Below, piece after piece: positions 1 through 64,000 of a stretch of 64,000 bases of DNA (position 1 is its first letter; each line of letters begins with the position of its first letter). The stretch is from the NCBI RefSeq assembly GCF_002920535.1, contig NZ_PQSS01000003.1, positions 186,001 through 250,000 of the forward strand. Reading direction: 5' to 3'. Below the pieces are notes generated by a model. It was not told the DNA's origin. It was given only the letters and a program-made list of their open reading frames with translations, and did no database searches. The position numbers and the translations under genes are program-made. The DNA is from Streptomyces sp. Ru71. Lineage in GTDB: Bacteria; Actinomycetota; Actinomycetes; Streptomycetales; Streptomycetaceae.

Positions 1-411
1 GGTCTCGGTGAGCGCGTGCTGCGCATGACGGCCGACTACACCGGCAAGCGGGAGCAGTTCGGGCATCCGATCGCCACGTTCCAGGCCGTCGCCGTGCAGG
101 CCGCCGACCGCTACATGGATCTGCGCGCGATGGAGGCCACGCTGTGGCAGGCCGCGTGGCGGTTCGACTCGGGCGTGCCGGGCGCGCTGCCGCTGTCCGG
201 TGACGTGGCCGTCGCCAAGATCTGGGCGGCGGAGGGCGTACGCCGGGTGGTGCAGACGGCGCAGCATCTGCACGGCGGCTTCGGTGCCGACGTCGACTAC
301 CCGCTGCACCGCTACCACGCCTGGGCCAAGCACCTGGAGCTGTCCCTGGGCCCGGCCGCGGCCCACGAGGAGACGCTGGCCGAGATGCTGGCGACCCACC
401 CGCTCGGCTGA
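1..411 (+). CDS. Acyl-CoA dehydrogenase, C-terminal part (5' end outside window)
   Basis: The frame is open from base 1 and stops at 409-411, so only the last 136 residues are present. They match the C-terminal four-helix domain of flavin-dependent acyl-CoA dehydrogenases: a TGKREQFG segment followed by FQAVAVQAADRYMDL near the beginning, and the QTAQHLHGGFGADVDYPLHRY segment that lines the FAD/substrate site near the end. The family oxidises acyl-CoA thioesters to enoyl-CoA with FAD. The substrate cannot be inferred because the N-terminal and middle domains are missing. A convergent rhodanese gene follows after 32 bp. Confidence 0.85.
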   Translation, partial: GLGERVLRMTADYTGKREQFGHPIATFQAVAVQAADRYMDLRAMEATLWQAAWRFDSGVPGALPLSGDVAVAKIWAAEGVRRVVQTAQHLHGGFGADVDYPLHRYHAWAKHLELSLGPAAAHEETLAEMLATHPLG

Positions 412-443
412 CGCGCGCCGCGCGGGCCCCCACGCGTCCAGGC

Positions 444-791
444 CTACAGCACGTGTCCGGGCTTGCCCTCGTCCGTGATCACCGGGCGGCCGGCGGCAGC
501 CCAGACCTGCATGCCGCCGTCGACGTTCACCGCGTCGATGCCCTGCTGGACCAGATACATCGTGACCTGCGCGGACCGGCCGCCCGAGCGGCAGATCACA
601 TGGACGCGGCCGTCCTGCGGCACGGCCTCGGTCAGCTCGCCGTAGCGGGCCACGAACTCGCTGATCGGGATGTGCAGGGCAGCCGCGGCATGGCCCGCCT
701 GCCACTCGTCGTCCTCACGGACGTCCAGCAGGAAGTCGCCGTCCTTGACGTCCCCGACCTCGACCGTGGGCACTCCAGCTCCGAAACTCAT
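444..791 (-). CDS. Rhodanese-like domain protein
   Basis: A 115-residue single-domain rhodanese. The active-site loop CRSGGRS holds the catalytic cysteine (Cys67), and the DVRE motif near residue 23 and the GGMQVW motif near residue 92 are typical. The family moves sulfane sulfur via a cysteine persulfide, for example thiosulfate to an acceptor. The protein has no signal peptide and is probably cytosolic. The ATG at 791 gives the normal single-domain length; the frame stays open upstream but runs across the neighbouring gene, so a longer protein is unlikely. The physiological acceptor is unknown. Confidence 0.85.
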   Translation of the reverse strand: MSFGAGVPTVEVGDVKDGDFLLDVREDDEWQAGHAAAALHIPISEFVARYGELTEAVPQDGRVHVICRSGGRSAQVTMYLVQQGIDAVNVDGGMQVWAAAGRPVITDEGKPGHVL

Positions 792-820
792 GCCCCCGAC
801 GCTACCGGACGCGCCCGGCG

Positions 821-1624
821 CTACTCCGGTCCGACCAGCGTCGCCAGCTCCGCCTCGCGCACGGCGATGTCCTTCTCCAGCTGCCCGGCGATCTCCACCA
901 GCAGGGCGTCGGGGTCGTCCGGCGCGAGCCGCAGCATGGACCCGATCGCGCCCTCCTCCAGCTCCCGCTGGAGCACGGTGAGCAGTTCCTTGCGCTGGGA
1001 GAGCCACTCCAGGCGGGCGTACAGCTCCTCGCTGCGGCTGGGCCGGCGCTCCGCGGGCACCGGGCCCGCGGCCCACTCGGCGGCCAGCTCCCGCAGCTCG
1101 GCCTCGTCGCCACGGGCGTAGGCGGCGTTGACGCGGGTGATGAAGTCCTCGCGCCGCACCCGCTCGTCCTCCTCCTGCGCCAGGTCCGGGTGGGCCTTGC
1201 GGGCGAGCTCCCGGTACAGCCGGCGGGCCTCCTCGCTGGGCCGCACCCGCTGCGGCGGCCGGACCGGCTGATCGGTGAGCATCGCCACCGCCTCCGGGAA
1301 CAGCCCGGAGTCGTCCATCCAGCCGTGCATCAGCTCCTCGACGCCGGGGATCGGCTCCAGCCGGGCCCGCAGCTCCCGCGCCCGGCGCAGGTCCTCGGGG
1401 TCGCCGGTGCGGGCGGCCCGCGCCTCGGCGATCCGGGCGTCCAGTTCCTCGATGCGGGCGTACATCGGGCCGAGGCGCTGATGGTGCAGCCGGGAGAAGT
1501 TCTCGACCTCCACACGGAAGGTCTCCACGGCGATCTCGTACTCGATCAGCGCCTGCTCGGCGGCCCACACGGCCTGCTCCAGGCGCTCCTCGGGGCGGGA
1601 CTGCTCGGCTTCCGGGGTCGTCAC
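821..1624 (-). CDS. J-domain-like coiled-coil protein
   Basis: 267 residues from a GTG start. Residues 1-95 are charged and helical, with heptad-like spacing suggesting coiled coil. Around residues 130-170 is a J-domain-like segment, EEARRLYRELARKAHPDL, containing the His-Pro-Asp tripeptide that in DnaJ proteins stimulates DnaK ATPase. No Gly/Phe-rich or zinc-finger region follows, so it is not a canonical DnaJ. The C-terminal 90 residues are again helical and acidic. It lies 29 bp upstream of the rhodanese gene on the same strand and may be co-transcribed. The client or partner is not predictable. Confidence 0.7.
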   Translation of the reverse strand: MTTPEAEQSRPEERLEQAVWAAEQALIEYEIAVETFRVEVENFSRLHHQRLGPMYARIEELDARIAEARAARTGDPEDLRRARELRARLEPIPGVEELMHGWMDDSGLFPEAVAMLTDQPVRPPQRVRPSEEARRLYRELARKAHPDLAQEEDERVRREDFITRVNAAYARGDEAELRELAAEWAAGPVPAERRPSRSEELYARLEWLSQRKELLTVLQRELEEGAIGSMLRLAPDDPDALLVEIAGQLEKDIAVREAELATLVGPE

Positions 1625-1720
1625 CCGTCCAGCCTAGGCGCTGCGGGCGCCCGGCACCGGGGCGGGTGCTGCGATGCCGCTCCCTCCCCCGCGCCGCGGG
1701 GTACGGCCGGCCCCACCCGG

Positions 1721-1816
1721 CCGGTCACGCCCCAGGCCGGTCACACTCCAGGCCGGTCACGCCCCAGGCCGGTCACGCCCGAGGCCGGTCACACTCCGGG
1801 CCGGTCACACCCCCAG
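1721..1816. repeat. 16-bp tandem repeat, six copies
   Basis: Six head-to-tail copies of a 16-bp unit (consensus CCGGTCACGCCCCAGG), starting at 1721, 1737, 1753, 1769, 1785 and 1801, with 1-4 differences between copies. The last copy contains the stop codon of the leftward DUF2252 gene (1805-1807). The rest of the array lies in the gap to the J-domain gene. Confidence 0.9.
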
Positions 1817-3265
1817 CTCCGCCGCGACCCTCCCCGCCCGTACCGCCGCCACCAGATCCGCGTGGTCCGCCTCCGTGCGGTCGGCGTAGGCGACGGCGAA
1901 GGCCGCTATCGCCTCGTCCAGTTCCTCGTTCTTGCCGCAGTAGCCGGCGATCAGGCGCGGGTCGGCGCTGTGGGAGTGGGCGCGGGCCAGCAGCGCGCCG
2001 GTCATCCGGCCGTAGTCGTCGATCTGGTCGGCGGCGAGGGCGGCCGGGTCCACGCTGCCCTTGCGGTTGCGGAACTGCCGGACCTGGAAGGGGCGGCCCT
2101 CGACGGTCGTCCAGCCCAGCAAGATGTCGCTGACGACCTGCATCCGCTTCTGGCCGAGCACCACCCGGCGGCCCTCGTGGTCCACCTCCGGCACCTCGAA
2201 GCCGGCCGTGGCCAGATGCGGCACCAGCGCCGACGGCCGTGCCTCCTTCACCTGGAGCACGAGCGGCTCACCGCGGTGGTCCAGCAGCAGCACCACGTAC
2301 GAGCGCGTTCCCACGCTGCCGGTGCCGACGACACGGAAGGCGACGTCGTGCACCGCGTGCCGGGCCAGCAGCGGCAGCCGGTCCTCGGACAGGGTGCCCA
2401 GATAGTCCTCCAGCGACGCGGCCACCGCAGCCGCCTCGGCGTCCGGTACCGGCCGCAGCACCGGCGGCGCCGGGACGAAGCGGCGCCCGCCGTCCCCGGT
2501 CGGCTCCGTCGACTTCGCCGCGAACCGGCCACTGGTGTTGGCCCGCGCCTTCTCCGAGACCCGCTCCAGCGTGCCGAGCAGATCGTGCGCGTCGGTGTGG
2601 GAGACCAGCTCCTCGTCGGCGATGGCGTTCCACGCGTCCAGCACCGGCAGCTTCGCCAGCAGCCGCATGGTGCGCCGATAGGCGCCCACCGCGTCGTACG
2701 CGGCCGCCCGGCAGGTGTCCTCGTCGGCGCCGGCCTCCCGGCCCGCGAGCACCAGCGAGGCGGCGAGCCGCTTGAGGTCCCACTCCCAGGGGCCGGGCAC
2801 GGTCTCGTCGAAGTCGTTCAGGTCGATGACCAGTCCGCCGCGCGCGTCGCCGTACAGGCCGAAGTTCGCCGCGTGCGCGTCGCCGCAGATCTGGGCGGTG
2901 ATCCGGGTCAGCGGGGTGCGGGCGAGGTCGTAGGCCATCAGCCCGGCCGAACCGCGCAGGAACGCGAACGGGGTGGCCGCCATCCGGCCCGCCCGGATCG
3001 GCGTGAGCTCGGGCAGCCGGCCCTGGTGGGACTCCTCCACCGCGCGCACCGCGTCCGGCCGGCCGGCATCGAGGTCGGGCGCGGCGTGCGCCCGGCGCGG
3101 CACCGCGCGGCGCAGCGCCTTGCCCTCCTCCTTCGCCGAGGCGGCCGCGGGCCACTCGGCGAAGCCCCGCACCCGGGGAAGCCGCCGGACCGCAGAGGGC
3201 ACCTGCCCGGCCCCCTGGGCGCACGCACCCGACCCCTCGGACACCACCGCAACCGTCTCGGTCAC
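1805..3265 (-). CDS. DUF2252 family protein
   Basis: 486 residues from a GTG start preceded by a strong GGGGGAGG ribosome site. The family signature is clear: an ICGDAHAANFG motif followed by VIDLNDFDE and then WEWDLKRLAASL. This resembles the HxD...N and D-F-D catalytic loops of aminoglycoside-phosphotransferase/kinase-like folds. The N-terminus has the PLRxGRMAxTPFAFLRG pattern common in the family. Biochemical function is not established, although a kinase-like fold is likely. It is divergent from the YbaK-type gene. Its stop codon lies inside a 16-bp tandem repeat. Confidence 0.85.
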   Translation of the reverse strand: MTETVAVVSEGSGACAQGAGQVPSAVRRLPRVRGFAEWPAAASAKEEGKALRRAVPRRAHAAPDLDAGRPDAVRAVEESHQGRLPELTPIRAGRMAATPFAFLRGSAGLMAYDLARTPLTRITAQICGDAHAANFGLYGDARGGLVIDLNDFDETVPGPWEWDLKRLAASLVLAGREAGADEDTCRAAAYDAVGAYRRTMRLLAKLPVLDAWNAIADEELVSHTDAHDLLGTLERVSEKARANTSGRFAAKSTEPTGDGGRRFVPAPPVLRPVPDAEAAAVAASLEDYLGTLSEDRLPLLARHAVHDVAFRVVGTGSVGTRSYVVLLLDHRGEPLVLQVKEARPSALVPHLATAGFEVPEVDHEGRRVVLGQKRMQVVSDILLGWTTVEGRPFQVRQFRNRKGSVDPAALAADQIDDYGRMTGALLARAHSHSADPRLIAGYCGKNEELDEAIAAFAVAYADRTEADHADLVAAVRAGRVAAELGV

Positions 3266-3442
3266 CGCGACCGCCTCCCCCGCACACGAGCTGCACGAAC
3301 ATCAACGCGTGCCGACCGTACCGCCGGTGGCCGAATCCCGTCAGACCCTGTGGACGACTCGGCGGTTGTGGACAACCCGGGCACCCCTCGGACGTTATGG
3401 TCAACTCGCCCGACGCAGCCGCCGTTTGCCCGAGGGGAACCC
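3266..3442. promoter_or_regulatory. Divergent promoter region with a consensus DnaA box
   Basis: A 177-bp gap between the divergent DUF2252 and YbaK-type genes. It contains a perfect Streptomyces-type DnaA box on the minus strand (TGTGGACAA, 3367-3375) and a one-mismatch copy at 3349-3357 (TGTGGACGA). I could not assign a convincing -35/-10 pair. Confidence 0.5.
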
Positions 3443-3931
3443 ATGGCCTCGCACGACACCTACGACAAGCTGATCGCCCTGCTCGACGAGCGCGGGGCCG
3501 ACTACCGGGTGATCGAGCACGAGAGCGAGGGCGCCACCGAGGCGGTCAGCCGGCTGCGTGGCCACGACCTGGCCCAGGCCGCCAAGTGCATCATCGTCAT
3601 GGTGAAGATCGGCAAGAAGGAGAAGCGCTTCGCGCTGGTCGTCGTACCCGGTGACAAGCGGGTCGACGTGGCGGCGGTGAAGGCCCTGTACGGCGGCACC
3701 TACGCGTCGTTCGCCACGCCGGAGATCGCCGAGGAGCTGGCTGGTTCCGCCAGCGGCACCATCCTGCCGTTCTCCTTCGACGAGCGGCTGGAGCTGATCG
3801 TCGACCCCGCCCTGCTGACCCACCCGGAGTTCTACTTCAACGCGGCCCGCCTCGACCGCTCCCTGGCCCTGTCGACCGAGTCCTACCGGGAGATCGCCGA
3901 GCCGCGCCTGGAGCCGGTCGCCCAGGACTGA
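3443..3931 (+). CDS. YbaK/EbsC-type aminoacyl-tRNA deacylase-like protein
   Basis: 162 residues; the ATG at 3443 follows a GAGGGGAA ribosome site. It has the compact YbaK fold: an N-terminal YRVIEHESEGATEAVSRLRGH segment, AAKCIIVMVK containing the conserved lysine, and the FALVVVPGDKRVD strand. Family members hydrolyse mischarged tRNAs (for example Cys- or Ala-tRNA-Pro) in trans as a proofreading step. The exact substrate cannot be told from sequence. The C-terminal FYFNAARLDRSLAL segment is typical of the actinobacterial branch. A LysE exporter gene is convergent downstream. Confidence 0.8.
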   Translation: MASHDTYDKLIALLDERGADYRVIEHESEGATEAVSRLRGHDLAQAAKCIIVMVKIGKKEKRFALVVVPGDKRVDVAAVKALYGGTYASFATPEIAEELAGSASGTILPFSFDERLELIVDPALLTHPEFYFNAARLDRSLALSTESYREIAEPRLEPVAQD

Positions 3932-3970
3932 CCCGTCCCGGACCCGTGTTCCGGCCGACCCCCGTCCGGG

Positions 3971-4030
3971 GACCGGCCTACCCGGACGGCGTGAACGCGG
4001 GACCGGCCTACCCCGACGGCGTGAACGCGA
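3971..4030. repeat. 30-bp tandem duplication over the lysE-like gene end
   Basis: Two adjacent 30-bp copies (3971-4000 and 4001-4030, 28 of 30 identical). Copy 2 contains the last codons and stop (4008-4010) of the leftward LysE-family gene. Copy 1 is a duplicated gene tail lying beyond that stop. Confidence 0.85.
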
Positions 4031-4622
4031 GCACCATCCCCAGCCCCACCAGCACGCTCCCGATCACCTTGTTGAGCACGGCCTGCCGCCGCAGCAGCCG
4101 GGCGCGCAGGTGCTGCTGGGAGAAGAACAGCGCGACGAGGGCGAACCACACCAGGTGCGCCACCGACATGAACAAGCCGTATCCGATCTGCTGGACGACC
4201 GGGGTGTCGGCGCTGACGACCTGTGTATAGGTGCTGAGCACGAACAGCATCGTCTTCGGGTTGAGGGCGTTGGTGAAGAACCCGGTCCGCAGCGCCCCCG
4301 CCCCGGACAGCGTGGCGTCGGCGGACAGGTCGATGTGCAGCTGGGCTTTCGCGACGAACGTCTTGTATCCGATGTAGACGAGATAGGCGGCGCCGACGAG
4401 TTTCATCACCGTGAAAAGCAGCGGCGTCCGCGAGACGAGCAGCCCCACGCCGACCATCGTGTAGGTGACGTGGACCAGGACGCCGAGCGAAATTCCGACG
4501 GCCGCGAGGATTCCGGCACGCCGACCGTAGAGATAACTGTTGCGGACGGTCATCGCGAAGTCCGCTCCGGGGCTGATGACAGCCAGAACGGTGATGACCG
4601 CCACGGCGATGATCTGACCCAT
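4008..4622 (-). CDS. LysE/RhtB family amino-acid exporter
   Basis: 204 residues from the ATG at 4622. A TTG 14 codons upstream would add a charged, non-membrane extension and is less likely. The N-terminal helix carries the family signature SPGADFAMTVRNS, followed by further hydrophobic helices (about six in total) and the FFTNALNPKTMLF motif near the middle. Members export amino acids or their derivatives using the proton gradient. It lies 84 bp downstream of a 2-oxoglutarate/Fe(II) dioxygenase gene on the same strand, which suggests export of a hydroxylated amino acid. Confidence 0.85.
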   Translation of the reverse strand: MGQIIAVAVITVLAVISPGADFAMTVRNSYLYGRRAGILAAVGISLGVLVHVTYTMVGVGLLVSRTPLLFTVMKLVGAAYLVYIGYKTFVAKAQLHIDLSADATLSGAGALRTGFFTNALNPKTMLFVLSTYTQVVSADTPVVQQIGYGLFMSVAHLVWFALVALFFSQQHLRARLLRRQAVLNKVIGSVLVGLGMVLAFTPSG

Positions 4623-4706
4623 GTACCCGTGTTTCTGTCGCGACCGGCAGGACCAATACCGCAACGGGGCGCCCGCCGCCGGTCGGCGGGCGCTCCCGCA
4701 GGGACG

Positions 4707-5450
4707 TCAGGCGCCCTTGTGACGGTAGGTGATCACCAGGACGTCACGGGAGGCGGGCCGGTCCGCCTGCAGCTGCTGGATCGGCGAGACCCCGTGGTAG
4801 ACGCGCTCGTCGTTGACCAGGGCCAGGTCGAGCGGGTCGGTGAGGGTGAACTTCTCCAGCGGCTCCTTGTCCAGGTTGAAGATGGTGCTCTCGCCGCCGC
4901 CCGCGTTGGACCGGCCGATCATCGCCATCAGCACGAAGGTGACCCCGTCCCGGTGCACCCCCTCCGGCGTCGGCTTGCCGACCTCCTCGCCGTTCACCTC
5001 GATGCGGAACTGGTGGGCCTCGATGTGCCAGGCCGAGTAGGGCGCGAGCCTGCCGAAGAGGTCGCAGCCCAGCGTGACCAGGCTGTCCATGGTCGAGCCG
5101 CGCAGCACGGTGTCCTCGAACGGCTCGTAGTGCCGGGCGATGCCGCCGTTGAGGTTGTTGTAGTCCAGCGTCTGGTAGTGCGGCTGGTGCGCCTCGACAC
5201 GGTACGCGCCGCCGCCCCTCGGCGCGCTCAGCGTGGCGTGCCGGCGGCGCCGGTAACGCCCGCCGTCGGCCATGTAGCCGTCGAGCGGCATCCGGTTCCA
5301 GCTCTCGCGGAAGTCCTCCAGATCGTCCAGCGCCTTTTCGGAACGCGAGCGGAGAAGGTCGGCGACGTGCTCCCCGGAAACAAGGCCGTAGCTTTTGTCG
5401 GAAAGCGACACGGCGAGTTCTTCGATTCGGTCGTGGTACTGCGAAGACAT
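4707..5450 (-). CDS. 2-oxoglutarate/Fe(II)-dependent dioxygenase (PF10014-like, possible amino-acid hydroxylase)
   Basis: 247 residues; the ATG at 5450 follows an AGGGGGAA ribosome site. The DGGRYRRRRHATL segment (residues 62-74) resembles the GxRxRR signature of the BsmA/isoleucine-4-hydroxylase family. A metal-binding facial triad is visible as His166-Arg-Asp168 and His219 (VYHGVSP), with Arg235 or Arg243 as the likely 2-oxoglutarate ligand. Family members characterised in Bacillus hydroxylate free branched-chain amino acids and sit beside an exporter gene, as here with LysE. The substrate is an inference. The 228-bp gap upstream separates it from a divergent phosphotransferase gene. Confidence 0.75.
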   Translation of the reverse strand: MSSQYHDRIEELAVSLSDKSYGLVSGEHVADLLRSRSEKALDDLEDFRESWNRMPLDGYMADGGRYRRRRHATLSAPRGGGAYRVEAHQPHYQTLDYNNLNGGIARHYEPFEDTVLRGSTMDSLVTLGCDLFGRLAPYSAWHIEAHQFRIEVNGEEVGKPTPEGVHRDGVTFVLMAMIGRSNAGGGESTIFNLDKEPLEKFTLTDPLDLALVNDERVYHGVSPIQQLQADRPASRDVLVITYRHKGA

Positions 5451-5678
5451 TTGTTTCCCCCTGGCCATCGTGGTCGATACCGCCGTAGATCATGAACGGC
5501 GACTCGTGAGCATGTCAACGAAAACAGGGAACTGTTTACGCTCCCTTCGTGTGCACGGCCCTTTTCGGCCACTGGCCGAATTCCGGGGATTGACGAATTA
5601 CCGCGAGCGCTTTTCGGCCCACCGGCGGACCGGAAAATCCGGGTGACCCCACCGGCCCCCGCGGTGTACACACACCCC

Positions 5679-6572
5679 ATGACCGCACCCCGGAAGATGC
5701 ACGAAGGAGAAGCGCACACCGACCCGGACCTCGTCCGCCGCCTGGTGCGGGGCCAGTTCCCCCAGTGGGCACACCTGACCGTCACCCGCCTCGCCTCCGG
5801 CGGCACGGTGAACGCGATCTACCGTCTGGGCCCCGGCCTGACCGTCCGGCTGCCGCTCCTGCCGGGCGGCGCCGAGTCCCTGGACGACGAGGCCCGCCGG
5901 CTGTCCCGGCTCGCCCCGCTGCTGCCCGTGCCGATCCCCGAGGCCGTCGCCCTGGGCGAGCCCGCCGAGGGCTACCCGTACCGGTGGGCCGTCCACCGCT
6001 GGCTGGACGGCGAGGTCCTCACCGAAGGCACCGGGAGCAAGGAACTGGCCCGCGACCTGGCGTCCTTCGTCACCGCCCTGCGCGAGGTCCCCGTCCCCGG
6101 CGGCCCCCCGGCCTACCGGGGCGCCCCCCTGCGCACCGCCGACGCCGAGACCCGCTCCTGGCTGGAGAAACTGCGCGCCACCGGCGAACCCTTCGACACC
6201 GACGCGCTCCTGACCGCCTGGGAGACCGCGCTGCAGACCCCGGAGTGGACGGGTCGGCCCCGCTGGACCCACTCCGACCTCATGCCGAGCAACCTGCTGG
6301 GCGCGGACGGCCGGCTCACCGCCGTACTCGACTTCGAAACGGCCGGCGTGGGCGACCCGGCCGTCGACCTCATCCCGGCGTGGAACCTGCTGACCCCCGC
6401 CGCCCGCCAGGTCTTCCGGGACGCCGTCGACGTGGACGACGCCACCTGGGCCCGCGGCCGCGGCTGGGCGCTGTCCATGGCGGTGACACAACTGCCGTAC
6501 TACCGGCACACCAACCCGGTGATCTCCGCCAACGCCCGCTATGTGCTGCGCCAGATACTGGACAGCCGCTGA
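5679..6572 (+). CDS. Aminoglycoside phosphotransferase-family protein
   Basis: 297 residues from the ATG at 5679. Alternatives are a GTG at 5643 and an ATG at 5697; no start has a good Shine-Dalgarno, so a leaderless mRNA is possible. The kinase-like fold is shown by the N-lobe ASGGTVNAIYRLGPGLTVRLP, the catalytic loop HSDLMPSNLL (Asp as base, Asn for metal) and the metal-binding DFETAGVGDPAVDL. Such proteins phosphorylate small molecules, including but not limited to aminoglycosides; many chromosomal copies are not resistance enzymes. A strong terminator follows. Confidence 0.85.
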   Translation: MTAPRKMHEGEAHTDPDLVRRLVRGQFPQWAHLTVTRLASGGTVNAIYRLGPGLTVRLPLLPGGAESLDDEARRLSRLAPLLPVPIPEAVALGEPAEGYPYRWAVHRWLDGEVLTEGTGSKELARDLASFVTALREVPVPGGPPAYRGAPLRTADAETRSWLEKLRATGEPFDTDALLTAWETALQTPEWTGRPRWTHSDLMPSNLLGADGRLTAVLDFETAGVGDPAVDLIPAWNLLTPAARQVFRDAVDVDDATWARGRGWALSMAVTQLPYYRHTNPVISANARYVLRQILDSR

Positions 6573-6610
6573 GAGCTTCCTCACATGAGCGGCAACACCG
6601 TACATACGAC

Positions 6611-6640
6611 GAGAGGCCGGTCGTTTCCGACCGGCCTCTC
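6611..6640. terminator. Rho-independent-type hairpin
   Basis: A perfect 13-bp stem (GAGAGGCCGGTCG) with a 4-nt loop, placed between the phosphotransferase gene and the convergent tRNA-Leu. It probably acts in both directions. Confidence 0.85.
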
Positions 6641-6648
6641 GCCTTCTG

Positions 6649-6732
6649 TGCGCGAGGGGGGAGTTGAACCCCCACGCCCTTGCGGGCACTGGAACCTGAA
6701 TCCAGCGCGTCTGCCTATTCCGCCACCCGCGC
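6649..6732 (-). tRNA. tRNA-Leu (anticodon CAG)
   Basis: The 84-nt minus-strand sequence folds as a class II tRNA. It has a 7-bp acceptor stem with one G-U pair, a D arm with GGCGGAAT, an anticodon loop TTCAGGT reading CAG, a long variable arm, and a T arm with GGTTCAACTCC-type sequence. The CCA end is not encoded. It is followed by the bidirectional hairpin at 6611-6640. Confidence 0.95.
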
Positions 6733-7205
6733 ATTGGGTGTGTCCTCCGGCTCCGTTCCTTTCGGCCCGGCGCCTTCCGACACCCAGAACATTAGCACGT
6801 CGTCCGGGGTGGATTCACATCCCTTCCGCCAGGCCCCACCTCACGCCCCGTCCGCCCCGCCGCGCACCCCTGAGCAGCGCCGCCCGCCACGCCCTCACGT
6901 CTTGGCCCCGCCCCCGGCACGTATCAACCCTGTACCGGTCACGGCCGTCCCCCCTGAAGGGGACCGGGACGCGCAGCCGGGTGCGGGACACTGGTTTGCG
7001 GCCGCCTCTACGATCCTGGGCAGAAGTACCCCGCGCGGGGTACGAGGCAACAGATGGGAAGGGCAGCGTCGACACCCGTCGACCGGGCCGACAGGGGGAA
7101 CCAGCCGATCGACCGGCGCGTGGATACGATCAGTAAGCAGTACCAGGCAAGGCAGTGCCCGCACCGCGGGAAGCAGGACGGCAGGAACGACGGAGGAGGT
7201 GCCCC
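6733..7205. promoter_or_regulatory. Leader region of the fhaA operon
   Basis: 473 bp without a supported gene, between tRNA-Leu and fhaA. It must hold the tRNA promoter (leftward) and the promoter of the rightward fhaA-pknB operon. TACGAT hexamers at about 7007 and 7124 are candidate -10 elements, but no matching -35 is clear. A strong GGAGGAGG ribosome site ends the region. Confidence 0.4.
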
Positions 7206-8069
7206 ATGGGAGTCCTGAAGAAGTTCGAGCAGCGTCTCGAAGGTCTGGTCAACGGCACCTTCGCCAAGGTCTTCAAGTCCGAGGTCCAGCCCGTGGAGAT
7301 CGCCGGAGCGCTCCAGCGCGAGTGCGACAACAACGCGACGATCTGGAACCGCGACCGCACCGTCGTACCCAATGACTTCATCGTGGAGCTGAGCGCGCCG
7401 GACTACGAGCGCCTGAGCCCCTACTCCGGGCAGCTCGGCGACGAGCTGGCCGGCATGGTGCGCGACTACGCCAAGCAGCAGCGCTACACCTTCATGGGCC
7501 CGATCAAGGTCCATCTGGAGAAGGCCGACGATCTCGACACCGGCCTGTACCGGGTGCGCAGCCGCACGCTCGCCTCGTCCGCCAGCCAGCAGGCGCCCGG
7601 CGCCCCCGCGGCAGGCCAGCAGGCCGGCGGATACGGCTACCCGCAGCCCGGCCGGCCCGCCGCGCCCGCCGGAGCTCCCCCCATGCCGTCCGCCCCGCCG
7701 CCCGGCGCCCGCCCCGGCGGTTACGGCTACCCGCAGCCGTCGAGCCCCCAGCGGCCGACGGCCGCCGCGGCACCGATGCCCGGCGGACGCACCCGCTACT
7801 GGATCGAGATCAACGGCACCCGCCATCAGATCTCCCGCCCGACGCTGGTGCTGGGCCGCAGCACCGACGCCGACGTGCGGATCGACGACCCCGGCGTGAG
7901 CCGCCGGCACTGCGAGATCCGGACCGGAACGCCCTCGACGATCCAGGATCTCGGATCCACCAACGGCATCGTGGTGGACGGGCAGCACACCACCCGCGCT
8001 ACGCTCCGCGACGGCTCGCGGATCGTCGTGGGCAGCACCACCGTTATCTATAGGCAAGCCGAAGGGTGA
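7206..8069 (+). CDS. fhaA: FhaA-like protein (DUF3662 + FHA domain)
   Basis: 287 residues; ATG after GGAGGAGGTG. Residues 1-120 are the DUF3662 domain (MGVLKKFEQRLEGLVNG and the NDFIVEL strand). Residues 125-190 are a Gly/Pro/Tyr-rich linker with repeated GGYGYPQP. Residues 195-287 are a forkhead-associated domain with the phosphothreonine-binding elements LGRS, SRRHCEI and LGSTNG. FHA domains bind phosphothreonine made by PknB-type kinases. In mycobacteria FhaA binds the phosphorylated kinase-like domain of MviN and controls peptidoglycan precursor export. It heads the fhaA-fhaB-pstP-rodA-pbpA-pknB operon, conserved across actinobacteria. Confidence 0.93.
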   Translation: MGVLKKFEQRLEGLVNGTFAKVFKSEVQPVEIAGALQRECDNNATIWNRDRTVVPNDFIVELSAPDYERLSPYSGQLGDELAGMVRDYAKQQRYTFMGPIKVHLEKADDLDTGLYRVRSRTLASSASQQAPGAPAAGQQAGGYGYPQPGRPAAPAGAPPMPSAPPPGARPGGYGYPQPSSPQRPTAAAAPMPGGRTRYWIEINGTRHQISRPTLVLGRSTDADVRIDDPGVSRRHCEIRTGTPSTIQDLGSTNGIVVDGQHTTRATLRDGSRIVVGSTTVIYRQAEG

Positions 8070-8079
8070 AGCGGGGGCA

Positions 8080-8589
8080 ATGTCAGAGCTGACCCTCACG
8101 GTCATGCGGCTGGGTTTCCTGGCCGTCCTGTGGCTGTTCGTGATCGTGGCCGTGCAGGTCATCCGCAGCGACCTGTTCGGAACGCGCGTCACCCAGCGCG
8201 GCGCCCGACGGGAGGCCGCGCGGCCCCAGCAGGCCCAGCGGCAGGCGCCGCCGCCCCAGCGCCAGCAGGCGAGCGGCGGGCGCCAGCGCCGTAACGCCCC
8301 CACCAAGCTCGTGGTGACCGAGGGCACCCTCACCGGCACCACCGTCGCGCTGCAGGGCCAGACCATCACTCTGGGCCGGGCGCACGACTCGACGATCGTG
8401 CTGGACGACGACTACGCCTCCAGCCGCCATGCCAGGATCTACCCGGACCAGGGCGGCCAGTGGATCGTCGAGGACCTGGGCTCCACCAACGGCACGTATC
8501 TCGACCGGACGCGGCTGACGACCCCCACGCCGATCCCGCTGGGTGCGCCGATCCGCATCGGCAAGACCGTCATCGAGCTGCGGAAGTAG
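8080..8589 (+). CDS. fhaB: FHA-domain protein FhaB (FipA-like), membrane anchored
   Basis: 169 residues starting 10 bp after fhaA. Residues 5-26 form one membrane helix (LTVMRLGFLAVLWLFVIVAVQVI). A basic Gln/Arg/Pro-rich linker follows (residues 40-75), then a C-terminal FHA domain (about 78-169) with LGRAHDS, SSRHARI and LGSTNGTYL. The FHA domain therefore faces the cytoplasm. In mycobacteria the equivalent protein links PknB phosphorylation to FtsZ/FtsQ and cell division. The next gene is the matching phosphatase. Confidence 0.92.
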   Translation: MSELTLTVMRLGFLAVLWLFVIVAVQVIRSDLFGTRVTQRGARREAARPQQAQRQAPPPQRQQASGGRQRRNAPTKLVVTEGTLTGTTVALQGQTITLGRAHDSTIVLDDDYASSRHARIYPDQGGQWIVEDLGSTNGTYLDRTRLTTPTPIPLGAPIRIGKTVIELRK

Positions 8590-8721
8590 TACGACAATGA
8601 GCGAGCGGAGCGAGCACGCAGCGGCGGTTCACACCCCGGACCCCGGCGCGCTCCCGACCGGAGGGTGGGCAGTGTGGCTCGACACGACCGGCTGCATGCG
8701 GAGCCGACGGGCGAGGTGGGC

Positions 8722-10254
8722 ATGAGTCTGTCACTGCGCTTCGCCGCCGGATCGCACAAAGGAATGATCCGCGAGGGCAACGAGGACTCCGGGTACGCGG
8801 GTCCGCGGCTGCTCGCGATCGCCGACGGCATGGGCGGCCAGGCCGCCGGTGAGGTCGCCTCCTCCGAGGTCATCTCCACCATCGTCGCCCTCGACGACGA
8901 CATCCCCGGCTCCGACATCCTCACCGCGCTCGGCGCCGCCGTGCAGCGCGCCAACGACCAGCTGCGGCAGATGGTCGAGGAGGACCCGTCCCTGGAGGGC
9001 ATGGGCACCACGCTCACCGCCCTGCTGTGGACCGGGCAGCGCCTCGGCCTCGTCCACGTCGGCGACTCCCGCGCCTACCTGCTGCGCGACGGCGTGCTCA
9101 CGCAGATCACGCAGGACCACACCTGGGTGCAGCGCCTGGTCGACGAGGGCCGCATCACCGAGGAAGAGGCCACCACCCACCCGCAGCGCTCCCTGCTGAT
9201 GCGCGCCCTCGGCAGCGGCGACCACGTCGAGCCGGACCTGTCGATCCGCGAGGTGCGGGCCGGCGACCGCTATCTGATCTGCTCCGACGGGCTGTCCGGA
9301 GTCGTCTCCCACCAGACGATGGAGGACACCCTCGCCAGCTACCAGGGCCCGCAGGAGACCGTGCAGCAGCTCATCGAGCTGGCGCTGCGCGGCGGCGGCC
9401 CCGACAACATCACCGTGATCGTCGCCGACGTGCTGGACCTGGACACCGGTGACACGCTCGCCGGGCAGCTGTCCGACACCCCGGTCGTGGTCGGCGCCGT
9501 CGCCGAGAACCAGCACCACCAGGGCGACAGCAACGGCATCATGCAGACCCCGGCCGGCCGCGCCTCGGGACTCGGCCGGCACGGCGGCGGGGGCGGCGAG
9601 TTCGGCCCGCCCGGCTCCGGCGACACCACCGGCTTCATCCCGGCCGGGAGCTTCGGCGACTGGGACGAGGGCGACTTCGCCAAGCCGCGCAAGAGCCGCA
9701 AGTGGCTCAAGAGATCGCTGTACTCGGCGCTGGCGCTGGCCGTCATCGGCGGCGGCCTGTACGGCGGCTGGCGCTGGACCCAGACCCAGTACTACGTCGG
9801 CACCAAGGACGAGCACGTCGCCCTGTACCGCGGCATCAACCAGGACCTGGCCTGGGTGTCGCTGTCCGAGGTGGAGAAGGACCACCCCGAGATCGAACTC
9901 AAGTACCTGCCGCCCTACCAGCAGAAGCAGGTCAAGAAGACGATCGTCGAGGGCGACCTGGCGAACGCCCAGAAGAAGATCGACGAGCTCGCCGTGCAGG
10001 CCTCCGCCTGCAAGAAGCAGGCCGAGCGCAACGCCGCCGAGAGCGAGCACAACGCGCGGACGGGCGAGGGCGAGGCCGGAGGCACCACGGGAACCACTCC
10101 CGCCTCCTTCACGTCCAAGGTCACACCGACCCCATCGGCCACGGGAACCCCCAAGGCCCCGTCCACCTCACCGACCCCCACCGCCACTCCCAGCCCCGGC
10201 CCCAGCCTCTCGGAGGAAGAGCAGAAGGTCGTCTCGCTGTGCGGTAAGCAGTAG
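8722..10254 (+). CDS. pstP: PP2C-type Ser/Thr protein phosphatase (PstP)
   Basis: 510 residues from the ATG at 8722, after GAGGTGG. A start 57 bp upstream lacks a ribosome site. The PP2C metal-binding residues are in NEDSGYA and ADGMGGQAAGEV, with later motifs GTTLTALLW, VGDSRAYLLRDG and GGPDNITVIV, covering about residues 5-240. A membrane helix follows near residues 332-350 (LYSALALAVIGGGLYGGW), then an external coiled region and a Thr/Pro-rich tail. It dephosphorylates PknB and its substrates. The acidic-basic linker between phosphatase and helix is Gly-rich. Confidence 0.93.
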   Translation: MSLSLRFAAGSHKGMIREGNEDSGYAGPRLLAIADGMGGQAAGEVASSEVISTIVALDDDIPGSDILTALGAAVQRANDQLRQMVEEDPSLEGMGTTLTALLWTGQRLGLVHVGDSRAYLLRDGVLTQITQDHTWVQRLVDEGRITEEEATTHPQRSLLMRALGSGDHVEPDLSIREVRAGDRYLICSDGLSGVVSHQTMEDTLASYQGPQETVQQLIELALRGGGPDNITVIVADVLDLDTGDTLAGQLSDTPVVVGAVAENQHHQGDSNGIMQTPAGRASGLGRHGGGGGEFGPPGSGDTTGFIPAGSFGDWDEGDFAKPRKSRKWLKRSLYSALALAVIGGGLYGGWRWTQTQYYVGTKDEHVALYRGINQDLAWVSLSEVEKDHPEIELKYLPPYQQKQVKKTIVEGDLANAQKKIDELAVQASACKKQAERNAAESEHNARTGEGEAGGTTGTTPASFTSKVTPTPSATGTPKAPSTSPTPTATPSPGPSLSEEEQKVVSLCGKQ

Positions 10255-10281
10255 GCAAGCCGTGAGAGGCCCTGTCACACG

Positions 10282-11721
10282 ATGAGCAGTACTACCAACA
10301 CGTCGACGCACCACACGTCCACGATCGGCTCCATCGGCACGCCGAGCCGACGCAACACCGAGCTCGCGCTGCTGGTGTTCGCCGTCGCCATCCCGGTGTT
10401 CGCCTACGCCAACGTCGGACTCGCGATCAACGACGAGGTGCCCGCCGGGCTGCTGAGCTACGGCCTCGGCCTCGGTCTGCTGGCCGGCGTCGCCCACCTC
10501 GTCGTCCGCAAGTTCGCGCCGTACGCGGACCCGCTGCTGCTGCCGCTGGCCACGCTGCTCAACGGGCTCGGCCTGGTCGTCATCTGGCGCCTGGACCAGT
10601 CGAAACTGCTGCAGTCCATCAAGCAGGCCGGCACCGCCGCGCCGCGCCAGCTGATGTACACCGCGATGGGCATCGCCCTGTTCATCGTCGTGCTGATCTT
10701 CCTCAAGGACCACCGCGTCCTGCAGCGCTACACCTACATCTCCATGGTCGGCGCGCTGTTCCTGCTGCTGCTGCCGCTGGTGCCGGGCCTCGGCCAGAAC
10801 ATCTACGGCGCCAAGATCTGGATCTCCGTCGCCGGCTTCTCCATCCAGCCCGGTGAGTTCGCCAAGATCGTGCTCGCGGTGTTCTTCGCCGGCTATCTGA
10901 TGGTGAAGCGGGACGCGCTCGCGCTCGCCAGCCGCCGCTTCATGGGCCTGTACCTGCCGCGCGGCCGTGACCTCGGCCCGATCCTGGTGGTCTGGTTCAT
11001 CTCGATCCTCATCCTGGTCTTCGAGACCGACCTCGGCACCTCCCTGCTGTTCTTCGGCATGTTCGTGATCATGCTGTACGTCGCCACCGAGCGGACCAGC
11101 TGGATCGTCTTCGGTCTGCTGATGTCCGGCGCCGGCGCGGTGGGCGTGGCGAGCTTCGAGCCGCACGTCCAGCAGCGTGTGCAGGCCTGGCTCGACCCGA
11201 TGAAGGAGTACACGCTCTCCCGGCAGGGCGTCGCCGGCCACTCCGAGCAGGCGATGCAGGCGCTGTGGGCGTTCGGCTCCGGCGGCACCCTCGGCTCCGG
11301 CCTCGGCCAGGGCCACAGCGACCTGATCCGGTTCGCCGCCAACTCCGACTTCATCCTGGCCACCTTCGGCGAGGAGCTGGGCCTGGCCGGCATCATGGCG
11401 CTGCTGCTGATCTACGGCCTGATCGTCGAGCGCGGCGTGCGCACCGCCCTCGCCGCCCGCGACCCCTTCGGCAAGCTGCTCGCCATCGGCCTGTCCGGCG
11501 CGTTCGCGCTGCAGGTGTTCGTCGTGGCCGGCGGTGTGATGGGCCTCATCCCGCTCACCGGTATGACGATGCCCTTCCTGGCGTACGGCGGTTCCTCCGT
11601 CATCGCCAACTGGGCGCTGATCGGCATCCTGATCCGGATCAGCGACACCGCGCGCCGCCCGGCACCCGCACCCGCCAGCAACCCCGACGCCGAGATGACC
11701 CAGGTGGTCCGTCCGTCATGA
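10282..11721 (+). CDS. rodA: SEDS glycosyltransferase (RodA/FtsW/SpoVE family)
   Basis: 479 residues with about ten to twelve membrane helices. SEDS features include PGEFAKIVLAVFFAGYL, ETDLGTSLLFFGMF, and the C-terminal GMTMPFLAYGGSSVIANWALIGIL signature. SEDS proteins polymerise lipid II into glycan strands with a cognate class B PBP, here the overlapping pbpA. The position in a fha-pstP-pbpA-pknB operon points to the RodA/elongation-type paralogue rather than the division FtsW of the dcw cluster. The stop overlaps the pbpA start (ATGA), so translation is probably coupled. Confidence 0.92.
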   Translation: MSSTTNTSTHHTSTIGSIGTPSRRNTELALLVFAVAIPVFAYANVGLAINDEVPAGLLSYGLGLGLLAGVAHLVVRKFAPYADPLLLPLATLLNGLGLVVIWRLDQSKLLQSIKQAGTAAPRQLMYTAMGIALFIVVLIFLKDHRVLQRYTYISMVGALFLLLLPLVPGLGQNIYGAKIWISVAGFSIQPGEFAKIVLAVFFAGYLMVKRDALALASRRFMGLYLPRGRDLGPILVVWFISILILVFETDLGTSLLFFGMFVIMLYVATERTSWIVFGLLMSGAGAVGVASFEPHVQQRVQAWLDPMKEYTLSRQGVAGHSEQAMQALWAFGSGGTLGSGLGQGHSDLIRFAANSDFILATFGEELGLAGIMALLLIYGLIVERGVRTALAARDPFGKLLAIGLSGAFALQVFVVAGGVMGLIPLTGMTMPFLAYGGSSVIANWALIGILIRISDTARRPAPAPASNPDAEMTQVVRPS

Positions 11722-13202
11722 ACAAGCCCCTGCGACGCATCGCGATCTTCTGCGGCCTGCTCGTCCTCACCCTGCTCATCCGCGACAACTGGCTGCAGTA
11801 CGTCAAGGCCGACTCGCTGGCCGGCGACAAGGACAACCGCCGCGTCACCATCGCCCGCTACTCCACCCCGCGCGGCGACATCATCGTCGACGGCGCCCCG
11901 ATCACCGGGTCGGCGAAGACGAGCACGACCGGGCTGAACGACCTGGAGTTCAAGCGCACCTACAAGAACGGCCCCATGTGGGCGCCGGTCACCGGGTACG
12001 CCTCGCAGGCCTTCGGGGCCAACCAGCTGGAGTCCATCGAGGACGAGATCCTCAGCGGCACCGACGACCGCCTGTTCTTCCGCAACACCCTCGACATGGT
12101 CACCGGCAAGGAGAAGCAGGGCGGCAACGTCGTCACCACGCTCAACGGGGCCGCGCAGAAGGCCGCCTACAACGGCCTGAAGAAGCAGGGCGGCAAGGGC
12201 GCCGTGGTCGCGCTGGACCCGGCCACCGGCAAGATCCTCGCGCTCGCCTCCTACCCGTCGTACGACCCGTCGGCCTTCGCCGGGAACACCGACGACGACG
12301 CCAAGGCCTGGCAGAAGCTGCAGAAGAAGGACAACCCCAGCGACCCGATGCTGAACCGGGCGCTGCGCGAGACCTACCCGCCGGGCTCCACCTTCAAGGT
12401 CGTCACCGCCGCGGCCGCGCTGGAGAACGGCCTGTACCCGGACGCCGACACCAACACGCGCTCGCCGCTTCCGTGGGTGATGCCGGGCACCACGACCGAG
12501 CTGAAGAACGAGGGCAACATCCCCTGCGAGAACGCCACCATGCGTGAGGCGCTGCGGGTGTCCTGCAACACCGTCTTCGGCAAGATCGGTGCCGACCTCG
12601 GCAACGACAAGATGCTCGCGGAGGCCAAGAAGTTCGGCTTCGACGCCGAGCAGTTCACGCCGGTGCGCTCCAGCGCCTCCGTCTTCTCCGACGACATGAA
12701 CAAGTCGCAGACCGCGCTGTCCTCCATCGGCCAGTTCAACACCGCCGCGACGCCGCTGCAGATGGCCATGGTCGCCTCCGCGGTCGCCAACGACGGCAAG
12801 CTGATGAAGCCGTACATGGTCGACAAGCTCCAGACGTCGGGCGTCGACACCCTGGAGCAGACCGACCCGCAGGAGCTGAGCCGGCCGCTGTCGTCGAAGA
12901 ACGCGCAGATCCTGCAGTCGATGATGGAGACCGTGGTCAAGGACGGCACCGGCAAGAACGCGCAGATCGACGGCGTCACCGTCGGCGGCAAGACCGGTAC
13001 CGCCCAGCACGGTGTGGAGAACAGCGCGAACCCCTACGCCTGGTTCATCTCCTACGCCAAGCTCGCCGACGGCAGCTCGCCGGTCGCGGTCGCCGTCGTC
13101 GTCGAGGACGAGAACGCCAACCGTGACGACATCTCCGGCGGCGGTCTCGCCGCCCCCATCGCCAGGAGCGTGATGGAGGCGGTCATCAACAGCAAGAAGT
13201 GA
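11718..13202 (+). CDS. pbpA: Class B penicillin-binding protein PbpA
   Basis: 494 residues; the ATG overlaps the rodA stop by 4 bp. An N-terminal membrane anchor (residues 6-22) precedes a PBP dimerisation region and a transpeptidase domain. The active-site motifs are Ser224-T-F-K, Ser282-C-Asn284 and Lys425-T-G-T. The enzyme cross-links peptidoglycan stem peptides outside the membrane and is the partner of the adjacent SEDS polymerase. The length is typical for actinobacterial PbpA. It is the usual penicillin-sensitive transpeptidase type, with no sign of a low-affinity insertion. Confidence 0.94.
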   Translation: MNKPLRRIAIFCGLLVLTLLIRDNWLQYVKADSLAGDKDNRRVTIARYSTPRGDIIVDGAPITGSAKTSTTGLNDLEFKRTYKNGPMWAPVTGYASQAFGANQLESIEDEILSGTDDRLFFRNTLDMVTGKEKQGGNVVTTLNGAAQKAAYNGLKKQGGKGAVVALDPATGKILALASYPSYDPSAFAGNTDDDAKAWQKLQKKDNPSDPMLNRALRETYPPGSTFKVVTAAAALENGLYPDADTNTRSPLPWVMPGTTTELKNEGNIPCENATMREALRVSCNTVFGKIGADLGNDKMLAEAKKFGFDAEQFTPVRSSASVFSDDMNKSQTALSSIGQFNTAATPLQMAMVASAVANDGKLMKPYMVDKLQTSGVDTLEQTDPQELSRPLSSKNAQILQSMMETVVKDGTGKNAQIDGVTVGGKTGTAQHGVENSANPYAWFISYAKLADGSSPVAVAVVVEDENANRDDISGGGLAAPIARSVMEAVINSKK

Positions 13203-13370
13203 CGTCGTTCACGTCGTCCGCACAAGGCCGCACGATGCGATACCGGTCCTGTATCGGGTGACGGGCTCGGCCGGGTCACACCAACCGATCCGGGTACGGT
13301 AGGCCGGACGACAGCCTCCGGCCGCACGGGCGTGCCGGTCGGGACCGATGGAGAGGGCTGGTAGGTAGCT

Positions 13371-15368
13371 ATGGAAGAGCCGCGTCGCCTCGGCGGCCGG
13401 TACGAGCTGGGCCAGGTGCTCGGCCGTGGTGGCATGGCGGAGGTCTACCTCGCGCAGGACACCCGCCTCGGCCGCACGGTGGCGGTGAAGACGCTGCGCG
13501 CGGACCTCGCGCGCGACCCGTCCTTCCAGGCCCGCTTCCGCCGGGAGGCCCAGTCGGCCGCCTCGCTCAACCATCCCGCGATCGTCGCGGTCTACGACAC
13601 GGGCGAGGACTACATCGACGGGGTCTCGATCCCGTACATCGTCATGGAGTACGTCGACGGCTCCACCCTGCGTGAGCTTCTTCACTCCGGCCGCAAGCTG
13701 CTGCCGGAGCGCGCGATGGAGATGACCGTCGGCATCCTCCAGGGCCTGGAGTACGCCCACCGCAGTGGCATCGTCCACCGCGACATCAAACCGGCCAACG
13801 TCATGCTGACCCGCACCGGCCAGGTGAAGGTCATGGACTTCGGCATCGCCCGCGCCATGGGCGACTCCGGCATGACGATGACGCAGACCGCGGCGGTGAT
13901 CGGCACCGCGCAGTACCTGTCGCCGGAGCAGGCCAAGGGCGAGCAGGTCGACGCGCGCTCCGACCTGTACTCGACGGGCTGTCTGCTCTACGAACTCCTC
14001 ACGGTGCGCCCGCCGTTCGTCGGCGACTCCCCCGTGGCCGTGGCCTACCAGCACGTACGGGAAGAACCGCAGGCCCCTTCGGTCTTCGACCCCGAGATCA
14101 CGCCCGAGATGGACGCGATCGTGCTGAAGGCACTGGTCAAGGACCCGAACTACCGCTACCAGTCGGCCGACGAGATGCGCGCCGACATCGAGGCCTGCCT
14201 CGACGGCCAGCCCGTCGCCGCCACCGCGGCCATGGGCTCGGTGGCCTACGGCGGCTACCCCGACGACCAGCCGACGACCGCGCTGCGCTCGGACGGCGGT
14301 CCCGCCGGGGCGACGACGATGCTGCCGCCGATGAACCCGGACGACGGGGGCTACGGCTACGACGACCGTCCGGACCGGCGCCGCCAGAAGAAGTCCAACA
14401 CGTCCACGATCCTGCTGGTCGTCGCGGCGATCCTGGTCCTGGTGGGCGCGATCCTGATCGGCAAGTACATCTTCTCGGGCAGCGGCGTCGGCAACGACAA
14501 GGTGCCGGTGCCGCAGTTCATCGGCCTGTCGCAGGCGCAGGCACAGAAGATCGCCGAGAACTCGGACCTGAAGCTGTCGGCCACCGAGAAGCCCTGCGAG
14601 GACCAGGCCAAGGGCAACATCTGCTCGCAGGATCCGGTGGCGAAGACCGAGGTCGACAAGAACAGCACGGTCAACATCGTGGTGTCCACGGGCGCCCCGA
14701 AGGTGGCCGTGCCCAGCGTGCTCGGCAAGAGCTTCGACGACGCCAAGGCGCTGCTGGAGGGCGACCAGTACCAGTTCAAGGTCGAGAAGAAGACCGAGGT
14801 CTCCTCCGAGGCCGAGGGCACGGTTCTCGACCAGAACCCCAAGCTCGGTGAAGAGGTCGAGAAGGGCTCCACGGTCACCCTCACCGTCGCCAAGGCGGAG
14901 GAGAAGGCGACCGTCCCGGACGTCGTCGGCCAGTCCTGTGACGCCGCCAAGGCCCAGATGCAGGCCAACGACCTGACCGGCAACTGCACCGAGCAGGAGA
15001 CCCAGGACCAGAACCAGGTCGGCAAGGTCATCTCGACCACGCCGCAGGCCGGCTCCCAGGTCGACAAGGGCTCCTCGGTCCAGATCGTCGTCGGCAAGGC
15101 CCCGCAGAACCAGCAGGTCCAGGTCCCGCCGGTGCAGAGCCAGAAGCTGAAGGACGCCAGGAAGGCGCTGGAGGCCGCCGGCCTCACCGTCGGCCAGATC
15201 TCCGGCTCCGACGACGACAACGCGATCGTCATCGGCTCCAACCCGCCGCAGGGCTCCACGGTCAACAGGGGCCAGACGGTCGACCTGTTCACCATGGGCG
15301 GCGGGGGCAACAACGGCGGCAACAACGGCGGCGGTACGCAGTTCTTCGGCGGCGCCACCGGCGGATAG
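13371..15368 (+). CDS. pknB: PASTA-domain Ser/Thr protein kinase PknB
   Basis: 665 residues, 168 bp after pbpA. The kinase domain (about residues 8-275) has a glycine loop (LGRGGMAEVYLA), VAVKTLR with the ATP lysine, HRDIKPANVML, MDFGIARAMG and the GTAQYLSPEQAKGEQ activation/APE region. A single membrane helix lies at about 344-367 (STILLVVAAILVLVGAILIGKYIF). Four extracellular PASTA repeats follow (about 372-645), and a Gly/Asn-rich tail ends the protein. PASTA domains sense muropeptides or lipid II. The kinase regulates growth, wall synthesis and division with PstP and the FHA proteins upstream. Confidence 0.95.
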   Translation: MEEPRRLGGRYELGQVLGRGGMAEVYLAQDTRLGRTVAVKTLRADLARDPSFQARFRREAQSAASLNHPAIVAVYDTGEDYIDGVSIPYIVMEYVDGSTLRELLHSGRKLLPERAMEMTVGILQGLEYAHRSGIVHRDIKPANVMLTRTGQVKVMDFGIARAMGDSGMTMTQTAAVIGTAQYLSPEQAKGEQVDARSDLYSTGCLLYELLTVRPPFVGDSPVAVAYQHVREEPQAPSVFDPEITPEMDAIVLKALVKDPNYRYQSADEMRADIEACLDGQPVAATAAMGSVAYGGYPDDQPTTALRSDGGPAGATTMLPPMNPDDGGYGYDDRPDRRRQKKSNTSTILLVVAAILVLVGAILIGKYIFSGSGVGNDKVPVPQFIGLSQAQAQKIAENSDLKLSATEKPCEDQAKGNICSQDPVAKTEVDKNSTVNIVVSTGAPKVAVPSVLGKSFDDAKALLEGDQYQFKVEKKTEVSSEAEGTVLDQNPKLGEEVEKGSTVTLTVAKAEEKATVPDVVGQSCDAAKAQMQANDLTGNCTEQETQDQNQVGKVISTTPQAGSQVDKGSSVQIVVGKAPQNQQVQVPPVQSQKLKDARKALEAAGLTVGQISGSDDDNAIVIGSNPPQGSTVNRGQTVDLFTMGGGGNNGGNNGGGTQFFGGATGG

Positions 15369-15397
15369 CCCCGCACGCGGCACCGACCCCGCTGACA

Positions 15398-15443
15398 CGG
15401 CGAGAGCCCCGGCCCCCTTTCGGGGGGGCCGGGGCTCTCGCCG
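15398..15443. terminator. Strong bidirectional hairpin after pknB
   Basis: A long inverted repeat with about 20 bp of stem (CGGCGAGAGCCCCGGCCCCC paired with its complement) around a TTTC-containing loop. It separates the rightward pknB operon from the convergent sortase cluster. Confidence 0.9.
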
Positions 15444-15476
15444 TCCGGAGAGGCTGCCGGGCTCCTTGCCCTGGCG

Positions 15477-16217
15477 TCAGCCGGCCAGTTCCTTCGGCGG
15501 GGTGCGTGCGCTGTCGACCCTGTCCACCCGGACCAGCTCGCCCCACACCACGTAGCGGTAGCGGGAGGTGTAGACGGGGGTGCAGGTCGTCAGCGTGATG
15601 TAGTGGCCCGGCTTGGTCCTGCCGGACTCCTTCGGGACCGGGGTCAGGACGTCCACGTTGTACTTCGACGTCTCGGGCAGGACGGCGTACACCTTGTAGA
15701 CGTACCACTTGTCCTTCGTCTCGAAGACGATCGGGTCGCCCTGCTTCAGCTTGTCGATGTTGTGGAACTTCGCGCCGTGGCCGTCGCGGTGCGCGGCGAG
15801 GGTGAAGTTGCCCTCCTTGCCGGTCATGGGCAGCGTCGCCTTGACCGGGTCGGTGTAGTAGCCGGCGACGCCGTCGTTGAGGACCTTGGTGCTGGTGCCC
15901 TTCTCGACCAGCACCTCGCCGTTCTTCATCGCCGGCACGTGCAGGAAGCCGATGCCCTCACCGGTGTCGAGCGCGCCGGGCCCGGTGTCCTGCTCGGCCC
16001 AGTGCTCGCGCACCTTGTCGGCCTGCCGGCCCGCCGCCCGGTCGGCGACGACGTTCGTCCACCACAGCGAGTAGACGACGAACAGGCCGAGTACCAGGCC
16101 GGCCGTGATGAGAAGCTCACCGAAGACGCTGACCGCCATGGCGATCCGGCCGGTGCCCCGGCGACGCCCCGCCGGTCGAGGGGACGACGTCCCGGTGTCC
16201 TCTGCGGTCGCTGCCAC
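15477..16217 (-). CDS. Class E sortase (first copy)
   Basis: 246 residues from a GTG at 16217, 12 bp after the upstream sortase stop, with an AGGGA-type ribosome site. A cytoplasmic basic stretch and one membrane helix (about residues 34-52, FGELLITAGLVLGLFVVYSLWW) precede the sortase barrel. The catalytic triad appears as AAHRDGHG (His), TLTTCTPVY (Cys) and RYRYVVWGE (Arg). Class E sortases of Streptomyces attach LAxTG proteins, notably long chaplins, to peptidoglycan, so this protein probably acts on the outer membrane face during growth or aerial development. A very similar gene lies immediately upstream. Confidence 0.92.
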   Translation of the reverse strand: MAATAEDTGTSSPRPAGRRRGTGRIAMAVSVFGELLITAGLVLGLFVVYSLWWTNVVADRAAGRQADKVREHWAEQDTGPGALDTGEGIGFLHVPAMKNGEVLVEKGTSTKVLNDGVAGYYTDPVKATLPMTGKEGNFTLAAHRDGHGAKFHNIDKLKQGDPIVFETKDKWYVYKVYAVLPETSKYNVDVLTPVPKESGRTKPGHYITLTTCTPVYTSRYRYVVWGELVRVDRVDSARTPPKELAG

Positions 16218-16228
16218 TGTCCCTAGCC

Positions 16229-17326
16229 CTAACTGACGAGCGCATCCGGCTTGCCCTTGCTGCGCGGCCGTTCCTCGACCATCTTGCCCCAGACGATCAG
16301 CCGGTACTTGCTCGTGAACTCCGGCGTGCATGTCGTGAGGGTGATGTACCGGCCCGGTGCGGTGAAACCGGAGCCCGGCGGGACGGGGTCGAGCACGCTG
16401 GTGTTGCTGGGCGAGGTCACCGGCAGCGTCGACGTCATCTTGTACACGTAGTAGGTGTCCTGCGTCTCGACGACGACCTCGTCGCCCGGCTGGAGCCGGT
16501 TGATGTAGCGGAACGGCTCGCCGTGGGTGTTGCGGTGGCCGGCCAGTCCGAAGTTGCCGGTCTTGTCGCCCGGCATCGCCGTCTTCAGCGGAGCCTGCCC
16601 GTAGTGGCCGACCATGCCCTTGTCGAGCACCCGCTTGTTGCTGACGCCCTCGGCGATCGGCACGACCACGTCCAGCTTGGGGATGTGCAGGAGGGCGAAG
16701 CCCTGGCCCGGTTCGAAGACGCCCGGGCTGCGTTTGCCGTCCGCCCAGTCCTGCTGGAGGCTGTTCGCCTCCCGGCCGGCCTGCGCGTGGGCGCGCACGT
16801 TCGTCCACCACAGCTGGTAGGTGACGAACAGCAGCATCAGCACGCCGGTCGTGATGAACAGCTCGCCGATCACCCGGCTCGCGATGACGCCGGGACCGGG
16901 CTTGCGCGCCTTGGCGAGCCGGCGGGCCTCGACGCGGGAGCGGGGGGCGGGGGGCTGCTCGTCCTGCGCGGCCTCCCGTCGGCCGGCGGCGGGGCCGTGC
17001 CGGCCGCCGCGACGGCGCTTGGCGGCCTTTCTGCGGGCCGCTCGGCCGCCGGGTGTGACTTGGGTGGCACGCGAGGCTGAAGGGGCCTCAGAGGCCGGTA
17101 TGGCGGCGGAGGCGCCACCCCGGTCGGGCCCGGGCGGCGGGTCCACGCGCAGCGCCACTGTCTCGTCGGACAGCGGCGCATAGGGTCCGTAGGTCTGGGG
17201 GGCGGCCTGGGGGGCGACCCCTTCCTCCCGGTACGCCCCGTCCTGCGCCCCGTACGGCGACGTGCCGTGGGACCCGTACGGCTCCGCGCCGTACGAGTCC
17301 TCGCGCTCGGGGCGCAGCGCGGTCAC
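16229..17326 (-). CDS. Class E sortase (second copy, long disordered N-terminus)
   Basis: 365 residues. The GTG at 17326 overlaps the stop of the upstream amidotransferase gene (GTGA), indicating coupled translation. Residues 1-165 are a cytoplasmic, disordered, Pro/Gly/Tyr- then Arg/Lys-rich extension. A membrane helix lies near 175-195 (VIGELFITTGVLMLLFVTYQLWW), followed by a sortase domain with LAGHRNTHG, TLTTCTPEF and KYRLIVWGK. The adjacent sortase shares its domain pattern, consistent with a tandem duplication. In S. coelicolor two neighbouring class E sortases act together on chaplins. The long cytoplasmic tail could bind a regulator or be phosphorylated. Confidence 0.92.
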   Translation of the reverse strand: MTALRPEREDSYGAEPYGSHGTSPYGAQDGAYREEGVAPQAAPQTYGPYAPLSDETVALRVDPPPGPDRGGASAAIPASEAPSASRATQVTPGGRAARRKAAKRRRGGRHGPAAGRREAAQDEQPPAPRSRVEARRLAKARKPGPGVIASRVIGELFITTGVLMLLFVTYQLWWTNVRAHAQAGREANSLQQDWADGKRSPGVFEPGQGFALLHIPKLDVVVPIAEGVSNKRVLDKGMVGHYGQAPLKTAMPGDKTGNFGLAGHRNTHGEPFRYINRLQPGDEVVVETQDTYYVYKMTSTLPVTSPSNTSVLDPVPPGSGFTAPGRYITLTTCTPEFTSKYRLIVWGKMVEERPRSKGKPDALVS

Positions 17327-17961
17327 GCCGTGGCCCTGCCCACCACCGGGGCGAGCCCCGTCGACCTCGCCACCGCTCCCTTGTCGCCGCACTCGACCAG
17401 CCAGTTGGCCAGCATCCGGTGCCCGTGCTCGGTCAGCACCGACTCCGGGTGGAACTGCACACCCTCGACGGGCAGTTCACGGTGGCGCAGGCCCATGACG
17501 ATGCCGTCCTGGGTGCGGGCCGTGACCTCCAGCTCGGCGGGCACCGTCTGCGGCTCGGCCGCCAGCGAGTGGTAGCGGGTCGCGGTGAACGGGGAAGGCA
17601 GTCCGGCGAAGACACCCCGGCCCTCGTGCTCGACCAGCGAGGTCTTGCCGTGCAGCAGCTCGGGCGCCCGGTCCACGACACCGCCGTACGCCACCTGCAT
17701 CGACTGCATGCCCAGGCACACGCCGAAGACCGGGACGCCGGTCGCGGCGCAGTGCCGGACCATCTCGATGCAGACGCCGGCCTCCTCGGGCTTGCCCGGG
17801 CCGGGCGACAGCAGCACGCCGTCGAAGCCGTCCTGGGCGTGCGAGGTCGCCACCTCGTCGTTGCGCAGCACCTCGCACTCGGCGCCCAGCTGGTAGAGGT
17901 ACTGCACCAGGTTGAAGACGAAGCTGTCGTAGTTGTCGACGACGAGAATGCGCGCGCTCAC
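17323..17961 (-). CDS. pabA: Glutamine amidotransferase, aminodeoxychorismate/anthranilate synthase component II
   Basis: 212 residues; the GTG at 17961 overlaps the stop of the small membrane-protein gene. It is a class I glutamine amidotransferase with nucleophile Cys82 in VFGVCLGMQS, and His and Glu in GVQFHPES. The opening MSARILVVDNYDSFVFNLVQ and the LLSPGPGKPEEAG motif are characteristic of TrpG/PabA. It supplies ammonia to a chorismate-binding partner for folate (PabB) or tryptophan (TrpE) synthesis. No partner gene is nearby, so the choice of pathway is uncertain; orthologues in this locus are usually called PabA. Its place inside a sortase operon has no obvious functional reason. Confidence 0.88.
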   Translation of the reverse strand: MSARILVVDNYDSFVFNLVQYLYQLGAECEVLRNDEVATSHAQDGFDGVLLSPGPGKPEEAGVCIEMVRHCAATGVPVFGVCLGMQSMQVAYGGVVDRAPELLHGKTSLVEHEGRGVFAGLPSPFTATRYHSLAAEPQTVPAELEVTARTQDGIVMGLRHRELPVEGVQFHPESVLTEHGHRMLANWLVECGDKGAVARSTGLAPVVGRATA

Positions 17962-18119
17962 TGGTTGTCCACCGTCACATCGTTGAAGGGAAGCAGCGGT
18001 TCGGCCCACGGGAAGACGTACTGGAACAGGATGTAGACCACGGCCAGGACGAGCACGATCGAGATCAGCGCCCTCACCCACGCGTTGCCCGGCAGATGCC
18101 GCCAGATCCAGCCGTACAT
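17958..18119 (-). CDS. Small single-helix membrane protein (53 aa)
   Basis: A 53-codon gene from the ATG at 18119 with its stop overlapping the pabA start (GTGA). It begins MYGWIWRHLPGN, followed by one hydrophobic helix (about residues 14-38, VRALISIVLVLAVVYILF) and a short acidic, probably external tail (FNDVTVDNQ). Length, coding potential and coupling to pabA support a real gene. It lies between two sortase genes, so it could belong to the same envelope complex, but no function is known to me. Confidence 0.8.
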   Translation of the reverse strand: MYGWIWRHLPGNAWVRALISIVLVLAVVYILFQYVFPWAEPLLPFNDVTVDNQ

Positions 18120-18172
18120 GCCGTCCCTTCCGTCTCACACGGCACCGTCACTCACGCCGTACCGGCACCAGA

Positions 18173-18856
18173 CTAGCGGCGCAGCGCCTCCGGCCGCCCT
18201 GCCTCCACGGGCCGGGTCGAGTCCAGGTGCGCCCAGACGATCAGCCGGTGGCTGTGACCCCACTCGGGATCGCAGGTGGTCAGCGTCAGATACCGGCCCG
18301 GACCGGTGTACCCCGACTTGGCAGGCACAGGGTCGATCACCTCGACGTCCGTCGGCACGGTTTTGTACGGCCCTTTGTCGATCCGATACGTGAACCACGT
18401 GGTGCCGTCCGTCAGCACCACGGCGTCCCCGCGCCGCAGCCGGGGGAAGTCCTTGAACGGGTCGCCGTAGGTCCGGCGGTGCCCGGCGACAGCGAAGTTC
18501 CCCGTCTGCCCCAGGCGTGCGCTGCCGGCGTAGTGGCCGAGCCCCTTCTTCAGGGTGCCGGTGGCCGTGCCCTGCAGCACCGGCTTGTTCCACGTGAAAC
18601 CGAGGCGCGGGATGTACATCACGGCGAACGGTTCGCCGTCTTGGTACGGCTCTGCCGTGGGCGCCTGCGGTGCCTGCCCCCGGGCCGGCCGCCCGGCCTC
18701 CTGCCGCGCCCACCGCTGGTGGAGGGCGTCGACCTGCTGGCCCATGGCGTGGTCGGCCCGCACGCCCGTCCAGAACAGCAGATGGACCACGAACAGGACG
18801 ATCACCGTGCCGACGGTGATGCAGAGCTCGCTGGCGGTTCTGACGATCACGCGCAC
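18173..18856 (-). CDS. Class E sortase (third, divergent copy)
   Basis: 227 residues from a GTG at 18856, 21 bp after the DUF881 gene, with GGGGAG upstream. One N-terminal membrane helix (residues 8-30, SELCITVGTVIVLFVVHLLFW) precedes the sortase domain, with VAGHRRTYG, TLTTCDPEWGHSHRLIVWA. Catalytic His, Cys and Arg are all present. It is more distant from the other two than they are from each other: it has Asp after the cysteine instead of Thr-Pro and lacks a long cytoplasmic tail. A one-mismatch parS-like sequence (GTTCCACGTGAAAC) lies inside the gene at 18587-18600. Confidence 0.9.
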   Translation of the reverse strand: MRVIVRTASELCITVGTVIVLFVVHLLFWTGVRADHAMGQQVDALHQRWARQEAGRPARGQAPQAPTAEPYQDGEPFAVMYIPRLGFTWNKPVLQGTATGTLKKGLGHYAGSARLGQTGNFAVAGHRRTYGDPFKDFPRLRRGDAVVLTDGTTWFTYRIDKGPYKTVPTDVEVIDPVPAKSGYTGPGRYLTLTTCDPEWGHSHRLIVWAHLDSTRPVEAGRPEALRR

Positions 18857-18877
18857 CGGCAGCTCCCCGGAGGTCGC

Positions 18878-19657
18878 CTACTCCACAGGCTTCGCGTAGT
18901 GCAGATCCACTGTGCCCGAGTAGCCGGGAAGAGTCACCGTCCCGTCCTCGGTGACTTTCCAGCCGAGCCCGTAGACGTTCACGTACACCATGTAGTTCTG
19001 GATCGCCGGCGACTCGGCGAGCGCCTTCTGCAGCTTCTCCGGGTCCCCGACCGCGGTGATCTTGTACGGCGGTGAGTAGACGCGGCCCTGGAGGATCAGC
19101 GTGTTGCCCACGCAGCGCACGGCGCTGGTGGAGATCAGCCGCTGGTCCATCACCTTGATGCCCTTGGCGCCGCCCTGCCACAGGGCGTTCACCACCGCCT
19201 GCAGGTCCTGCTGGTGGATCACCAGGTAGTCCGGCTGGGGCTCGGGGTAGCCGGGCAGCTTCGCCGTGGCGTTGGGCGGGGCGTCGTTCAGCGTGACCGT
19301 GACCGCCTCGCCGGTGACCTTCTGGGTGCCGGCGCTCTTCTCCAGCCCGGCGAGCTTGTCGTCCTGCGCCTTGGTGCTGCCGTCGTCCCGCTCGGCCAGC
19401 GCCTCCACGTCACCGCGCAGCGCCGCGTTGGAGTCGTCCAGCTCCTTGTTCTTGTGGCTGCGCTCCTGGATCAGGTCCGACAGCTTCAGCAAGGAGGTGT
19501 CCGTACGGATATTGGTGCCCTTGGCCGTATTGAAACTGGTGAAGAAAATCAGGCCGGCGAGGGCGAAGACGGCGATCGTGAGCACCCGCACGGGCCGGAA
19601 GCGGGGCCCGCGCGCAGGGCTGGATTCCGTCCCGGGGGAGTCGGCAGAATTGCTCAA
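18878..19657 (-). CDS. DUF881 family membrane-anchored protein
   Basis: 259 residues from a TTG start at 19657, supported by AAGGAGA nine bases upstream. A cytoplasmic basic segment and one membrane helix (about residues 22-42, VRVLTIAVFALAGLIFFTSF) are followed by an extracellular coiled coil (about 55-105) and the DUF881 domain (VTVTLNDAP, QDLQAVVNALWQGGAKGIKVMDQRL, SPPYKITAVGDPEKL). Such proteins occur near division genes in actinobacteria and Firmicutes, and this one is divergent from crgA. The role is not established; an envelope or divisome accessory function is plausible. Confidence 0.88.
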   Translation of the reverse strand: MSNSADSPGTESSPARGPRFRPVRVLTIAVFALAGLIFFTSFNTAKGTNIRTDTSLLKLSDLIQERSHKNKELDDSNAALRGDVEALAERDDGSTKAQDDKLAGLEKSAGTQKVTGEAVTVTLNDAPPNATAKLPGYPEPQPDYLVIHQQDLQAVVNALWQGGAKGIKVMDQRLISTSAVRCVGNTLILQGRVYSPPYKITAVGDPEKLQKALAESPAIQNYMVYVNVYGLGWKVTEDGTVTLPGYSGTVDLHYAKPVE

Positions 19658-19798
19658 CGTACCCTTATCTCCTTCGGCGCCGCGGAAGCACTACGCTAAC
19701 GGACGCCCGGGGGAGCACTCAGTGTCCCCAGTTACGCTGCCCCGAGCCCGACCCCGTTACCTGCGCGGCCACGCAGCGCATCGACAGGAGAGACCCTC

Positions 19799-20053
19799 GT
19801 GCCGAAGTCACGTATCCGCAAGAAGGCCGACTTCACGCCGCCTCCGGCGAAGCAGGCAGCGACCATCAAGCTGGGCAACCGGGGCTGGGTCGCGCCGGTC
19901 ATGCTGGCGATGTTCCTGATCGGCCTGGCCTGGATCGTCGTCTTCTACGTGACCGACGGTTCGCTGCCGATCGACAGCCTGGACAACTGGAACATCGTGG
20001 TCGGCTTCGGATTCATCGCCGCCGGATTCGGCGTCTCCACGCAGTGGAAGTAG
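19799..20053 (+). CDS. crgA: Cell division protein CrgA
   Basis: 84 residues; GTG start after an ACAGGAGAG ribosome site. The basic N-terminus ([16 protein letters not shown]), two membrane helices (about 33-52 and 65-80) and the [21 protein letters not shown] ending are diagnostic of CrgA. CrgA is a small actinobacterial membrane protein that coordinates septation with wall synthesis and inhibits FtsZ-ring formation in Streptomyces. Its length matches the family. Confidence 0.96.
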
Positions 20054-20092
20054 CGGCCCCGGGCCGGTGAACCCAGCTCTGCCCAGGGGTAT

Positions 20093-20320
20093 CCGCTGAG
20101 TTATCCACAGGCCGTGCATTTATCCACACCCTGCCTGGGGAAAAGAAACGACGATCTGTGGATAACCCCTCGCGGCTTGACACCGGTACGACTGACACAC
20201 CACCGGCCGCACACCTGTTCGCCCCCTGCCTGACCTGCACAAACACGGGTCGGTGACAGGGGGCACAGCTGTTCTGGCACGCTGTGCACAAGATCGGGCA
20301 CCCGCTGTGGACAACCGTGT
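20093..20320. promoter_or_regulatory. Ectopic cluster of consensus DnaA boxes
   Basis: Within 215 bp lie four perfect DnaA boxes. TTATCCACA is at 20101-20109 and 20120-20128, its inverse TGTGGATAA at 20157-20165, and TGTGGACAA (inverse TTGTCCACA) at 20306-20314. They occupy the gap between crgA and the convergent rhomboid gene, about 18 kb from oriC. No gene is evident in the gap. DnaA-box clusters away from oriC that bind DnaA tightly are known in S. coelicolor. Confidence 0.8.
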
Positions 20321-20322
20321 GC

Positions 20323-21222
20323 TCAGGTGAGCTGCGAGGTTCTCAACAGGGTCATCACGACGATGGCGGCGAGCACCAGCGCACAGGTGCCGTACTGCAC
20401 CAGCGCCCTGCGCTCCCGCGGGGCGTGCAGCATGGCGTACCCGACGACGACCCCGGCGACGAGGCCGCCGATGTGGGCCTGCCAGGCGATGTGGAAACCC
20501 GAGTAGAAGGTGATCACCAGGTTGATCGCCAGCAGGGCGAGCACCGGCCGCATGTCGTAGTTGAGGCGGCGCAGCAGCACGGCCGTGGCGCCGAACAGGC
20601 CGAAGATCGCTCCGGAGGCACCGAGGGAGGGCTGGCGGGGGTCGGCGAGCAGATAGGTGAGCGCGCTGCCGGCCAGTCCGGAGACGAAGTAGAGCGTGAG
20701 GTAGCGGGCCCGGCCGAGGGCGGCTTCCAGGGGGCCGCCGATCCACCACAGGCTGAGCATGTTGAACAGGATGTGGACATAGCTGCCGTGCAGGAACATC
20801 GCCGTCAGCATCCGGTACCACTGCCCCTCGGCGACGCCCTCCAGGGAGCCGAGGGAGGGGACGTAGGCGCGGCCGAGCAGGAAGAAGCGGTCCTCGAAGG
20901 CGTCGCCCACGGAGATCTGCACCAGGAAGACGGCGAGGCAGAGGCCGATCAGGATCTTGGTGACCAGGCGGGGGTCCGCGCTGACCGTGCCGCCGGCCAG
21001 GGTGCGCGGACGGGCCGACACGGCCGTCGCACGGCCGGCCCCCGGGGACGTACCGCGGACGCAGTCGGGGCACTGGAAGCCGACCGAGGCGTTGACCATG
21101 CACTCCGGGCAGATCGGCCGGTCGCAGCGGACGCAGCGGATGCCCGTCTCCCGGTCGGGATGGCGGTAGCAGCCGGGCAGGCTGCCGTGGGCGTCCTGCG
21201 GGCTGCTCGGCGCCTGGTCCAT
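20323..21222 (-). CDS. Rhomboid family intramembrane serine protease with N-terminal zinc-ribbon-like region
   Basis: 299 residues from the ATG at 21222 (GAGGGGAT upstream). Residues 18-54 hold a Cys/His-rich, B-box-like segment (CYRHPDRETGIRCVRC, CPEC, CPDC) that probably binds zinc. A rhomboid domain follows (about 85-290) with the family WYRMLTAMFLHGSYVHILFNM loop, catalytic Ser203 in GASGAIFG and catalytic His250 in HIGGLVAG. Rhomboids cleave membrane helices. The substrate is unknown. Confidence 0.9.
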   Translation of the reverse strand: MDQAPSSPQDAHGSLPGCYRHPDRETGIRCVRCDRPICPECMVNASVGFQCPDCVRGTSPGAGRATAVSARPRTLAGGTVSADPRLVTKILIGLCLAVFLVQISVGDAFEDRFFLLGRAYVPSLGSLEGVAEGQWYRMLTAMFLHGSYVHILFNMLSLWWIGGPLEAALGRARYLTLYFVSGLAGSALTYLLADPRQPSLGASGAIFGLFGATAVLLRRLNYDMRPVLALLAINLVITFYSGFHIAWQAHIGGLVAGVVVGYAMLHAPRERRALVQYGTCALVLAAIVVMTLLRTSQLT

Positions 21223-21330
21223 GAGATCCCCTCGGTCGTCGCGTACACGTCCGTACCACCCGGGTACGAAAGGAACCGCCCTGCTCATCCTTACGGACGG
21301 GCAGGGCGATTGGTTCCCTTCGGGAGCACT

Positions 21331-21424
21331 CGGACGTTCGGCGCGTCCTCCGGTCCGGTTCCGGACGTTTCGGCGCGTCCTTCGGTCCGGTCCCGGACGT
21401 TCGGCGCGTCCTCGGTCCGGTCCC
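21331..21424. repeat. 31-bp tandem repeat, three copies
   Basis: Three imperfect direct repeats of 31-32 bp, starting CGGACGTT and containing CGGCGCGTCC and GGTCCGG, at 21331-21361, 21362-21393 and 21394-21424. They lie directly downstream of the leftward cyclophilin gene stop (21440). Confidence 0.85.
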
Positions 21425-21439
21425 TGCGGGCCCTCGGGC

Positions 21440-21973
21440 TCAGGCCTGACGGGTCTCGACCACGACCGACTCGATGACCACGTCGTTCAGCGGACGGTCG
21501 GTGCGCGGGTTGGTCTGGGTGCCGGCGATCGCGTCGACCACCTTCTGGCTGGCCTGGTCCACGACCTCGCCGAAGATGGTGTGCTTGCGGGTCAGCCAGG
21601 CCGTCGGGGCGACCGTGATGAAGAACTGCGAACCGTTGGTGCCCGGGCCGGCGTTGGCCATGGCCAGCAGGTAGGGCTTGTCGAAGCGCAGGTCGGGGTG
21701 GAACTCGTCCTTGAACTGGTAGCCGGGGCCGCCGGTGCCGTTGCCCAGCGGGTCACCGCCCTGGATCATGAAGCCGCTGATCACCCGGTGGAAGATCGTG
21801 CCGTCGTAGAGCTTGGCCGTGGTCTTCTGGCCGGTCTCCGGGTCGATCCACTCACGCTGGCCCTGGGCGAGCTCGACGAAGTTCTTGACCGTGGCGGGCG
21901 CCTGGTCCGGGAAGAGCCGGACCTCGATGTCGCCCTGGTTCGTCTTGAGGGTGGCGTAGAGCTGCTCAGCCAC
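21440..21973 (-). CDS. Peptidyl-prolyl cis-trans isomerase, cyclophilin type
   Basis: 177 residues from the GTG at 21973 (GGAAGG upstream); the open frame continues upstream without a better start. Cyclophilin core motifs include FHRVISGFMIQGGDP with the catalytic Arg, GPGTNGSQFFIT, and HTIFGEVV. No signal peptide is present, so it is cytosolic. It catalyses proline cis-trans isomerisation during protein folding. It is divergent from the DUF5324 gene. Confidence 0.93.
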   Translation of the reverse strand: MAEQLYATLKTNQGDIEVRLFPDQAPATVKNFVELAQGQREWIDPETGQKTTAKLYDGTIFHRVISGFMIQGGDPLGNGTGGPGYQFKDEFHPDLRFDKPYLLAMANAGPGTNGSQFFITVAPTAWLTRKHTIFGEVVDQASQKVVDAIAGTQTNPRTDRPLNDVVIESVVVETRQA

Positions 21974-22298
21974 GATGTGCCTTCCGTTGTCTTCCTGTGA
22001 CTCCCCGATCCTCGCACGGTCCAGGTCCGGCGTCGCCCAGCGCTCGGCGGTGAACCGGACGGAAGGCCTCCGCCTGCCCGAACGCCCCCGAGTTGTCCGG
22101 GACGGGAGCGCGTCGGGCCGATCCGTGGCATTGTCGACGACAAGCTCCATTTGACCCCTGTTCGTCCGCTATCGGCCCGCGATCGAGTTCTCCGGCACCC
22201 GGATGCGCGTCCCCGCATGCCGGGGCGCCCGCGGGCAGGCATGATCCGCAAAAGGGTGGAAAGTCGAAATACCGTACGCCACCGAGGAGGAGGAACCC
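21974..22298. promoter_or_regulatory. Divergent intergenic region, cyclophilin / DUF5324
   Basis: 325 bp without a gene. It must carry two divergent promoters. A TTGACC hexamer at 22151-22156 is a -35 candidate for the rightward gene but has no good -10 at the usual spacing. A GAGGAGGAGGA ribosome site ends the region. Confidence 0.35.
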
Positions 22299-23012
22299 GT
22301 GACCCGCATCGACAGCGTGCGCGCCGCGACCGGTTCGGCGAAGGACAGCGTGCTGCACGCCGCGGAAGTGGTGGCGCCCTACGCCGACACGGCCAAGGAG
22401 AGGGCCGCGCACTACGCGCACGAGGCACGCGTACGGCTCGCGCCCAGGGTGACGCTGGCCGCAGAGCAGGCCCGCGCCCAGTACGGCGTCCATGTGGCGC
22501 CCCGTATCGAGCAGGCCCGTGTGCAGGCCATGGCGCATGTGCCGCCCAGGATGGACCAGGCGGCCCACGAAGCCGCCATGCGCACCCGCAAGGCCGCCCG
22601 GCAGGCCGCCGACTACTCCCGGCCCATGATCGAACAGGCGGTGGCCGCGGCCGGGCCCGTCCGCGACGAGGCCGCGGCCCGCAGCGCCGCCGCGCTGGCC
22701 GCACTGCGCGGCCAGGTCTCGCCCAGGGACATCCAGAAGCTGGTGCGCAGGCAGCAGCGGCGGGCGACGGCCGGCCGGATCGCCAAGGTGCTGGCCGTGG
22801 TCGGCGCCGTGGCCGGCGGGGCGTTCGCGGCGTGGAAGTGGTGGGACAAGCAGGCCAACCCGGACTGGCTGGTCGAGCCGCCCGCCGCCACCGAGGTGCC
22901 CGAGTCGGGCCGGCTGACCTCGGTCGACGGCAGCGGTGAGGCCGCGCTCGACCCGGAGGTCCGGGCCAAGGAGGCCGAGGAGGAGGCTGCCCGCCGCGAC
23001 GAGGAGGGCTGA
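22299..23012 (+). CDS. DUF5324 family protein
   Basis: 237 residues; GTG start after GAGGAGGAGGA. Residues 1-150 are Ala-rich, strongly amphipathic helices with repeated charged pairs (apolipoprotein- or LEA-like: AKERAAHYAHEARVRLAPRV). One membrane helix follows near residues 163-183 (IAKVLAVVGAVAGGAFAAWKWW), then an acidic tail of Glu/Asp. The family seems restricted to Streptomyces and relatives. No function is established. Confidence 0.85.
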   Translation: MTRIDSVRAATGSAKDSVLHAAEVVAPYADTAKERAAHYAHEARVRLAPRVTLAAEQARAQYGVHVAPRIEQARVQAMAHVPPRMDQAAHEAAMRTRKAARQAADYSRPMIEQAVAAAGPVRDEAAARSAAALAALRGQVSPRDIQKLVRRQQRRATAGRIAKVLAVVGAVAGGAFAAWKWWDKQANPDWLVEPPAATEVPESGRLTSVDGSGEAALDPEVRAKEAEEEAARRDEEG

Positions 23013-23092
23013 GGCCCGGCCCAGCCCGGCGTTCCGCGGGGTGGACGACATCGCGTCGTCCGCCCCGCAGCGCTGCCGCCGCCACTTATGCG

Positions 23093-23135
23093 AAAAACCC
23101 CTCCCGCCCGCGTTCATGCAGGTGGGAGGGGTTTT
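23093..23135. terminator. Hairpin terminator with T-tract
   Basis: An inverted repeat AAAACCCCTCCC...GGGAGGGGTTTT around a loop of about 20 nt, between the DUF5324 gene and the convergent tRNA-Ala. The flanking A and T runs resemble a classical intrinsic terminator working in both directions. Confidence 0.8.
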
Positions 23136-23140
23136 GAGCG

Positions 23141-23213
23141 TGGAGCCTAGGGGAGTCGAACCCCTGACATCCGCCATGCAAAGACGGCGCTCTACCAACT
23201 GAGCTAAGGCCCC
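23141..23213 (-). tRNA. tRNA-Ala (anticodon TGC)
   Basis: A 73-nt cloverleaf on the minus strand. It begins GGGGCCTTAGCTCAGTTGG, has the anticodon loop TTTGCAT reading TGC, a T arm GGTTCGACTCC, and ends at the discriminator A without encoded CCA. The acceptor stem pairs with one wobble. Confidence 0.96.
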
Positions 23214-23394
23214 GTGCGGGAAGCGTCCGGCCGGAACATCCACGTTCCGGTGGGCGCCGCAGACCAGAGTACCGGGTCTCCCCGGGGATCTCGCAAAAAG
23301 ATTGGGGGTCCCCGTAGTCGACCACGCTCCGTAAGATGCTCGGCGTGGTTCGCGGCAGCGAACCGCCGTTTTGGGGAAGCGATGGGGAGACGCA

Positions 23395-23943
23395 ATGGAC
23401 GCCGCACAGCAGGAAGCCACCGCAAGAGCGCGGGAACTGCAGCGGAACTGGTACGGGGAGCCGTTGGGGGCGCTCTTCCGTAGGCTCATAGACGACCTGG
23501 GTCTGAACCAGGCCCGGCTCGCGGGGGTGCTGGGACTGTCCGCGCCGATGCTGTCCCAGCTGATGAGCGGCCAGCGGGCGAAGATCGGCAACCCGGCGGT
23601 CGTCCAGCGGGTGCAGCTGCTGCAGGAGCTGGCGGCGCAGGCGGCGGACGGCAGCGTCAGCGCCGCCGAGGCCACCGAGCGCATGGAGGAGATCAAGAAG
23701 TCGCAGGGGGGCTCGGTGCTCAACAACACCACACAGACGACGAGCACTTCGGGTGCGCCGACGGTCAAGCGGGTGGTCCGCGAGATCCAGTCGCTGCTGC
23801 GCTCCGTGGCCGCCGCCGGGGACATCATCGAGGCCGCGGACAGCCTGTCTCCCACCCACCCGGAACTCGCCGAGTTCCTGCGGGTCTACGGCGCCGGCCG
23901 CACCTCCGACGCGGTCGCGCACTACCAGTCCCACCAGAACTGA
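23395..23943 (+). CDS. Helix-turn-helix DNA-binding protein
   Basis: 182 residues from the ATG at 23395 (GGGGAG upstream). A lambda-repressor-like HTH covers residues 30-70: LIDDLGLNQARLAGVLGLSAPMLSQLMSG, then QRAKIGNPAVVQRVQLL. A low-complexity Thr/Ser linker (around 110-125) precedes a helical C-terminal domain. It lies 91 bp upstream of a membrane-anchored Ser/Thr kinase on the same strand, so the two may form a unit in which the regulator is a kinase substrate. The target genes are unknown. Confidence 0.85.
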   Translation: MDAAQQEATARARELQRNWYGEPLGALFRRLIDDLGLNQARLAGVLGLSAPMLSQLMSGQRAKIGNPAVVQRVQLLQELAAQAADGSVSAAEATERMEEIKKSQGGSVLNNTTQTTSTSGAPTVKRVVREIQSLLRSVAAAGDIIEAADSLSPTHPELAEFLRVYGAGRTSDAVAHYQSHQN

Positions 23944-24034
23944 CCTCCACGGCCCGCTCGCCGAAGGGGGGTTCGGCGGACGGCCGCGGGGGATGCAAGG
24001 GGGATGACCCGAGGGGGAGGAGCGGCGCGCAGCG

Positions 24035-25435
24035 ATGGGTGAGGTCTTCGCCGGACGGTACGAACTGGTCGATCCGATCGGACGCGGCGGCGTCGGCGCC
24101 GTCTGGCGGGTGTGGGACCACCGCCGCCGCCGGTACGCGGCCGCCAAGGTCCTCCAGCAGCGCGACGCGCACGCGTTGCTGAGGTTCGTCCGGGAGCAGG
24201 CGCTGCGGATCGACCATCCGCATGTCCTCGCGCCGACCAGCTGGGCCGCCGACGACGACCAGGTCCTGTTCACGATGGACCTGGTCACCGGCGGCTCGCT
24301 GGTCCACCTCGTCGGCGACTACGGTCCGCTGCCCCCGGCGTTCGTGTGCACGCTGCTCGACCAGTTGCTGTCCGGCCTGGCCGCGGTGCACGCCGAGGGC
24401 GTCGTCCACCGTGACATCAAGCCCGCCAACATCCTGCTGGAGGCCACCGGCACGGGCCGGCCCCGGCTGCGGCTGTCGGACTTCGGCATCGCGATGCGGC
24501 TGGGCGAGCCGCGTCTGACGGAGACCAACCTGGTGGTGGGGACGCCGGGTTACCTCGCGCCCGAACAGCTGCTGGGCGCCGAGCCGGACTTCCCGGCCGA
24601 CCTGTTCGCCGTCGGCCTGGTCGCGCTGTACCTGCTGGAGGGTGCCAAGCCGGACGCCAAGGCGCTCGTCCAGTACTTCGCCGACCACGGCACCCCGGGT
24701 GCGCCCAAAGGGGTGCCGGAGCCGCTGTGGCAGGTCGTGGCCGCGCTGCTGCAGCCCGACCCGCAGGCCCGTTTCCGTACGGCGACGGGGGCGCGCAAGG
24801 CGCTGGCGGCGGCCCGTGAGCTCCTGCCGGAGCCGGGTCCCGACGACGAGCTGATCGAGATCTTCGACCAAGTCGGGCCGCTGCCGCCGGGGTTCGGCCC
24901 GCGGGGGCCGCTCGCGGTCACCGGGCACGGCGAAGCGACGCCGGTGACGCCGGTGACGCCGCCTCAGCCCTGGCAGCCGGAGCAGGCGTTACCCCGGAAA
25001 CCGACCGCTGCCCCGCTGCCCGCTGACCGGTCCGGCTCCTGGCAGCCGACCTCCATCCCCCCACACGCAGACCAGTCCGGCTCCTGGCAACCGACCGCCG
25101 TCCCCCCACACGCAGACCAGTCCGGCTCTCGGCAGCCGGCCGCCGTCCCCCCACCCCCGGACCCATCCGGCTCCTGGCGGCCGACCGCCGTACCGCTGAC
25201 GCCGGCCGGGGCCATGGCGCAGGAGCCGACCGTCGACACCCCCACCCACGTCCTGCCCGCGTATCGAGCCGACGCCGTCACCGCGTCGTACACCACGCAT
25301 GTGCCGCAGGCTCCGCCTCCGCCGGGGACCGCTGCGCGCCGCCGCCCCGGACCGCCCGCCCGGGTCGCCGTGTCGTTGCTGCTGCTCGCCCTGGTCTGTT
25401 ACGCCGTCGGGTTCTGGGCGCTGGTCCGCATCTGA
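24035..25435 (+). CDS. Ser/Thr protein kinase with repeat linker and C-terminal membrane anchor
   Basis: 466 residues. The kinase domain (7-270) has IGRGGVGAVWRV, AAAKVLQ with the ATP lysine, HRDIKPANILL, SDFGIAMRL and GTPGYLAPEQ, so it looks catalytically complete. A Pro-rich linker contains four 15-residue repeats (SGSWQPTAVPPHADQ type, residues 333-392, 45-bp units from 25031). The protein ends in one membrane helix (about 444-464) with almost nothing outside, so it has no external sensor domain, unlike PknB. It overlaps the convergent secreted-protein gene by 37 bp. Confidence 0.92.
   Translation: MGEVFAGRYELVDPIGRGGVGAVWRVWDHRRRRYAAAKVLQQRDAHALLRFVREQALRIDHPHVLAPTSWAADDDQVLFTMDLVTGGSLVHLVGDYGPLPPAFVCTLLDQLLSGLAAVHAEGVVHRDIKPANILLEATGTGRPRLRLSDFGIAMRLGEPRLTETNLVVGTPGYLAPEQLLGAEPDFPADLFAVGLVALYLLEGAKPDAKALVQYFADHGTPGAPKGVPEPLWQVVAALLQPDPQARFRTATGARKALAAARELLPEPGPDDELIEIFDQVGPLPPGFGPRGPLAVTGHGEATPVTPVTPPQPWQPEQALPRKPTAAPLPADRSGSWQPTSIPPHADQSGSWQPTAVPPHADQSGSRQPAAVPPPPDPSGSWRPTAVPLTPAGAMAQEPTVDTPTHVLPAYRADAVTASYTTHVPQAPPPPGTAARRRPGPPARVAVSLLLLALVCYAVGFWALVRI
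25031..25210. repeat. In-frame 45-bp tandem repeat, four copies, in the kinase gene
   Basis: Four 45-bp units (25031, 25076, 25121, 25166) begin TCCGGCTCC and encode SGSWQPT-like 15-residue repeats in the linker between the kinase domain and the membrane helix. Copies 1-3 are nearest in sequence, the fourth has diverged. Confidence 0.9.
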
Positions 25436-26694
25436 GCGGCCCGGCGCCGTGCCAGTGCCGTCCAGCCGCCGAGGACCGCCAGCAGCACGGTCCCGGTGCC
25501 GATGCCGCCCACGGCGAGAGCCTTCAGCAGGGTGTCGCCGGACGCGCCGGCGCCCCCGGCCCCGCCTGCCGCGCCGAAGACGTCCCGGGGTGAGGGCCGT
25601 CCGGCATAACCCGGCCCGGCCTGCGGCTCGCCGTCCACCCGTACCCGCAGCGTCAGCGGCAGCGCTCCCGGGCCGAGCCGGTCGGCCACGCGCGCGGCCA
25701 GGTGCACCACCAGGTAGTACGACCCGGCGAACCGCATCCCGGAGACCGCGTCCCGCGCGGCGTACCGGTTGCGGTAGGCGACCGGCGGCACGGGCGGCAG
25801 GGCCGCCGACTTCTGCGTGCCGTCGTAGCCGACGCCGACGTCGGTGACGTGTGCGCGCACCGGGTTGAACAGGGCCAGCTCCAGCGCGCCGGCGGTGTAG
25901 CCGCCACGCTCGGCGGTGCCGCCCAGCTCCACGGTGGCGGCCGGCCGCTGCCCCCAGTCCACGGGCACCTTGTAGTAGAGGGTCTGCCCGGGCCGTACGG
26001 CGGTCTGCCAGGCGCCCTCGCCGACGAGCGGCGCGGTGGCGAAACCGGCGCCGGCCGGGCGGCTCGCGGGGGTGCCCGGCGGCGGTGTGGCGGACGCGGA
26101 GTCCCAGGCTTCGGGGGCGCGGGTGGGACCGGGCCGCGCGAGCGGCGGCTCCGTGGCCGCGGTCAGTTCCAGCTGCCACGGCTGCGGCGAGGACTCCGTG
26201 CCGGCGGCCCGTCCGGCGCGCTCCACCACGACGTAGTACGACCCGGCGCTGCGGCACGCCGTCCGGCCGGACGCGGCGATCTCCCGCGCGCCCCAGGCCG
26301 TCACGGGATGCGGGCTGCGGGACGCGCCGAACAGTTCGGTGTCGTAGGAGCAGGAGTGCCCGTCGGCGTCCTGGACGGCCACTTTCAGGCCGTCGGCGGC
26401 GGAGACCTCGGCGTCCGCCGGCGGGACGGCGGTGGCGGAGACGTACGCGTTCGACGTGCCGTCCAGATCGAGCCGGTAGTAGACCGGTCCCTTCCCCGTC
26501 AGCGTGGAGCGGTAGCTGTGCCCGGCCGCGAGTCCCGCGGCGCCGCCGGTGCCCGGTGCGGCGGCGACGGTCCGGGCGCCGGGGTCGAAGGCGTAGGAGC
26601 CGGATTCCGGGGTGCCGGTCGACGCCCGAGCGGGTGAGGCCGCCGCCAGCACCGTGCCCAGGATCAGCAGCGCAGCCCCCGTACGTCCTCCCAT
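25399..26694 (-). CDS. Secreted, C-terminally membrane-anchored protein of unknown function
   Basis: 431 residues from the ATG at 26694 (GAGGGGG upstream). A signal peptide (residues 1-25, ALLILGTVLAAASPARAS) is followed by two beta-rich segments, each with a GxSYYxVV-type strand (GRTACRSAGSYYVVVERAG near 147 and RFAGSYYLVVHLAAR near 330). This suggests a duplicated carbohydrate-binding or jelly-roll-like module. A linker and a C-terminal helix (about 393-418) with a basic cytoplasmic end complete it. The gene end overlaps the neighbouring kinase gene on the opposite strand. I do not recognise a named family. Confidence 0.8.
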   Translation of the reverse strand: MGGRTGAALLILGTVLAAASPARASTGTPESGSYAFDPGARTVAAAPGTGGAAGLAAGHSYRSTLTGKGPVYYRLDLDGTSNAYVSATAVPPADAEVSAADGLKVAVQDADGHSCSYDTELFGASRSPHPVTAWGAREIAASGRTACRSAGSYYVVVERAGRAAGTESSPQPWQLELTAATEPPLARPGPTRAPEAWDSASATPPPGTPASRPAGAGFATAPLVGEGAWQTAVRPGQTLYYKVPVDWGQRPAATVELGGTAERGGYTAGALELALFNPVRAHVTDVGVGYDGTQKSAALPPVPPVAYRNRYAARDAVSGMRFAGSYYLVVHLAARVADRLGPGALPLTLRVRVDGEPQAGPGYAGRPSPRDVFGAAGGAGGAGASGDTLLKALAVGGIGTGTVLLAVLGGWTALARRRAAQMRTSAQNPTA

Positions 26695-26817
26695 ACGCGC
26701 CCCCTCGCCGCTCCGCAACCGGACGGTGCCCATCCTGCCCCGGCACTCCCTTCGGCACCCCTGGTACCGATCAATTCCCGCCCGGCCCGCCCCCGACCCG
26801 CTCCCGAACAGCACAAA

Positions 26818-26843
26818 ACCCCGACCGCTCGGGCGGCCGGGGT
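26818..26843. terminator. Hairpin terminator
   Basis: An inverted repeat CCCCGACCGC...GCGGCCGGGG with one internal mismatch, preceded by an A-run. It lies downstream of the leftward DLW-39 gene and upstream of the secreted-protein gene. Confidence 0.7.
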
Positions 26844-26876
26844 CTGCTGGAATTCCGGAACTCGGTGTTCTGGCAC

Positions 26877-27005
26877 TCAGGAGCCGGTGGGCACGGAGTC
26901 GGTCGCCTCCGTCCACAGGTCCTGCTCAGCGCGATCCGCCTGGATCTGGCGGTACACGAGGAGCCCGCCGATGGCGGCCAGTGCGACCAGGAGCAGCTTC
27001 TTCAC
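26877..27005 (-). CDS. DLW-39 family small protein
   Basis: 42 residues from a GTG at 27005 with a GAGGT ribosome site. MKKLLLVALAAIGGLLVYRQ forms one short membrane helix or signal-like segment, followed by AEQDLWTEATDSV with the Asp-Leu-Trp motif that names the family. These tiny proteins are conserved in actinobacteria near the gyrase locus. No function is known. Confidence 0.85.
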   Translation of the reverse strand: MKKLLLVALAAIGGLLVYRQIQADRAEQDLWTEATDSVPTGS

Positions 27006-27309
27006 CGCGCGACCTCGTCTTTCGTTGACGTAAGGGACCTCTGGCGCCCGACTATACACACCGGCCGATACCGATCGGTGACCTGCGTCGGGGCTCCAAC
27101 TGGCCATGCGAAGCGGCGCGATGGAAGCGGCTCTGACCCCTGCGAGCGGGCCGGCCGAGGCCCTGACCGAGCCTCCTGGGCTGGTACGCCCATCCGAGTG
27201 GTGTTCATCGGAACATCGACGCGCCACGGGCGTCGGTCCACCACTTCGCGGTCCCCATACACATCATGAGGAAAGTACGCAAATCGCCCAACCCGAAAGT
27301 GAGGGGATC
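27006..27309. promoter_or_regulatory. Divergent intergenic region
   Basis: 304 bp between the DLW-39 gene and a divergent secreted-protein gene. It contains a TATACACA stretch at about 27053 and otherwise no recognisable gene or repeat. It is expected to hold both promoters. Confidence 0.3.
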
Positions 27310-27699
27310 ATGGCTACGAACCAGGTCAAGCAGCTGTGGACGGTCATCGTGACCGCCTTCCTCGCGCTGTTCACGGCGCTCGGACTCGTCACCACGACCG
27401 CCGCCGCGGCGGTACCGCAGAGCGACGCGGCACGCAACAGCAGCAGCGACGACGCGACCACCGCCCCCGAGGCGGCGGCACCGCCACTGTCGCCCTGGTC
27501 CTGGCTCCACGCCCGGTCCCTTCCGCCCACGATGAAGCAGCGCATCCGCGCCGAGGCCCACGGCAAGTCCCCCAGCTGCCGCCACCGCCCGATCGACGAC
27601 GAAGCGGCGGCCGAACAGTCCTCCTGCGACAGCGCCGCCGCCCCCGAACGGGCCGCGATCCCCGCCCAGCAGCGCCCCATGATCCCCCTGCAGCGCTGA
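27310..27699 (+). CDS. Small secreted protein of unknown function
   Basis: 129 residues; the ATG at 27310 follows GTGAGGGGATC. A signal peptide or membrane helix spans residues 9-36 (LWTVIVTAFLALFTALGLVTTTAAAA), with a possible cleavage site after AAAA. The rest is low-complexity Ala/Pro/Ser with two cysteines (SCRHRP and SSCDSA) that could form a disulfide. It resembles short Streptomyces proteins found near the gyrase genes, but I cannot name the family with confidence. A hairpin terminator follows at 27783. Confidence 0.7.
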   Translation: MATNQVKQLWTVIVTAFLALFTALGLVTTTAAAAVPQSDAARNSSSDDATTAPEAAAPPLSPWSWLHARSLPPTMKQRIRAEAHGKSPSCRHRPIDDEAAAEQSSCDSAAAPERAAIPAQQRPMIPLQR

Positions 27700-27782
27700 C
27701 AGCGCCCGCACGGCGCCCCCGCCGTGCCCCACCAGCACCTTTGACGTGACGGCGATTCGCGTACAACCGCACGCGCAACAAC

Positions 27783-27812
27783 GGCCCGGCCGCTCGCAAG
27801 AGCCGCCGGGCC
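27783..27812. terminator. Hairpin terminator
   Basis: GGCCCGGC and GCCGGGCC enclose a smaller CTC-GCAA-GAG stem-loop. It lies 84 bp downstream of the rightward secreted-protein gene. Confidence 0.6.
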
Positions 27813-27899
27813 TCGCCGTGTGCACACCCCGGCCGAAGACGTCAGTGTTCGGCGCCTGCCTTGGGCATGCCTGGGTTTCTTTGCCCGGAATGTAAGTCC

Positions 27900-27908
27900 T
27901 TGTCCACA
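27900..27908 (+). promoter_or_regulatory. Isolated consensus DnaA box
   Basis: A perfect TTGTCCACA lies 47 bp upstream of the next gene's start and within its presumed promoter/leader. Confidence 0.5.
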
Positions 27909-27954
27909 ATGGATTTGATGAATACGCGCGCGACCACCGAACCAGGAGGGCCCC

Positions 27955-28251
27955 ATGTACGTCGTGGCCCAGCACAAGATCTTGGACCAGGAGACCGCGT
28001 TTCCCCGCGGCCAGGCCCTTATCGAGGGCATCGGAGCGCCTGATGGCACCCGCGTGCTGCAGTTCTACCCGCACGTGGACGGATCCGCCGTGACGTGCCT
28101 CTGGGAGACGAAGTCCGTCGAAGATGTTCAGCGCTTCGTCGACGAAACTCTCGGGGACTCAAGCATCAACGTCTGCTACGAGGTCGACTCGGAGAAGGCA
28201 TTCGCCGATCGTCCACTCGGGATGAGGCCGTCGTCGACTCCTGTCACCTGA
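27955..28251 (+). CDS. Conserved hypothetical protein, small alpha/beta fold
   Basis: 98 residues; ATG after AGGAGGGCCCC. The alternating pattern (MYVVAQHKI, VLQFYPHVDGSAVTCLWE, SVEDVQRFVDETLG, INVCYEVDSEKAF) fits a ferredoxin-like alpha/beta fold of the kind seen in DUF4242- or dimeric alpha/beta-barrel-type proteins. No signal peptide is present. No metal site is evident beyond one His and two Cys. Function unknown. A strong terminator follows before tRNA-Ile. Confidence 0.75.
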   Translation: MYVVAQHKILDQETAFPRGQALIEGIGAPDGTRVLQFYPHVDGSAVTCLWETKSVEDVQRFVDETLGDSSINVCYEVDSEKAFADRPLGMRPSSTPVT

Positions 28252-28306
28252 GACGAACGATACGAGGAGTCATCAGGCGTAGGCGCTCAGCGAACACATG
28301 ACCAAA

Positions 28307-28335
28307 AGACCCCCGGCCCTGCGGGCCGGGGGTCT
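28307..28335. terminator. Strong hairpin terminator
   Basis: AGACCCCCGGCCC pairs perfectly with GGGCCGGGGGTCT across a 3-nt loop. It separates the 98-aa protein gene from the convergent tRNA-Ile. Confidence 0.88.
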
Positions 28336-28344
28336 TCGTGTCTG

Positions 28345-28418
28345 TGGGGCTAACAGGATTTGAACCTGTGGCCTCATCCTTATCAGGGATGCGCTCTAAC
28401 CAACTGAGCTATAGCCCC
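28345..28418 (-). tRNA. tRNA-Ile (anticodon GAT)
   Basis: A 74-nt cloverleaf on the minus strand: GGGGCTATAGCTCAGTTGG at the 5' end, anticodon loop CTGATAA reading GAT, T arm GGTTCAAATCC, discriminator A, no encoded CCA. The acceptor stem pairs fully (GGGGCTA/TAGCCCC). Confidence 0.96.
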
Positions 28419-28509
28419 GCCGCGCTTTTGCGGTGTGTGTCCCGCGCGCTGACTCCTGAAGATTAGCGCACGAGGGGCGCAGTCCCAAAATCGGTGCTCG
28501 TGGAGGGGC

Positions 28510-29202
28510 TCACTCGTCCTCGGCGAGCGTCAGCTCGATGCCGCCGACGAAGCCCGCGGAGAGGTTGTAGATGAACGCGCCGAGGGTCGCCAGCGCCGTC
28601 GCCAGGACGACGTCGATGACCGCGATGATCGTCGCGAACATCAGCACATGGGGGAGCGACAGGAAGGCCTGCAGGTCGAAGCCGTTGGACTCGTTGGAGC
28701 CGGTCGCCTCCGAGATCGTGCCGCCGACCGTGGAGAAGACGCCCATCGCGTCCATCACCATCCACAGCACCGCGGCCGCCACGATCGTGCAGATGCCCAG
28801 CGCGATGGAGAGCAGGAAGCTGACCTTCATCACCGACCACGGGTCGGCCTTGGCCACCCGCAGCCGCGCCTTGCGCACCCGGGGCGTCGTACGGACCCCC
28901 GTGCGCGGCCGGCGCACGGCGCCCGTGTCGTAGGCCTGCGGCGGGTGGTAGGGCCCGCCGGGCTGCTGTGCCTGCCGCTCGTCGGGCAGCGGCGATCCCT
29001 GCTGGCCTCGGACGTCCGTCACGGTTCCCCCCTGGGATCCCTGGGTGTCGGAAGAGGGTGTGCCCTTGCCGGGCGTCCTGATCGCCTGCAGGTTGGTGGT
29101 CTGCGGGTCGTTCGCAGGTGAGGCATGCGCGGCGGAGCCACGGCCGCCGCCGTCCGTTCCCGTACTGGTACCGGTCGGTCCGGCGCCCGTGGCTCCGCTC
29201 AC
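28510..29202 (-). CDS. DUF3566 transmembrane protein
   Basis: 230 residues from a GTG, 18 bp after gyrA, so probably the last gene of the gyrB-gyrA transcript. Residues 1-105 are disordered (Gly/Thr/Gln/Pro). The DUF3566 domain follows: RKARLRVAKADPWSVMKVSFLLSIALGICTIVAAAVLW with helix 1 (about 123-145), then helix 2 (about 184-206) and the FIYNLSAGFVGGIELTLAEDE end. The family is actinobacterial and usually sits beside gyrA. Function is unestablished. Confidence 0.9.
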   Translation of the reverse strand: MSGATGAGPTGTSTGTDGGGRGSAAHASPANDPQTTNLQAIRTPGKGTPSSDTQGSQGGTVTDVRGQQGSPLPDERQAQQPGGPYHPPQAYDTGAVRRPRTGVRTTPRVRKARLRVAKADPWSVMKVSFLLSIALGICTIVAAAVLWMVMDAMGVFSTVGGTISEATGSNESNGFDLQAFLSLPHVLMFATIIAVIDVVLATALATLGAFIYNLSAGFVGGIELTLAEDE

Positions 29203-29220
29203 GCTGACTCACTCCTCGTG

Positions 29221-31812
<2,592 letters not shown>

Positions 31813-31854
31813 TGCTGGTGAAGATCCTTCCCTGTGCGGTCAGCTGAGACCGAC

Positions 31855-34474
<2,620 letters not shown>

Positions 34475-35020
34475 TCAGCCGTAGGTGTCGCCCGGCCCCG
34501 CGCTGCCCGGGGCGCGCAGCGGGCCGTAGCGGCGCACCGGGCCGCCCGGGCCCAGCACCTTGATCATGCGGACCGAGCCATGGCCCAGGTCCTCGTTGAG
34601 CCGCGCGACCAGCGTCGGCGCCAGCAGCCGCAGGTTCGTCGCCCAGGCCGTGGAGTCGCAGCGCACCACCAGCACCCGCTCGTCCTCGTCGTACCTCTCC
34701 GGCACACAGTGCTTGGCCACGTCCTCGCCGACGATCTCCGGCCAGCGGCCCATCACGCCGCCCACCGCGGCCGGCGTCTCCCAGCCCCGCTCGGTGATCA
34801 GCCGGTTGATCGCGGCGCCCAGCGCCATCGGATCGCGTCCGTCGGCGCGCGCGCCGGAGCGCAGACCGCCGCCCCGGCGTGCCTGCTTCTTCTGCTGCGC
34901 CGCGTCGCCACGCGCGCGTGCGGCCTCCTTCGCCGCCCGCAGCGCCACGCGCGCGAGATCGACACCGGACGGCTCGGGGGCCCGCTCGGGTCCCTCGTTC
35001 TCCGGCTGCTGTCCGGTCAT
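34475..35020 (-). CDS. dciA: DciA-like protein (DUF721)
   Basis: 181 residues; the ATG overlaps the recF stop (ATGA). An N-terminal basic, disordered region (residues 1-60) precedes the DUF721/DciA domain (about 65-165): [61 protein letters not shown]. DciA proteins are the ancestral loaders or operators of the replicative helicase in bacteria lacking DnaC/DnaI. The location between recF and gyrB is the normal actinobacterial one. Confidence 0.88.
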
Positions 35021-36138
35021 ACGCGCCTCACCTCCCCGTCCGCCACCGCGTACCGCGCCCCGCTGAGCACATGCGGTACGTCATCGTCGACGGCGGCCGT
35101 CACCAGCACCTGCTCACCGGGCGCTACCAGCTCGGCGAGGCGCTCACGGCGGCGGGCGTCCAGCTCGGCGAAGACGTCGTCGAGGATCAGCACCGGCTCG
35201 TTGCCCTCGGCGCGCAGCAGGTCGTAGGAGGCCAGGCGCAGGGCGAGGGCGTAGGACCAGGACTCGCCGTGCGAGGCGTAGCCCTTGGCGGGCAGCTGGC
35301 CGAGCTTCAGCAGCAGGTCGTCGCGGTGCGGTCCGACGAGGGTGACGCCCCGCTCGATCTCCTGCTTGCGGGTGTCCGCGAGCGCCGCCATCAGCTGTGC
35401 GTACAGATCCTCACGGGTGTGCGCCTCGCCGGGCGCGGACGGCTTGTACTCCAGCCCGATCGGCCCGCCGCCCGGGGCCAGCTGCTCGTACGCCTTGTCC
35501 GCCAGCGGCCGCAGCGCGCCGATCAGGTCGAGGCGCTGGGCGAGCAGCTCGGCGCCCGCCCGCGCCAGGTGCTGGTCCCACACGTCGAGCGTGGACAGGT
35601 CCATGGAGCGCCCGCCGTGCCGCCTGGCCAGCGCCGCCGTCTTCAGCAGGGTGTTGCGCTGCTTGAGCACGCGCTCGTAGTCGGAGCGCACGCCCGCCAT
35701 GCGCGGGGAGCGCGCGGTGATCAGCTCGTCCAGGAACCGCCGCCGCTCCCCGGGATCGCCCTTGACCAGCGCGAGGTCCTCCGGCGCGAACAGCACGGTC
35801 CGTACGATCCCCAGCACGTCCCTGGGCCTGACCTGCGAGGACCGGTTGATACGGGCCCGGTTGGCCTTGCCGGGGTTCAGCTCCAGCTCGACCAGCTGCT
35901 GCCGCTCGCCCTGGCGGACCTGGGCCCGGATCACCGCCCGCTCGGCGCCCATGCGCACCAGCGGGGCGTCGGAGGAGACGCGGTGGCTGCCGAGGGTGGC
36001 GAGATAGCCGACCGCCTCCACCAGGTTGGTCTTGCCCTGCCCGTTGGGTCCGACGAACGCGGTGACGCCGGCCTCCAGCGGGACCTCGGCCCGGGGGTAG
36101 GAGCGGAAGTCGGCCAGCGACAGATGCGTGACGTGCAT
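35017..36138 (-). CDS. recF: DNA replication and repair protein RecF
   Basis: 373 residues. An ABC-type ATPase with Walker A at 30-37 (GPNGQGKT), the signature LSGGxx-like region near the C-terminus ([15 protein letters not shown]) and Walker [20 protein letters not shown]. It binds ssDNA-dsDNA junctions and helps RecR/RecO load RecA at gaps. It lies 61 bp downstream of gnd and is translationally coupled to dciA. Confidence 0.97.
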
Positions 36139-36199
36139 GGTCGTTCGCCGACCTCCCCAACCTTCGGGTAGTGCGTGGTGCGCTTGCTCGTGCTGCGCG

Positions 36200-37075
36200 T
36201 TACTTCTTCTCGACCGCGTGGCCGCCGAACTGGTTCCGCAGCGCCGCGATCATCTTCATCTGCGGCGAGTCCTCCTGACGGGAGGCGAACCGCGCGAACA
36301 GCGACGCGGTGATCGCCGGCAGCGGCACCGCGTTGTCGATCGCGGCCTCCACAGTCCAGCGTCCCTCACCGGAGTCCTGTGCATAACCCCGCAGGCCGTC
36401 CAGGTGCTCGTCCTCGTCGAGGGCGTTGACCGCGAGGTCGAGCAGCCAGGAGCGGATGACCGTGCCCTCCTGCCAGGAGCGGAAGACCTCGCGGACGTTG
36501 TCCACGGAGTCGACCTTCTCCAGCAGCTCCCAGCCCTCGGCGTACGCCTGCATCATCGCGTACTCGATGCCGTTGTGGACCATCTTCGCGAAGTGCCCGG
36601 CGCCGACCTTGCCCGCGTGCACCGAGCCGAAGTCTCCCTCCGGCTTGAGCGCGTCGAAGACCGGCTGCACCTTGGCGACGTTCTCGGCGTCACCGCCGTA
36701 CATCAGGGCGTAGCCGTTCTCCAGGCCCCACACACCGCCGGAGACACCGCAGTCGACGAAGCCTATGCCCTTGGCGGCCAGCTCCCGGGCGTGCCTCTCG
36801 TCGTCGGTCCAGCGGGAGTTGCCGCCGTCCACGACCACGTCACCGGGCTCCAGCAGCTCGGCGAGCCGGTCGATGGTCGACTGGGTGGCCTCGCCGGCCG
36901 GCACCATCACCCAGACCACGCGCGGGCCGGAGAGCTTGCCCACAAGCTCTTCCAGGCTGTGGACATCCGCGACGTCCGGGTTGCGGTCGTATCCGACGAC
37001 GGTGTGGCCCGCGCGGCGGATCCGCTCGCGCATGTTGCCGCCCATCTTGCCGAGGCCGACGAGACCGAGCTCCAT
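36200..37075 (-). CDS. gnd: 6-phosphogluconate dehydrogenase, decarboxylating (short YqeC type)
   Basis: 291 residues. The N-terminal Rossmann motif [12 protein letters not shown], the substrate loop [11 protein letters not shown], and [19 protein letters not shown] with [18 protein letters not shown] identify 6-phosphogluconate dehydrogenase. The length is that of the short (about 300 aa) NAD-preferring group, rather than the 470-aa GndA. It converts 6-phosphogluconate to ribulose 5-phosphate and CO2. Its position between recF and dnaN is conserved in Streptomyces. Confidence 0.95.
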
Positions 37076-37107
37076 CAGTTGTGTTCCTTAAGGTCGCTGT
37101 GACGGAC

Positions 37108-37123
37108 GAGCACGCACGTGCTC
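37108..37123. terminator. Short palindrome between dnaN and gnd
   Basis: GAGCAC-GCAC-GTGCTC, a 6-bp stem in the 143-bp gap between dnaN and gnd. It could be a weak attenuating terminator or a protein site. Confidence 0.35.
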
Positions 37124-37218
37124 GCGCCCGAGCCTAAACCCGGACGCTCGTGCACAGCTGTGGGCATACGCGCTCAAACGTATGCCCTCACCTGGGGCTT
37201 TCACCTGGGGCTCTGCCG

Positions 37219-38349
37219 TCAGCCGCTGAGGCGCACCGGCATGATCAGGTACTTGTAGGCGTCGTCCGCCTCGGCGTCCAGGGCCGGCTTGCCGCTCAGC
37301 AGCGCGGGCTTGGTGGACGTCGTGAACGACAGCTGCGCCACCGGGGAGTCGATCGCGCTCAGGCCGTCCAGCAGGAAGGTCGGGTTGAAGGCGATGGAGA
37401 TGTCGTCGCCCTCCAGCTGGGCGTCGACCCTTTCCACAGCCTGTGCGTCGTCGCTGGAGCCGGCCTCCAGGATCAGCACACCCTGCTCGAAGCTGAGGCG
37501 CACGGGGGTGTTGCGCTCGGCGACCAGGGCCACACGCTTGACGGCCTCGACGAACGGGGCGGTCTCGATCACGGCGACGGAGTTGAACTCGGTCGGGAAC
37601 AGCGTGCGGTACTTCGGCAGGTCGCCTTCGAGCAGACGGGTCGTGGTCCGGCGGCCGGCGCCCTCGAAACCGATCAGGCCCTCACCGGCGCCCGAGCCGG
37701 ACAGCGCCAGCGTGACGCTGTCGCCCGCGCCGAGCGACTTGGCGGTGTCCAGGAGCGTCTTGGCGGGCACCAGGGCGACCGCGGAGGCGTCCGGGTTCTC
37801 CGGCTTCCACAGGAACTCGCGGACCGCGAAGCGGTAGCGGTCGGTGGAGGCCAGGGTGACCGTGTCGCCCTCGATCTCGATGCGCACACCGGTGAGGACG
37901 GGCAGCGTGTCGTCACGGCCGGCGGCGATGGCCACCTGCGAGACGGCGGCGGCGAAGACCTCGCCGGGCACGGTGCCGGTCGCGTTCGGCATCTGCGGCA
38001 GCGCCGGGTACTCCTCCACCGGCAGCGTGTGCAGGGTGAACCGGGACGATCCACAGACCACGGTCGCCCGTACACCGTCTGTGGAAATCTCCACCGGCCG
38101 GTTGGGCAGCGCACGCGAGATGTCGGCGAGCAGGCGGCCGGAGACCAGGACCGTGCCCTCCTCCTCGACCTCGGCCTCGACGCTGACGCGCGCGGAGACC
38201 TCGTAGTCGAAGCTCGACAGGCTCAGCTGGCCGTCCTCGGCCTTCAGCAGCAGGCCGGCGAGGACCGGCGCCGGCGGACGGGCCGGGAGGCTGCGTGCCG
38301 CCCAGGCCACTGCCTCCGCGAGTACGTCGCGTTCCACCCGGATCTTCAC
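37219..38349 (-). CDS. dnaN: DNA polymerase III sliding clamp, beta subunit
   Basis: 376 residues from the GTG at 38349, preceded by AGGAGG at the ideal distance. A longer open frame upstream lacks a ribosome site and reaches into oriC. Three clamp domains of about 120 residues are recognisable (MKIRVERDVLAEAVAWAARSLP, TVPGEVFAAAVSQVAIAAGRDD, PFVEAVKRVALVAERN), ending in the typical YLIMPVRL. Dimers encircle DNA and tether polymerase III. It is the first gene leftward from oriC. Confidence 0.97.
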   Translation of the reverse strand: MKIRVERDVLAEAVAWAARSLPARPPAPVLAGLLLKAEDGQLSLSSFDYEVSARVSVEAEVEEEGTVLVSGRLLADISRALPNRPVEISTDGVRATVVCGSSRFTLHTLPVEEYPALPQMPNATGTVPGEVFAAAVSQVAIAAGRDDTLPVLTGVRIEIEGDTVTLASTDRYRFAVREFLWKPENPDASAVALVPAKTLLDTAKSLGAGDSVTLALSGSGAGEGLIGFEGAGRRTTTRLLEGDLPKYRTLFPTEFNSVAVIETAPFVEAVKRVALVAERNTPVRLSFEQGVLILEAGSSDDAQAVERVDAQLEGDDISIAFNPTFLLDGLSAIDSPVAQLSFTTSTKPALLSGKPALDAEADDAYKYLIMPVRLSG

Positions 38350-38499
38350 CGTAAGCCGCCTCCTGCTGTTGCCGGCGCTTGTCGCCCTGCTTCGCTTCGT
38401 CGTCCGTCTCGGTGTCATCGGCCCCGGGGAGGGGAAGGACACCGGAGACCAGTCTGACGCACCGCACTGACAGTAGGTGCCTGTCGGGGTCAAGTCGTG

Positions 38500-39120
38500 A
38501 CGAGGGGCGGTCGGTCAACCGACAGCGAGTTGTGCACAGGGCCCGCTTCGAAACGAATTCCGCGCTCTCTATCGTCGTTGGTAGTAGTAGGGCCTGTGGA
38601 TACCGTGGATAACTTCGTTTTCCCAGCTCAGAGCGGGAATTTTGTCCACGGGGCCTGTGGGTGGAGGCGGTGGACAACCGGGGCCCTCTGTGGAGAACGG
38701 AAAGTTCTGCACACACCGTGCACAGGCTGAGGCGAGTTCTCCCCAGCGGCGTCCCCAGTTTTACCCGGGTTTCCCACAGCCCAACCCGGCAGCTTCGTGT
38801 GACGGCTTTCACTCGACGCGGTGAGAAGGCGCGTCGCCTTGCCGAACAGTGGACAGACTTGTGGAGAAGCGGGCGATCGCTGGGGACAACCGGGCTCAGC
38901 CTGTGGGTTGCCCGTGGACAACTTCGTGCACAGGGTGTGGACCGCCGAGTTGTCCACACCCTGTGGATCTTCTTCGTCCACGGATCCACAGGCACCTGAG
39001 CTGCGCCGATGCCGTTCCCCCAGCCTTCCCTGTGGACACGATCTGGACAACTCGGCAGTCCCCAGGATGTGGACGCGAAAAAGTCGCCGAATCTGTGGAG
39101 AGAGGCCGTAACCCGGCATC
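38500..39120. other. Chromosomal replication origin oriC
   Basis: The roughly 1-kb dnaN-dnaA gap has no gene and holds many DnaA-box-like nonamers in both orientations. Examples are TTGTGCACA 38530, TGTGGATAC 38595, CGTGGATAA 38604, TTGTCCACG 38642, GGTGGACAA 38669, TGTGGAGAA 38689 and 38860, CGTGGACAA 38913, the perfect TTGTCCACA 38950, GGATCCACA 38982, TGTGGACAC 39031 and TCTGGACAA 39042. Streptomyces origins are known to contain many weak boxes with the core TTGTCCACA. No long AT-rich tract is visible. Outside the boxes, 38350-38500 and 39120-39344 show nothing clear. Confidence 0.93.
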
Positions 39121-39344
39121 TAATCGAACAAGAGATGACAGATGTACGACGGCGGGTGGGGGGCGTTGTCCGGCCGGTACGGGTCTTCGTATGGGTAGCG
39201 GAGGCCGGCTGGGGCCTGGGGACGGGGTGATGGCGGGTCCGGGAGGCGCCGTTCCGCGGGCTGGAGGGCTTGCCGGGGCGCCGTTCCGACGGCCCGGGGT
39301 GCCCTTCGCGGGGGCCGGGGCGGCTGTGAGGTCCGTAAACGCCG

Positions 39345-39377
39345 GAGGGCGTCCCCGGAGAACCCGGAGACGCCCTC
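39345..39377. terminator. dnaA terminator hairpin
   Basis: GAGGGCGTCCCCGG pairs with CCGGAGACGCCCTC (one mismatch) around an AGAAC loop, 31 bp beyond the dnaA stop. It would stop leftward transcription from entering oriC. Confidence 0.8.
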
Positions 39378-39407
39378 GGACGCGCTCTGAACGGCCGGCT
39401 CGGTGCC

Positions 39408-41462
39408 TCAGCCGGCCTTGATGCGGTTGGTCAGCTCGGTGACCTGGTTGTAGATCGAGCGGCGCTCGGCCATCAGATTGCGGATCTTGCGGTCCGCGTG
39501 CATCACCGTCGTGTGGTCCCGGCCGCCGAACAGCGCACCGATCTTCGGCAGCGACAGGTCCGTCAGCTCACGGCACAGGTACATGGCGATCTGGCGGGCC
39601 GTGACCAGCGCGCGGCCGCGCGAGGTGCCGCACAGGTCCTCGACCGTGAGGCCGAAGTAGTCGGCGGTCGCGCTCATGATCGCCGTCGACGTGATCTCGG
39701 GCGCCGAGTCCTCGCCGCCGGGGATCAGGTCCTTCAGCACGATCTCCGTCAGACCCAGGTCCACCGGCTGCCGGTTGAGCGAGGCGAACGCCGTCACCCG
39801 GATCAGCGCGCCCTCCAGCTCACGGATGTTCCGCGAGATCCGCGAGGCGATGAACTCCAGCACCTCCGGCGGGGCGTTCAGCTGCTCCTGCACCGCCTTC
39901 TTGCGCAGGATCGCGATACGCGTCTCCAGCTCGGGCGGCTGCACGTCGGTGGTCAGGCCCCACTCGAAACGGTTCCTCAGCCGGTCCTCCAGCGTCACCA
40001 GCTGCCGGGGCGGCCGGTCACTGGAGAGCACGATCTGCTTGTTGGCGTTGTGGAGCGTGTTGAAGGTGTGGAAGAACTCCTCCTGCGTCGACTCCTTGTC
40101 CGCCAGGAACTGGATGTCGTCGACCAGCAGGATGTCCATCTCGCGGTACCGCTTGCGGAAGCTGTCGCCCTTGCCGTCGCGGATGGAGTTGATGAACTCG
40201 TTGGTGAACTCCTCCGAGCTCACGTACCGCACCCGCGTGCCCGGGTAGAGGCTGCGCGCGTAGTGCCCGATCGCGTGCAGCAGATGCGTCTTGCCGAGCC
40301 CGGACTCGCCGTAGATGAACAGCGGGTTGTACGCCTTCGCGGGTGCCTCGGCCACGGCCACCGCGGCGGCGTGCGCGAAGCGGTTGGAGGCGCCGATGAC
40401 GAACGTGTCGAAGAGGTACTTCGGGTTCAGCCGCGCGGTCGGCTCGCCGGGCCCGGAGGCCGGCGCGGGCTGCGCGGCCAGCGGGCCCGGCGCCCCGGTG
40501 GTGGGCAGGTTCGGGCCGACGGGTCCGCCGCGGTGCACATGCCCGGAGCCGGCCGGCGGCTCGGGCAGCTCACGGCGGCCGCCGTCGCGCTGGTCGTAGT
40601 CGCGGTGGTCGCGAGGATCCCGGTGCTCGCGCGGATCACGGGGATCGCGCGGATCACGAGGGTCGCGGGGGTCGTACTCGCCGCGTGACGGTTCGTAGTC
40701 ACCGCGTGCCTGGTCGTAGGACGGACGGTCCACCGGCGGGCGGTAGTCCGCCGACGACGGCGAGGCGTACGGATCCTTCGCCGGCCCACCCGTGGCGTAC
40801 GGGTCGCTCCCGCCGGGCCCGCCCGAGCCGTACCGGTCCTTGCCGGCGGGTCCGCCGGAGGCGTACGGGTCGTTGCCCGAGGGGCCGCCCGAGGCGTACA
40901 GGTCCCGCTCGGGGAAGCCGAGGCGCTGCTGCTGCCAGCCGTAGTCGTCCTGGTTGGCGCGCGGCCAGGCACCGGGCTCCGGGCGCTGGTACTCGGACGG
41001 GTAGGCGGGCCGAGCGGTGGGGAGCTGGTCACCGGACTCCCCGCGGTGCCGGCCGTACCCCTCGTACTGGTCGTACTGCGGGGCGGCGGGCAGCTCGGGC
41101 TCCTCGTAACGCGGTTCCTCGTAACGAGGCTCCTCGTAGCGCGGCTGCGACGGGGCGGGCGGCGCGGCGGGGGCCGGGGGCTCGCCCGCCGAGTCGTCGA
41201 CGGTGATCGCGATCCGGATCGGCCGGCCGCACTCGCGGCTCAGCGTCTCGCTGACGATCGGCGCGAGACGGCCCTCCAGGACGTTCTTCGCGAACTCGTT
41301 CGGCACGGCGAGCAGGGCCGTGTCGGCGACCAGCGCCAGCGGCTGGGTGCGCCGGATCCAGTGCTCGTCCTTGGCCTCGACCCCCTGGCCGCGTCCCTCG
41401 CCGAGGAGCTGCTCCAGTACGCGTGGCCACACTGCGGCAAGATCGGCAGGTACGTCAGCCAC
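39408..41462 (-). CDS. dnaA: Chromosomal replication initiator DnaA
   Basis: 684 residues from the GTG at 41462 ([23 protein letters not shown]). Domain I covers 1-90. Domain II is an unusually long low-complexity linker (about 100-340) rich in Tyr, Gly, Pro and Arg, with repeated GGP-xx-DPYAS units and an Asp-Pro-Arg run (about 261-293). Domain III is the AAA+ ATPase (Walker [10 protein letters not shown] near 385; [14 protein letters not shown]). Domain IV has the DnaA-box recognition signature [15 protein letters not shown] (about 645-660). It binds DnaA boxes and melts oriC. Confidence 0.98.
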
Positions 41463-41859
41463 AGGGCACGCTCTCTCATGGTGTCCCTCGAACGTGTGGT
41501 TCGGGGACGGGTCGGGATGTGAATCGGGTGGTTGAGGGGACAAGGGAACGAATCGGAGTCCAGCCACGGTAGTCAGCGCGGCGGGTACGGTTCAAGTTGT
41601 TGTCCCCAGGCTGTGGACAAGTGTCTCCCGGTGACCGTCGGTTTGACCGGATGGCGTAGTCCCGCGTACCGTAACCAGGTCGAGTTGTCGATGGCTGCTG
41701 CCGCCTGCCTCCGATGGGCACAGATCACGTCCCCGCCAGTTGGGGGTGAACCGGTGATCGGAAAGCGGTGCACTCGGGCGTAACGCGAGCTACTCGTGGG
41801 CGCACGGTGACAGCCAGGACGGCACCCCGCCAACCCCGATTTCTTTCTGGAGCCCCCGA
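41463..41859. promoter_or_regulatory. Divergent dnaA/rpmH promoter region with DnaA boxes
   Basis: 397 bp without a gene. It contains two opposed DnaA boxes close together: TTGTCCCCA at 41600-41608 (one mismatch) and a perfect TGTGGACAA at 41612-41620. This suggests DnaA autoregulation. A rightward TTGACC (41643-41648) with TACCGT (41667-41672, 18-bp spacer) is a plausible vegetative promoter for rpmH. Confidence 0.6.
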
Positions 41860-41997
41860 GTGAGCAAGCGCACCTTCCAGCCGAACAACCGTCGTCGCGC
41901 GAAGACCCACGGCTTCCGGCTGCGTATGCGCACCCGTGCCGGCCGCGCGATTCTCGCGTCCCGCCGTAGCAAGGGTCGCGCCCGCCTGTCCGCCTGA
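41860..41997 (+). CDS. rpmH: 50S ribosomal protein L34
   Basis: 45 residues from the GTG at 41860 (TGGAGC upstream): [20 protein letters not shown], continuing through [24 protein letters not shown]. The sequence is an almost universal L34. It begins the rpmH-rnpA-yidD-yidC-jag operon, the standard bacterial arrangement divergent from dnaA. Confidence 0.98.
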
Positions 41998-42018
41998 TCC
42001 CGATCAGGTCATGACGTC

Positions 42019-42390
42019 GTGCTGCCCACCGAGAACCGGCTGAGGCGGCGCGAGGACTTCGCGACCGCGGTACGACGAGGCCGCCGGGCCGGCCGCCCGC
42101 TTCTCGTCGTCCATCTTCGCAGCGGTGCCACGGACCCGCACGCGCCAGGGGAGAGCGCTCCCCCGACGCGTGCGGGTTTCGTCGTGAGCAAGGCCATCGG
42201 CGGCGCGGTCGTGCGCAACAAGGTGAAGCGCAGGCTTCGCCATCTGATGCGCGACCGGGTCACCCTGCTGCCCCCCGGTAGCCTGGTAGTCGTACGAGCG
42301 CTGCCCGGTGCGGGTGACGCCGACCATGCACAGCTGGCCCGAGACCTGGACGCCGCTCTCCAGCGGCTGCTGGGAGGGGGCGCGCGATGA
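42019..42390 (+). CDS. rnpA: Ribonuclease P protein component
   Basis: 123 residues from a GTG, 21 bp after rpmH. Key features are [48 protein letters not shown] containing the RNR motif, and the [10 protein letters not shown] strand. It binds RNase P RNA and the tRNA leader for 5' processing. The stop overlaps the yidD start (ATGA). Confidence 0.97.
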
Positions 42391-42740
42391 AGTACCCACT
42401 GCTGGCCCTGATCAAGCTCTACCAGTGGACGATCAGTCCACTGCTCGGGCCGGTGTGCAAGTACTACCCGTCGTGCTCCCACTACGGCTACACGGCGATC
42501 GACCGGCACGGTGCGATCAAGGGAACGGCACTCACGGCCTGGCGCATCCTGCGGTGCAATCCGTGGTCGCCAGGCGGTGTGGACCATGTTCCGCCGCGCA
42601 AGCGCCCGCGGTGGCACGAAATGCTGCGTGACGCCTGGCGTGCACGCAGGGGCGGGCCTTCCGCCGCCGAACCGGCCACCGACGGGGAGATCCCTTCGAG
42701 CCCGGCCGCAGAGACCTCGCCCCATGCCCAAGGAGCATGA
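42387..42740 (+). CDS. yidD: Membrane protein insertion efficiency factor YidD
   Basis: 117 residues. The core (residues 1-75) has [15 protein letters not shown], the cysteine-containing [15 protein letters not shown] and [17 protein letters not shown], all diagnostic of YidD. The C-terminal 40 residues are a variable Ala/Pro-rich tail. It is a peripheral membrane protein that assists YidC. It is coupled to rnpA and lies 3 bp before yidC. Confidence 0.96.
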
Positions 42741-42743
42741 TTA

Positions 42744-44066
42744 GTGGACACGATTGCCAGCCTCTTCAGTTTCATCACCTGGCCCGTCTCCTGGGTCATC
42801 GTCCAGTTCCACAAGGTGTACGGGGCGATCTTCGGGCCTGACACCGGGTGGGCCTGGGGCCTGTCCATCGTGTCCCTGGTGATCCTGATCCGCATCTGCC
42901 TGATCCCGCTCTTCGTGAAGCAGATCAAGGCGACGCGCGCGATGCAGACGCTCCAGCCGGAGATGAAGAAGATCCAGGAGCGCTACAAGAACGACCGGCA
43001 GCGTCAGTCCGAAGAGATGATGAAGCTGTACAAGGAGACGGGTACCAACCCGCTCTCCTCGTGCCTTCCCATCCTCGCCCAGTCGCCGTTCTTCTTCGCC
43101 CTGTACCACGTGCTCAACGGCATCGCGACGGGCAAGACGATCGGCGTCATCGACGATCAGCTGCTCGAAAGCGCCCGTAAGGCGCACATCTTCGGGGCCC
43201 CGCTCGCCGCGAAGTTCATGGACAGCGAGGAGAAGGTCGCGGCGCTCGGCGCCACGCTGACCGACGTCCGGGTCGTCACCGCGATCATGATCGTCCTGAT
43301 GTCGTTCTCGCAGTTCTACACGCAGCGACAGCTGATGACGAAGAACGTCGACACCACGGTGAAGACGCCGTTCATGCAGCAGCAGAAGATGCTGATGTAC
43401 GTCTTCCCGGTCATGTTCGCCGTCTTCGGCATCAACTTCCCGGTCGGTGTCCTCGTCTACTGGCTGACCACCAACGTGTGGACCATGGGCCAGCAGATGT
43501 ACGTCATCCACAACAACCCGACCCCGGGTTCCAAGGCCCAGGCCGCCTACCTGGAGCGCCTGTACAAGCACGTCACGCACCACGGCAAGGTCGGCCGTCG
43601 CCGGGACAAGGTCATCATCAAGGCCATCGTCGCCAAGGGCCGCGACCGCAACGAGTTCGAGCGCAAGTTCATCAACGGCCTGAACAAGGTCGGCCTGGCC
43701 GCCCAGGCCGACGGCACGGTGATCCGCGGCGAGAGCCAGACGGCCACTCTGACCGAGGACGGCACGCCCACCAGCACGACCGGTGCGCCCAAGCGTCAGC
43801 AGCCCAAGCGCCAGTCCAAGGCCCAGCGCCAGTCCGGCGCGGCGAAGGCGGCCGGTGAGTCGTCGAGCGACGCTTCCTCCGACGCCACCGACTCCGCGGG
43901 CCCTTCCGGCTCGACGTCGCTGAGCAAGTCCGACCAGCCGGAGGACGCCAAGCCCGCCGGCGCCGCCAAGAAGGCCGCCTCGAAGCCGGGCTCCGGCACC
44001 CGCAGCAAGGCCCAGTCCGGCCAGCGCAAGGGTCCGCAGCGGCCCAAGTCCCCGTCCAAGAAGTAA
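42744..44066 (+). CDS. yidC: Membrane protein insertase YidC
   Basis: 440 residues from a GTG. The Oxa1/YidC type without the large periplasmic domain of enterics, with about five helices. The [17 protein letters not shown] helix carries the hydrophilic-groove arginine; the charged hairpin [18 protein letters not shown] and [23 protein letters not shown] follow. A long basic C-terminal tail (about 270-440; Gln/Lys/Arg/Ser rich) probably contacts ribosomes. It inserts and folds membrane proteins with or without SecYEG. Confidence 0.96.
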
Positions 44067-44081
44067 GAAGGAGCCCATCCC

Positions 44082-44594
44082 GTGACGGAAGGCACCACCT
44101 CCGCCGCTGCCGAGGGTGCAGACACCCTGACCCGCCTGGAGCAGGAGGGCGAGATCGCGGCGGACTACCTTGAGGGTCTGCTGGACATCGCCGACCTCGA
44201 CGGCGACATCGACATGGATGTCGAGGGCGACCGGGCCTCCGTGTCGATCATCAGCGACACGGGCAGCCGCGACCTGCAGAAGCTGGTCGGCCGGGACGGC
44301 GAGGTGCTTGAGGCGCTGCAGGAGCTGACGCGGCTGGCCGTGCACCGGGAGACCGGCGACCGCAGCCGGCTGATGCTGGACATCGCCGGCTACCGCGCCA
44401 AGAAGCGCTCCGAGCTGTCCGAGCTGGGCGCCAAGGCCGCAGCCGAGGTCCGGAGCAGCGGTGAGGCCAAGCGGCTCAAGCCGATGACCCCGTTCGAGCG
44501 GAAGGTCGTCCACGACGCGGTGAAGGCCGCGGGCCTGCGCAGCGAGTCCGAGGGCGAGGAGCCGCAGCGCTTCGTCGTCGTCCTGCCCAACTGA
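44082..44594 (+). CDS. jag: Jag/KhpB-like RNA-binding protein (KH + R3H)
   Basis: 170 residues from a GTG, 15 bp after yidC. An acidic N-terminus precedes a KH domain (about 45-105, with ISDTGSRDLQKLVGRDGEVLEALQELTRLAV, where the GRDG loop replaces GxxG) and a C-terminal R3H domain (MTPFERKVVHDAV; Arg-x3-His). KhpB-type proteins bind RNA and influence elongation and division in Firmicutes. The jag N-domain of Firmicutes is absent. A strong terminator follows. Confidence 0.93.
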   Translation: MTEGTTSAAAEGADTLTRLEQEGEIAADYLEGLLDIADLDGDIDMDVEGDRASVSIISDTGSRDLQKLVGRDGEVLEALQELTRLAVHRETGDRSRLMLDIAGYRAKKRSELSELGAKAAAEVRSSGEAKRLKPMTPFERKVVHDAVKAAGLRSESEGEEPQRFVVVLPN

Positions 44595-44615
44595 CGTCGA
44601 TACGTACGTCACTCC

Positions 44616-44642
44616 GGCCCCGTCTGGTGCGCAGACGGGGCC
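44616..44642. terminator. Hairpin terminator of the rpmH-jag operon
   Basis: GGCCCCGTCTG and CAGACGGGGCC form a perfect 11-bp stem, followed by a short T-rich stretch (GATCTTTGT), between jag and rsmG. Confidence 0.88.
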
Positions 44643-44711
44643 GATCTTTGTCAGCCTGTAGTTCTGGTGGTCGGCGCGGTGGCGCTGATGCGGTACGGAA
44701 GGACGGTCCCC

Positions 44712-45428
44712 GTGACGGAGGCAGCGGAGCTCCCCCCTGCGCCCGAGCAGGCGCGCGACGTATTCGGTGATCGCTTCACGGATGCGGTCCGATACGCCGA
44801 GCTCCTGGCCGAGGCCGGTGTGCGGCGAGGGCTCATCGGTCCCCGGGAGGTGCCGCGTCTGTGGGAGCGGCACCTGCTGAACTGTGCCGTGCTCTCGGAG
44901 GTCGTGCCCGAGGGCGTGACCGTGTGCGACGTCGGCTCCGGAGCGGGGCTGCCCGGTATCCCGCTGGCGCTCGTCCGGGACGACATCAAGATCACGCTGC
45001 TGGAGCCGCTGCTGCGGCGCACCACCTTCCTCACCGAGGTCGTGGAACTGCTCGGGCTCGACCATGTCACCGTCGTGCGCGGCCGCGCCGAGGAGGTCAT
45101 GGGCAAGCTGCCGCCCGTCCATGTGGTCACGGCCCGTGCGGTCGCACCGCTGGACCGGCTCGCCACCTGGGGCATCCCTCTGCTGCGTCCCTACGGCGAG
45201 ATGCTCGCGCTCAAGGGCGACACCGCGGAGGAGGAGCTGAAGGCGGCAGCCACCGCACTGAGCAAGCTGGGTGCGGTGGAGACGTCGATCCTCCAGGTCG
45301 GTGAGGGCGTGGTGGATCCCCTGTCGACCGTGGTGCGCGTCGAGGTGGGGGAGAGCCCCGGCGGGGTGCGGTTCGCGGCGAAGAGGGCCAAGGCCGCGCG
45401 GACGGGTCGGGCACGTCGGCGGCGCTGA
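44712..45428 (+). CDS. rsmG: 16S rRNA (guanine-N7) methyltransferase RsmG
   Basis: 238 residues from the GTG at 44712 (GGAAGGACGG upstream); an in-frame ATG at 44688 is an alternative. The SAM-binding motif VCDVGSGAGLPGIPLAL, LLEPLLRRTTFLTEVV and the TARAVAPLDRLATWGIPLL motif identify RsmG/GidB, which methylates G527 of 16S rRNA. Loss causes low-level streptomycin resistance and, in Streptomyces, antibiotic overproduction. The C-terminus is Arg-rich. Confidence 0.96.
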   Translation: MTEAAELPPAPEQARDVFGDRFTDAVRYAELLAEAGVRRGLIGPREVPRLWERHLLNCAVLSEVVPEGVTVCDVGSGAGLPGIPLALVRDDIKITLLEPLLRRTTFLTEVVELLGLDHVTVVRGRAEEVMGKLPPVHVVTARAVAPLDRLATWGIPLLRPYGEMLALKGDTAEEELKAAATALSKLGAVETSILQVGEGVVDPLSTVVRVEVGESPGGVRFAAKRAKAARTGRARRRR

Positions 45429-45521
45429 TCGCTTCTGACGGCCAGGCGTACTCCACACAAGCTGCCCGGCCTACGCATGACGGAGTGTCGCGGCGGTTCG
45501 GCCCCAGGCGCTGTGCATCGT

Positions 45522-45535
45522 GTTTCACGTGAAAC
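45522..45535. other. parS site 1
   Basis: A perfect GTTTCACGTGAAAC palindrome, 159 bp before the chosen parA start and inside the longest possible parA frame (it would encode FHVKR). Confidence 0.93.
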
Positions 45536-45630
45536 GTCGCTCACTGCTGCACGGCATCATCAGTCGGGGCCGCGCTGCGGCCGAACCCCGCGACCGTAAG
45601 CCCCTCGGTTCACTCGATGAGGGAACGGAG

Positions 45631-45639
45631 TTGTCCACA
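45631..45639 (+). promoter_or_regulatory. Consensus DnaA box upstream of parA
   Basis: A perfect TTGTCCACA, with a second TCCACAGA element 20 bp further on (45652-45659), lies just before the chosen parA start. It could link segregation-gene expression to DnaA. Confidence 0.5.
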
Positions 45640-45693
45640 GAGGTGGATTTCTCCACAGAAGACCAGACCTCACTGGTTCACGACCCCGAAGGC

Positions 45694-46767
45694 ATGCGAG
45701 GCTCTGTTCATTGCGAGCCTGAAGTCGAGGAGAGTGAATCCTTGCGGTCCGACGCCAACATCGCGGGACCGATGACCGATCCGGTCCCCGGTCCCCGTAC
45801 TGAGTCGTTGGGGGAGGATGTTTCACGTGAAACACCGCCCCCCATGGACGACACTCCGATCGGTCGTGCTGCCCAACTGGCGGTAGAGGCTCTTGGCCGC
45901 GCCGGCGAAGGTCTGCCGCGACCCGAGCAGACCCGTGTGATCGTGGTCGCCAACCAGAAGGGCGGCGTCGGCAAGACGACGACGACCGTCAACCTTGCCG
46001 CCTCGCTGGCTCTCCACGGCGGCCGAGTGCTGGTGATCGACCTCGATCCGCAGGGCAACGCTTCCACCGCGCTGGGCATCGACCATCACGCGGAAGTCCC
46101 TTCCATCTACGACGTGTTGGTCGACAGCAGGCCGCTCGCCGAGGTCGTGCAGCCGGTCCCCGATGTCGAGGGCCTCTTCTGCGCCCCGGCCACCATCGAT
46201 CTGGCCGGTGCCGAGATCGAGCTGGTGTCCCTGGTGGCGCGAGAGAGCCGGCTCCAGCGGGCGATCCAGGCGTACGAGCAGCCGCTGGACTACATCCTCA
46301 TCGACTGCCCGCCCTCGCTGGGCCTGCTGACGGTGAACGCGCTCGTCGCGGGCCAGGAGGTCCTGATCCCCATTCAGTGCGAGTACTACGCGCTGGAGGG
46401 CCTGGGCCAACTGCTGCGCAACGTCGACCTGGTGCGGGGCCACCTCAACCCCACGCTGCATGTGTCGACCATCCTGCTCACCATGTACGACGGCCGGACG
46501 CGCCTGGCGTCCCAGGTCGCCGAAGAGGTGCGCACCCACTTCGGTGACGAGGTGCTGCGGACGAGCATTCCCCGCTCGGTCCGTATCTCCGAGGCACCGA
46601 GCTACGGGCAGACGGTTCTGACCTACGATCCGGGGTCGAGCGGTGCCCTGTCCTATCTTGAGGCGGCACGAGAGATCGCGCTGAGGGGCGTCGGCGTCAG
46701 CTATGAGGCTGCGCACGCCCACATCGGCGCACAGAGCAATCCGAACATGGTGGAGGGGATTCAGTGA
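45694..46767 (+). CDS. parA: Chromosome partitioning ATPase ParA
   Basis: 357 residues from the ATG at 45694 (GAAGG just upstream). Other in-frame starts are GTG 45520 at parS 1 and ATG 45844, after which all conserved sequence lies; the true start is uncertain. The deviant Walker A NQKGGVGKTTT, DLDPQGNASTALG and LIDCPPSLGLLTVNAL identify ParA/Soj. The non-conserved acidic N-terminus contains parS 2, read as VSRET. ParA assembles on DNA and moves ParB-origin complexes, including in sporulating hyphae. The stop overlaps parB (GTGA). Confidence 0.93.
   Translation: MRGSVHCEPEVEESESLRSDANIAGPMTDPVPGPRTESLGEDVSRETPPPMDDTPIGRAAQLAVEALGRAGEGLPRPEQTRVIVVANQKGGVGKTTTTVNLAASLALHGGRVLVIDLDPQGNASTALGIDHHAEVPSIYDVLVDSRPLAEVVQPVPDVEGLFCAPATIDLAGAEIELVSLVARESRLQRAIQAYEQPLDYILIDCPPSLGLLTVNALVAGQEVLIPIQCEYYALEGLGQLLRNVDLVRGHLNPTLHVSTILLTMYDGRTRLASQVAEEVRTHFGDEVLRTSIPRSVRISEAPSYGQTVLTYDPGSSGALSYLEAAREIALRGVGVSYEAAHAHIGAQSNPNMVEGIQ
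45820..45833. other. parS site 2
   Basis: A perfect GTTTCACGTGAAAC, inside the 5' part of parA in the frame encoding VSRET. Confidence 0.95.
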
Positions 46768-47861
46768 GCGAGCGACGAAGGGGGCTGGGCCGTGGACTAG
46801 GCGCACTGATCCCTGCTGCCCCGACCGAGAAGACGCCGGCCGCCACAGCGCTGGGAGGTTCGGCGTCCACCTCCCCCGCAGCGGTTCCGCTGCTGACGAG
46901 CGACCGCGGAGTGGCCGCGGCCAAGGTGGCCACGCTGCCGCCGCCTGTTTCACGTGAAACCGAGCCGGCGACCGATGCGGTGGAGACGCCGGTGGCTCCT
47001 GTCGGGGCCCACTTCGCGGAGATCCCCCTCGACGCCATCAGGCCGAACCCCCAGCAGCCGCGTACCGTCTTCGACGAGGACGCGCTGGCGGAGCTCGTGA
47101 CCTCCATCAAGGAGGTCGGCCTCCTCCAGCCGGTCGTCGTACGGCAGGTGGGCTCGGCCCAGTACGAACTCATCATGGGTGAGCGGCGTTGGCGGGCCTG
47201 CCGCGAGGCGGGTCTGGAGGCCATCCCGGCGATCGTGCGGGCCACGGAGGACGAGAAGCTCCTCCTGGACGCGCTGTTGGAGAACCTGCACCGGGCTCAG
47301 CTGAACCCGCTGGAAGAGGCCGCCGCCTACGACCAGCTGCTGAAGGACTTCAACTGCACGCACGACCAGCTGGCGGACCGCATCGGCCGGTCCCGCCCTC
47401 AGGTCTCCAACACCCTGCGGCTGCTGAAGCTCTCGCCCAAGGTGCAGAACCTGGTGGCCGCGGGTGTGCTCTCCGCCGGGCATGCCCGGGCGCTGCTCGG
47501 TGTCGAGGACTCCGAGGAGCAGGACCGGCTGGCCCACCGGATCGTGGCCGAGGGGCTTTCGGTGCGGTCGGTGGAGGAGATCGTGACCCTCATGGGGTCG
47601 CGGCCGCAGAAGGCTCAGCGCGCCAAGGGCCCGCGGGCCGGCGGTCGGCTCTCCCCCGCGCTGTCCGACCTGGCGACCCGGCTGTCGGACCGCTTCGAGA
47701 CGCGGGTGAAGGTGGACCTCGGGCAGAAGAAGGGCAAGATCACTGTCGAGTTCGCCTCCGTCGAGGATCTCGAACGGATCCTCGGCACGCTCGCCCCGGG
47801 CGAGGGACCGGTCCTGCAGCGGAGCCTTCAGGACGACGGCGAGGAGCAGTCCGACGACTGA
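46764..47861 (+). CDS. parB: Chromosome partitioning protein ParB
   Basis: 365 residues; the GTG overlaps the parA stop. MSERRRGLGRGLGALIP is the ParA-contacting start; a variable region with parS 3 (VSRET at residues 62-66) follows. The CTPase/N-terminal domain has IPLDAIRPNPQQPR and LIMGERRWRACREAG (arginine-rich box), then LLENLHRAQLNPLEEA and the HTH LADRIGRSRPQVSNTLRLL that reads parS. The C-terminal dimerisation region ends the protein. It loads at parS and slides as a CTP clamp to form the origin complex. Confidence 0.97.
   Translation: MSERRRGLGRGLGALIPAAPTEKTPAATALGGSASTSPAAVPLLTSDRGVAAAKVATLPPPVSRETEPATDAVETPVAPVGAHFAEIPLDAIRPNPQQPRTVFDEDALAELVTSIKEVGLLQPVVVRQVGSAQYELIMGERRWRACREAGLEAIPAIVRATEDEKLLLDALLENLHRAQLNPLEEAAAYDQLLKDFNCTHDQLADRIGRSRPQVSNTLRLLKLSPKVQNLVAAGVLSAGHARALLGVEDSEEQDRLAHRIVAEGLSVRSVEEIVTLMGSRPQKAQRAKGPRAGGRLSPALSDLATRLSDRFETRVKVDLGQKKGKITVEFASVEDLERILGTLAPGEGPVLQRSLQDDGEEQSDD
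46947..46960. other. parS site 3
   Basis: A perfect GTTTCACGTGAAAC within parB coding sequence, in the frame encoding VSRET, in the variable region before the conserved domain. Confidence 0.95.
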
Positions 47862-47878
47862 TCGCCGGCCTTGAGCGG

Positions 47879-47907
47879 GCCGTGTCCGGTGTGTACCGGA
47901 ACACGGC
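47879..47907. terminator. parAB terminator hairpin
   Basis: GCCGTGTCCGGT pairs with ACCGGAACACGGC (one bulge) around GTGT, 17 bp after the parB stop and followed by CTCTTTG. Confidence 0.8.
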
Positions 47908-48014
47908 TCGCTCTTTGCTTTCTGCCGGTATCGAGGGAATCGCATCGTGGATACGATGCGTTGGGGTATGGCGCATCCACCTGGCAGGCACGTTTCAGTG
48001 GGAGGCGGGGAGCC

Positions 48015-48272
48015 GTGCGAACGATGAGCCGGACCGGACTGGTGAGCGCGGGACTGGGCCTGGGCGCGGTCGGCGGCTTCGTCGGCAGCCTGCTCAGGGA
48101 ACGAAGTGCTCTGACAGCCGCCCGCGACGCCGCGGGCGAAGGAAGCGAGGAACAGCCTTCATGGGGCGTCGGCTCGTACCGCTCACGCTGGACAACCTTC
48201 AGGACCTTCCCAAGCGCTGTCGCTCGTGTGTCTTCTGGGAGCTCGATCCCGTCAGTGGCGAAGCCGCGGTAA
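48015..48272 (+). CDS. Possible small membrane protein overlapping the GNAT gene
   Basis: 85 codons from a GTG directly after a very strong GGAGGCGGGGAG ribosome site. Residues 5-27 (SRTGLVSAGLGLGAVGGFVGSLL) form a hydrophobic Gly-rich helix; the remainder is Ser/Arg-rich and of doubtful coding quality where it overlaps the next gene (48161 on) by 112 bp. It could be a genuine small protein or a leader peptide coupling translation into the acetyltransferase gene. Confidence 0.4.
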   Translation: MRTMSRTGLVSAGLGLGAVGGFVGSLLRERSALTAARDAAGEGSEEQPSWGVGSYRSRWTTFRTFPSAVARVSSGSSIPSVAKPR

Positions 48273-48778
48273 AGGCGGGGACACCGGCCCTGGAGAAGGA
48301 AGCCTGGATCTCCGCGGTCCTGCTGGACTGGGGCTCCTGCGGTCGCGTCGTCTATGTCGACGACAACCCCGTGGGCTATGTGCTCTACGCGCCGCCCGCG
48401 TATGTGCCCCGCTCGACGGCCTTTCCGACGAGCCCCGTCTCGCCGGACGCCGTGCAGCTGATCACCGGCTTCATCCTGCCGGGCTACCAGGGGCAGGGAT
48501 TGGGCCGGGTGATGGTCCAGACGGTGGCGAAGGATCTGCTGCGCCGTGGGTTCAAGGCCATCGAGGCGTTCGGGGACGCGCGCTGGAAGGAGCCGGCCTG
48601 TCTGCTGCCCGCGGACCATCTGCTGGCCGTGGGCTTCAAGACGGTCCGCCAGCATCCGGCGCATCCGCGGCTGCGGCTGGAGCTGCGCTCCACGCTGTCC
48701 TGGAAGGAGGACGTGGAGCTGGCGCTGGACCGGTTGTTGGGCGCGGTGCAGAAGGAGCCGGCGCTGCGGCCGCTGTGA
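48161..48778 (+). CDS. GNAT family N-acetyltransferase
   Basis: 205 residues; ATG at 48161 with GAGGAA upstream. The acetyl-CoA-binding motif A is GFILPGYQGQGLGRVMVQTV, preceded by the GYVLYAPPAYVP strand; a CRSCVFWELDP motif near residue 20 and the C-terminal SWKEDVELALDRLLG helix are shared with similar proteins at this locus. The substrate is unknown. The gene is convergent with trxA across a strong terminator. Confidence 0.88.
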   Translation: MGRRLVPLTLDNLQDLPKRCRSCVFWELDPVSGEAAVKAGTPALEKEAWISAVLLDWGSCGRVVYVDDNPVGYVLYAPPAYVPRSTAFPTSPVSPDAVQLITGFILPGYQGQGLGRVMVQTVAKDLLRRGFKAIEAFGDARWKEPACLLPADHLLAVGFKTVRQHPAHPRLRLELRSTLSWKEDVELALDRLLGAVQKEPALRPL

Positions 48779-48808
48779 TGTTCTGAGGATGCGATCCTCT
48801 GAGGATGT

Positions 48809-48842
48809 GAAAGGGGCCGGCCCATACGGGCCGGCCCCTTTC
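48809..48842. terminator. Bidirectional terminator next to parS 4
   Basis: GAAAGGGGCCGGCCC and its complement form a perfect 15-bp stem around ATAC, between convergent GNAT and trxA genes. parS 4 starts 3 bp further on. Confidence 0.9.
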
Positions 48843-48844
48843 AT

Positions 48845-48858
48845 GTTTCACGTGAAAC
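48845..48858. other. parS site 4
   Basis: A perfect GTTTCACGTGAAAC in the GNAT-trxA gap, ending one base before the trxA stop. Confidence 0.95.
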
Positions 48859-48859
48859 G

Positions 48860-49186
48860 TCAGCCGATGAAGTCCTCAAGGTCGCGCACGATCGCGGCCT
48901 TCGGCTTGGCGCCGACGATCGTCTTGGCGACCTCGCCACCCTGGTAGACGTTCAGCGTCGGGATGGACATGACGCCGTACTTGGCGGCCGTACCCGGGTT
49001 CTCGTCGATGTTGAGCTTGACGACCTCGATCTTGTCGCCGTACTCGGCCGCGATCGCCTCCAGCGACGGGGCGATCTGACGGCACGGACCGCACCAGGCG
49101 GCCCAGAAGTCCACCAGGACGGGCTTGTCGCTCTTGAGGACGTCCTGCTCGAAGGAGTCGTCGGTCACGTTCTTCAGGTCGGCCAC
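48860..49186 (-). CDS. trxA: Thioredoxin
   Basis: 108 residues from a GTG. The active site WCGPC (Cys32, Cys35), the cis-proline in SIPTLNVYQGG and the VDFWAAWCGPCRQIAP strand define a classical thioredoxin. It reduces protein disulfides using electrons from TrxB. It lies 57 bp downstream of trxB and is likely co-transcribed. Confidence 0.97.
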   Translation of the reverse strand: MADLKNVTDDSFEQDVLKSDKPVLVDFWAAWCGPCRQIAPSLEAIAAEYGDKIEVVKLNIDENPGTAAKYGVMSIPTLNVYQGGEVAKTIVGAKPKAAIVRDLEDFIG

Positions 49187-49243
49187 GGCGGGGCTCTCCT
49201 TAATCGGGTTGGTGCGTGGGGCGGAAGGGGTCAGACAGAGCGA

Positions 49244-50215
49244 TCAGACGGAGGTCTTCTCGGGCTCGGCCTGCTGCTCGTTGTCGGCAAGAGCGGCGAG
49301 GAAGCGCTCGGCGTCCAGGGCGGCGGAGCAGCCGGTGCCGGCCGCGGTGATCGCCTGGCGGTACGTGTGGTCGACCACGTCACCGGCGCCGAAGACACCG
49401 GTGAGGTTCGTCCGGGTGGAGGGGGAGGCGACCTTCAGGTAGCCCTCCTCGTCCAGGTCCAGCTGGCCCTTGAACAGCTCGGTGCGCGGGTCGTGGCCGA
49501 TCGCGATGAACAGACCGGTCACCGGCAGGTCGGAGAGCTCGCCGGTCTTGACGTTGCGCAGCTTCAGGCCGGACAGCTTCTGGTCGCCCTGGATCTCGGC
49601 CACCTCGCTGTCCCAGACGAACTTGATCTTCGGGTCGGCGAAGGCGCGCTCCTGCATGGCCTTGGAGGCACGCAGGGTGTCGCGGCGGTGGACGATGGTC
49701 ACGGACTTGGCGAACCGCGAGAGGAAGGTGGCCTCCTCCATCGCGGTGTCACCGCCGCCGATCACGGCGATGTCCTGGTCCTTGAAGAAGAAGCCGTCGC
49801 AGGTGGCGCACCACGAGACACCGCGGCCGGAGAGCGCGTCCTCGTTCGGCAGGCCCAGCTTGCGGTGCTGGGAGCCGGTGGTGATGATCACGGCCTTGGC
49901 CTGGTGGACCGTGCCCGCGGTGTCGGTGACGGTCTTGATCTCGCCGGTCAGGTCGACGGAGACGACGTCGTCGGGGATCAGCTCGGCACCGAAGCGCTCG
50001 GCCTGGGCGCGCATGTTGTCCATGAGCTCGGGGCCCATGATGCCGTCGCGGAAGCCGGGGAAGTTCTCCACCTCGGTGGTGTTCATCAGCGCACCGCCGG
50101 CGGTGACGGCGCCCTCGAACACCAGGGGCTTCAGCGACGCGCGCGCGGTGTAGAGCGCCGCCGTGTAGCCGGCGGGCCCGGAGCCGATGATGATCACGTT
50201 ACGGACGTCGCTCAC
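49244..50215 (-). CDS. trxB: Thioredoxin reductase
   Basis: 323 residues from the GTG at 50215 (GAGGAA upstream). FAD motif [15 protein letters not shown], redox-active Cys136-Ala-Thr-Cys139 in [16 protein letters not shown] motif [10 protein letters not shown], and the C-terminal [24 protein letters not shown] low-molecular-weight, NADPH-dependent enzyme that recycles thioredoxin. In S. coelicolor trxB is controlled by the SigR/RsrA thiol-stress system; I did not identify that promoter here. Confidence 0.97.
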
Positions 50216-50342
50216 GGCTTGATTCCTCGTCTCTGGACTGCGTCGTACGGCCGGTGGAGCCCCTTTCAGAACTCTCACCCCACCCAACGGATCCTAAGGG
50301 GCGCGCATTCCCACCGTGTCCGGGCACACGGCGACGCCGGAC

Positions 50343-51350
50343 TCAGGGACGCGTGTACGACTTCTTCAGCAGCACCTTGGCGGTGCCCGCCGACGGGTGT
50401 GCCACGCAGGTGGCGTCCATGAGATAGGCGTCGACCCGTCGGCTGTCGGAGGCGCCGGGCAGTACGACGAGCAGTGTGTCCTTGCCCTCGAAGACGCCGT
50501 CCTCGGTGGCCAGGGCCGCGTCGTCGCGCCCGATCCCCTGGCGGACGCAGTCGGGGACCGTGGCCTGCGAGCGGAACACCCTGGGCCCCTCGGTGCCGGT
50601 CCTGGAGTCGGCCCCGAAGCTGTGCGGGGTGCGTGAGCCGTCGTCCGACTTGAGCTGCTGAGCGAGGAGCCGGTCGACCTGCTGCGGCAGCCTCGCCTCG
50701 GAGAAGGTGTCCGAGGCGGTGGACTGATGCTGCTGTGCGGTCGTGCCCGAGGTGCCGCCGGTCAGCGAGGACACCAGGAGAGCACCGAGCCCCACGGCCG
50801 CGGCGGCGCAGGCGGCGCCGATGGCCGCGAGCGTACGGCGGCTGCGGCGAGCGGACCGCTTGCGACCCGGCCCGGTCGTGGCGGGGCGGGCGTGGCCGCT
50901 GGGGCGACTGGTGGTGGGGCGGTCCGCGGTGGGGTGCTCGTTGGCGGGGCGGTCCGCGGTGGGGCGTTCGGTGGCGTGGCGTTCGGTGGCGGGCGCTGTT
51001 TCACGTGAAACGTGCGCCCCTTCGTGGGGAGCCTGCGTGCCGTGATCGCCGGCCGAGGAGGCGGCCGGGGCTTCGGAGGGCTGGTCCGGAGCGGTGGCGT
51101 TCAGCAGGGCCTCGGCCGCGAGGGCGGCGTCGATGCGTCCCGCCACGTCGGCCGGCATCCGGGGAGGGCCCGGCAGCGTGCCGAGCAGTCCACGGATCTC
51201 CTCCAGCGACGCATAGACGTCCGCGCACAGCTCACAGGAGCCGAGATGGCGCCGTACGTCCGTGGTCCGTGTCGGTGGGAGCAGTCCCTCGGCGAGGTCG
51301 GAGATCTCGGCGACATCCGGGTGCCCGGCCATGTCCGTCGTGGATGTCAC
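50343..51350 (-). CDS. Anti-sigma factor with zinc-binding (ZAS-like) motif
   Basis: 335 residues; the ATG overlaps the sigma gene stop. An N-terminal zinc anti-sigma motif HLGSCELC (His-x3-Cys-x2-Cys, about residues 35-42) lies in a sigma-binding fold. A long Pro/Thr/Arg/His linker has ERPTADRP-type repeats. One membrane helix follows (about 172-195, LAAIGAACAAAAVGLGALLVSSL), then an extracellular domain with two cysteines. parS 5 lies inside the gene (VSRET near residue 114). It probably sequesters the adjacent ECF sigma factor. Confidence 0.88.
   Translation of the reverse strand: MTSTTDMAGHPDVAEISDLAEGLLPPTRTTDVRRHLGSCELCADVYASLEEIRGLLGTLPGPPRMPADVAGRIDAALAAEALLNATAPDQPSEAPAASSAGDHGTQAPHEGAHVSRETAPATERHATERPTADRPANEHPTADRPTTSRPSGHARPATTGPGRKRSARRSRRTLAAIGAACAAAAVGLGALLVSSLTGGTSGTTAQQHQSTASDTFSEARLPQQVDRLLAQQLKSDDGSRTPHSFGADSRTGTEGPRVFRSQATVPDCVRQGIGRDDAALATEDGVFEGKDTLLVVLPGASDSRRVDAYLMDATCVAHPSAGTAKVLLKKSYTRP
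50998..51011. other. parS site 5
   Basis: A perfect GTTTCACGTGAAAC in the anti-sigma gene's linker region, again read as VSRET on the gene strand. Confidence 0.95.
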
Positions 51351-52072
51351 GCTCGCCCACCTCCGCCCTTCACAGCAGCTGAGTCGCTCGGTCCTGCCTC
51401 ACCGGAACCCGGGTCGTCGGGTTCCGCTGCCGGTGGGACGGATGTCCCGTGCACCCGGTTCCGTCCCGCGTCCGGTTTTCCGCTGTCGGAGTTGTTTTCC
51501 GGCCGCAGATGGGTGAGGAGGGGAACCAGTCTGGCCCTGCCCCGGGCGCAGCGGCTCTTCACGGTTCCCGTCGGCACGTCGAGGATGCGGGCCGCCTCGG
51601 CGACGGGGTAGCCCTGCATGTCCACGAGCACGAGGGCGGCCCGCTGGTCGGCCGGGAGGGTGCCGAGCGCCTCCAGCAGCTGCCGGTGCAGATCGTTGCG
51701 CTCCGCGGGGGCCGAGGCCGATTCGTGGGGCTCCAGCAGCTGCTCCAGCCGCTCGGTGTCGTCGACCGGCGACGTCTTGCGGGAGGCGGCCTTGCGGGCG
51801 CGGTCGAGACAGGCGTTCACGGTGATCCGGTGCAGCCAGGTCGTGACCGCCGACTGTCCCCGGAAGGTGTGGGCGGCGCGGTAGGCGGACACAAGGGCGT
51901 CCTGGACCGCGTCGGCGGCCTCCTCACGGTCCCCGAGCGTGCGCAGGGCCACCGCCCACAACCGGTCCCGGTGGCGCCGCACGAGCTCACCGAAGGCGTC
52001 GGGGTCCCCCTTCACATGGCGGGCGAGCAGCTCCTGATCGCTCACACCGTCGAATCCACTGCCCTCCGCCAT
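51347..52072 (-). CDS. sigM: ECF RNA polymerase sigma factor SigM
   Basis: 241 residues from the ATG at 52072 (GAGGGGG upstream). Region 2 covers about 25-95 (DPDAFGELVRRHRDRLWAVALRTLGDREEAADAVQDALVSAYR, TWLHRITVNACLDRAR) and region 4 about 130-185 (LPADQRAALVLVDMQGYPVAEAARILDVPTGTVKSRCARGRARL). A Pro/Ser-rich tail of about 50 residues is extra. The cognate anti-sigma overlaps the 3' end. The name follows the Streptomyces gene at the same locus. It is probably envelope- or redox-responsive, since trxBA is next to it. Confidence 0.93.
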   Translation of the reverse strand: MAEGSGFDGVSDQELLARHVKGDPDAFGELVRRHRDRLWAVALRTLGDREEAADAVQDALVSAYRAAHTFRGQSAVTTWLHRITVNACLDRARKAASRKTSPVDDTERLEQLLEPHESASAPAERNDLHRQLLEALGTLPADQRAALVLVDMQGYPVAEAARILDVPTGTVKSRCARGRARLVPLLTHLRPENNSDSGKPDAGRNRVHGTSVPPAAEPDDPGSGEAGPSDSAAVKGGGGRA

Positions 52073-52098
52073 CTGACCCCCTCCCCCTCGGTGAGATG

Positions 52099-53817
52099 TC
52101 AGCCCTTGAAGACCACGTCGGTGATGGCCTGCTTCCAGCCCGCGCTGCTGTATCCGTCCGAGGGCGCGCTGGGCACCGCGGTGATCCACAACAGGACGTA
52201 CTGCGTCTTCACCGTCTTGGACGCCTTCACGGTGAGCGAGGTGCCGCTCGTGGTGGCGGTGCCGATCTCCTTCATGCCGTCGACCGACGTGGACGGCGTC
52301 AGGGAGTCGGTGGCGTACAGATGGACGGTCGTGTGGTCACCGGCGTACCGGAGCGCTATCGACGCGGACTGGACCTCCTGCGCCGAGCCGAGGTCGTAGA
52401 CGATGCCGACGCCCGGCTTGTACGGAGCGAGGGTGGGCCCTTCGTTGTAGCGCTTGGTGCGCCAGTAGGTGGAGCTGTCGCTGTCGTAGGTGTTGTCCAC
52501 GTCCTCGGGAGCCTGGGGGGATCCCTCCGCCACGTACTCCTGGGCGTGCTTCACGGCGATCGGCTTGGCCGGCTTCGTCTGCTCGCTGCCCTTGCCGTTG
52601 CCGTCCGTGGTCTGGGTCTGGTTCGTCTCGTCGGACGTGCCGCCCCGGTCCATCAGGGCGTCCGCGAGCTGCCAGCTGCCGAGCCCGAGCGCCGCGATCA
52701 GCAGGGCGGACACCGCCCACTTCAGCGCCTTGCCGGTGCGGCTCTGCAGCGGAGGCGGCGGGGAGGGCACCGGCTGGGTGACGCCGGGGTGCGGCGCCGG
52801 GCGGCCGTAGGAGCCCTGCTGGTACGTCGTGCGCTGGTACTCGGGCGGCGCGGTGAACGCAGGCTCCGGCGGGCGGATGCGGGGCATCTCGCCGATCGCC
52901 TTGACCAGCTCCTCCGGGGTGGTGCACGGCGCCTCGTGCCGGGAGGCGGTGGCGCCGTCGTTGGCGAGCGCACGCATCGCGAGCTCGGACAGGCCACGGT
53001 GGACGCCGGCCCGCACCTGGTCGGGCGGGATCAGACCGAGGTCCTTGGGCAGCCCGGACAGGCCGTAGGCGTCGTTCTCGTACGGCCAGCGCTGGGTGAG
53101 CGCCGCGTACAGCAGCGCGCCGATCGCCTCGGTGTCGGTGCGCTGCGGGGTGTCGGAGCTGATCCCGCGCAGCGCGGCGTTCACGGCGAGGCCGCGGATG
53201 CGCCACTGACCGGTGGAGGTGCGCAGCACGGCGTTGGGGTTCAGGCGCAGATGGGCGAGGCCCTCGCGGTGGGCGGCGGCCATGGCGGCGGCGATCTGGC
53301 TGACCATCTGGTAGGCGTCGTGCGGCTCCAGCGGGCCGCCGGACAGCAGGGTGGTCAGTTCGGTGGCGTCGGGCAGCCATTCGTGGACGACGTAGACGAG
53401 GTCGTTCTCCTCGACGGCGTCCAGGACCTGCACGAAGCGGGGGTCGCCGAGCAGGGCGGACGAGCGGGCCGCGGCCAGCACGGACCGGGCCCGGGCGTGG
53501 TCGGCCGGCAGGACATGGATGCCGACGGCGCGGCGCAGTTTCTCGTCGACCGCACGCCAGCTGCTGAATCCGTCCAGACGGGTGACGCACTCCTCAAGCC
53601 GGTAGCGTCTGGCGAGTTTGTGACCGCTGTGCAGTTCGGGCGGTGAGGCCTTTCCGGGACCGTCCGTCCCGCCACTCCCCTGTGCCTCGTCGTTGTCCGT
53701 GTCCCGCTCCCGGTTCTGGGCCACCCCGTCGGCCGTGGACTGGTCCGCCTCCGCGGTCAGCGACTTGTCGCCGCTGTTGTCTGCCACGTCGACGGCAGCC
53801 GTGCTCCGTTCCGCCAC
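52099..53817 (-). CDS. Pseudokinase-transmembrane protein associated with MurJ
   Basis: 572 residues from a GTG (AGGAA upstream). A kinase fold (about 60-330) is recognisable but degenerate. The ATP lysine is lost (VGIHV), the catalytic loop reads HLRLNPNAVL instead of HRDxxxxN, and DFG is replaced (IRGLAVNAAL), so it is a pseudokinase. After a Pro linker comes a membrane helix (about 395-415) and an extracellular discoidin-like beta domain (about 450-572). In mycobacteria the equivalent domain is fused to MviN and recruits FhaA when phosphorylated by PknB. The separate murJ gene lies 136 bp upstream. Confidence 0.85.
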   Translation of the reverse strand: MAERSTAAVDVADNSGDKSLTAEADQSTADGVAQNRERDTDNDEAQGSGGTDGPGKASPPELHSGHKLARRYRLEECVTRLDGFSSWRAVDEKLRRAVGIHVLPADHARARSVLAAARSSALLGDPRFVQVLDAVEENDLVYVVHEWLPDATELTTLLSGGPLEPHDAYQMVSQIAAAMAAAHREGLAHLRLNPNAVLRTSTGQWRIRGLAVNAALRGISSDTPQRTDTEAIGALLYAALTQRWPYENDAYGLSGLPKDLGLIPPDQVRAGVHRGLSELAMRALANDGATASRHEAPCTTPEELVKAIGEMPRIRPPEPAFTAPPEYQRTTYQQGSYGRPAPHPGVTQPVPSPPPPLQSRTGKALKWAVSALLIAALGLGSWQLADALMDRGGTSDETNQTQTTDGNGKGSEQTKPAKPIAVKHAQEYVAEGSPQAPEDVDNTYDSDSSTYWRTKRYNEGPTLAPYKPGVGIVYDLGSAQEVQSASIALRYAGDHTTVHLYATDSLTPSTSVDGMKEIGTATTSGTSLTVKASKTVKTQYVLLWITAVPSAPSDGYSSAGWKQAITDVVFKG

Positions 53818-53953
53818 CGTCGTTCCTGCCTCCCCAACTCTTGCGCGCCGTACGACGACGAGCGCGCCGTCCGACGCCGAAACCAATTGTGCCCACAGTC
53901 CGCCGCTATGCACGACACACGGTGGCGGCCGTTGGTTGTGCGCCTACCCCCTC

Positions 53954-56287
53954 TCAGCGGCCCAGTCGTCCGCGCACCATGCCGACGAGCGAGTTCAGTT
54001 CCTCGATACGCATCCTGCGGGCGGCGACGTAGAAGATGCCGAGCAGGACCGCCCCGCCGACGATCAGGGCCGCGAAGGAGCCGCCCACGCCCTGGCCGAG
54101 CGTGTGGCCGATGCCGTAGCAGGCGGCGCCGCTGAGCGCCGCGGCCGGCACCGAGGCGATGCACAGCCGCGCGTAGGTGCGCAGTACGCGGGCCCCGTCC
54201 AGGTCGCCGCCCAGCCGCTTGCGCAGCCGGGACCAGGCGACGCCCACGCCGATGGCGTAGGCCAGGCCGTAGGCGGCGGCCATGCCGATCACCGCCCAGC
54301 GGGCCGGCAGCAGGAAGTAGCACAGTGCCGAGGCGCCGGCGTTGACGGCGGCCACGATGACCGTGTTGTAGAAGGGCGTGCGGGTGTCCTCGTAGGCGTA
54401 GAACGCGCGCAGGACGACGTACTGCACCGAGTAGGGGATCAGGCCGAGGCCGAAGGCCATCAGCATGTAGCCCATGTTGGTGGCCTCGCTGGTGCCCGAC
54501 GAGCCGAAGATCAGCGTGCACATCGGGATGCCGAGGGCGAGGAAGCCGAAGGCGATGGGCACGATGGCGACGGCGGTCGTGCGCAGGCCCTGCGAGATGT
54601 CGTCGCGGACGGCGCCGGCGTCGTCCTCGGCCGCCGAGCGGGAGATGCGCGGCAGCAGGGCGGCCATCAGCGACACCGTGATGATGGCCTGGGGCAGGCC
54701 CCAGATCAGCTGGGCGTTGGCGTAGGCGGCGAAGCCGGTGCCGTCGATCGGGGACTCTTTGCCCGCGGCCGTGGAGAGGTTGGTGACGACGATGGCCCCG
54801 GCCTGGTTCGCGAGGACGAACAGGAACGTCCACTTGGCCAGGGTGACGGCCTTGCCGAGGCCGTGACCCCGCCAGTCGAAGCGCAGCCGCAGCTTGAACC
54901 CGGTCTCGCGCAGGTAGGGGATCATCGCCAGGGCCTGGACGACGAGGCCCAGCAGGATGCCGATGCCGAGCAGGCGCTGGCCCTCCGGCGGGATGTTGGT
55001 CACCTTCATGCCGGAGTCCGCGGCGGTGCCGTAGACCCAGATGAACATGCCCAGCGTGATGATGATGACGATGTTGTTCAGGACCGGGGTCCACATCATC
55101 GCGCCGAACCTGCCGCGTGCGTTGAGCACCTGGCCCATCACGACATGGATGCCCATGAAGAAGATGGACGGCACGAAGTAGTGGACGAAGGTGATGCCCA
55201 CGTCATTGGCCGCCGGATCACCGGCGACGGACGGGGACAGCAGCCGCACCAGCAGCGGCGCGGCGAAGACCGCCGCCACGGTCAGCAGGCCCAGCGCCAC
55301 CATGACCAGCGTCAGCAGCCGGTTGGCGTAGGCCTCGCCGCCGTCGTCGTCCTCCTTCATCGCGCGCACCAGCTGTGGCACGAAGACGGAGTTCAGACCG
55401 CCGCCGACGGTCAGGATGTAGATCATCGTCGGCAGCTGGTAGGCGACCTGGAAGGTGTCGCCGAGCAGACCGACGCCCAGCGCGGAGACGATCAGCGCGG
55501 AACGGATGAAGCCGGTGAGGCGGGAGACCATCGTGCCCGCCGCCATCACGGCACTCGACTTCAGCAGGCCGGAGGCCCGCCCGCCCTTCTTCGCCGCGGC
55601 GGCGGGAGCGGCCGGTGCGGCCGGTGCCGCCCCCGCCTCGGATGCCAGGTCCGCGTCCGCGGCGACGGGCTGCGCGGTGGGCGCCTGGCCCAGGTACAGC
55701 GTCTGCTCGGCGCTCTGCGCGGGCGGCGCCTGCTGCGGGCCCGCGGGCTCCTGTCCGGCGCCGGGCGCCGGCGCCGGTCCGGGAACGGACGGCGGCTGCT
55801 GGTCGTACGACGGGTGGCCGGCGCTCTGCTGCTGGTCGCGGAAGAGATGAGCGAAGGCGTCCGGCTCGTGACGCTCCTCACCGGCCTGGGTGACCAGGTC
55901 GTCCACGCCCACGTACTGGGTGGTGCGGGGGTCGTCGCCGTAGGGCAGGTACTGGGTCGGGCCGTCCGGCTCCGGGGCGGGCGTCTGCGCCCACACGCGC
56001 GGGTCCGGGGCGTACGGCGACTGCGGCGGCTGCGCGTACAGCTGCTGCGGCGGCGGGACGGTGCCCGGCGGGGGCGGCGGGTGCGCGGCACGGTCGTAGA
56101 GCGCCTCGGCGACCGGGTCCTGGGCGGAGAGGTCCTGTCCGCGGTAGGGGTCCTGGTCGTAGGCGTCCTGGAGGTACATGTCCGCCGGGTGCTGCGGCGG
56201 GACCTGGCCGTTCTCGGGCGGCGGGCCCTCGGGGCGGCCCGAGCTGCCCACGGCCTGGCCGCGGTCACCGTCGTACGGCGCGTTCAT
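53954..56287 (-). CDS. murJ: Lipid II flippase MurJ/MviN
   Basis: 777 residues, ATG start. Residues 1-240 are a long cytoplasmic, disordered region rich in Pro, Gln, Asp and Tyr. The rest is the MOP-superfamily flippase with about 14 helices: SSAVMAAGTMVSRLTGFIRSALI, GGGLNSVFVPQLVRAMKEDD, and VLRAFYAYEDTRTPFYNT near helix 10. It exports lipid II for peptidoglycan synthesis. It lies between the DUF6049 gene and the pseudokinase gene, all leftward, which suggests an operon. Confidence 0.95.
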   Translation of the reverse strand: MNAPYDGDRGQAVGSSGRPEGPPPENGQVPPQHPADMYLQDAYDQDPYRGQDLSAQDPVAEALYDRAAHPPPPPGTVPPPQQLYAQPPQSPYAPDPRVWAQTPAPEPDGPTQYLPYGDDPRTTQYVGVDDLVTQAGEERHEPDAFAHLFRDQQQSAGHPSYDQQPPSVPGPAPAPGAGQEPAGPQQAPPAQSAEQTLYLGQAPTAQPVAADADLASEAGAAPAAPAAPAAAAKKGGRASGLLKSSAVMAAGTMVSRLTGFIRSALIVSALGVGLLGDTFQVAYQLPTMIYILTVGGGLNSVFVPQLVRAMKEDDDGGEAYANRLLTLVMVALGLLTVAAVFAAPLLVRLLSPSVAGDPAANDVGITFVHYFVPSIFFMGIHVVMGQVLNARGRFGAMMWTPVLNNIVIIITLGMFIWVYGTAADSGMKVTNIPPEGQRLLGIGILLGLVVQALAMIPYLRETGFKLRLRFDWRGHGLGKAVTLAKWTFLFVLANQAGAIVVTNLSTAAGKESPIDGTGFAAYANAQLIWGLPQAIITVSLMAALLPRISRSAAEDDAGAVRDDISQGLRTTAVAIVPIAFGFLALGIPMCTLIFGSSGTSEATNMGYMLMAFGLGLIPYSVQYVVLRAFYAYEDTRTPFYNTVIVAAVNAGASALCYFLLPARWAVIGMAAAYGLAYAIGVGVAWSRLRKRLGGDLDGARVLRTYARLCIASVPAAALSGAACYGIGHTLGQGVGGSFAALIVGGAVLLGIFYVAARRMRIEELNSLVGMVRGRLGR

Positions 56288-56330
56288 GGTTACCCCACCT
56301 CATCGTCCCGGGCCCACGGCCACGTCATCC

Positions 56331-58727
56331 TCAACGGTCCACTCTCTCACCCGTCCCGGACGGGTCGGTGTTTTCCGCTGCGGTGTCCGGCGTCGGGTCA
56401 CTCGGCTGCGTACCGTCTGCCCCCGGGCGGGTGGCCGACTCTTCCATGAGACGGTCCCGAGGGCCTTCGGGGTTCGCTTCGGCGGCGCCCGTCTCGCCGG
56501 GCTCGTCACCGGCACCGCCGTTCCCGGCGTCCTCGGCGGTCCGCGCCGCGGCGCGCTTGCGCTGGGTGTACATCCGGAAGCCGGCCAGCACCAGCAGCAG
56601 CACGCCGCCGCCGATGACCAGCATCACCGTGGCGGTGACCTCGGTGACCTTCACGTCGAAGGAGACGGGGGCGCCGTACTTGCGGCCGTCCTCGGTGAAC
56701 AGCTGGGCGATCACCGTGGTCTGGCCGTTGACGTTCGCGGACGTGGTGAACTTCACCGTCTGGCTGTGCCCGCCGGAGACCGCGATCGGCTTCTCGTCGA
56801 ACGCCCCGCCGTTGATCTTGAGACGGGTGGGGTTGGTCGAGGTCAGCCGCAACACCAGGTGGTCGGCGCCCTGCAGCAGGTTGTTCTGCACGGTCACCGG
56901 GATGGTGGCACTGCGTCCGGACAGCTTGGTGTCGGACTTGTCGATCAGCTTGACCTGGTGGGCGAGCGCGTCGAGGTAGTCCTCCACACCCCGGCGGAAG
57001 GTACGCGCCTCGCCGGCCCGGCCGCGCCACGACGTGGCCATCTCGCGGTTCATGGCCCGCCCGAAGGGGGTCGCGACGCGCGAGGTGTCGGTGAGGATCA
57101 CCTGGAAGTTGTCGAGCTTGTCCTGCGTGGTCGCGATCTGCTCGAAGGCGGAGCGCGGCAGTTCCTGGCGGCGCAGCGACGACGGGTACGCCGACCCCGA
57201 GGGGATGCTCGTGGTGGCGTCCGGATCGGGCTTGGCCTTGGCGGCGGCCGACAGCTGCTGGGCCTGCGACCAGGTGCCGCCCTGCAGCGCGGTCACGGCC
57301 TCAGCCATCGCCTGCGCCTGGCTCGCGGTCGGCATCCGCTGCGGGGCGACGACGATGCTGCGTTCCTTGTCGGACTGCTGGTTCAGCGCCAGGCTCTGCG
57401 CGAGGAACTGCTGCACCGCGAGCGAGGAGGCGGACGCCGATGTCAGATCGCCCTGGAACCCGGTGGACAGCCGGGCGTCGGCAACCACCGCCGTGGTGCC
57501 GCCGCCGACGGGACGGGCCGCGGACGGCGTGTAGGGCAGCCCGCTGGTCTCCCGCAGGCTGTCGCTGCGCGCGATCACCTTGTCGGCGCCCGCCGAGGTG
57601 GCCACCTTCATGATCGACGGGTCGACCGCGCCGGCCACCGGCCAGGCGAAGTCGGTGGTCGGCGTGACGTGCAGCACGGTCTCCACGGTGAGCGCCGCGA
57701 CGTCGGTGGCCTCCTTGAGCTGGCTGAGCGAGCCGGTCACGCTGGTGCCGTTGTGGGCGAGGGAGGCCAGGTCCGGGTCGCCGAAGGGCAGCGCCACGAC
57801 CTCCTTGCCCGCCACCGCCTGCTGCAACTCGGCGAGCCACTGCTTGGCGAGGGCCTGGTTGCGGCCGGTGGTGGGGGTGTCGCCGTTACCGCGGACCTTG
57901 TAGCTGCCCGTCATGGCGTCGACGGACGCCAGCAGGTCGGGGTCGATCACCCAGGTCACGTCGAGGTTCTTGCCCAGCGCCACCATCTGCTCCAGGCGAC
58001 CGCCCGGGGCGATCTCCTTGGCCAGGTCGTCGTCGAGGAAGACCGGTGTCTGCTGCTCACCGGGACTCGTCTCCGCCGTCATCCGCACCGGCGACATCAG
58101 CGGCCACAGAACCGTCGTCTTGGTCTTGGTGTCCGCCTCGTCGGGCTGCCACGGCAGGAAGGTCCGCTGGATGCCCAGCACCTGCTCCCACTGCTGCGCG
58201 GACGTCTGCCCGGACAGCGAGACCCCGAGTTGGTAGACGCCGTCGCCACCGAGGTCCAGCTTGTCCACCGGGACGGAGATGCTGAAGTGCTCGGCGACCC
58301 CAGGGGTGAGCTTGGCGAACTTGGCGACGTAGGAGCCGCCGATCTCCGAGCCGTCGGCGCCGGGCGTGTATCCGGTGCGCTCGGCGGCGGCCTCGATCTC
58401 GGACCGGGTGGACAGCTCCGGTCCGACCCGCAGGCCCACATGGGCGTCCGTGACCGCCTGCCGGCCGTTGTTCGTCACGGTGCCGGAGACGGTCAGGGTG
58501 TCGCCGTCGGAGGGGACGCTGGGTGTGAGCGAGTCCACGGCCACGGAGACCGTGCGTGAGCCGGATGCGGCGGGCGCCGCGTCCGCCGCCGCCTGGGCGT
58601 GTGGTGCCGCGGGCACCTGCATCAGCCCGGCCAGCAGGGGTGCTCCCATGAGCAGGGCGGCGGTGCGCCGCAGCCAGCGGCGGGCAGGAGAGGGACTCGT
58701 CCCCTGGATGTCTGCCGCCTCGGCCAC
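56331..58727 (-). CDS. DUF6049 family secreted/membrane protein
   Basis: 798 residues from a GTG. A signal peptide (residues 19-48, AALLMGAPLLAGLMQVPAAPHAQA) is followed by a beta-rich segment (SDGDTLTVSGTVTNNGRQAV), a large central region with a polysaccharide-deacetylase/TIM-barrel-like feel (VTWVIDPDLLASVDAM, VVALPFGDPDLASLAHNG), and a second Ig-like part. A membrane helix (about 705-728) and an acidic cytoplasmic tail end it. This arrangement next to murJ is conserved in actinobacteria. Enzyme activity is not established. Confidence 0.87.
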   Translation of the reverse strand: MAEAADIQGTSPSPARRWLRRTAALLMGAPLLAGLMQVPAAPHAQAAADAAPAASGSRTVSVAVDSLTPSVPSDGDTLTVSGTVTNNGRQAVTDAHVGLRVGPELSTRSEIEAAAERTGYTPGADGSEIGGSYVAKFAKLTPGVAEHFSISVPVDKLDLGGDGVYQLGVSLSGQTSAQQWEQVLGIQRTFLPWQPDEADTKTKTTVLWPLMSPVRMTAETSPGEQQTPVFLDDDLAKEIAPGGRLEQMVALGKNLDVTWVIDPDLLASVDAMTGSYKVRGNGDTPTTGRNQALAKQWLAELQQAVAGKEVVALPFGDPDLASLAHNGTSVTGSLSQLKEATDVAALTVETVLHVTPTTDFAWPVAGAVDPSIMKVATSAGADKVIARSDSLRETSGLPYTPSAARPVGGGTTAVVADARLSTGFQGDLTSASASSLAVQQFLAQSLALNQQSDKERSIVVAPQRMPTASQAQAMAEAVTALQGGTWSQAQQLSAAAKAKPDPDATTSIPSGSAYPSSLRRQELPRSAFEQIATTQDKLDNFQVILTDTSRVATPFGRAMNREMATSWRGRAGEARTFRRGVEDYLDALAHQVKLIDKSDTKLSGRSATIPVTVQNNLLQGADHLVLRLTSTNPTRLKINGGAFDEKPIAVSGGHSQTVKFTTSANVNGQTTVIAQLFTEDGRKYGAPVSFDVKVTEVTATVMLVIGGGVLLLVLAGFRMYTQRKRAAARTAEDAGNGGAGDEPGETGAAEANPEGPRDRLMEESATRPGADGTQPSDPTPDTAAENTDPSGTGERVDR

Positions 58728-58899
58728 GCGCTCGCCCGTCCCTCGTCGTCGTCAGTGGTCTCGGAATGTGCGTCCACGCATGGTAACGATGCGCGCTGAG
58801 TGGAAGTGCCGCGGTCTGCGCCACAAGATCAGGCGTGCGGTTCGGGTTCTGCGCAGATCCCGACATGGTTCCTTATAAAGAGGAGCGCTTCCATACGCC

Positions 58900-58974
58900 G
58901 GGCAGCTGATCCCGCGCCTGGCCCGGGCAGCTGGTCCCGCGGCCGGCCCAGGCGCCTGATCCCGCGCAGGCGCC
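58900..58974. repeat. Three imperfect ~25-bp direct repeats upstream of cca
   Basis: Three units sharing GGCAGCTGATCCCGCG-type sequence (58900-58922, 58923-58949, 58950-58974), within the divergent DUF6049/cca gap and ending 33 bp before the cca start. Confidence 0.7.
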
Positions 58975-59007
58975 CCTGGTGCCCCGGTGCACGTACCCTC
59001 TTCTGTT

Positions 59008-60450
59008 GTGCCGAACGCCAACGAAGACACTCCTACTGCCCTGAGCCAGGTGCAGCAGCGCGCGGTGAGCGAACTGCTGCGGGTGGCCCCCGTCGCCGAC
59101 GATCTCGCCCGTCGCTTCCAGCAGGCCGGGTTCTCGCTCGCCCTGGTCGGCGGCTCGGTACGGGACGCGCTGCTCGGCCGGCTCGGCAACGACCTGGACT
59201 TCACGACCGACGCCCGGCCCGAGGACGTGCTGAAGATCGTGCGGCCCTGGGCGGACGCCGTCTGGGAGGTCGGCATCGCCTTCGGCACGGTGGGTGCGCA
59301 GAAGTCCGGCTACCAGATCGAGATCACCACCTATCGCTCCGAGGCCTACGACCGCACCTCCCGCAAGCCCGAGGTGTCCTACGGCGACTCCATCGAGGAG
59401 GACCTGGTCCGCCGCGACTTCACGGTGAACGCGATGGCCGTCGCGCTGCCGGAGAAGGAGTTCGTCGACCCGCACGGCGGTCTGGTGGACCTGGCCGCGC
59501 GGGTGCTGCGCACCCCGGGCACCCCGGAGGCGTCCTTCTCCGACGATCCGCTGCGCATGATGCGGGCCGCGCGCTTCGCCGCCCAGCTCGACTTCGAGGT
59601 CGCCGACGAGGTCGTCGCGGCGATGACGGAGATGGCCGGCCGGATCGAGATCGTCTCGGCGGAGCGGGTGCGGGACGAGCTGAACAAGCTGATCCTCTCC
59701 GCCCACCCGCGCAAGGGCCTGACCCTGCTCGTGGAGACCGGGCTCGCCGAGCGCGTCCTGCCCGAGCTGCCGGCGCTGCGGCTGGAGAGCGACGAGCACC
59801 ACCGGCACAAGGACGTCTACGAGCACACCCTGATCGTGCTGGAGCAGGCGATCGCTCTGGAGGAGGACGGTCCCGACCTCACCCTGCGGCTGGCCGCGCT
59901 GCTGCACGACATCGGCAAGCCGAGGACGCGTCGCTTCGAGAAGGACGGCCGGGTCTCGTTCCACCACCACGAGGTGGTGGGCGCGAAGATGACCAAGAAG
60001 CGCATGACGGCGCTGAAGTACTCCAACGAGCTGGTGAAGGACGTTTCCCGGCTGGTCGAGCTGCACCTGCGCTTCCACGGTTACGGCACCGGTGAGTGGA
60101 CGGACTCCGCGGTTCGCCGCTACGTCCGTGACGCAGGTTCCCTCCTGGACCGCCTGCACAAGCTGACCCGCTCGGACTGCACCACCCGCAACAAGCGCAA
60201 GGCGGCCGCGCTCTCCCGTGCCTACGACGGCCTGGAGGAGCGCATCGCCCAGCTGCAGGAGCAGGAGGAGCTGGACGCGATCCGCCCGGACCTCGACGGC
60301 AACCAGATCATGGAGATCCTGGGTGTCGGCCCCGGCCCGGTGGTCGGCAAGGCCTACAAGCACATGCTGGAGCTGCGCCTGGAGCACGGACCGATGGAGC
60401 CCGACCAGGCGGTGGCCGCGCTCAAGGAGTGGTGGGCCGAGCAGAGCTGA
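59008..60450 (+). CDS. cca: CCA tRNA nucleotidyltransferase
   Basis: 480 residues from the GTG at 59008. No Shine-Dalgarno is seen, but a TACCCT hexamer about 10 bp upstream could be the -10 of a leaderless mRNA. The nucleotidyltransferase head has LVGGSVRDALLGRLGNDLDFTTDA and RRDFTVNAMAV; the neck has DPLRMMRAARFAAQL. A C-terminal HD domain contains HTLIVLEQ and LLHDIGKPRTRRF. It adds or repairs the 3' CCA of tRNAs; none of the three tRNAs here encodes CCA, so the enzyme is needed. Confidence 0.95.
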   Translation: MPNANEDTPTALSQVQQRAVSELLRVAPVADDLARRFQQAGFSLALVGGSVRDALLGRLGNDLDFTTDARPEDVLKIVRPWADAVWEVGIAFGTVGAQKSGYQIEITTYRSEAYDRTSRKPEVSYGDSIEEDLVRRDFTVNAMAVALPEKEFVDPHGGLVDLAARVLRTPGTPEASFSDDPLRMMRAARFAAQLDFEVADEVVAAMTEMAGRIEIVSAERVRDELNKLILSAHPRKGLTLLVETGLAERVLPELPALRLESDEHHRHKDVYEHTLIVLEQAIALEEDGPDLTLRLAALLHDIGKPRTRRFEKDGRVSFHHHEVVGAKMTKKRMTALKYSNELVKDVSRLVELHLRFHGYGTGEWTDSAVRRYVRDAGSLLDRLHKLTRSDCTTRNKRKAAALSRAYDGLEERIAQLQEQEELDAIRPDLDGNQIMEILGVGPGPVVGKAYKHMLELRLEHGPMEPDQAVAALKEWWAEQS

Positions 60451-60461
60451 GGTCGTGGAAC

Positions 60462-60491
60462 GGGGCCATGTTTCACGTGAAACATGGCCCC
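60462..60491. terminator. 30-bp perfect palindrome containing parS 6
   Basis: GTTTCACGTGAAAC at 60470-60483 is extended by 8 bp on each side (GGGGCCAT/ATGGCCCC) into a perfect 30-bp palindrome, 12 bp after the cca stop. It is a parS site and could also form a terminator-like hairpin between convergent genes. Confidence 0.9.
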
Positions 60492-60503
60492 GGGAACGAC
60501 GAA

Positions 60504-60531
60504 GGGCGGTGTTTCACGTGAAACACCGCCC
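60504..60531. terminator. 28-bp perfect palindrome containing parS 7
   Basis: GTTTCACGTGAAAC at 60511-60524 is extended by 7 bp on each side (GGGCGGT/ACCGCCC), followed by CCTTTG. It lies 29 bp before the stop of the convergent LppU-like gene, immediately beside the parS 6 palindrome. Confidence 0.9.
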
Positions 60532-60560
60532 CTTTGCGTCTGCGCTGAGTGTCAGGCGCC

Positions 60561-61088
60561 TTACTTCTTGACCTCGGACATGCACAGCACGACGTCGTGG
60601 CCGCCGCCGGACTGCCAGTAGGCGATCGGGGCGGACGGGTCGGTGCACTTGTTCTGGTCGCTCGTGAAGTTGTGCTTCTGGACGACCTTGTACTGGGCGT
60701 CCGCGGAAGAGCAGTCGACTTCTTCCAGGTCGGGGTCGCTGTCGGTGCCCTTGTTGTGCATGCAGGAGCCCACCGAGGTGGTCTCCGCGTCGTCCCGGCT
60801 GGCGAACCAGCTGACGCCGGCGATGCCGCCGAACTTCAGCAGGGCGACGATGACGGCGATGACGATGCCGCCGATGATGCGCAGCACCTTCTTCCCGCCC
60901 TTCTTCGCCGGCGCGGCCGGAGCGGGCGGCGGGACCGGGGCGCCGGGGGCGCCGGGGCCGGCCTGGTTCGGGAACGGGGCGTACGGGGCGCCCTGCGGCG
61001 GGACACCGGGGTGGCCGGCCTGCTGACCCACGGGCGGGGGAGGCGTCTGGGCGTACGGGTTCTGGCCGTGGGACGGCGGAGTGGTCAC
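60561..61088 (-). CDS. LppU/SCO3897-type membrane protein
   Basis: 175 residues from the GTG at 61088 (GAGGGGG upstream). A Pro/Gln/Gly/Tyr-rich cytoplasmic N-terminus (1-60) and a basic patch KKGGKK precede one membrane helix (about 70-90, LRIIGGIVIAVIVALLKFGG). A small extracellular domain with cysteines follows (SVGSCMHNKG, EVDCSSADAQYKVV, NKCTDP, VVLCMSEV), probably two disulfides. It resembles the LppU/SCO3897 family at this position; function unknown. Confidence 0.82.
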   Translation of the reverse strand: MTTPPSHGQNPYAQTPPPPVGQQAGHPGVPPQGAPYAPFPNQAGPGAPGAPVPPPAPAAPAKKGGKKVLRIIGGIVIAVIVALLKFGGIAGVSWFASRDDAETTSVGSCMHNKGTDSDPDLEEVDCSSADAQYKVVQKHNFTSDQNKCTDPSAPIAYWQSGGGHDVVLCMSEVKK

Positions 61089-61205
61089 TTGGGGGTCCCC
61101 CTCGAACGGTGAGCGCGCGGGGCGCGAGATAAGACCCACGTAAATTACTGGGTCCCACACGCCACTTTGCTTTCCCGAGTTCACTCTGTGGCTTGGATGT
61201 GACAC

Positions 61206-62468
61206 TCACCGGTGCCGAAAACGGGGCATAGCCAAGGCAACCGCCCCATAGACCAGAGACACCGTGACCACCAGCGGGACCGAGCGCCCGTCCGGCGGCA
61301 GCATCAGCGCGGCAACGCCCGCCGCGCCCACGAAGGCGACGTTGAACAGTACGTCGTACAGCGAGAAGACGCGGCCGCGGAAGGCATCGTCGACCGTGGC
61401 CTGCACCACCGTGTCCGTCGCGATCTTCGCCGCCTGCGTGACCAGACCGAGGACGAACGCCGCGACCAGGACCGGCCCCTGGCGGAACGTCAACCCGAGC
61501 GCCGGCACCAGCACCGCCGCGCAGGCCGAGCACACCACGATCCAGCGCACCGGCCCGAGCCGCCCTGCCGCCGCCGGGGTCACGACGGCCGCGGCGAAGA
61601 ATCCCGCGCCCGAGACGCCGACGGCCAGACCGAGCAACGCCAGTCCCTTGTCCGTGTCGGAGGCCCACGCGTACCGGCACAGCGTCAGCACGGTGACGGT
61701 GAGAGCGCCGTAGCAGAAGCGCATCAGCGTCACCGCGGCCAGCGCCCAGGCGGCCTCCCGGCGGCGCGGCTCGGCCAGATGGCGGGCGCCGGCCGCGAGA
61801 CCCTGTGCGGTGCCCTGCAGGGCCGCCGCCAGCTTCGGCCGTACCAGGGCCGGATCGGGGCCCAGCAGGTCCACGGCCAGGCGCAGTGAGGCGAGCGCGG
61901 CGCACAGGTACAGGGCGGCGCCCAGCAGGACCACCACGGCGTCGGAGCCGGCGGGGCCCAGGCGTACGACGAACGCCAGTCCGCCGCCCGCTGTCGCGGC
62001 GAGCGTCCCGGCCGTCGGGGACAGGGAGTTGGCGACGACCAGCCGCTCGGCGTCGACCACGCGCGGCAGGGCCGCGGACAGCCCGGCCAGCACGAACCGG
62101 TTGACGCCGGTGACGCACAGGGCGGAGACGTAGAACAGCCAGTCGGGGACGTGAGCGACCATCAGGACCGCGGTCACCGTGGCCATCAGAGCGCGCAGCA
62201 GGTTGCCGTACACGAAGACCTGCCGCCGGCGCCAGCGGTCCAGCAGGACGCCGGCGAAGGGGCCCACCACGGAGTAGGGCAGCAGCAGGATCGCCATCGC
62301 CGAGGCGATCGCCGTCGGCGAGGCCTGTTTCTCCGGGGAGAAGACGACGTAGGTGGCGAGGCCGACCTGGTAGACCCCGTCGGCGCCCTGGGAGAGCAGC
62401 CGTACCGCGAGCAGGCGCCGGAAGTTCCCGAAGTGGAGCAGCACGCGAAGATCACGGACGACGGCCAT
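61206..62468 (-). CDS. Major facilitator superfamily transporter
   Basis: 420 residues from the ATG at 62468; a GTG 15 bp upstream is possible. Twelve hydrophobic helices are apparent. The MFS motif A-like loop is LLDRWRRRQVFVYGN between helices 2 and 3, with a second FRGRVFSLYDVLFN loop in the C-half. The N-terminal FGNFRRLLAVRLLSQGADG is typical of the MFS_3-like export branch. The substrate is unknown. It is separated from the upstream ino1 gene by a hairpin. Confidence 0.88.
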   Translation of the reverse strand: MAVVRDLRVLLHFGNFRRLLAVRLLSQGADGVYQVGLATYVVFSPEKQASPTAIASAMAILLLPYSVVGPFAGVLLDRWRRRQVFVYGNLLRALMATVTAVLMVAHVPDWLFYVSALCVTGVNRFVLAGLSAALPRVVDAERLVVANSLSPTAGTLAATAGGGLAFVVRLGPAGSDAVVVLLGAALYLCAALASLRLAVDLLGPDPALVRPKLAAALQGTAQGLAAGARHLAEPRRREAAWALAAVTLMRFCYGALTVTVLTLCRYAWASDTDKGLALLGLAVGVSGAGFFAAAVVTPAAAGRLGPVRWIVVCSACAAVLVPALGLTFRQGPVLVAAFVLGLVTQAAKIATDTVVQATVDDAFRGRVFSLYDVLFNVAFVGAAGVAALMLPPDGRSVPLVVTVSLVYGAVALAMPRFRHR

Positions 62469-62487
62469 GCGGCACAGCCTCACACAC

Positions 62488-62526
62488 GGAAGGGCCCCCG
62501 GGGCACAGTGCCCCAGGGACCCTTCC
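62488..62526. terminator. Hairpin between ino1 and the MFS gene
   Basis: GGAAGGGCCCCCGGGGCAC pairs with GTGCCCCAGGGACCCTTCC, with two imperfect pairs, around a 1-nt loop. It lies just downstream of the leftward ino1 gene. Confidence 0.8.
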
Positions 62527-62554
62527 GGCCCTGGCAGGAGCTATCGGGCTAACC

Positions 62555-63637
62555 TCAGCGCTCGACCTCGCCGCGGATGAACTTCTCGACGTTCTCGCGG
62601 GCCTCGTCGTCGAAGTACTGCACCGGCGGGGACTTCATGAAGTACGAGGACGCCGACAGGATCGGGCCGCCGATGCCGCGGTCCTTGGCAATCTTCGCGG
62701 CGCGCAGCGCGTCGATGATGACACCGGCGGAGTTCGGGGAGTCCCAGACCTCCAGCTTGTACTCCAGGTTCAGCGGGACGTCACCGAAGGCGCGGCCCTC
62801 CAGGCGGACGTAGGCCCACTTGCGGTCGTCGAGCCAGGCGACGTAGTCGGACGGGCCGATGTGGACGTTCTTCTCGCCGAGGTCCCGGTCGGGGATCTGG
62901 GAGGTGACGGCCTGCGTCTTGGAGATCTTCTTGGACTCAAGGCGCTCGCGCTCAAGCATGTTCTTGAAGTCCATGTTGCCGCCGACGTTCAGCTGCATCG
63001 TGCGGTCCAGGATGACACCCCGGTCCTCGAACAGCTTCGCCATGACGCGGTGCGTGATGGTGGCGCCGACCTGGGACTTGATGTCGTCGCCGACGATCGG
63101 GACGCCCGCCTCGGTGAACTTGTCCGCCCACTCCTTGGTGCCGGCGATGAAGACCGGGAGGGCGTTGACGAAGGCGACCTTGGCGTCGATGGCGCACTGG
63201 GCGTAGAACTTCGCCGCGTCCTCGGAGCCGACGGGCAGGTAGCAGACCAGAACGTCGACCTGCTTGTCCTTGAGGACCTGGACGACGTCGACCGGCTCGG
63301 CGTCGGACTCCTCGATGGTCTGGCGGTAGTACTTGCCGAGGCCGTCGAGGGTGTGGCCGCGCTGGACCGTCACACCGGTGCTGGGCACGTCGCAGATCTT
63401 GATGGTGTTGTTCTCGGACGCGCCGATGGCGTCGGCGAGGTCGAGGCCGACCTTCTTGGCGTCCACGTCGAAGGCGGCGACGAACTCGACGTCCTTGACG
63501 TGGTAGTCGCCGAACTGGACGTGCATCAGGCCCGGCACCTTGGACGCCGGGTCGGCGTCCTTGTAGTACTCGACTCCCTGCACCAGCGAGGCGGCGCAGT
63601 TGCCCACGCCGACGATGGCTACGCGAACCGAACCCAT
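62555..63637 (-). CDS. ino1: Inositol-3-phosphate synthase
   Basis: 360 residues from the ATG at 63637 (AGGGAG upstream). The NAD motif [21 protein letters not shown], then [36 protein letters not shown] and [15 protein letters not shown] with the lysines of the active site, and [12 protein letters not shown] identify the actinobacterial type. It converts glucose 6-phosphate to inositol 3-phosphate for mycothiol and phosphatidylinositol. The PadR-like gene lies 45 bp upstream on the same strand and may regulate it. Confidence 0.96.
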
Positions 63638-63681
63638 TCCGGTTGCTCCCTGTGTGTACGAGTGAGGCCCTGCGTGGGCGC

Positions 63682-64000
63682 TCACGAGGCGGTGTCGTCG
63701 GGCGTATCCGTCCGGGGGTTGTCCCCGGGACGGGGCAGGCCGCCCGACGCTCCAGATGTGGTGTCCTGCTGAGCGGTCCCCCCGGCGGAACGGATGTCCC
63801 GTCCGGCCCGCTCGCTCTCGATGAGCTCGTTCAGCCAGCGCACTTCGCGCTCCACGGACTCCATCCCGTGGCGCTGGAGCTCAAGGGTGTAGTCGTCGAG
63901 GCGCTCCCGGGTGCGCGTCAGTGAGGCGCGCATCTTCTCCAGCCGCTCCTCCAGCCGGCTGCGGCGGCCTTCGAGGACGCGCATGCGGACGTCGCGCGAG
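63682..64000 (-). CDS. PadR family regulator, C-terminal part (cut by window edge)
   Basis: The frame is open through base 64000, so the N-terminal winged helix is outside the window. The 105 residues present are a helical, coiled-coil C-terminal domain ([50 protein letters not shown]) as in Vir-type PadR regulators, followed by a disordered Gly/Pro/Asp tail. Its assignment rests on this domain and on its position next to ino1, and is moderately secure. Confidence 0.65.

Follow-up and report, generated by a model that had tools for sequence, protein, structure and literature searches.

A conserved array of DnaA boxes beside crgA, near oriC, in Streptomycetaceae and other actinobacteria

The gap between crgA and a neighboring rhomboid gene in Streptomyces sp. 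Ru71 holds several DnaA boxes close together, outside oriC and above chance expectation, and boxes were found past crgA throughout the family sampled and in most loci sampled from other families of the class. We consider it reasonably likely that the gap carries a DnaA-binding array close to oriC, most probably orthologous to cluster H69 of Streptomyces coelicolor, that would restrain re-initiation of replication. Binding of DnaA is probable from the match to the box consensus, and a restraining effect on initiation is probable by analogy with published clusters; our confidence in this reading derives mainly from conservation. In its own genome, the locus is most likely the orthologue of a known cluster, and it is the deep conservation and the spacing rule that are new.

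In the window (the whole 64,000-nucleotide stretch of DNA that was analyzed), the gap contains seven sites with at most two mismatches to the DnaA box; Table 1 gives the individual boxes described here. A sequence-only reading of this DNA had called four perfect boxes, at 20101, 20120, 20157, and 20306; all four are exact and lie at those positions. The convergence of crgA and the rhomboid gene around the cluster, also proposed there, was borne out by the strands of the open reading frames and by Pfam matches to CrgA and Rhomboid. Two further sites had not been listed, the inverse TTTTCCCCA at 20136 and the inverse TTGTGCACA at 20283. Some mechanically called open reading frames overlap the 269-bp gap. 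Rfam gave no match up to an E value of 1 in positions 19500 to 21000, and neither a promoter nor a T-run terminator was found between 20000 and 20400. According to the available part of PMC4285127, TTATCCACA is a high-affinity box in several bacteria, as is TTGTCCACA in S. coelicolor.

Table 1. Features of the crgA–rhomboid region (window positions)
Feature	Position	Strand	Basis
crgA, cell-division protein CrgA, 84 aa	19799..20053	+	ORF; Pfam PF06781 CrgA, E 7.4e-29
Array-bearing gap between crgA stop (20053) and rhomboid stop (20323)	20054..20322	.	269 bp; column conservation (81 sequences)
DnaA box a, TTATCCACA	20101..20109	+	exact
DnaA box b, TTATCCACA	20120..20128	+	exact; 19 bp past box a
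Weak inverse box w, TTTTCCCCA (top strand TGGGGAAAA)	20136..20144	-	2 mismatches
DnaA box c, inverse TTATCCACA, ATC often just before	20157..20165	-	exact
Conserved G+C-rich hairpin GCCCCCTG...CAGGGGGC between boxes c and d	20221..20264	.	sequence, RNA folds, conservation
Weaker inverse box TTGTGCACA	20283..20291	-	1 mismatch; 126 bp past box c
DnaA box d, inverse TTGTCCACA	20306..20314	-	exact; 149 bp past box c
Rhomboid-family protease gene, convergent with crgA	20323..21288	-	ORF; Pfam PF01694 Rhomboid, E 7.7e-39

A chance origin of the array was rejected on the basis of its excess over expectation, shuffles, and backward-motif controls. The window contains three copies of TTATCCACA, all in the crgA–rhomboid gap, against 0.04 expected, a number reached by none of 100 shuffles. 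The genome as a whole (8.23 Mb, 192 contigs) contains 53 exact matches to TTRTCCACA, compared with 13 for the backward-read motif, and in only two places do at least three exact boxes fall within 300 bp: the crgA–rhomboid gap, with 4 in 214 bp, and C34:40727-41007, with 3 in 281 bp. A search for the pattern TTGTCCACA followed by TTATCCACA returned no matches. Close pairs of exact boxes also occur in this genome at C22:77177-77218, C49:16884-16915, C74:22778-22798, and C34:49794-49827.

Conservation was examined in 80 crgA loci from named genomes of the family, which with the window gave 81 sequences, and in 75 added loci that span 16 of the 17 genus groups (all except g10). Two genomes were drawn twice (L043/L089 and L068/L087). 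Lack of conservation in related species had been named beforehand as a sign against the cluster; when the gap was aligned across relatives, the array was found after crgA in all 156 family loci (154 distinct). Scored as an exact inverse box that has, in the 70 bp before it, a + box with no more than one mismatch, the array lies within 600 bp of the crgA stop in 155 of the 156, the exception being L161; when exact + boxes are required and L161 is counted, the figure is likewise 155 of 156. The exact inverse box preceded by a + box within 600 bp (155 of 156 loci) is TTATCCACA in 154. In L161, the same array sits at +668 to +890, with its inverse box at +723, after an extra stretch (L161 positions 654-1320) between the crgA stop and the array in which no convincing gene was seen. 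All 81 sequences carry an exact + TTRTCCACA 41 to 57 bp before an exact inverse TTATCCACA, and the gap of L066 also holds boxes.

Other members of the array recur with differing regularity. A further exact inverse box lies downstream of box c in 78 of the 81 sequences, at 149 bp in 54 of them including the window, and an exact second + box is present in 16, 13 bp on in 15 of those. Across the 155 scored loci, the motif GGGGA[ACT]AA (box w) precedes box c by 17 to 21 bp in 130, and an inverse box with at most one mismatch follows box c by 110 to 194 bp in 138; the 126-bp distance from box c to the weaker inverse box is recurrent in the family. The pattern TTATCCACA-N30-60-TGTGGATAA matched in 274 of 394 family genomes from 11 of 17 genera, against 0 for the backward control, and several genomes without a match carry TTGTCCACA or a mismatch at box a. 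Exact boxes are concentrated beside crgA: in the 69 of the 75 added loci with more than 14 kb downstream, 227 fall in the first 500 bp past crgA versus 80 in the remaining 14 to 19 kb fetched, and for TTATCCACA the corresponding numbers are 169 versus 19 elsewhere in the fetched DNA. One genome, G101, has three crgA copies within about 20 kb (contig C1, 3954759-3975048), each with a matching box pair nearby and some 28 to 48 kb from dnaA.

The distances between boxes follow a rule in the family. The + boxes fall in three bands, 29 to 37, 41 to 47, and 52 to 57 bp before box c, with 272 of 274 inside them, and the commonest distance from one + box to the next is 12 to 13 bp when one mismatch is allowed. 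Measured from the first + box, box c is only ever 41 to 47 or 52 to 57 bp away, never 48 to 51. On a tree built from crgA and its upstream DNA (80 sequences, comprising 79 named loci and the window, with L020 left out), this distance changed at least 46 times and switched between the two bands at least 12 times. Banding of this sort would be expected from a protein complex whose register is about one helical turn. The distance from box c to box d, at 148 to 151 or 159 to 160 bp in 77 of 78 sequences, agrees with such a register. As proof of phasing it was set aside as weak in favor of the spacing from the first + box to box c: sequences in the interval share 76% identity on average, few indels cancel, and the tree shows only four switches. 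Indels are few in the c–d stretch, and its spacing is therefore the weaker evidence.

The same spacing rule bears on whether the inverted boxes might be mere arms of an RNA hairpin acting as a terminator, with DnaA uninvolved, which we find hardly credible. In the predicted RNA fold, boxes a and c do form the two sides of a long stem, and the gap folds better than its shuffles (z scores of -2.8 and -2.6). However, the arms keep the DnaA consensus in the alignments, varying mainly between A and G at position 3 of the + boxes and without free covariation; the second + box, box w, and box d lie outside that stem; no T-run terminator was found; and a spacing rule is not expected for a loop. The separate hairpin at 20221-20264 was recognized in 86 of 156 family loci, which give 78 distinct rows. 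There is hardly any variation in the outer stem; in the inner stem, 489 of 618 cells pair and eight double changes occur, which is little covariation. This hairpin is possibly a two-way terminator. It was rejected as an account of the array, as it leaves the boxes unexplained.

Boxes past crgA extend beyond the family. Sixty loci from 31 other families of the class, picked by hand over families from the crgA matches, contain 141 boxes with at most one mismatch in the 250 bp past crgA. The controls gave 50 boxes in the other 169,581 bases of these loci, 16 for the backward motif, and an average of 3.85 (maximum, 12) over 100 dinucleotide shuffles. At least one box follows crgA in 55 of the 60 loci and 29 of the 31 families, and at least two do so in 48 loci. 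No box was found in the 250 bp past crgA in five of the 60 (L201, L207, L215, L216, and L220); in one family, f4, seven of eight loci have inverse boxes only, and two have a single box. In a sample of 119 genomes from the phylum, crgA was found in 31, ten within the class and 21 outside it, and was not found in the other 88. Twenty of the 21 out-of-class loci were used (G605 was left out); with several crgA matches among them weak (E values to 9.8e-4), boxes lie in the 250 bp past crgA in 14, at least two in six, and none in the remaining six. These loci hold 24 boxes in the 5,000 bases past crgA versus 10 in the other 54,886. The site is dispensable in lineages with one box or none.

The typical order is two + boxes, an inverse box that is often weak (TTTTCCCCA or TTATCCCCA), and a further inverse box. 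Outside the family, the typical array can be written (+)12-13(+)10(-)12-13(-), and the commonest distances between boxes with at most one mismatch are 12 to 13 bp from + to +, 10 to 11 or 23 bp from + to inverse, and 12 to 13 bp from inverse to inverse. The inverse box typically lies 10 to 11 bp past the second + box; the steps in the window are wider (19 and 16 bp). The recurrent order and spacing, together with the wide spread, suggest a defined DnaA complex and not merely a passive sink, a possibility that the sequence-only reading had not raised. Titration of DnaA by the boxes, as that reading proposed, is plausible, but neither a spacing rule nor a lasting link to crgA would be required of a passive sink, which counts against sequestration of the plain kind. 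In the part of PMC13270200 available, domain I of actinomycete DnaA is reported to be dimeric.

The persistence of the boxes at the end of crgA also invites a different explanation, which is the chief rival to a replication-restraining array and which we regard as unlikely. DnaA bound to the facing boxes might act as a roadblock to RNA polymerase arriving from one side or from both, such that the DnaA level would set the 3' end of, or read-through from, crgA and the convergent gene and, by way of CrgA, would link initiation with septation. In favor of this, most loci across the phylum have boxes past crgA even though the next gene differs (rhomboid-like and thiolase-like proteins were among those recognized by eye), and by a rough open reading frame rule the next gene is convergent with crgA in 38 of 59 loci. 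Orientation-dependent termination of transcription by a DnaA-box complex is, judging by its title, the subject of a paper cited in PMC10950094. Against a roadblock, the boxes follow no clear orientation rule, with 56 + and 40 - boxes where the genes converge and 17 + and 26 - boxes where they are codirectional (15 + and 13 - without family f4; L184 was left out). Moreover, L161 keeps the whole array even though 668 bp separate the crgA stop from its first box, and the separate hairpin could itself terminate transcription.

The array lies in a segment centered on oriC. In the window, oriC is found between dnaN and dnaA, with its box region at 38530-39102, about 18 kb from the array. The array is not oriC itself: its flanks are crgA and rhomboid genes, it has only seven sites, and the box region between dnaN and dnaA lies elsewhere. 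In the text available from PMC3411110 and PMC3937824, the oriC regions of S. coelicolor and S. albus, respectively, lie between dnaA and dnaN and have about 19 boxes. When up to one mismatch is allowed, the oriC of the window (38401-39150) has 12 boxes, of which one is exact (TTGTCCACA); none is TTATCCACA, in agreement with the sequence-only reading, which had found the strong form missing from oriC. Exact boxes in the window number four after crgA versus one in oriC. In the 19 of 69 family loci whose fetched DNA includes an oriC-like region, 66 exact boxes lie past crgA and 46 in an 800-bp stretch of the oriC-like region, where weaker boxes abound (283 boxes when up to one mismatch is allowed). 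With so modest an excess and an oriC richer in weak boxes, the idea that the array fills before oriC is a guess.

By subtraction of coordinates on one contig, with no wrap-around, crgA lies about 12 to 123 kb from dnaA in 31 genomes; in five further genomes it is at the far contig end from dnaA, as a circular wrap would give, and in one the two genes are on different contigs. This origin-proximal position in the 31 genomes measured would also be expected if the boxes were a relic of a wider ancestral origin region, kept by the closeness of crgA to dnaA and now without function. We judge such inertia very improbable: the exact boxes and their spacing persist while spacers, flanks, and neighboring genes diverge, and unselected sites would decay.

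Clusters of DnaA boxes outside oriC are reportedly present in S. coelicolor, where Smulczyk-Krawczyszyn et al., in a 2006 study (J Bacteriol) said to have covered that one species, are reported to have named three of them H69, H24, and D78. D78, not H69, reportedly had the highest affinity for DnaA and was the cluster deleted, and its deletion is said to have raised the ratio of origin to chromosome end. An effect of H69 itself is therefore conjectural. The other dense cluster of the Ru71 genome (C34:40727-41007, or 2728-3039 of L081) sits by eye in a gap between pheA-like and serS-like genes, with two + TTATCCACA boxes 13 bp apart, a weak inverse TTGTCCCCA, and a far inverse TTATCCACA; lying before serS, it is presumably the equivalent of D78. 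In the last 900 bp before serS, boxes are present in 11 of 13 family genomes. Outside the family, the same interval shows a cluster in none of seven genomes, with one stray single-mismatch site, and in two of the seven (G405 and G482) the best serS match is 41 to 45% identical and may not be an orthologue.

The available parts of two papers place SCO3857 on cosmid H69 (PMC3878966) and identify CrgA of S. coelicolor as SCO3854 (PMC4416010), and for this reason the crgA–rhomboid locus is probably H69. Orthology of the array to H69, in line with the synteny that the sequence-only reading had suggested, is the most likely assignment; no S. coelicolor records are among the 80 named family loci. The array is of the same kind as H69, H24, and D78, namely, a non-oriC box cluster near oriC in the same family, and it differs in its spread over class and phylum, its box order, and its spacing rule, none of which was seen for those clusters in the literature found.

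Resemblances to better-described systems are limited to organization. In the part of PMC4585315 available, datA of Escherichia coli is described as non-coding, always near oriC, and carrying several DnaA boxes with conserved position and spacing. The array shares several DnaA boxes, constrained spacing, and proximity to oriC, and no sequence homology is claimed; datA has features of its own, requiring an IHF site at set spacing and acting by hydrolysis of DnaA-ATP (same portion of PMC4585315). Clusters in Bacillus subtilis (Okumura et al. 2012, as cited in the available text of a review and a research paper, PMC5742627 and PMC10950094) and in S. coelicolor are described in those sources as datA-like and as repressing untimely initiation; the B. 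subtilis clusters are likewise chromosomal boxes, in a different phylum and at different loci. DARS1 and DARS2 of E. coli are also non-coding regions with DnaA boxes outside oriC, but according to the part of PMC4585315 available they reactivate DnaA instead of restraining it. A DARS-like role for the array, in which ordered boxes would promote ADP-ATP exchange on DnaA and raise the active form, would suit an arrangement of several boxes with constrained spacing. It appears quite improbable given the negative action ascribed to the published clusters of Streptomyces and B. subtilis (PMC5742627 and PMC10950094, parts available).

A restraining array might work as follows. DnaA would occupy the strong boxes a, b, c, and d, and an ordered complex would probably form across the + boxes and the inverse boxes that face them. 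Lying about 18 kb from oriC, the array would be copied just after initiation, and the doubled array would then withdraw or inactivate DnaA. This loss of DnaA would restrain re-initiation in the manner proposed for datA and for the B. subtilis and Streptomyces clusters. More tentatively, and somewhat less likely than not, the crgA-side array could be an ancestral actinobacterial element of replication control, a counterpart of datA in which a DnaA nucleoprotein of set geometry (tandem boxes 12 to 13 bp apart facing inverse boxes 10 bp away) forms and in which the link to crgA ties the DnaA cycle to septation.

Not much is known of the means by which actinobacteria, the group that includes the main antibiotic producers, limit initiation. 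In the literature within reach on DnaA boxes, Streptomyces clusters, crgA, and titration, which excluded most subscription papers, no crgA-linked array across actinobacteria was recognized; papers naming both crgA and "DnaA box" drew no link between them in the parts available; and the literature searched turned up no cis element common to the phylum besides oriC. With crgA as its landmark in most sampled genomes, a short DnaA array of this kind is a direct experimental target, and if the array acts through crgA, replication would be linked to cell division.

Other repeated elements were seen in the window. A parS site with a single mismatch lies at 18587-18600, 1.2 kb upstream of crgA, and seven perfect parS sites (GTTTCACGTGAAAC) lie at 45522-60524, beyond oriC. 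A 32-bp G+C-rich tandem repeat is present in three copies at 21331-21424, between the rhomboid and cyclophilin genes.
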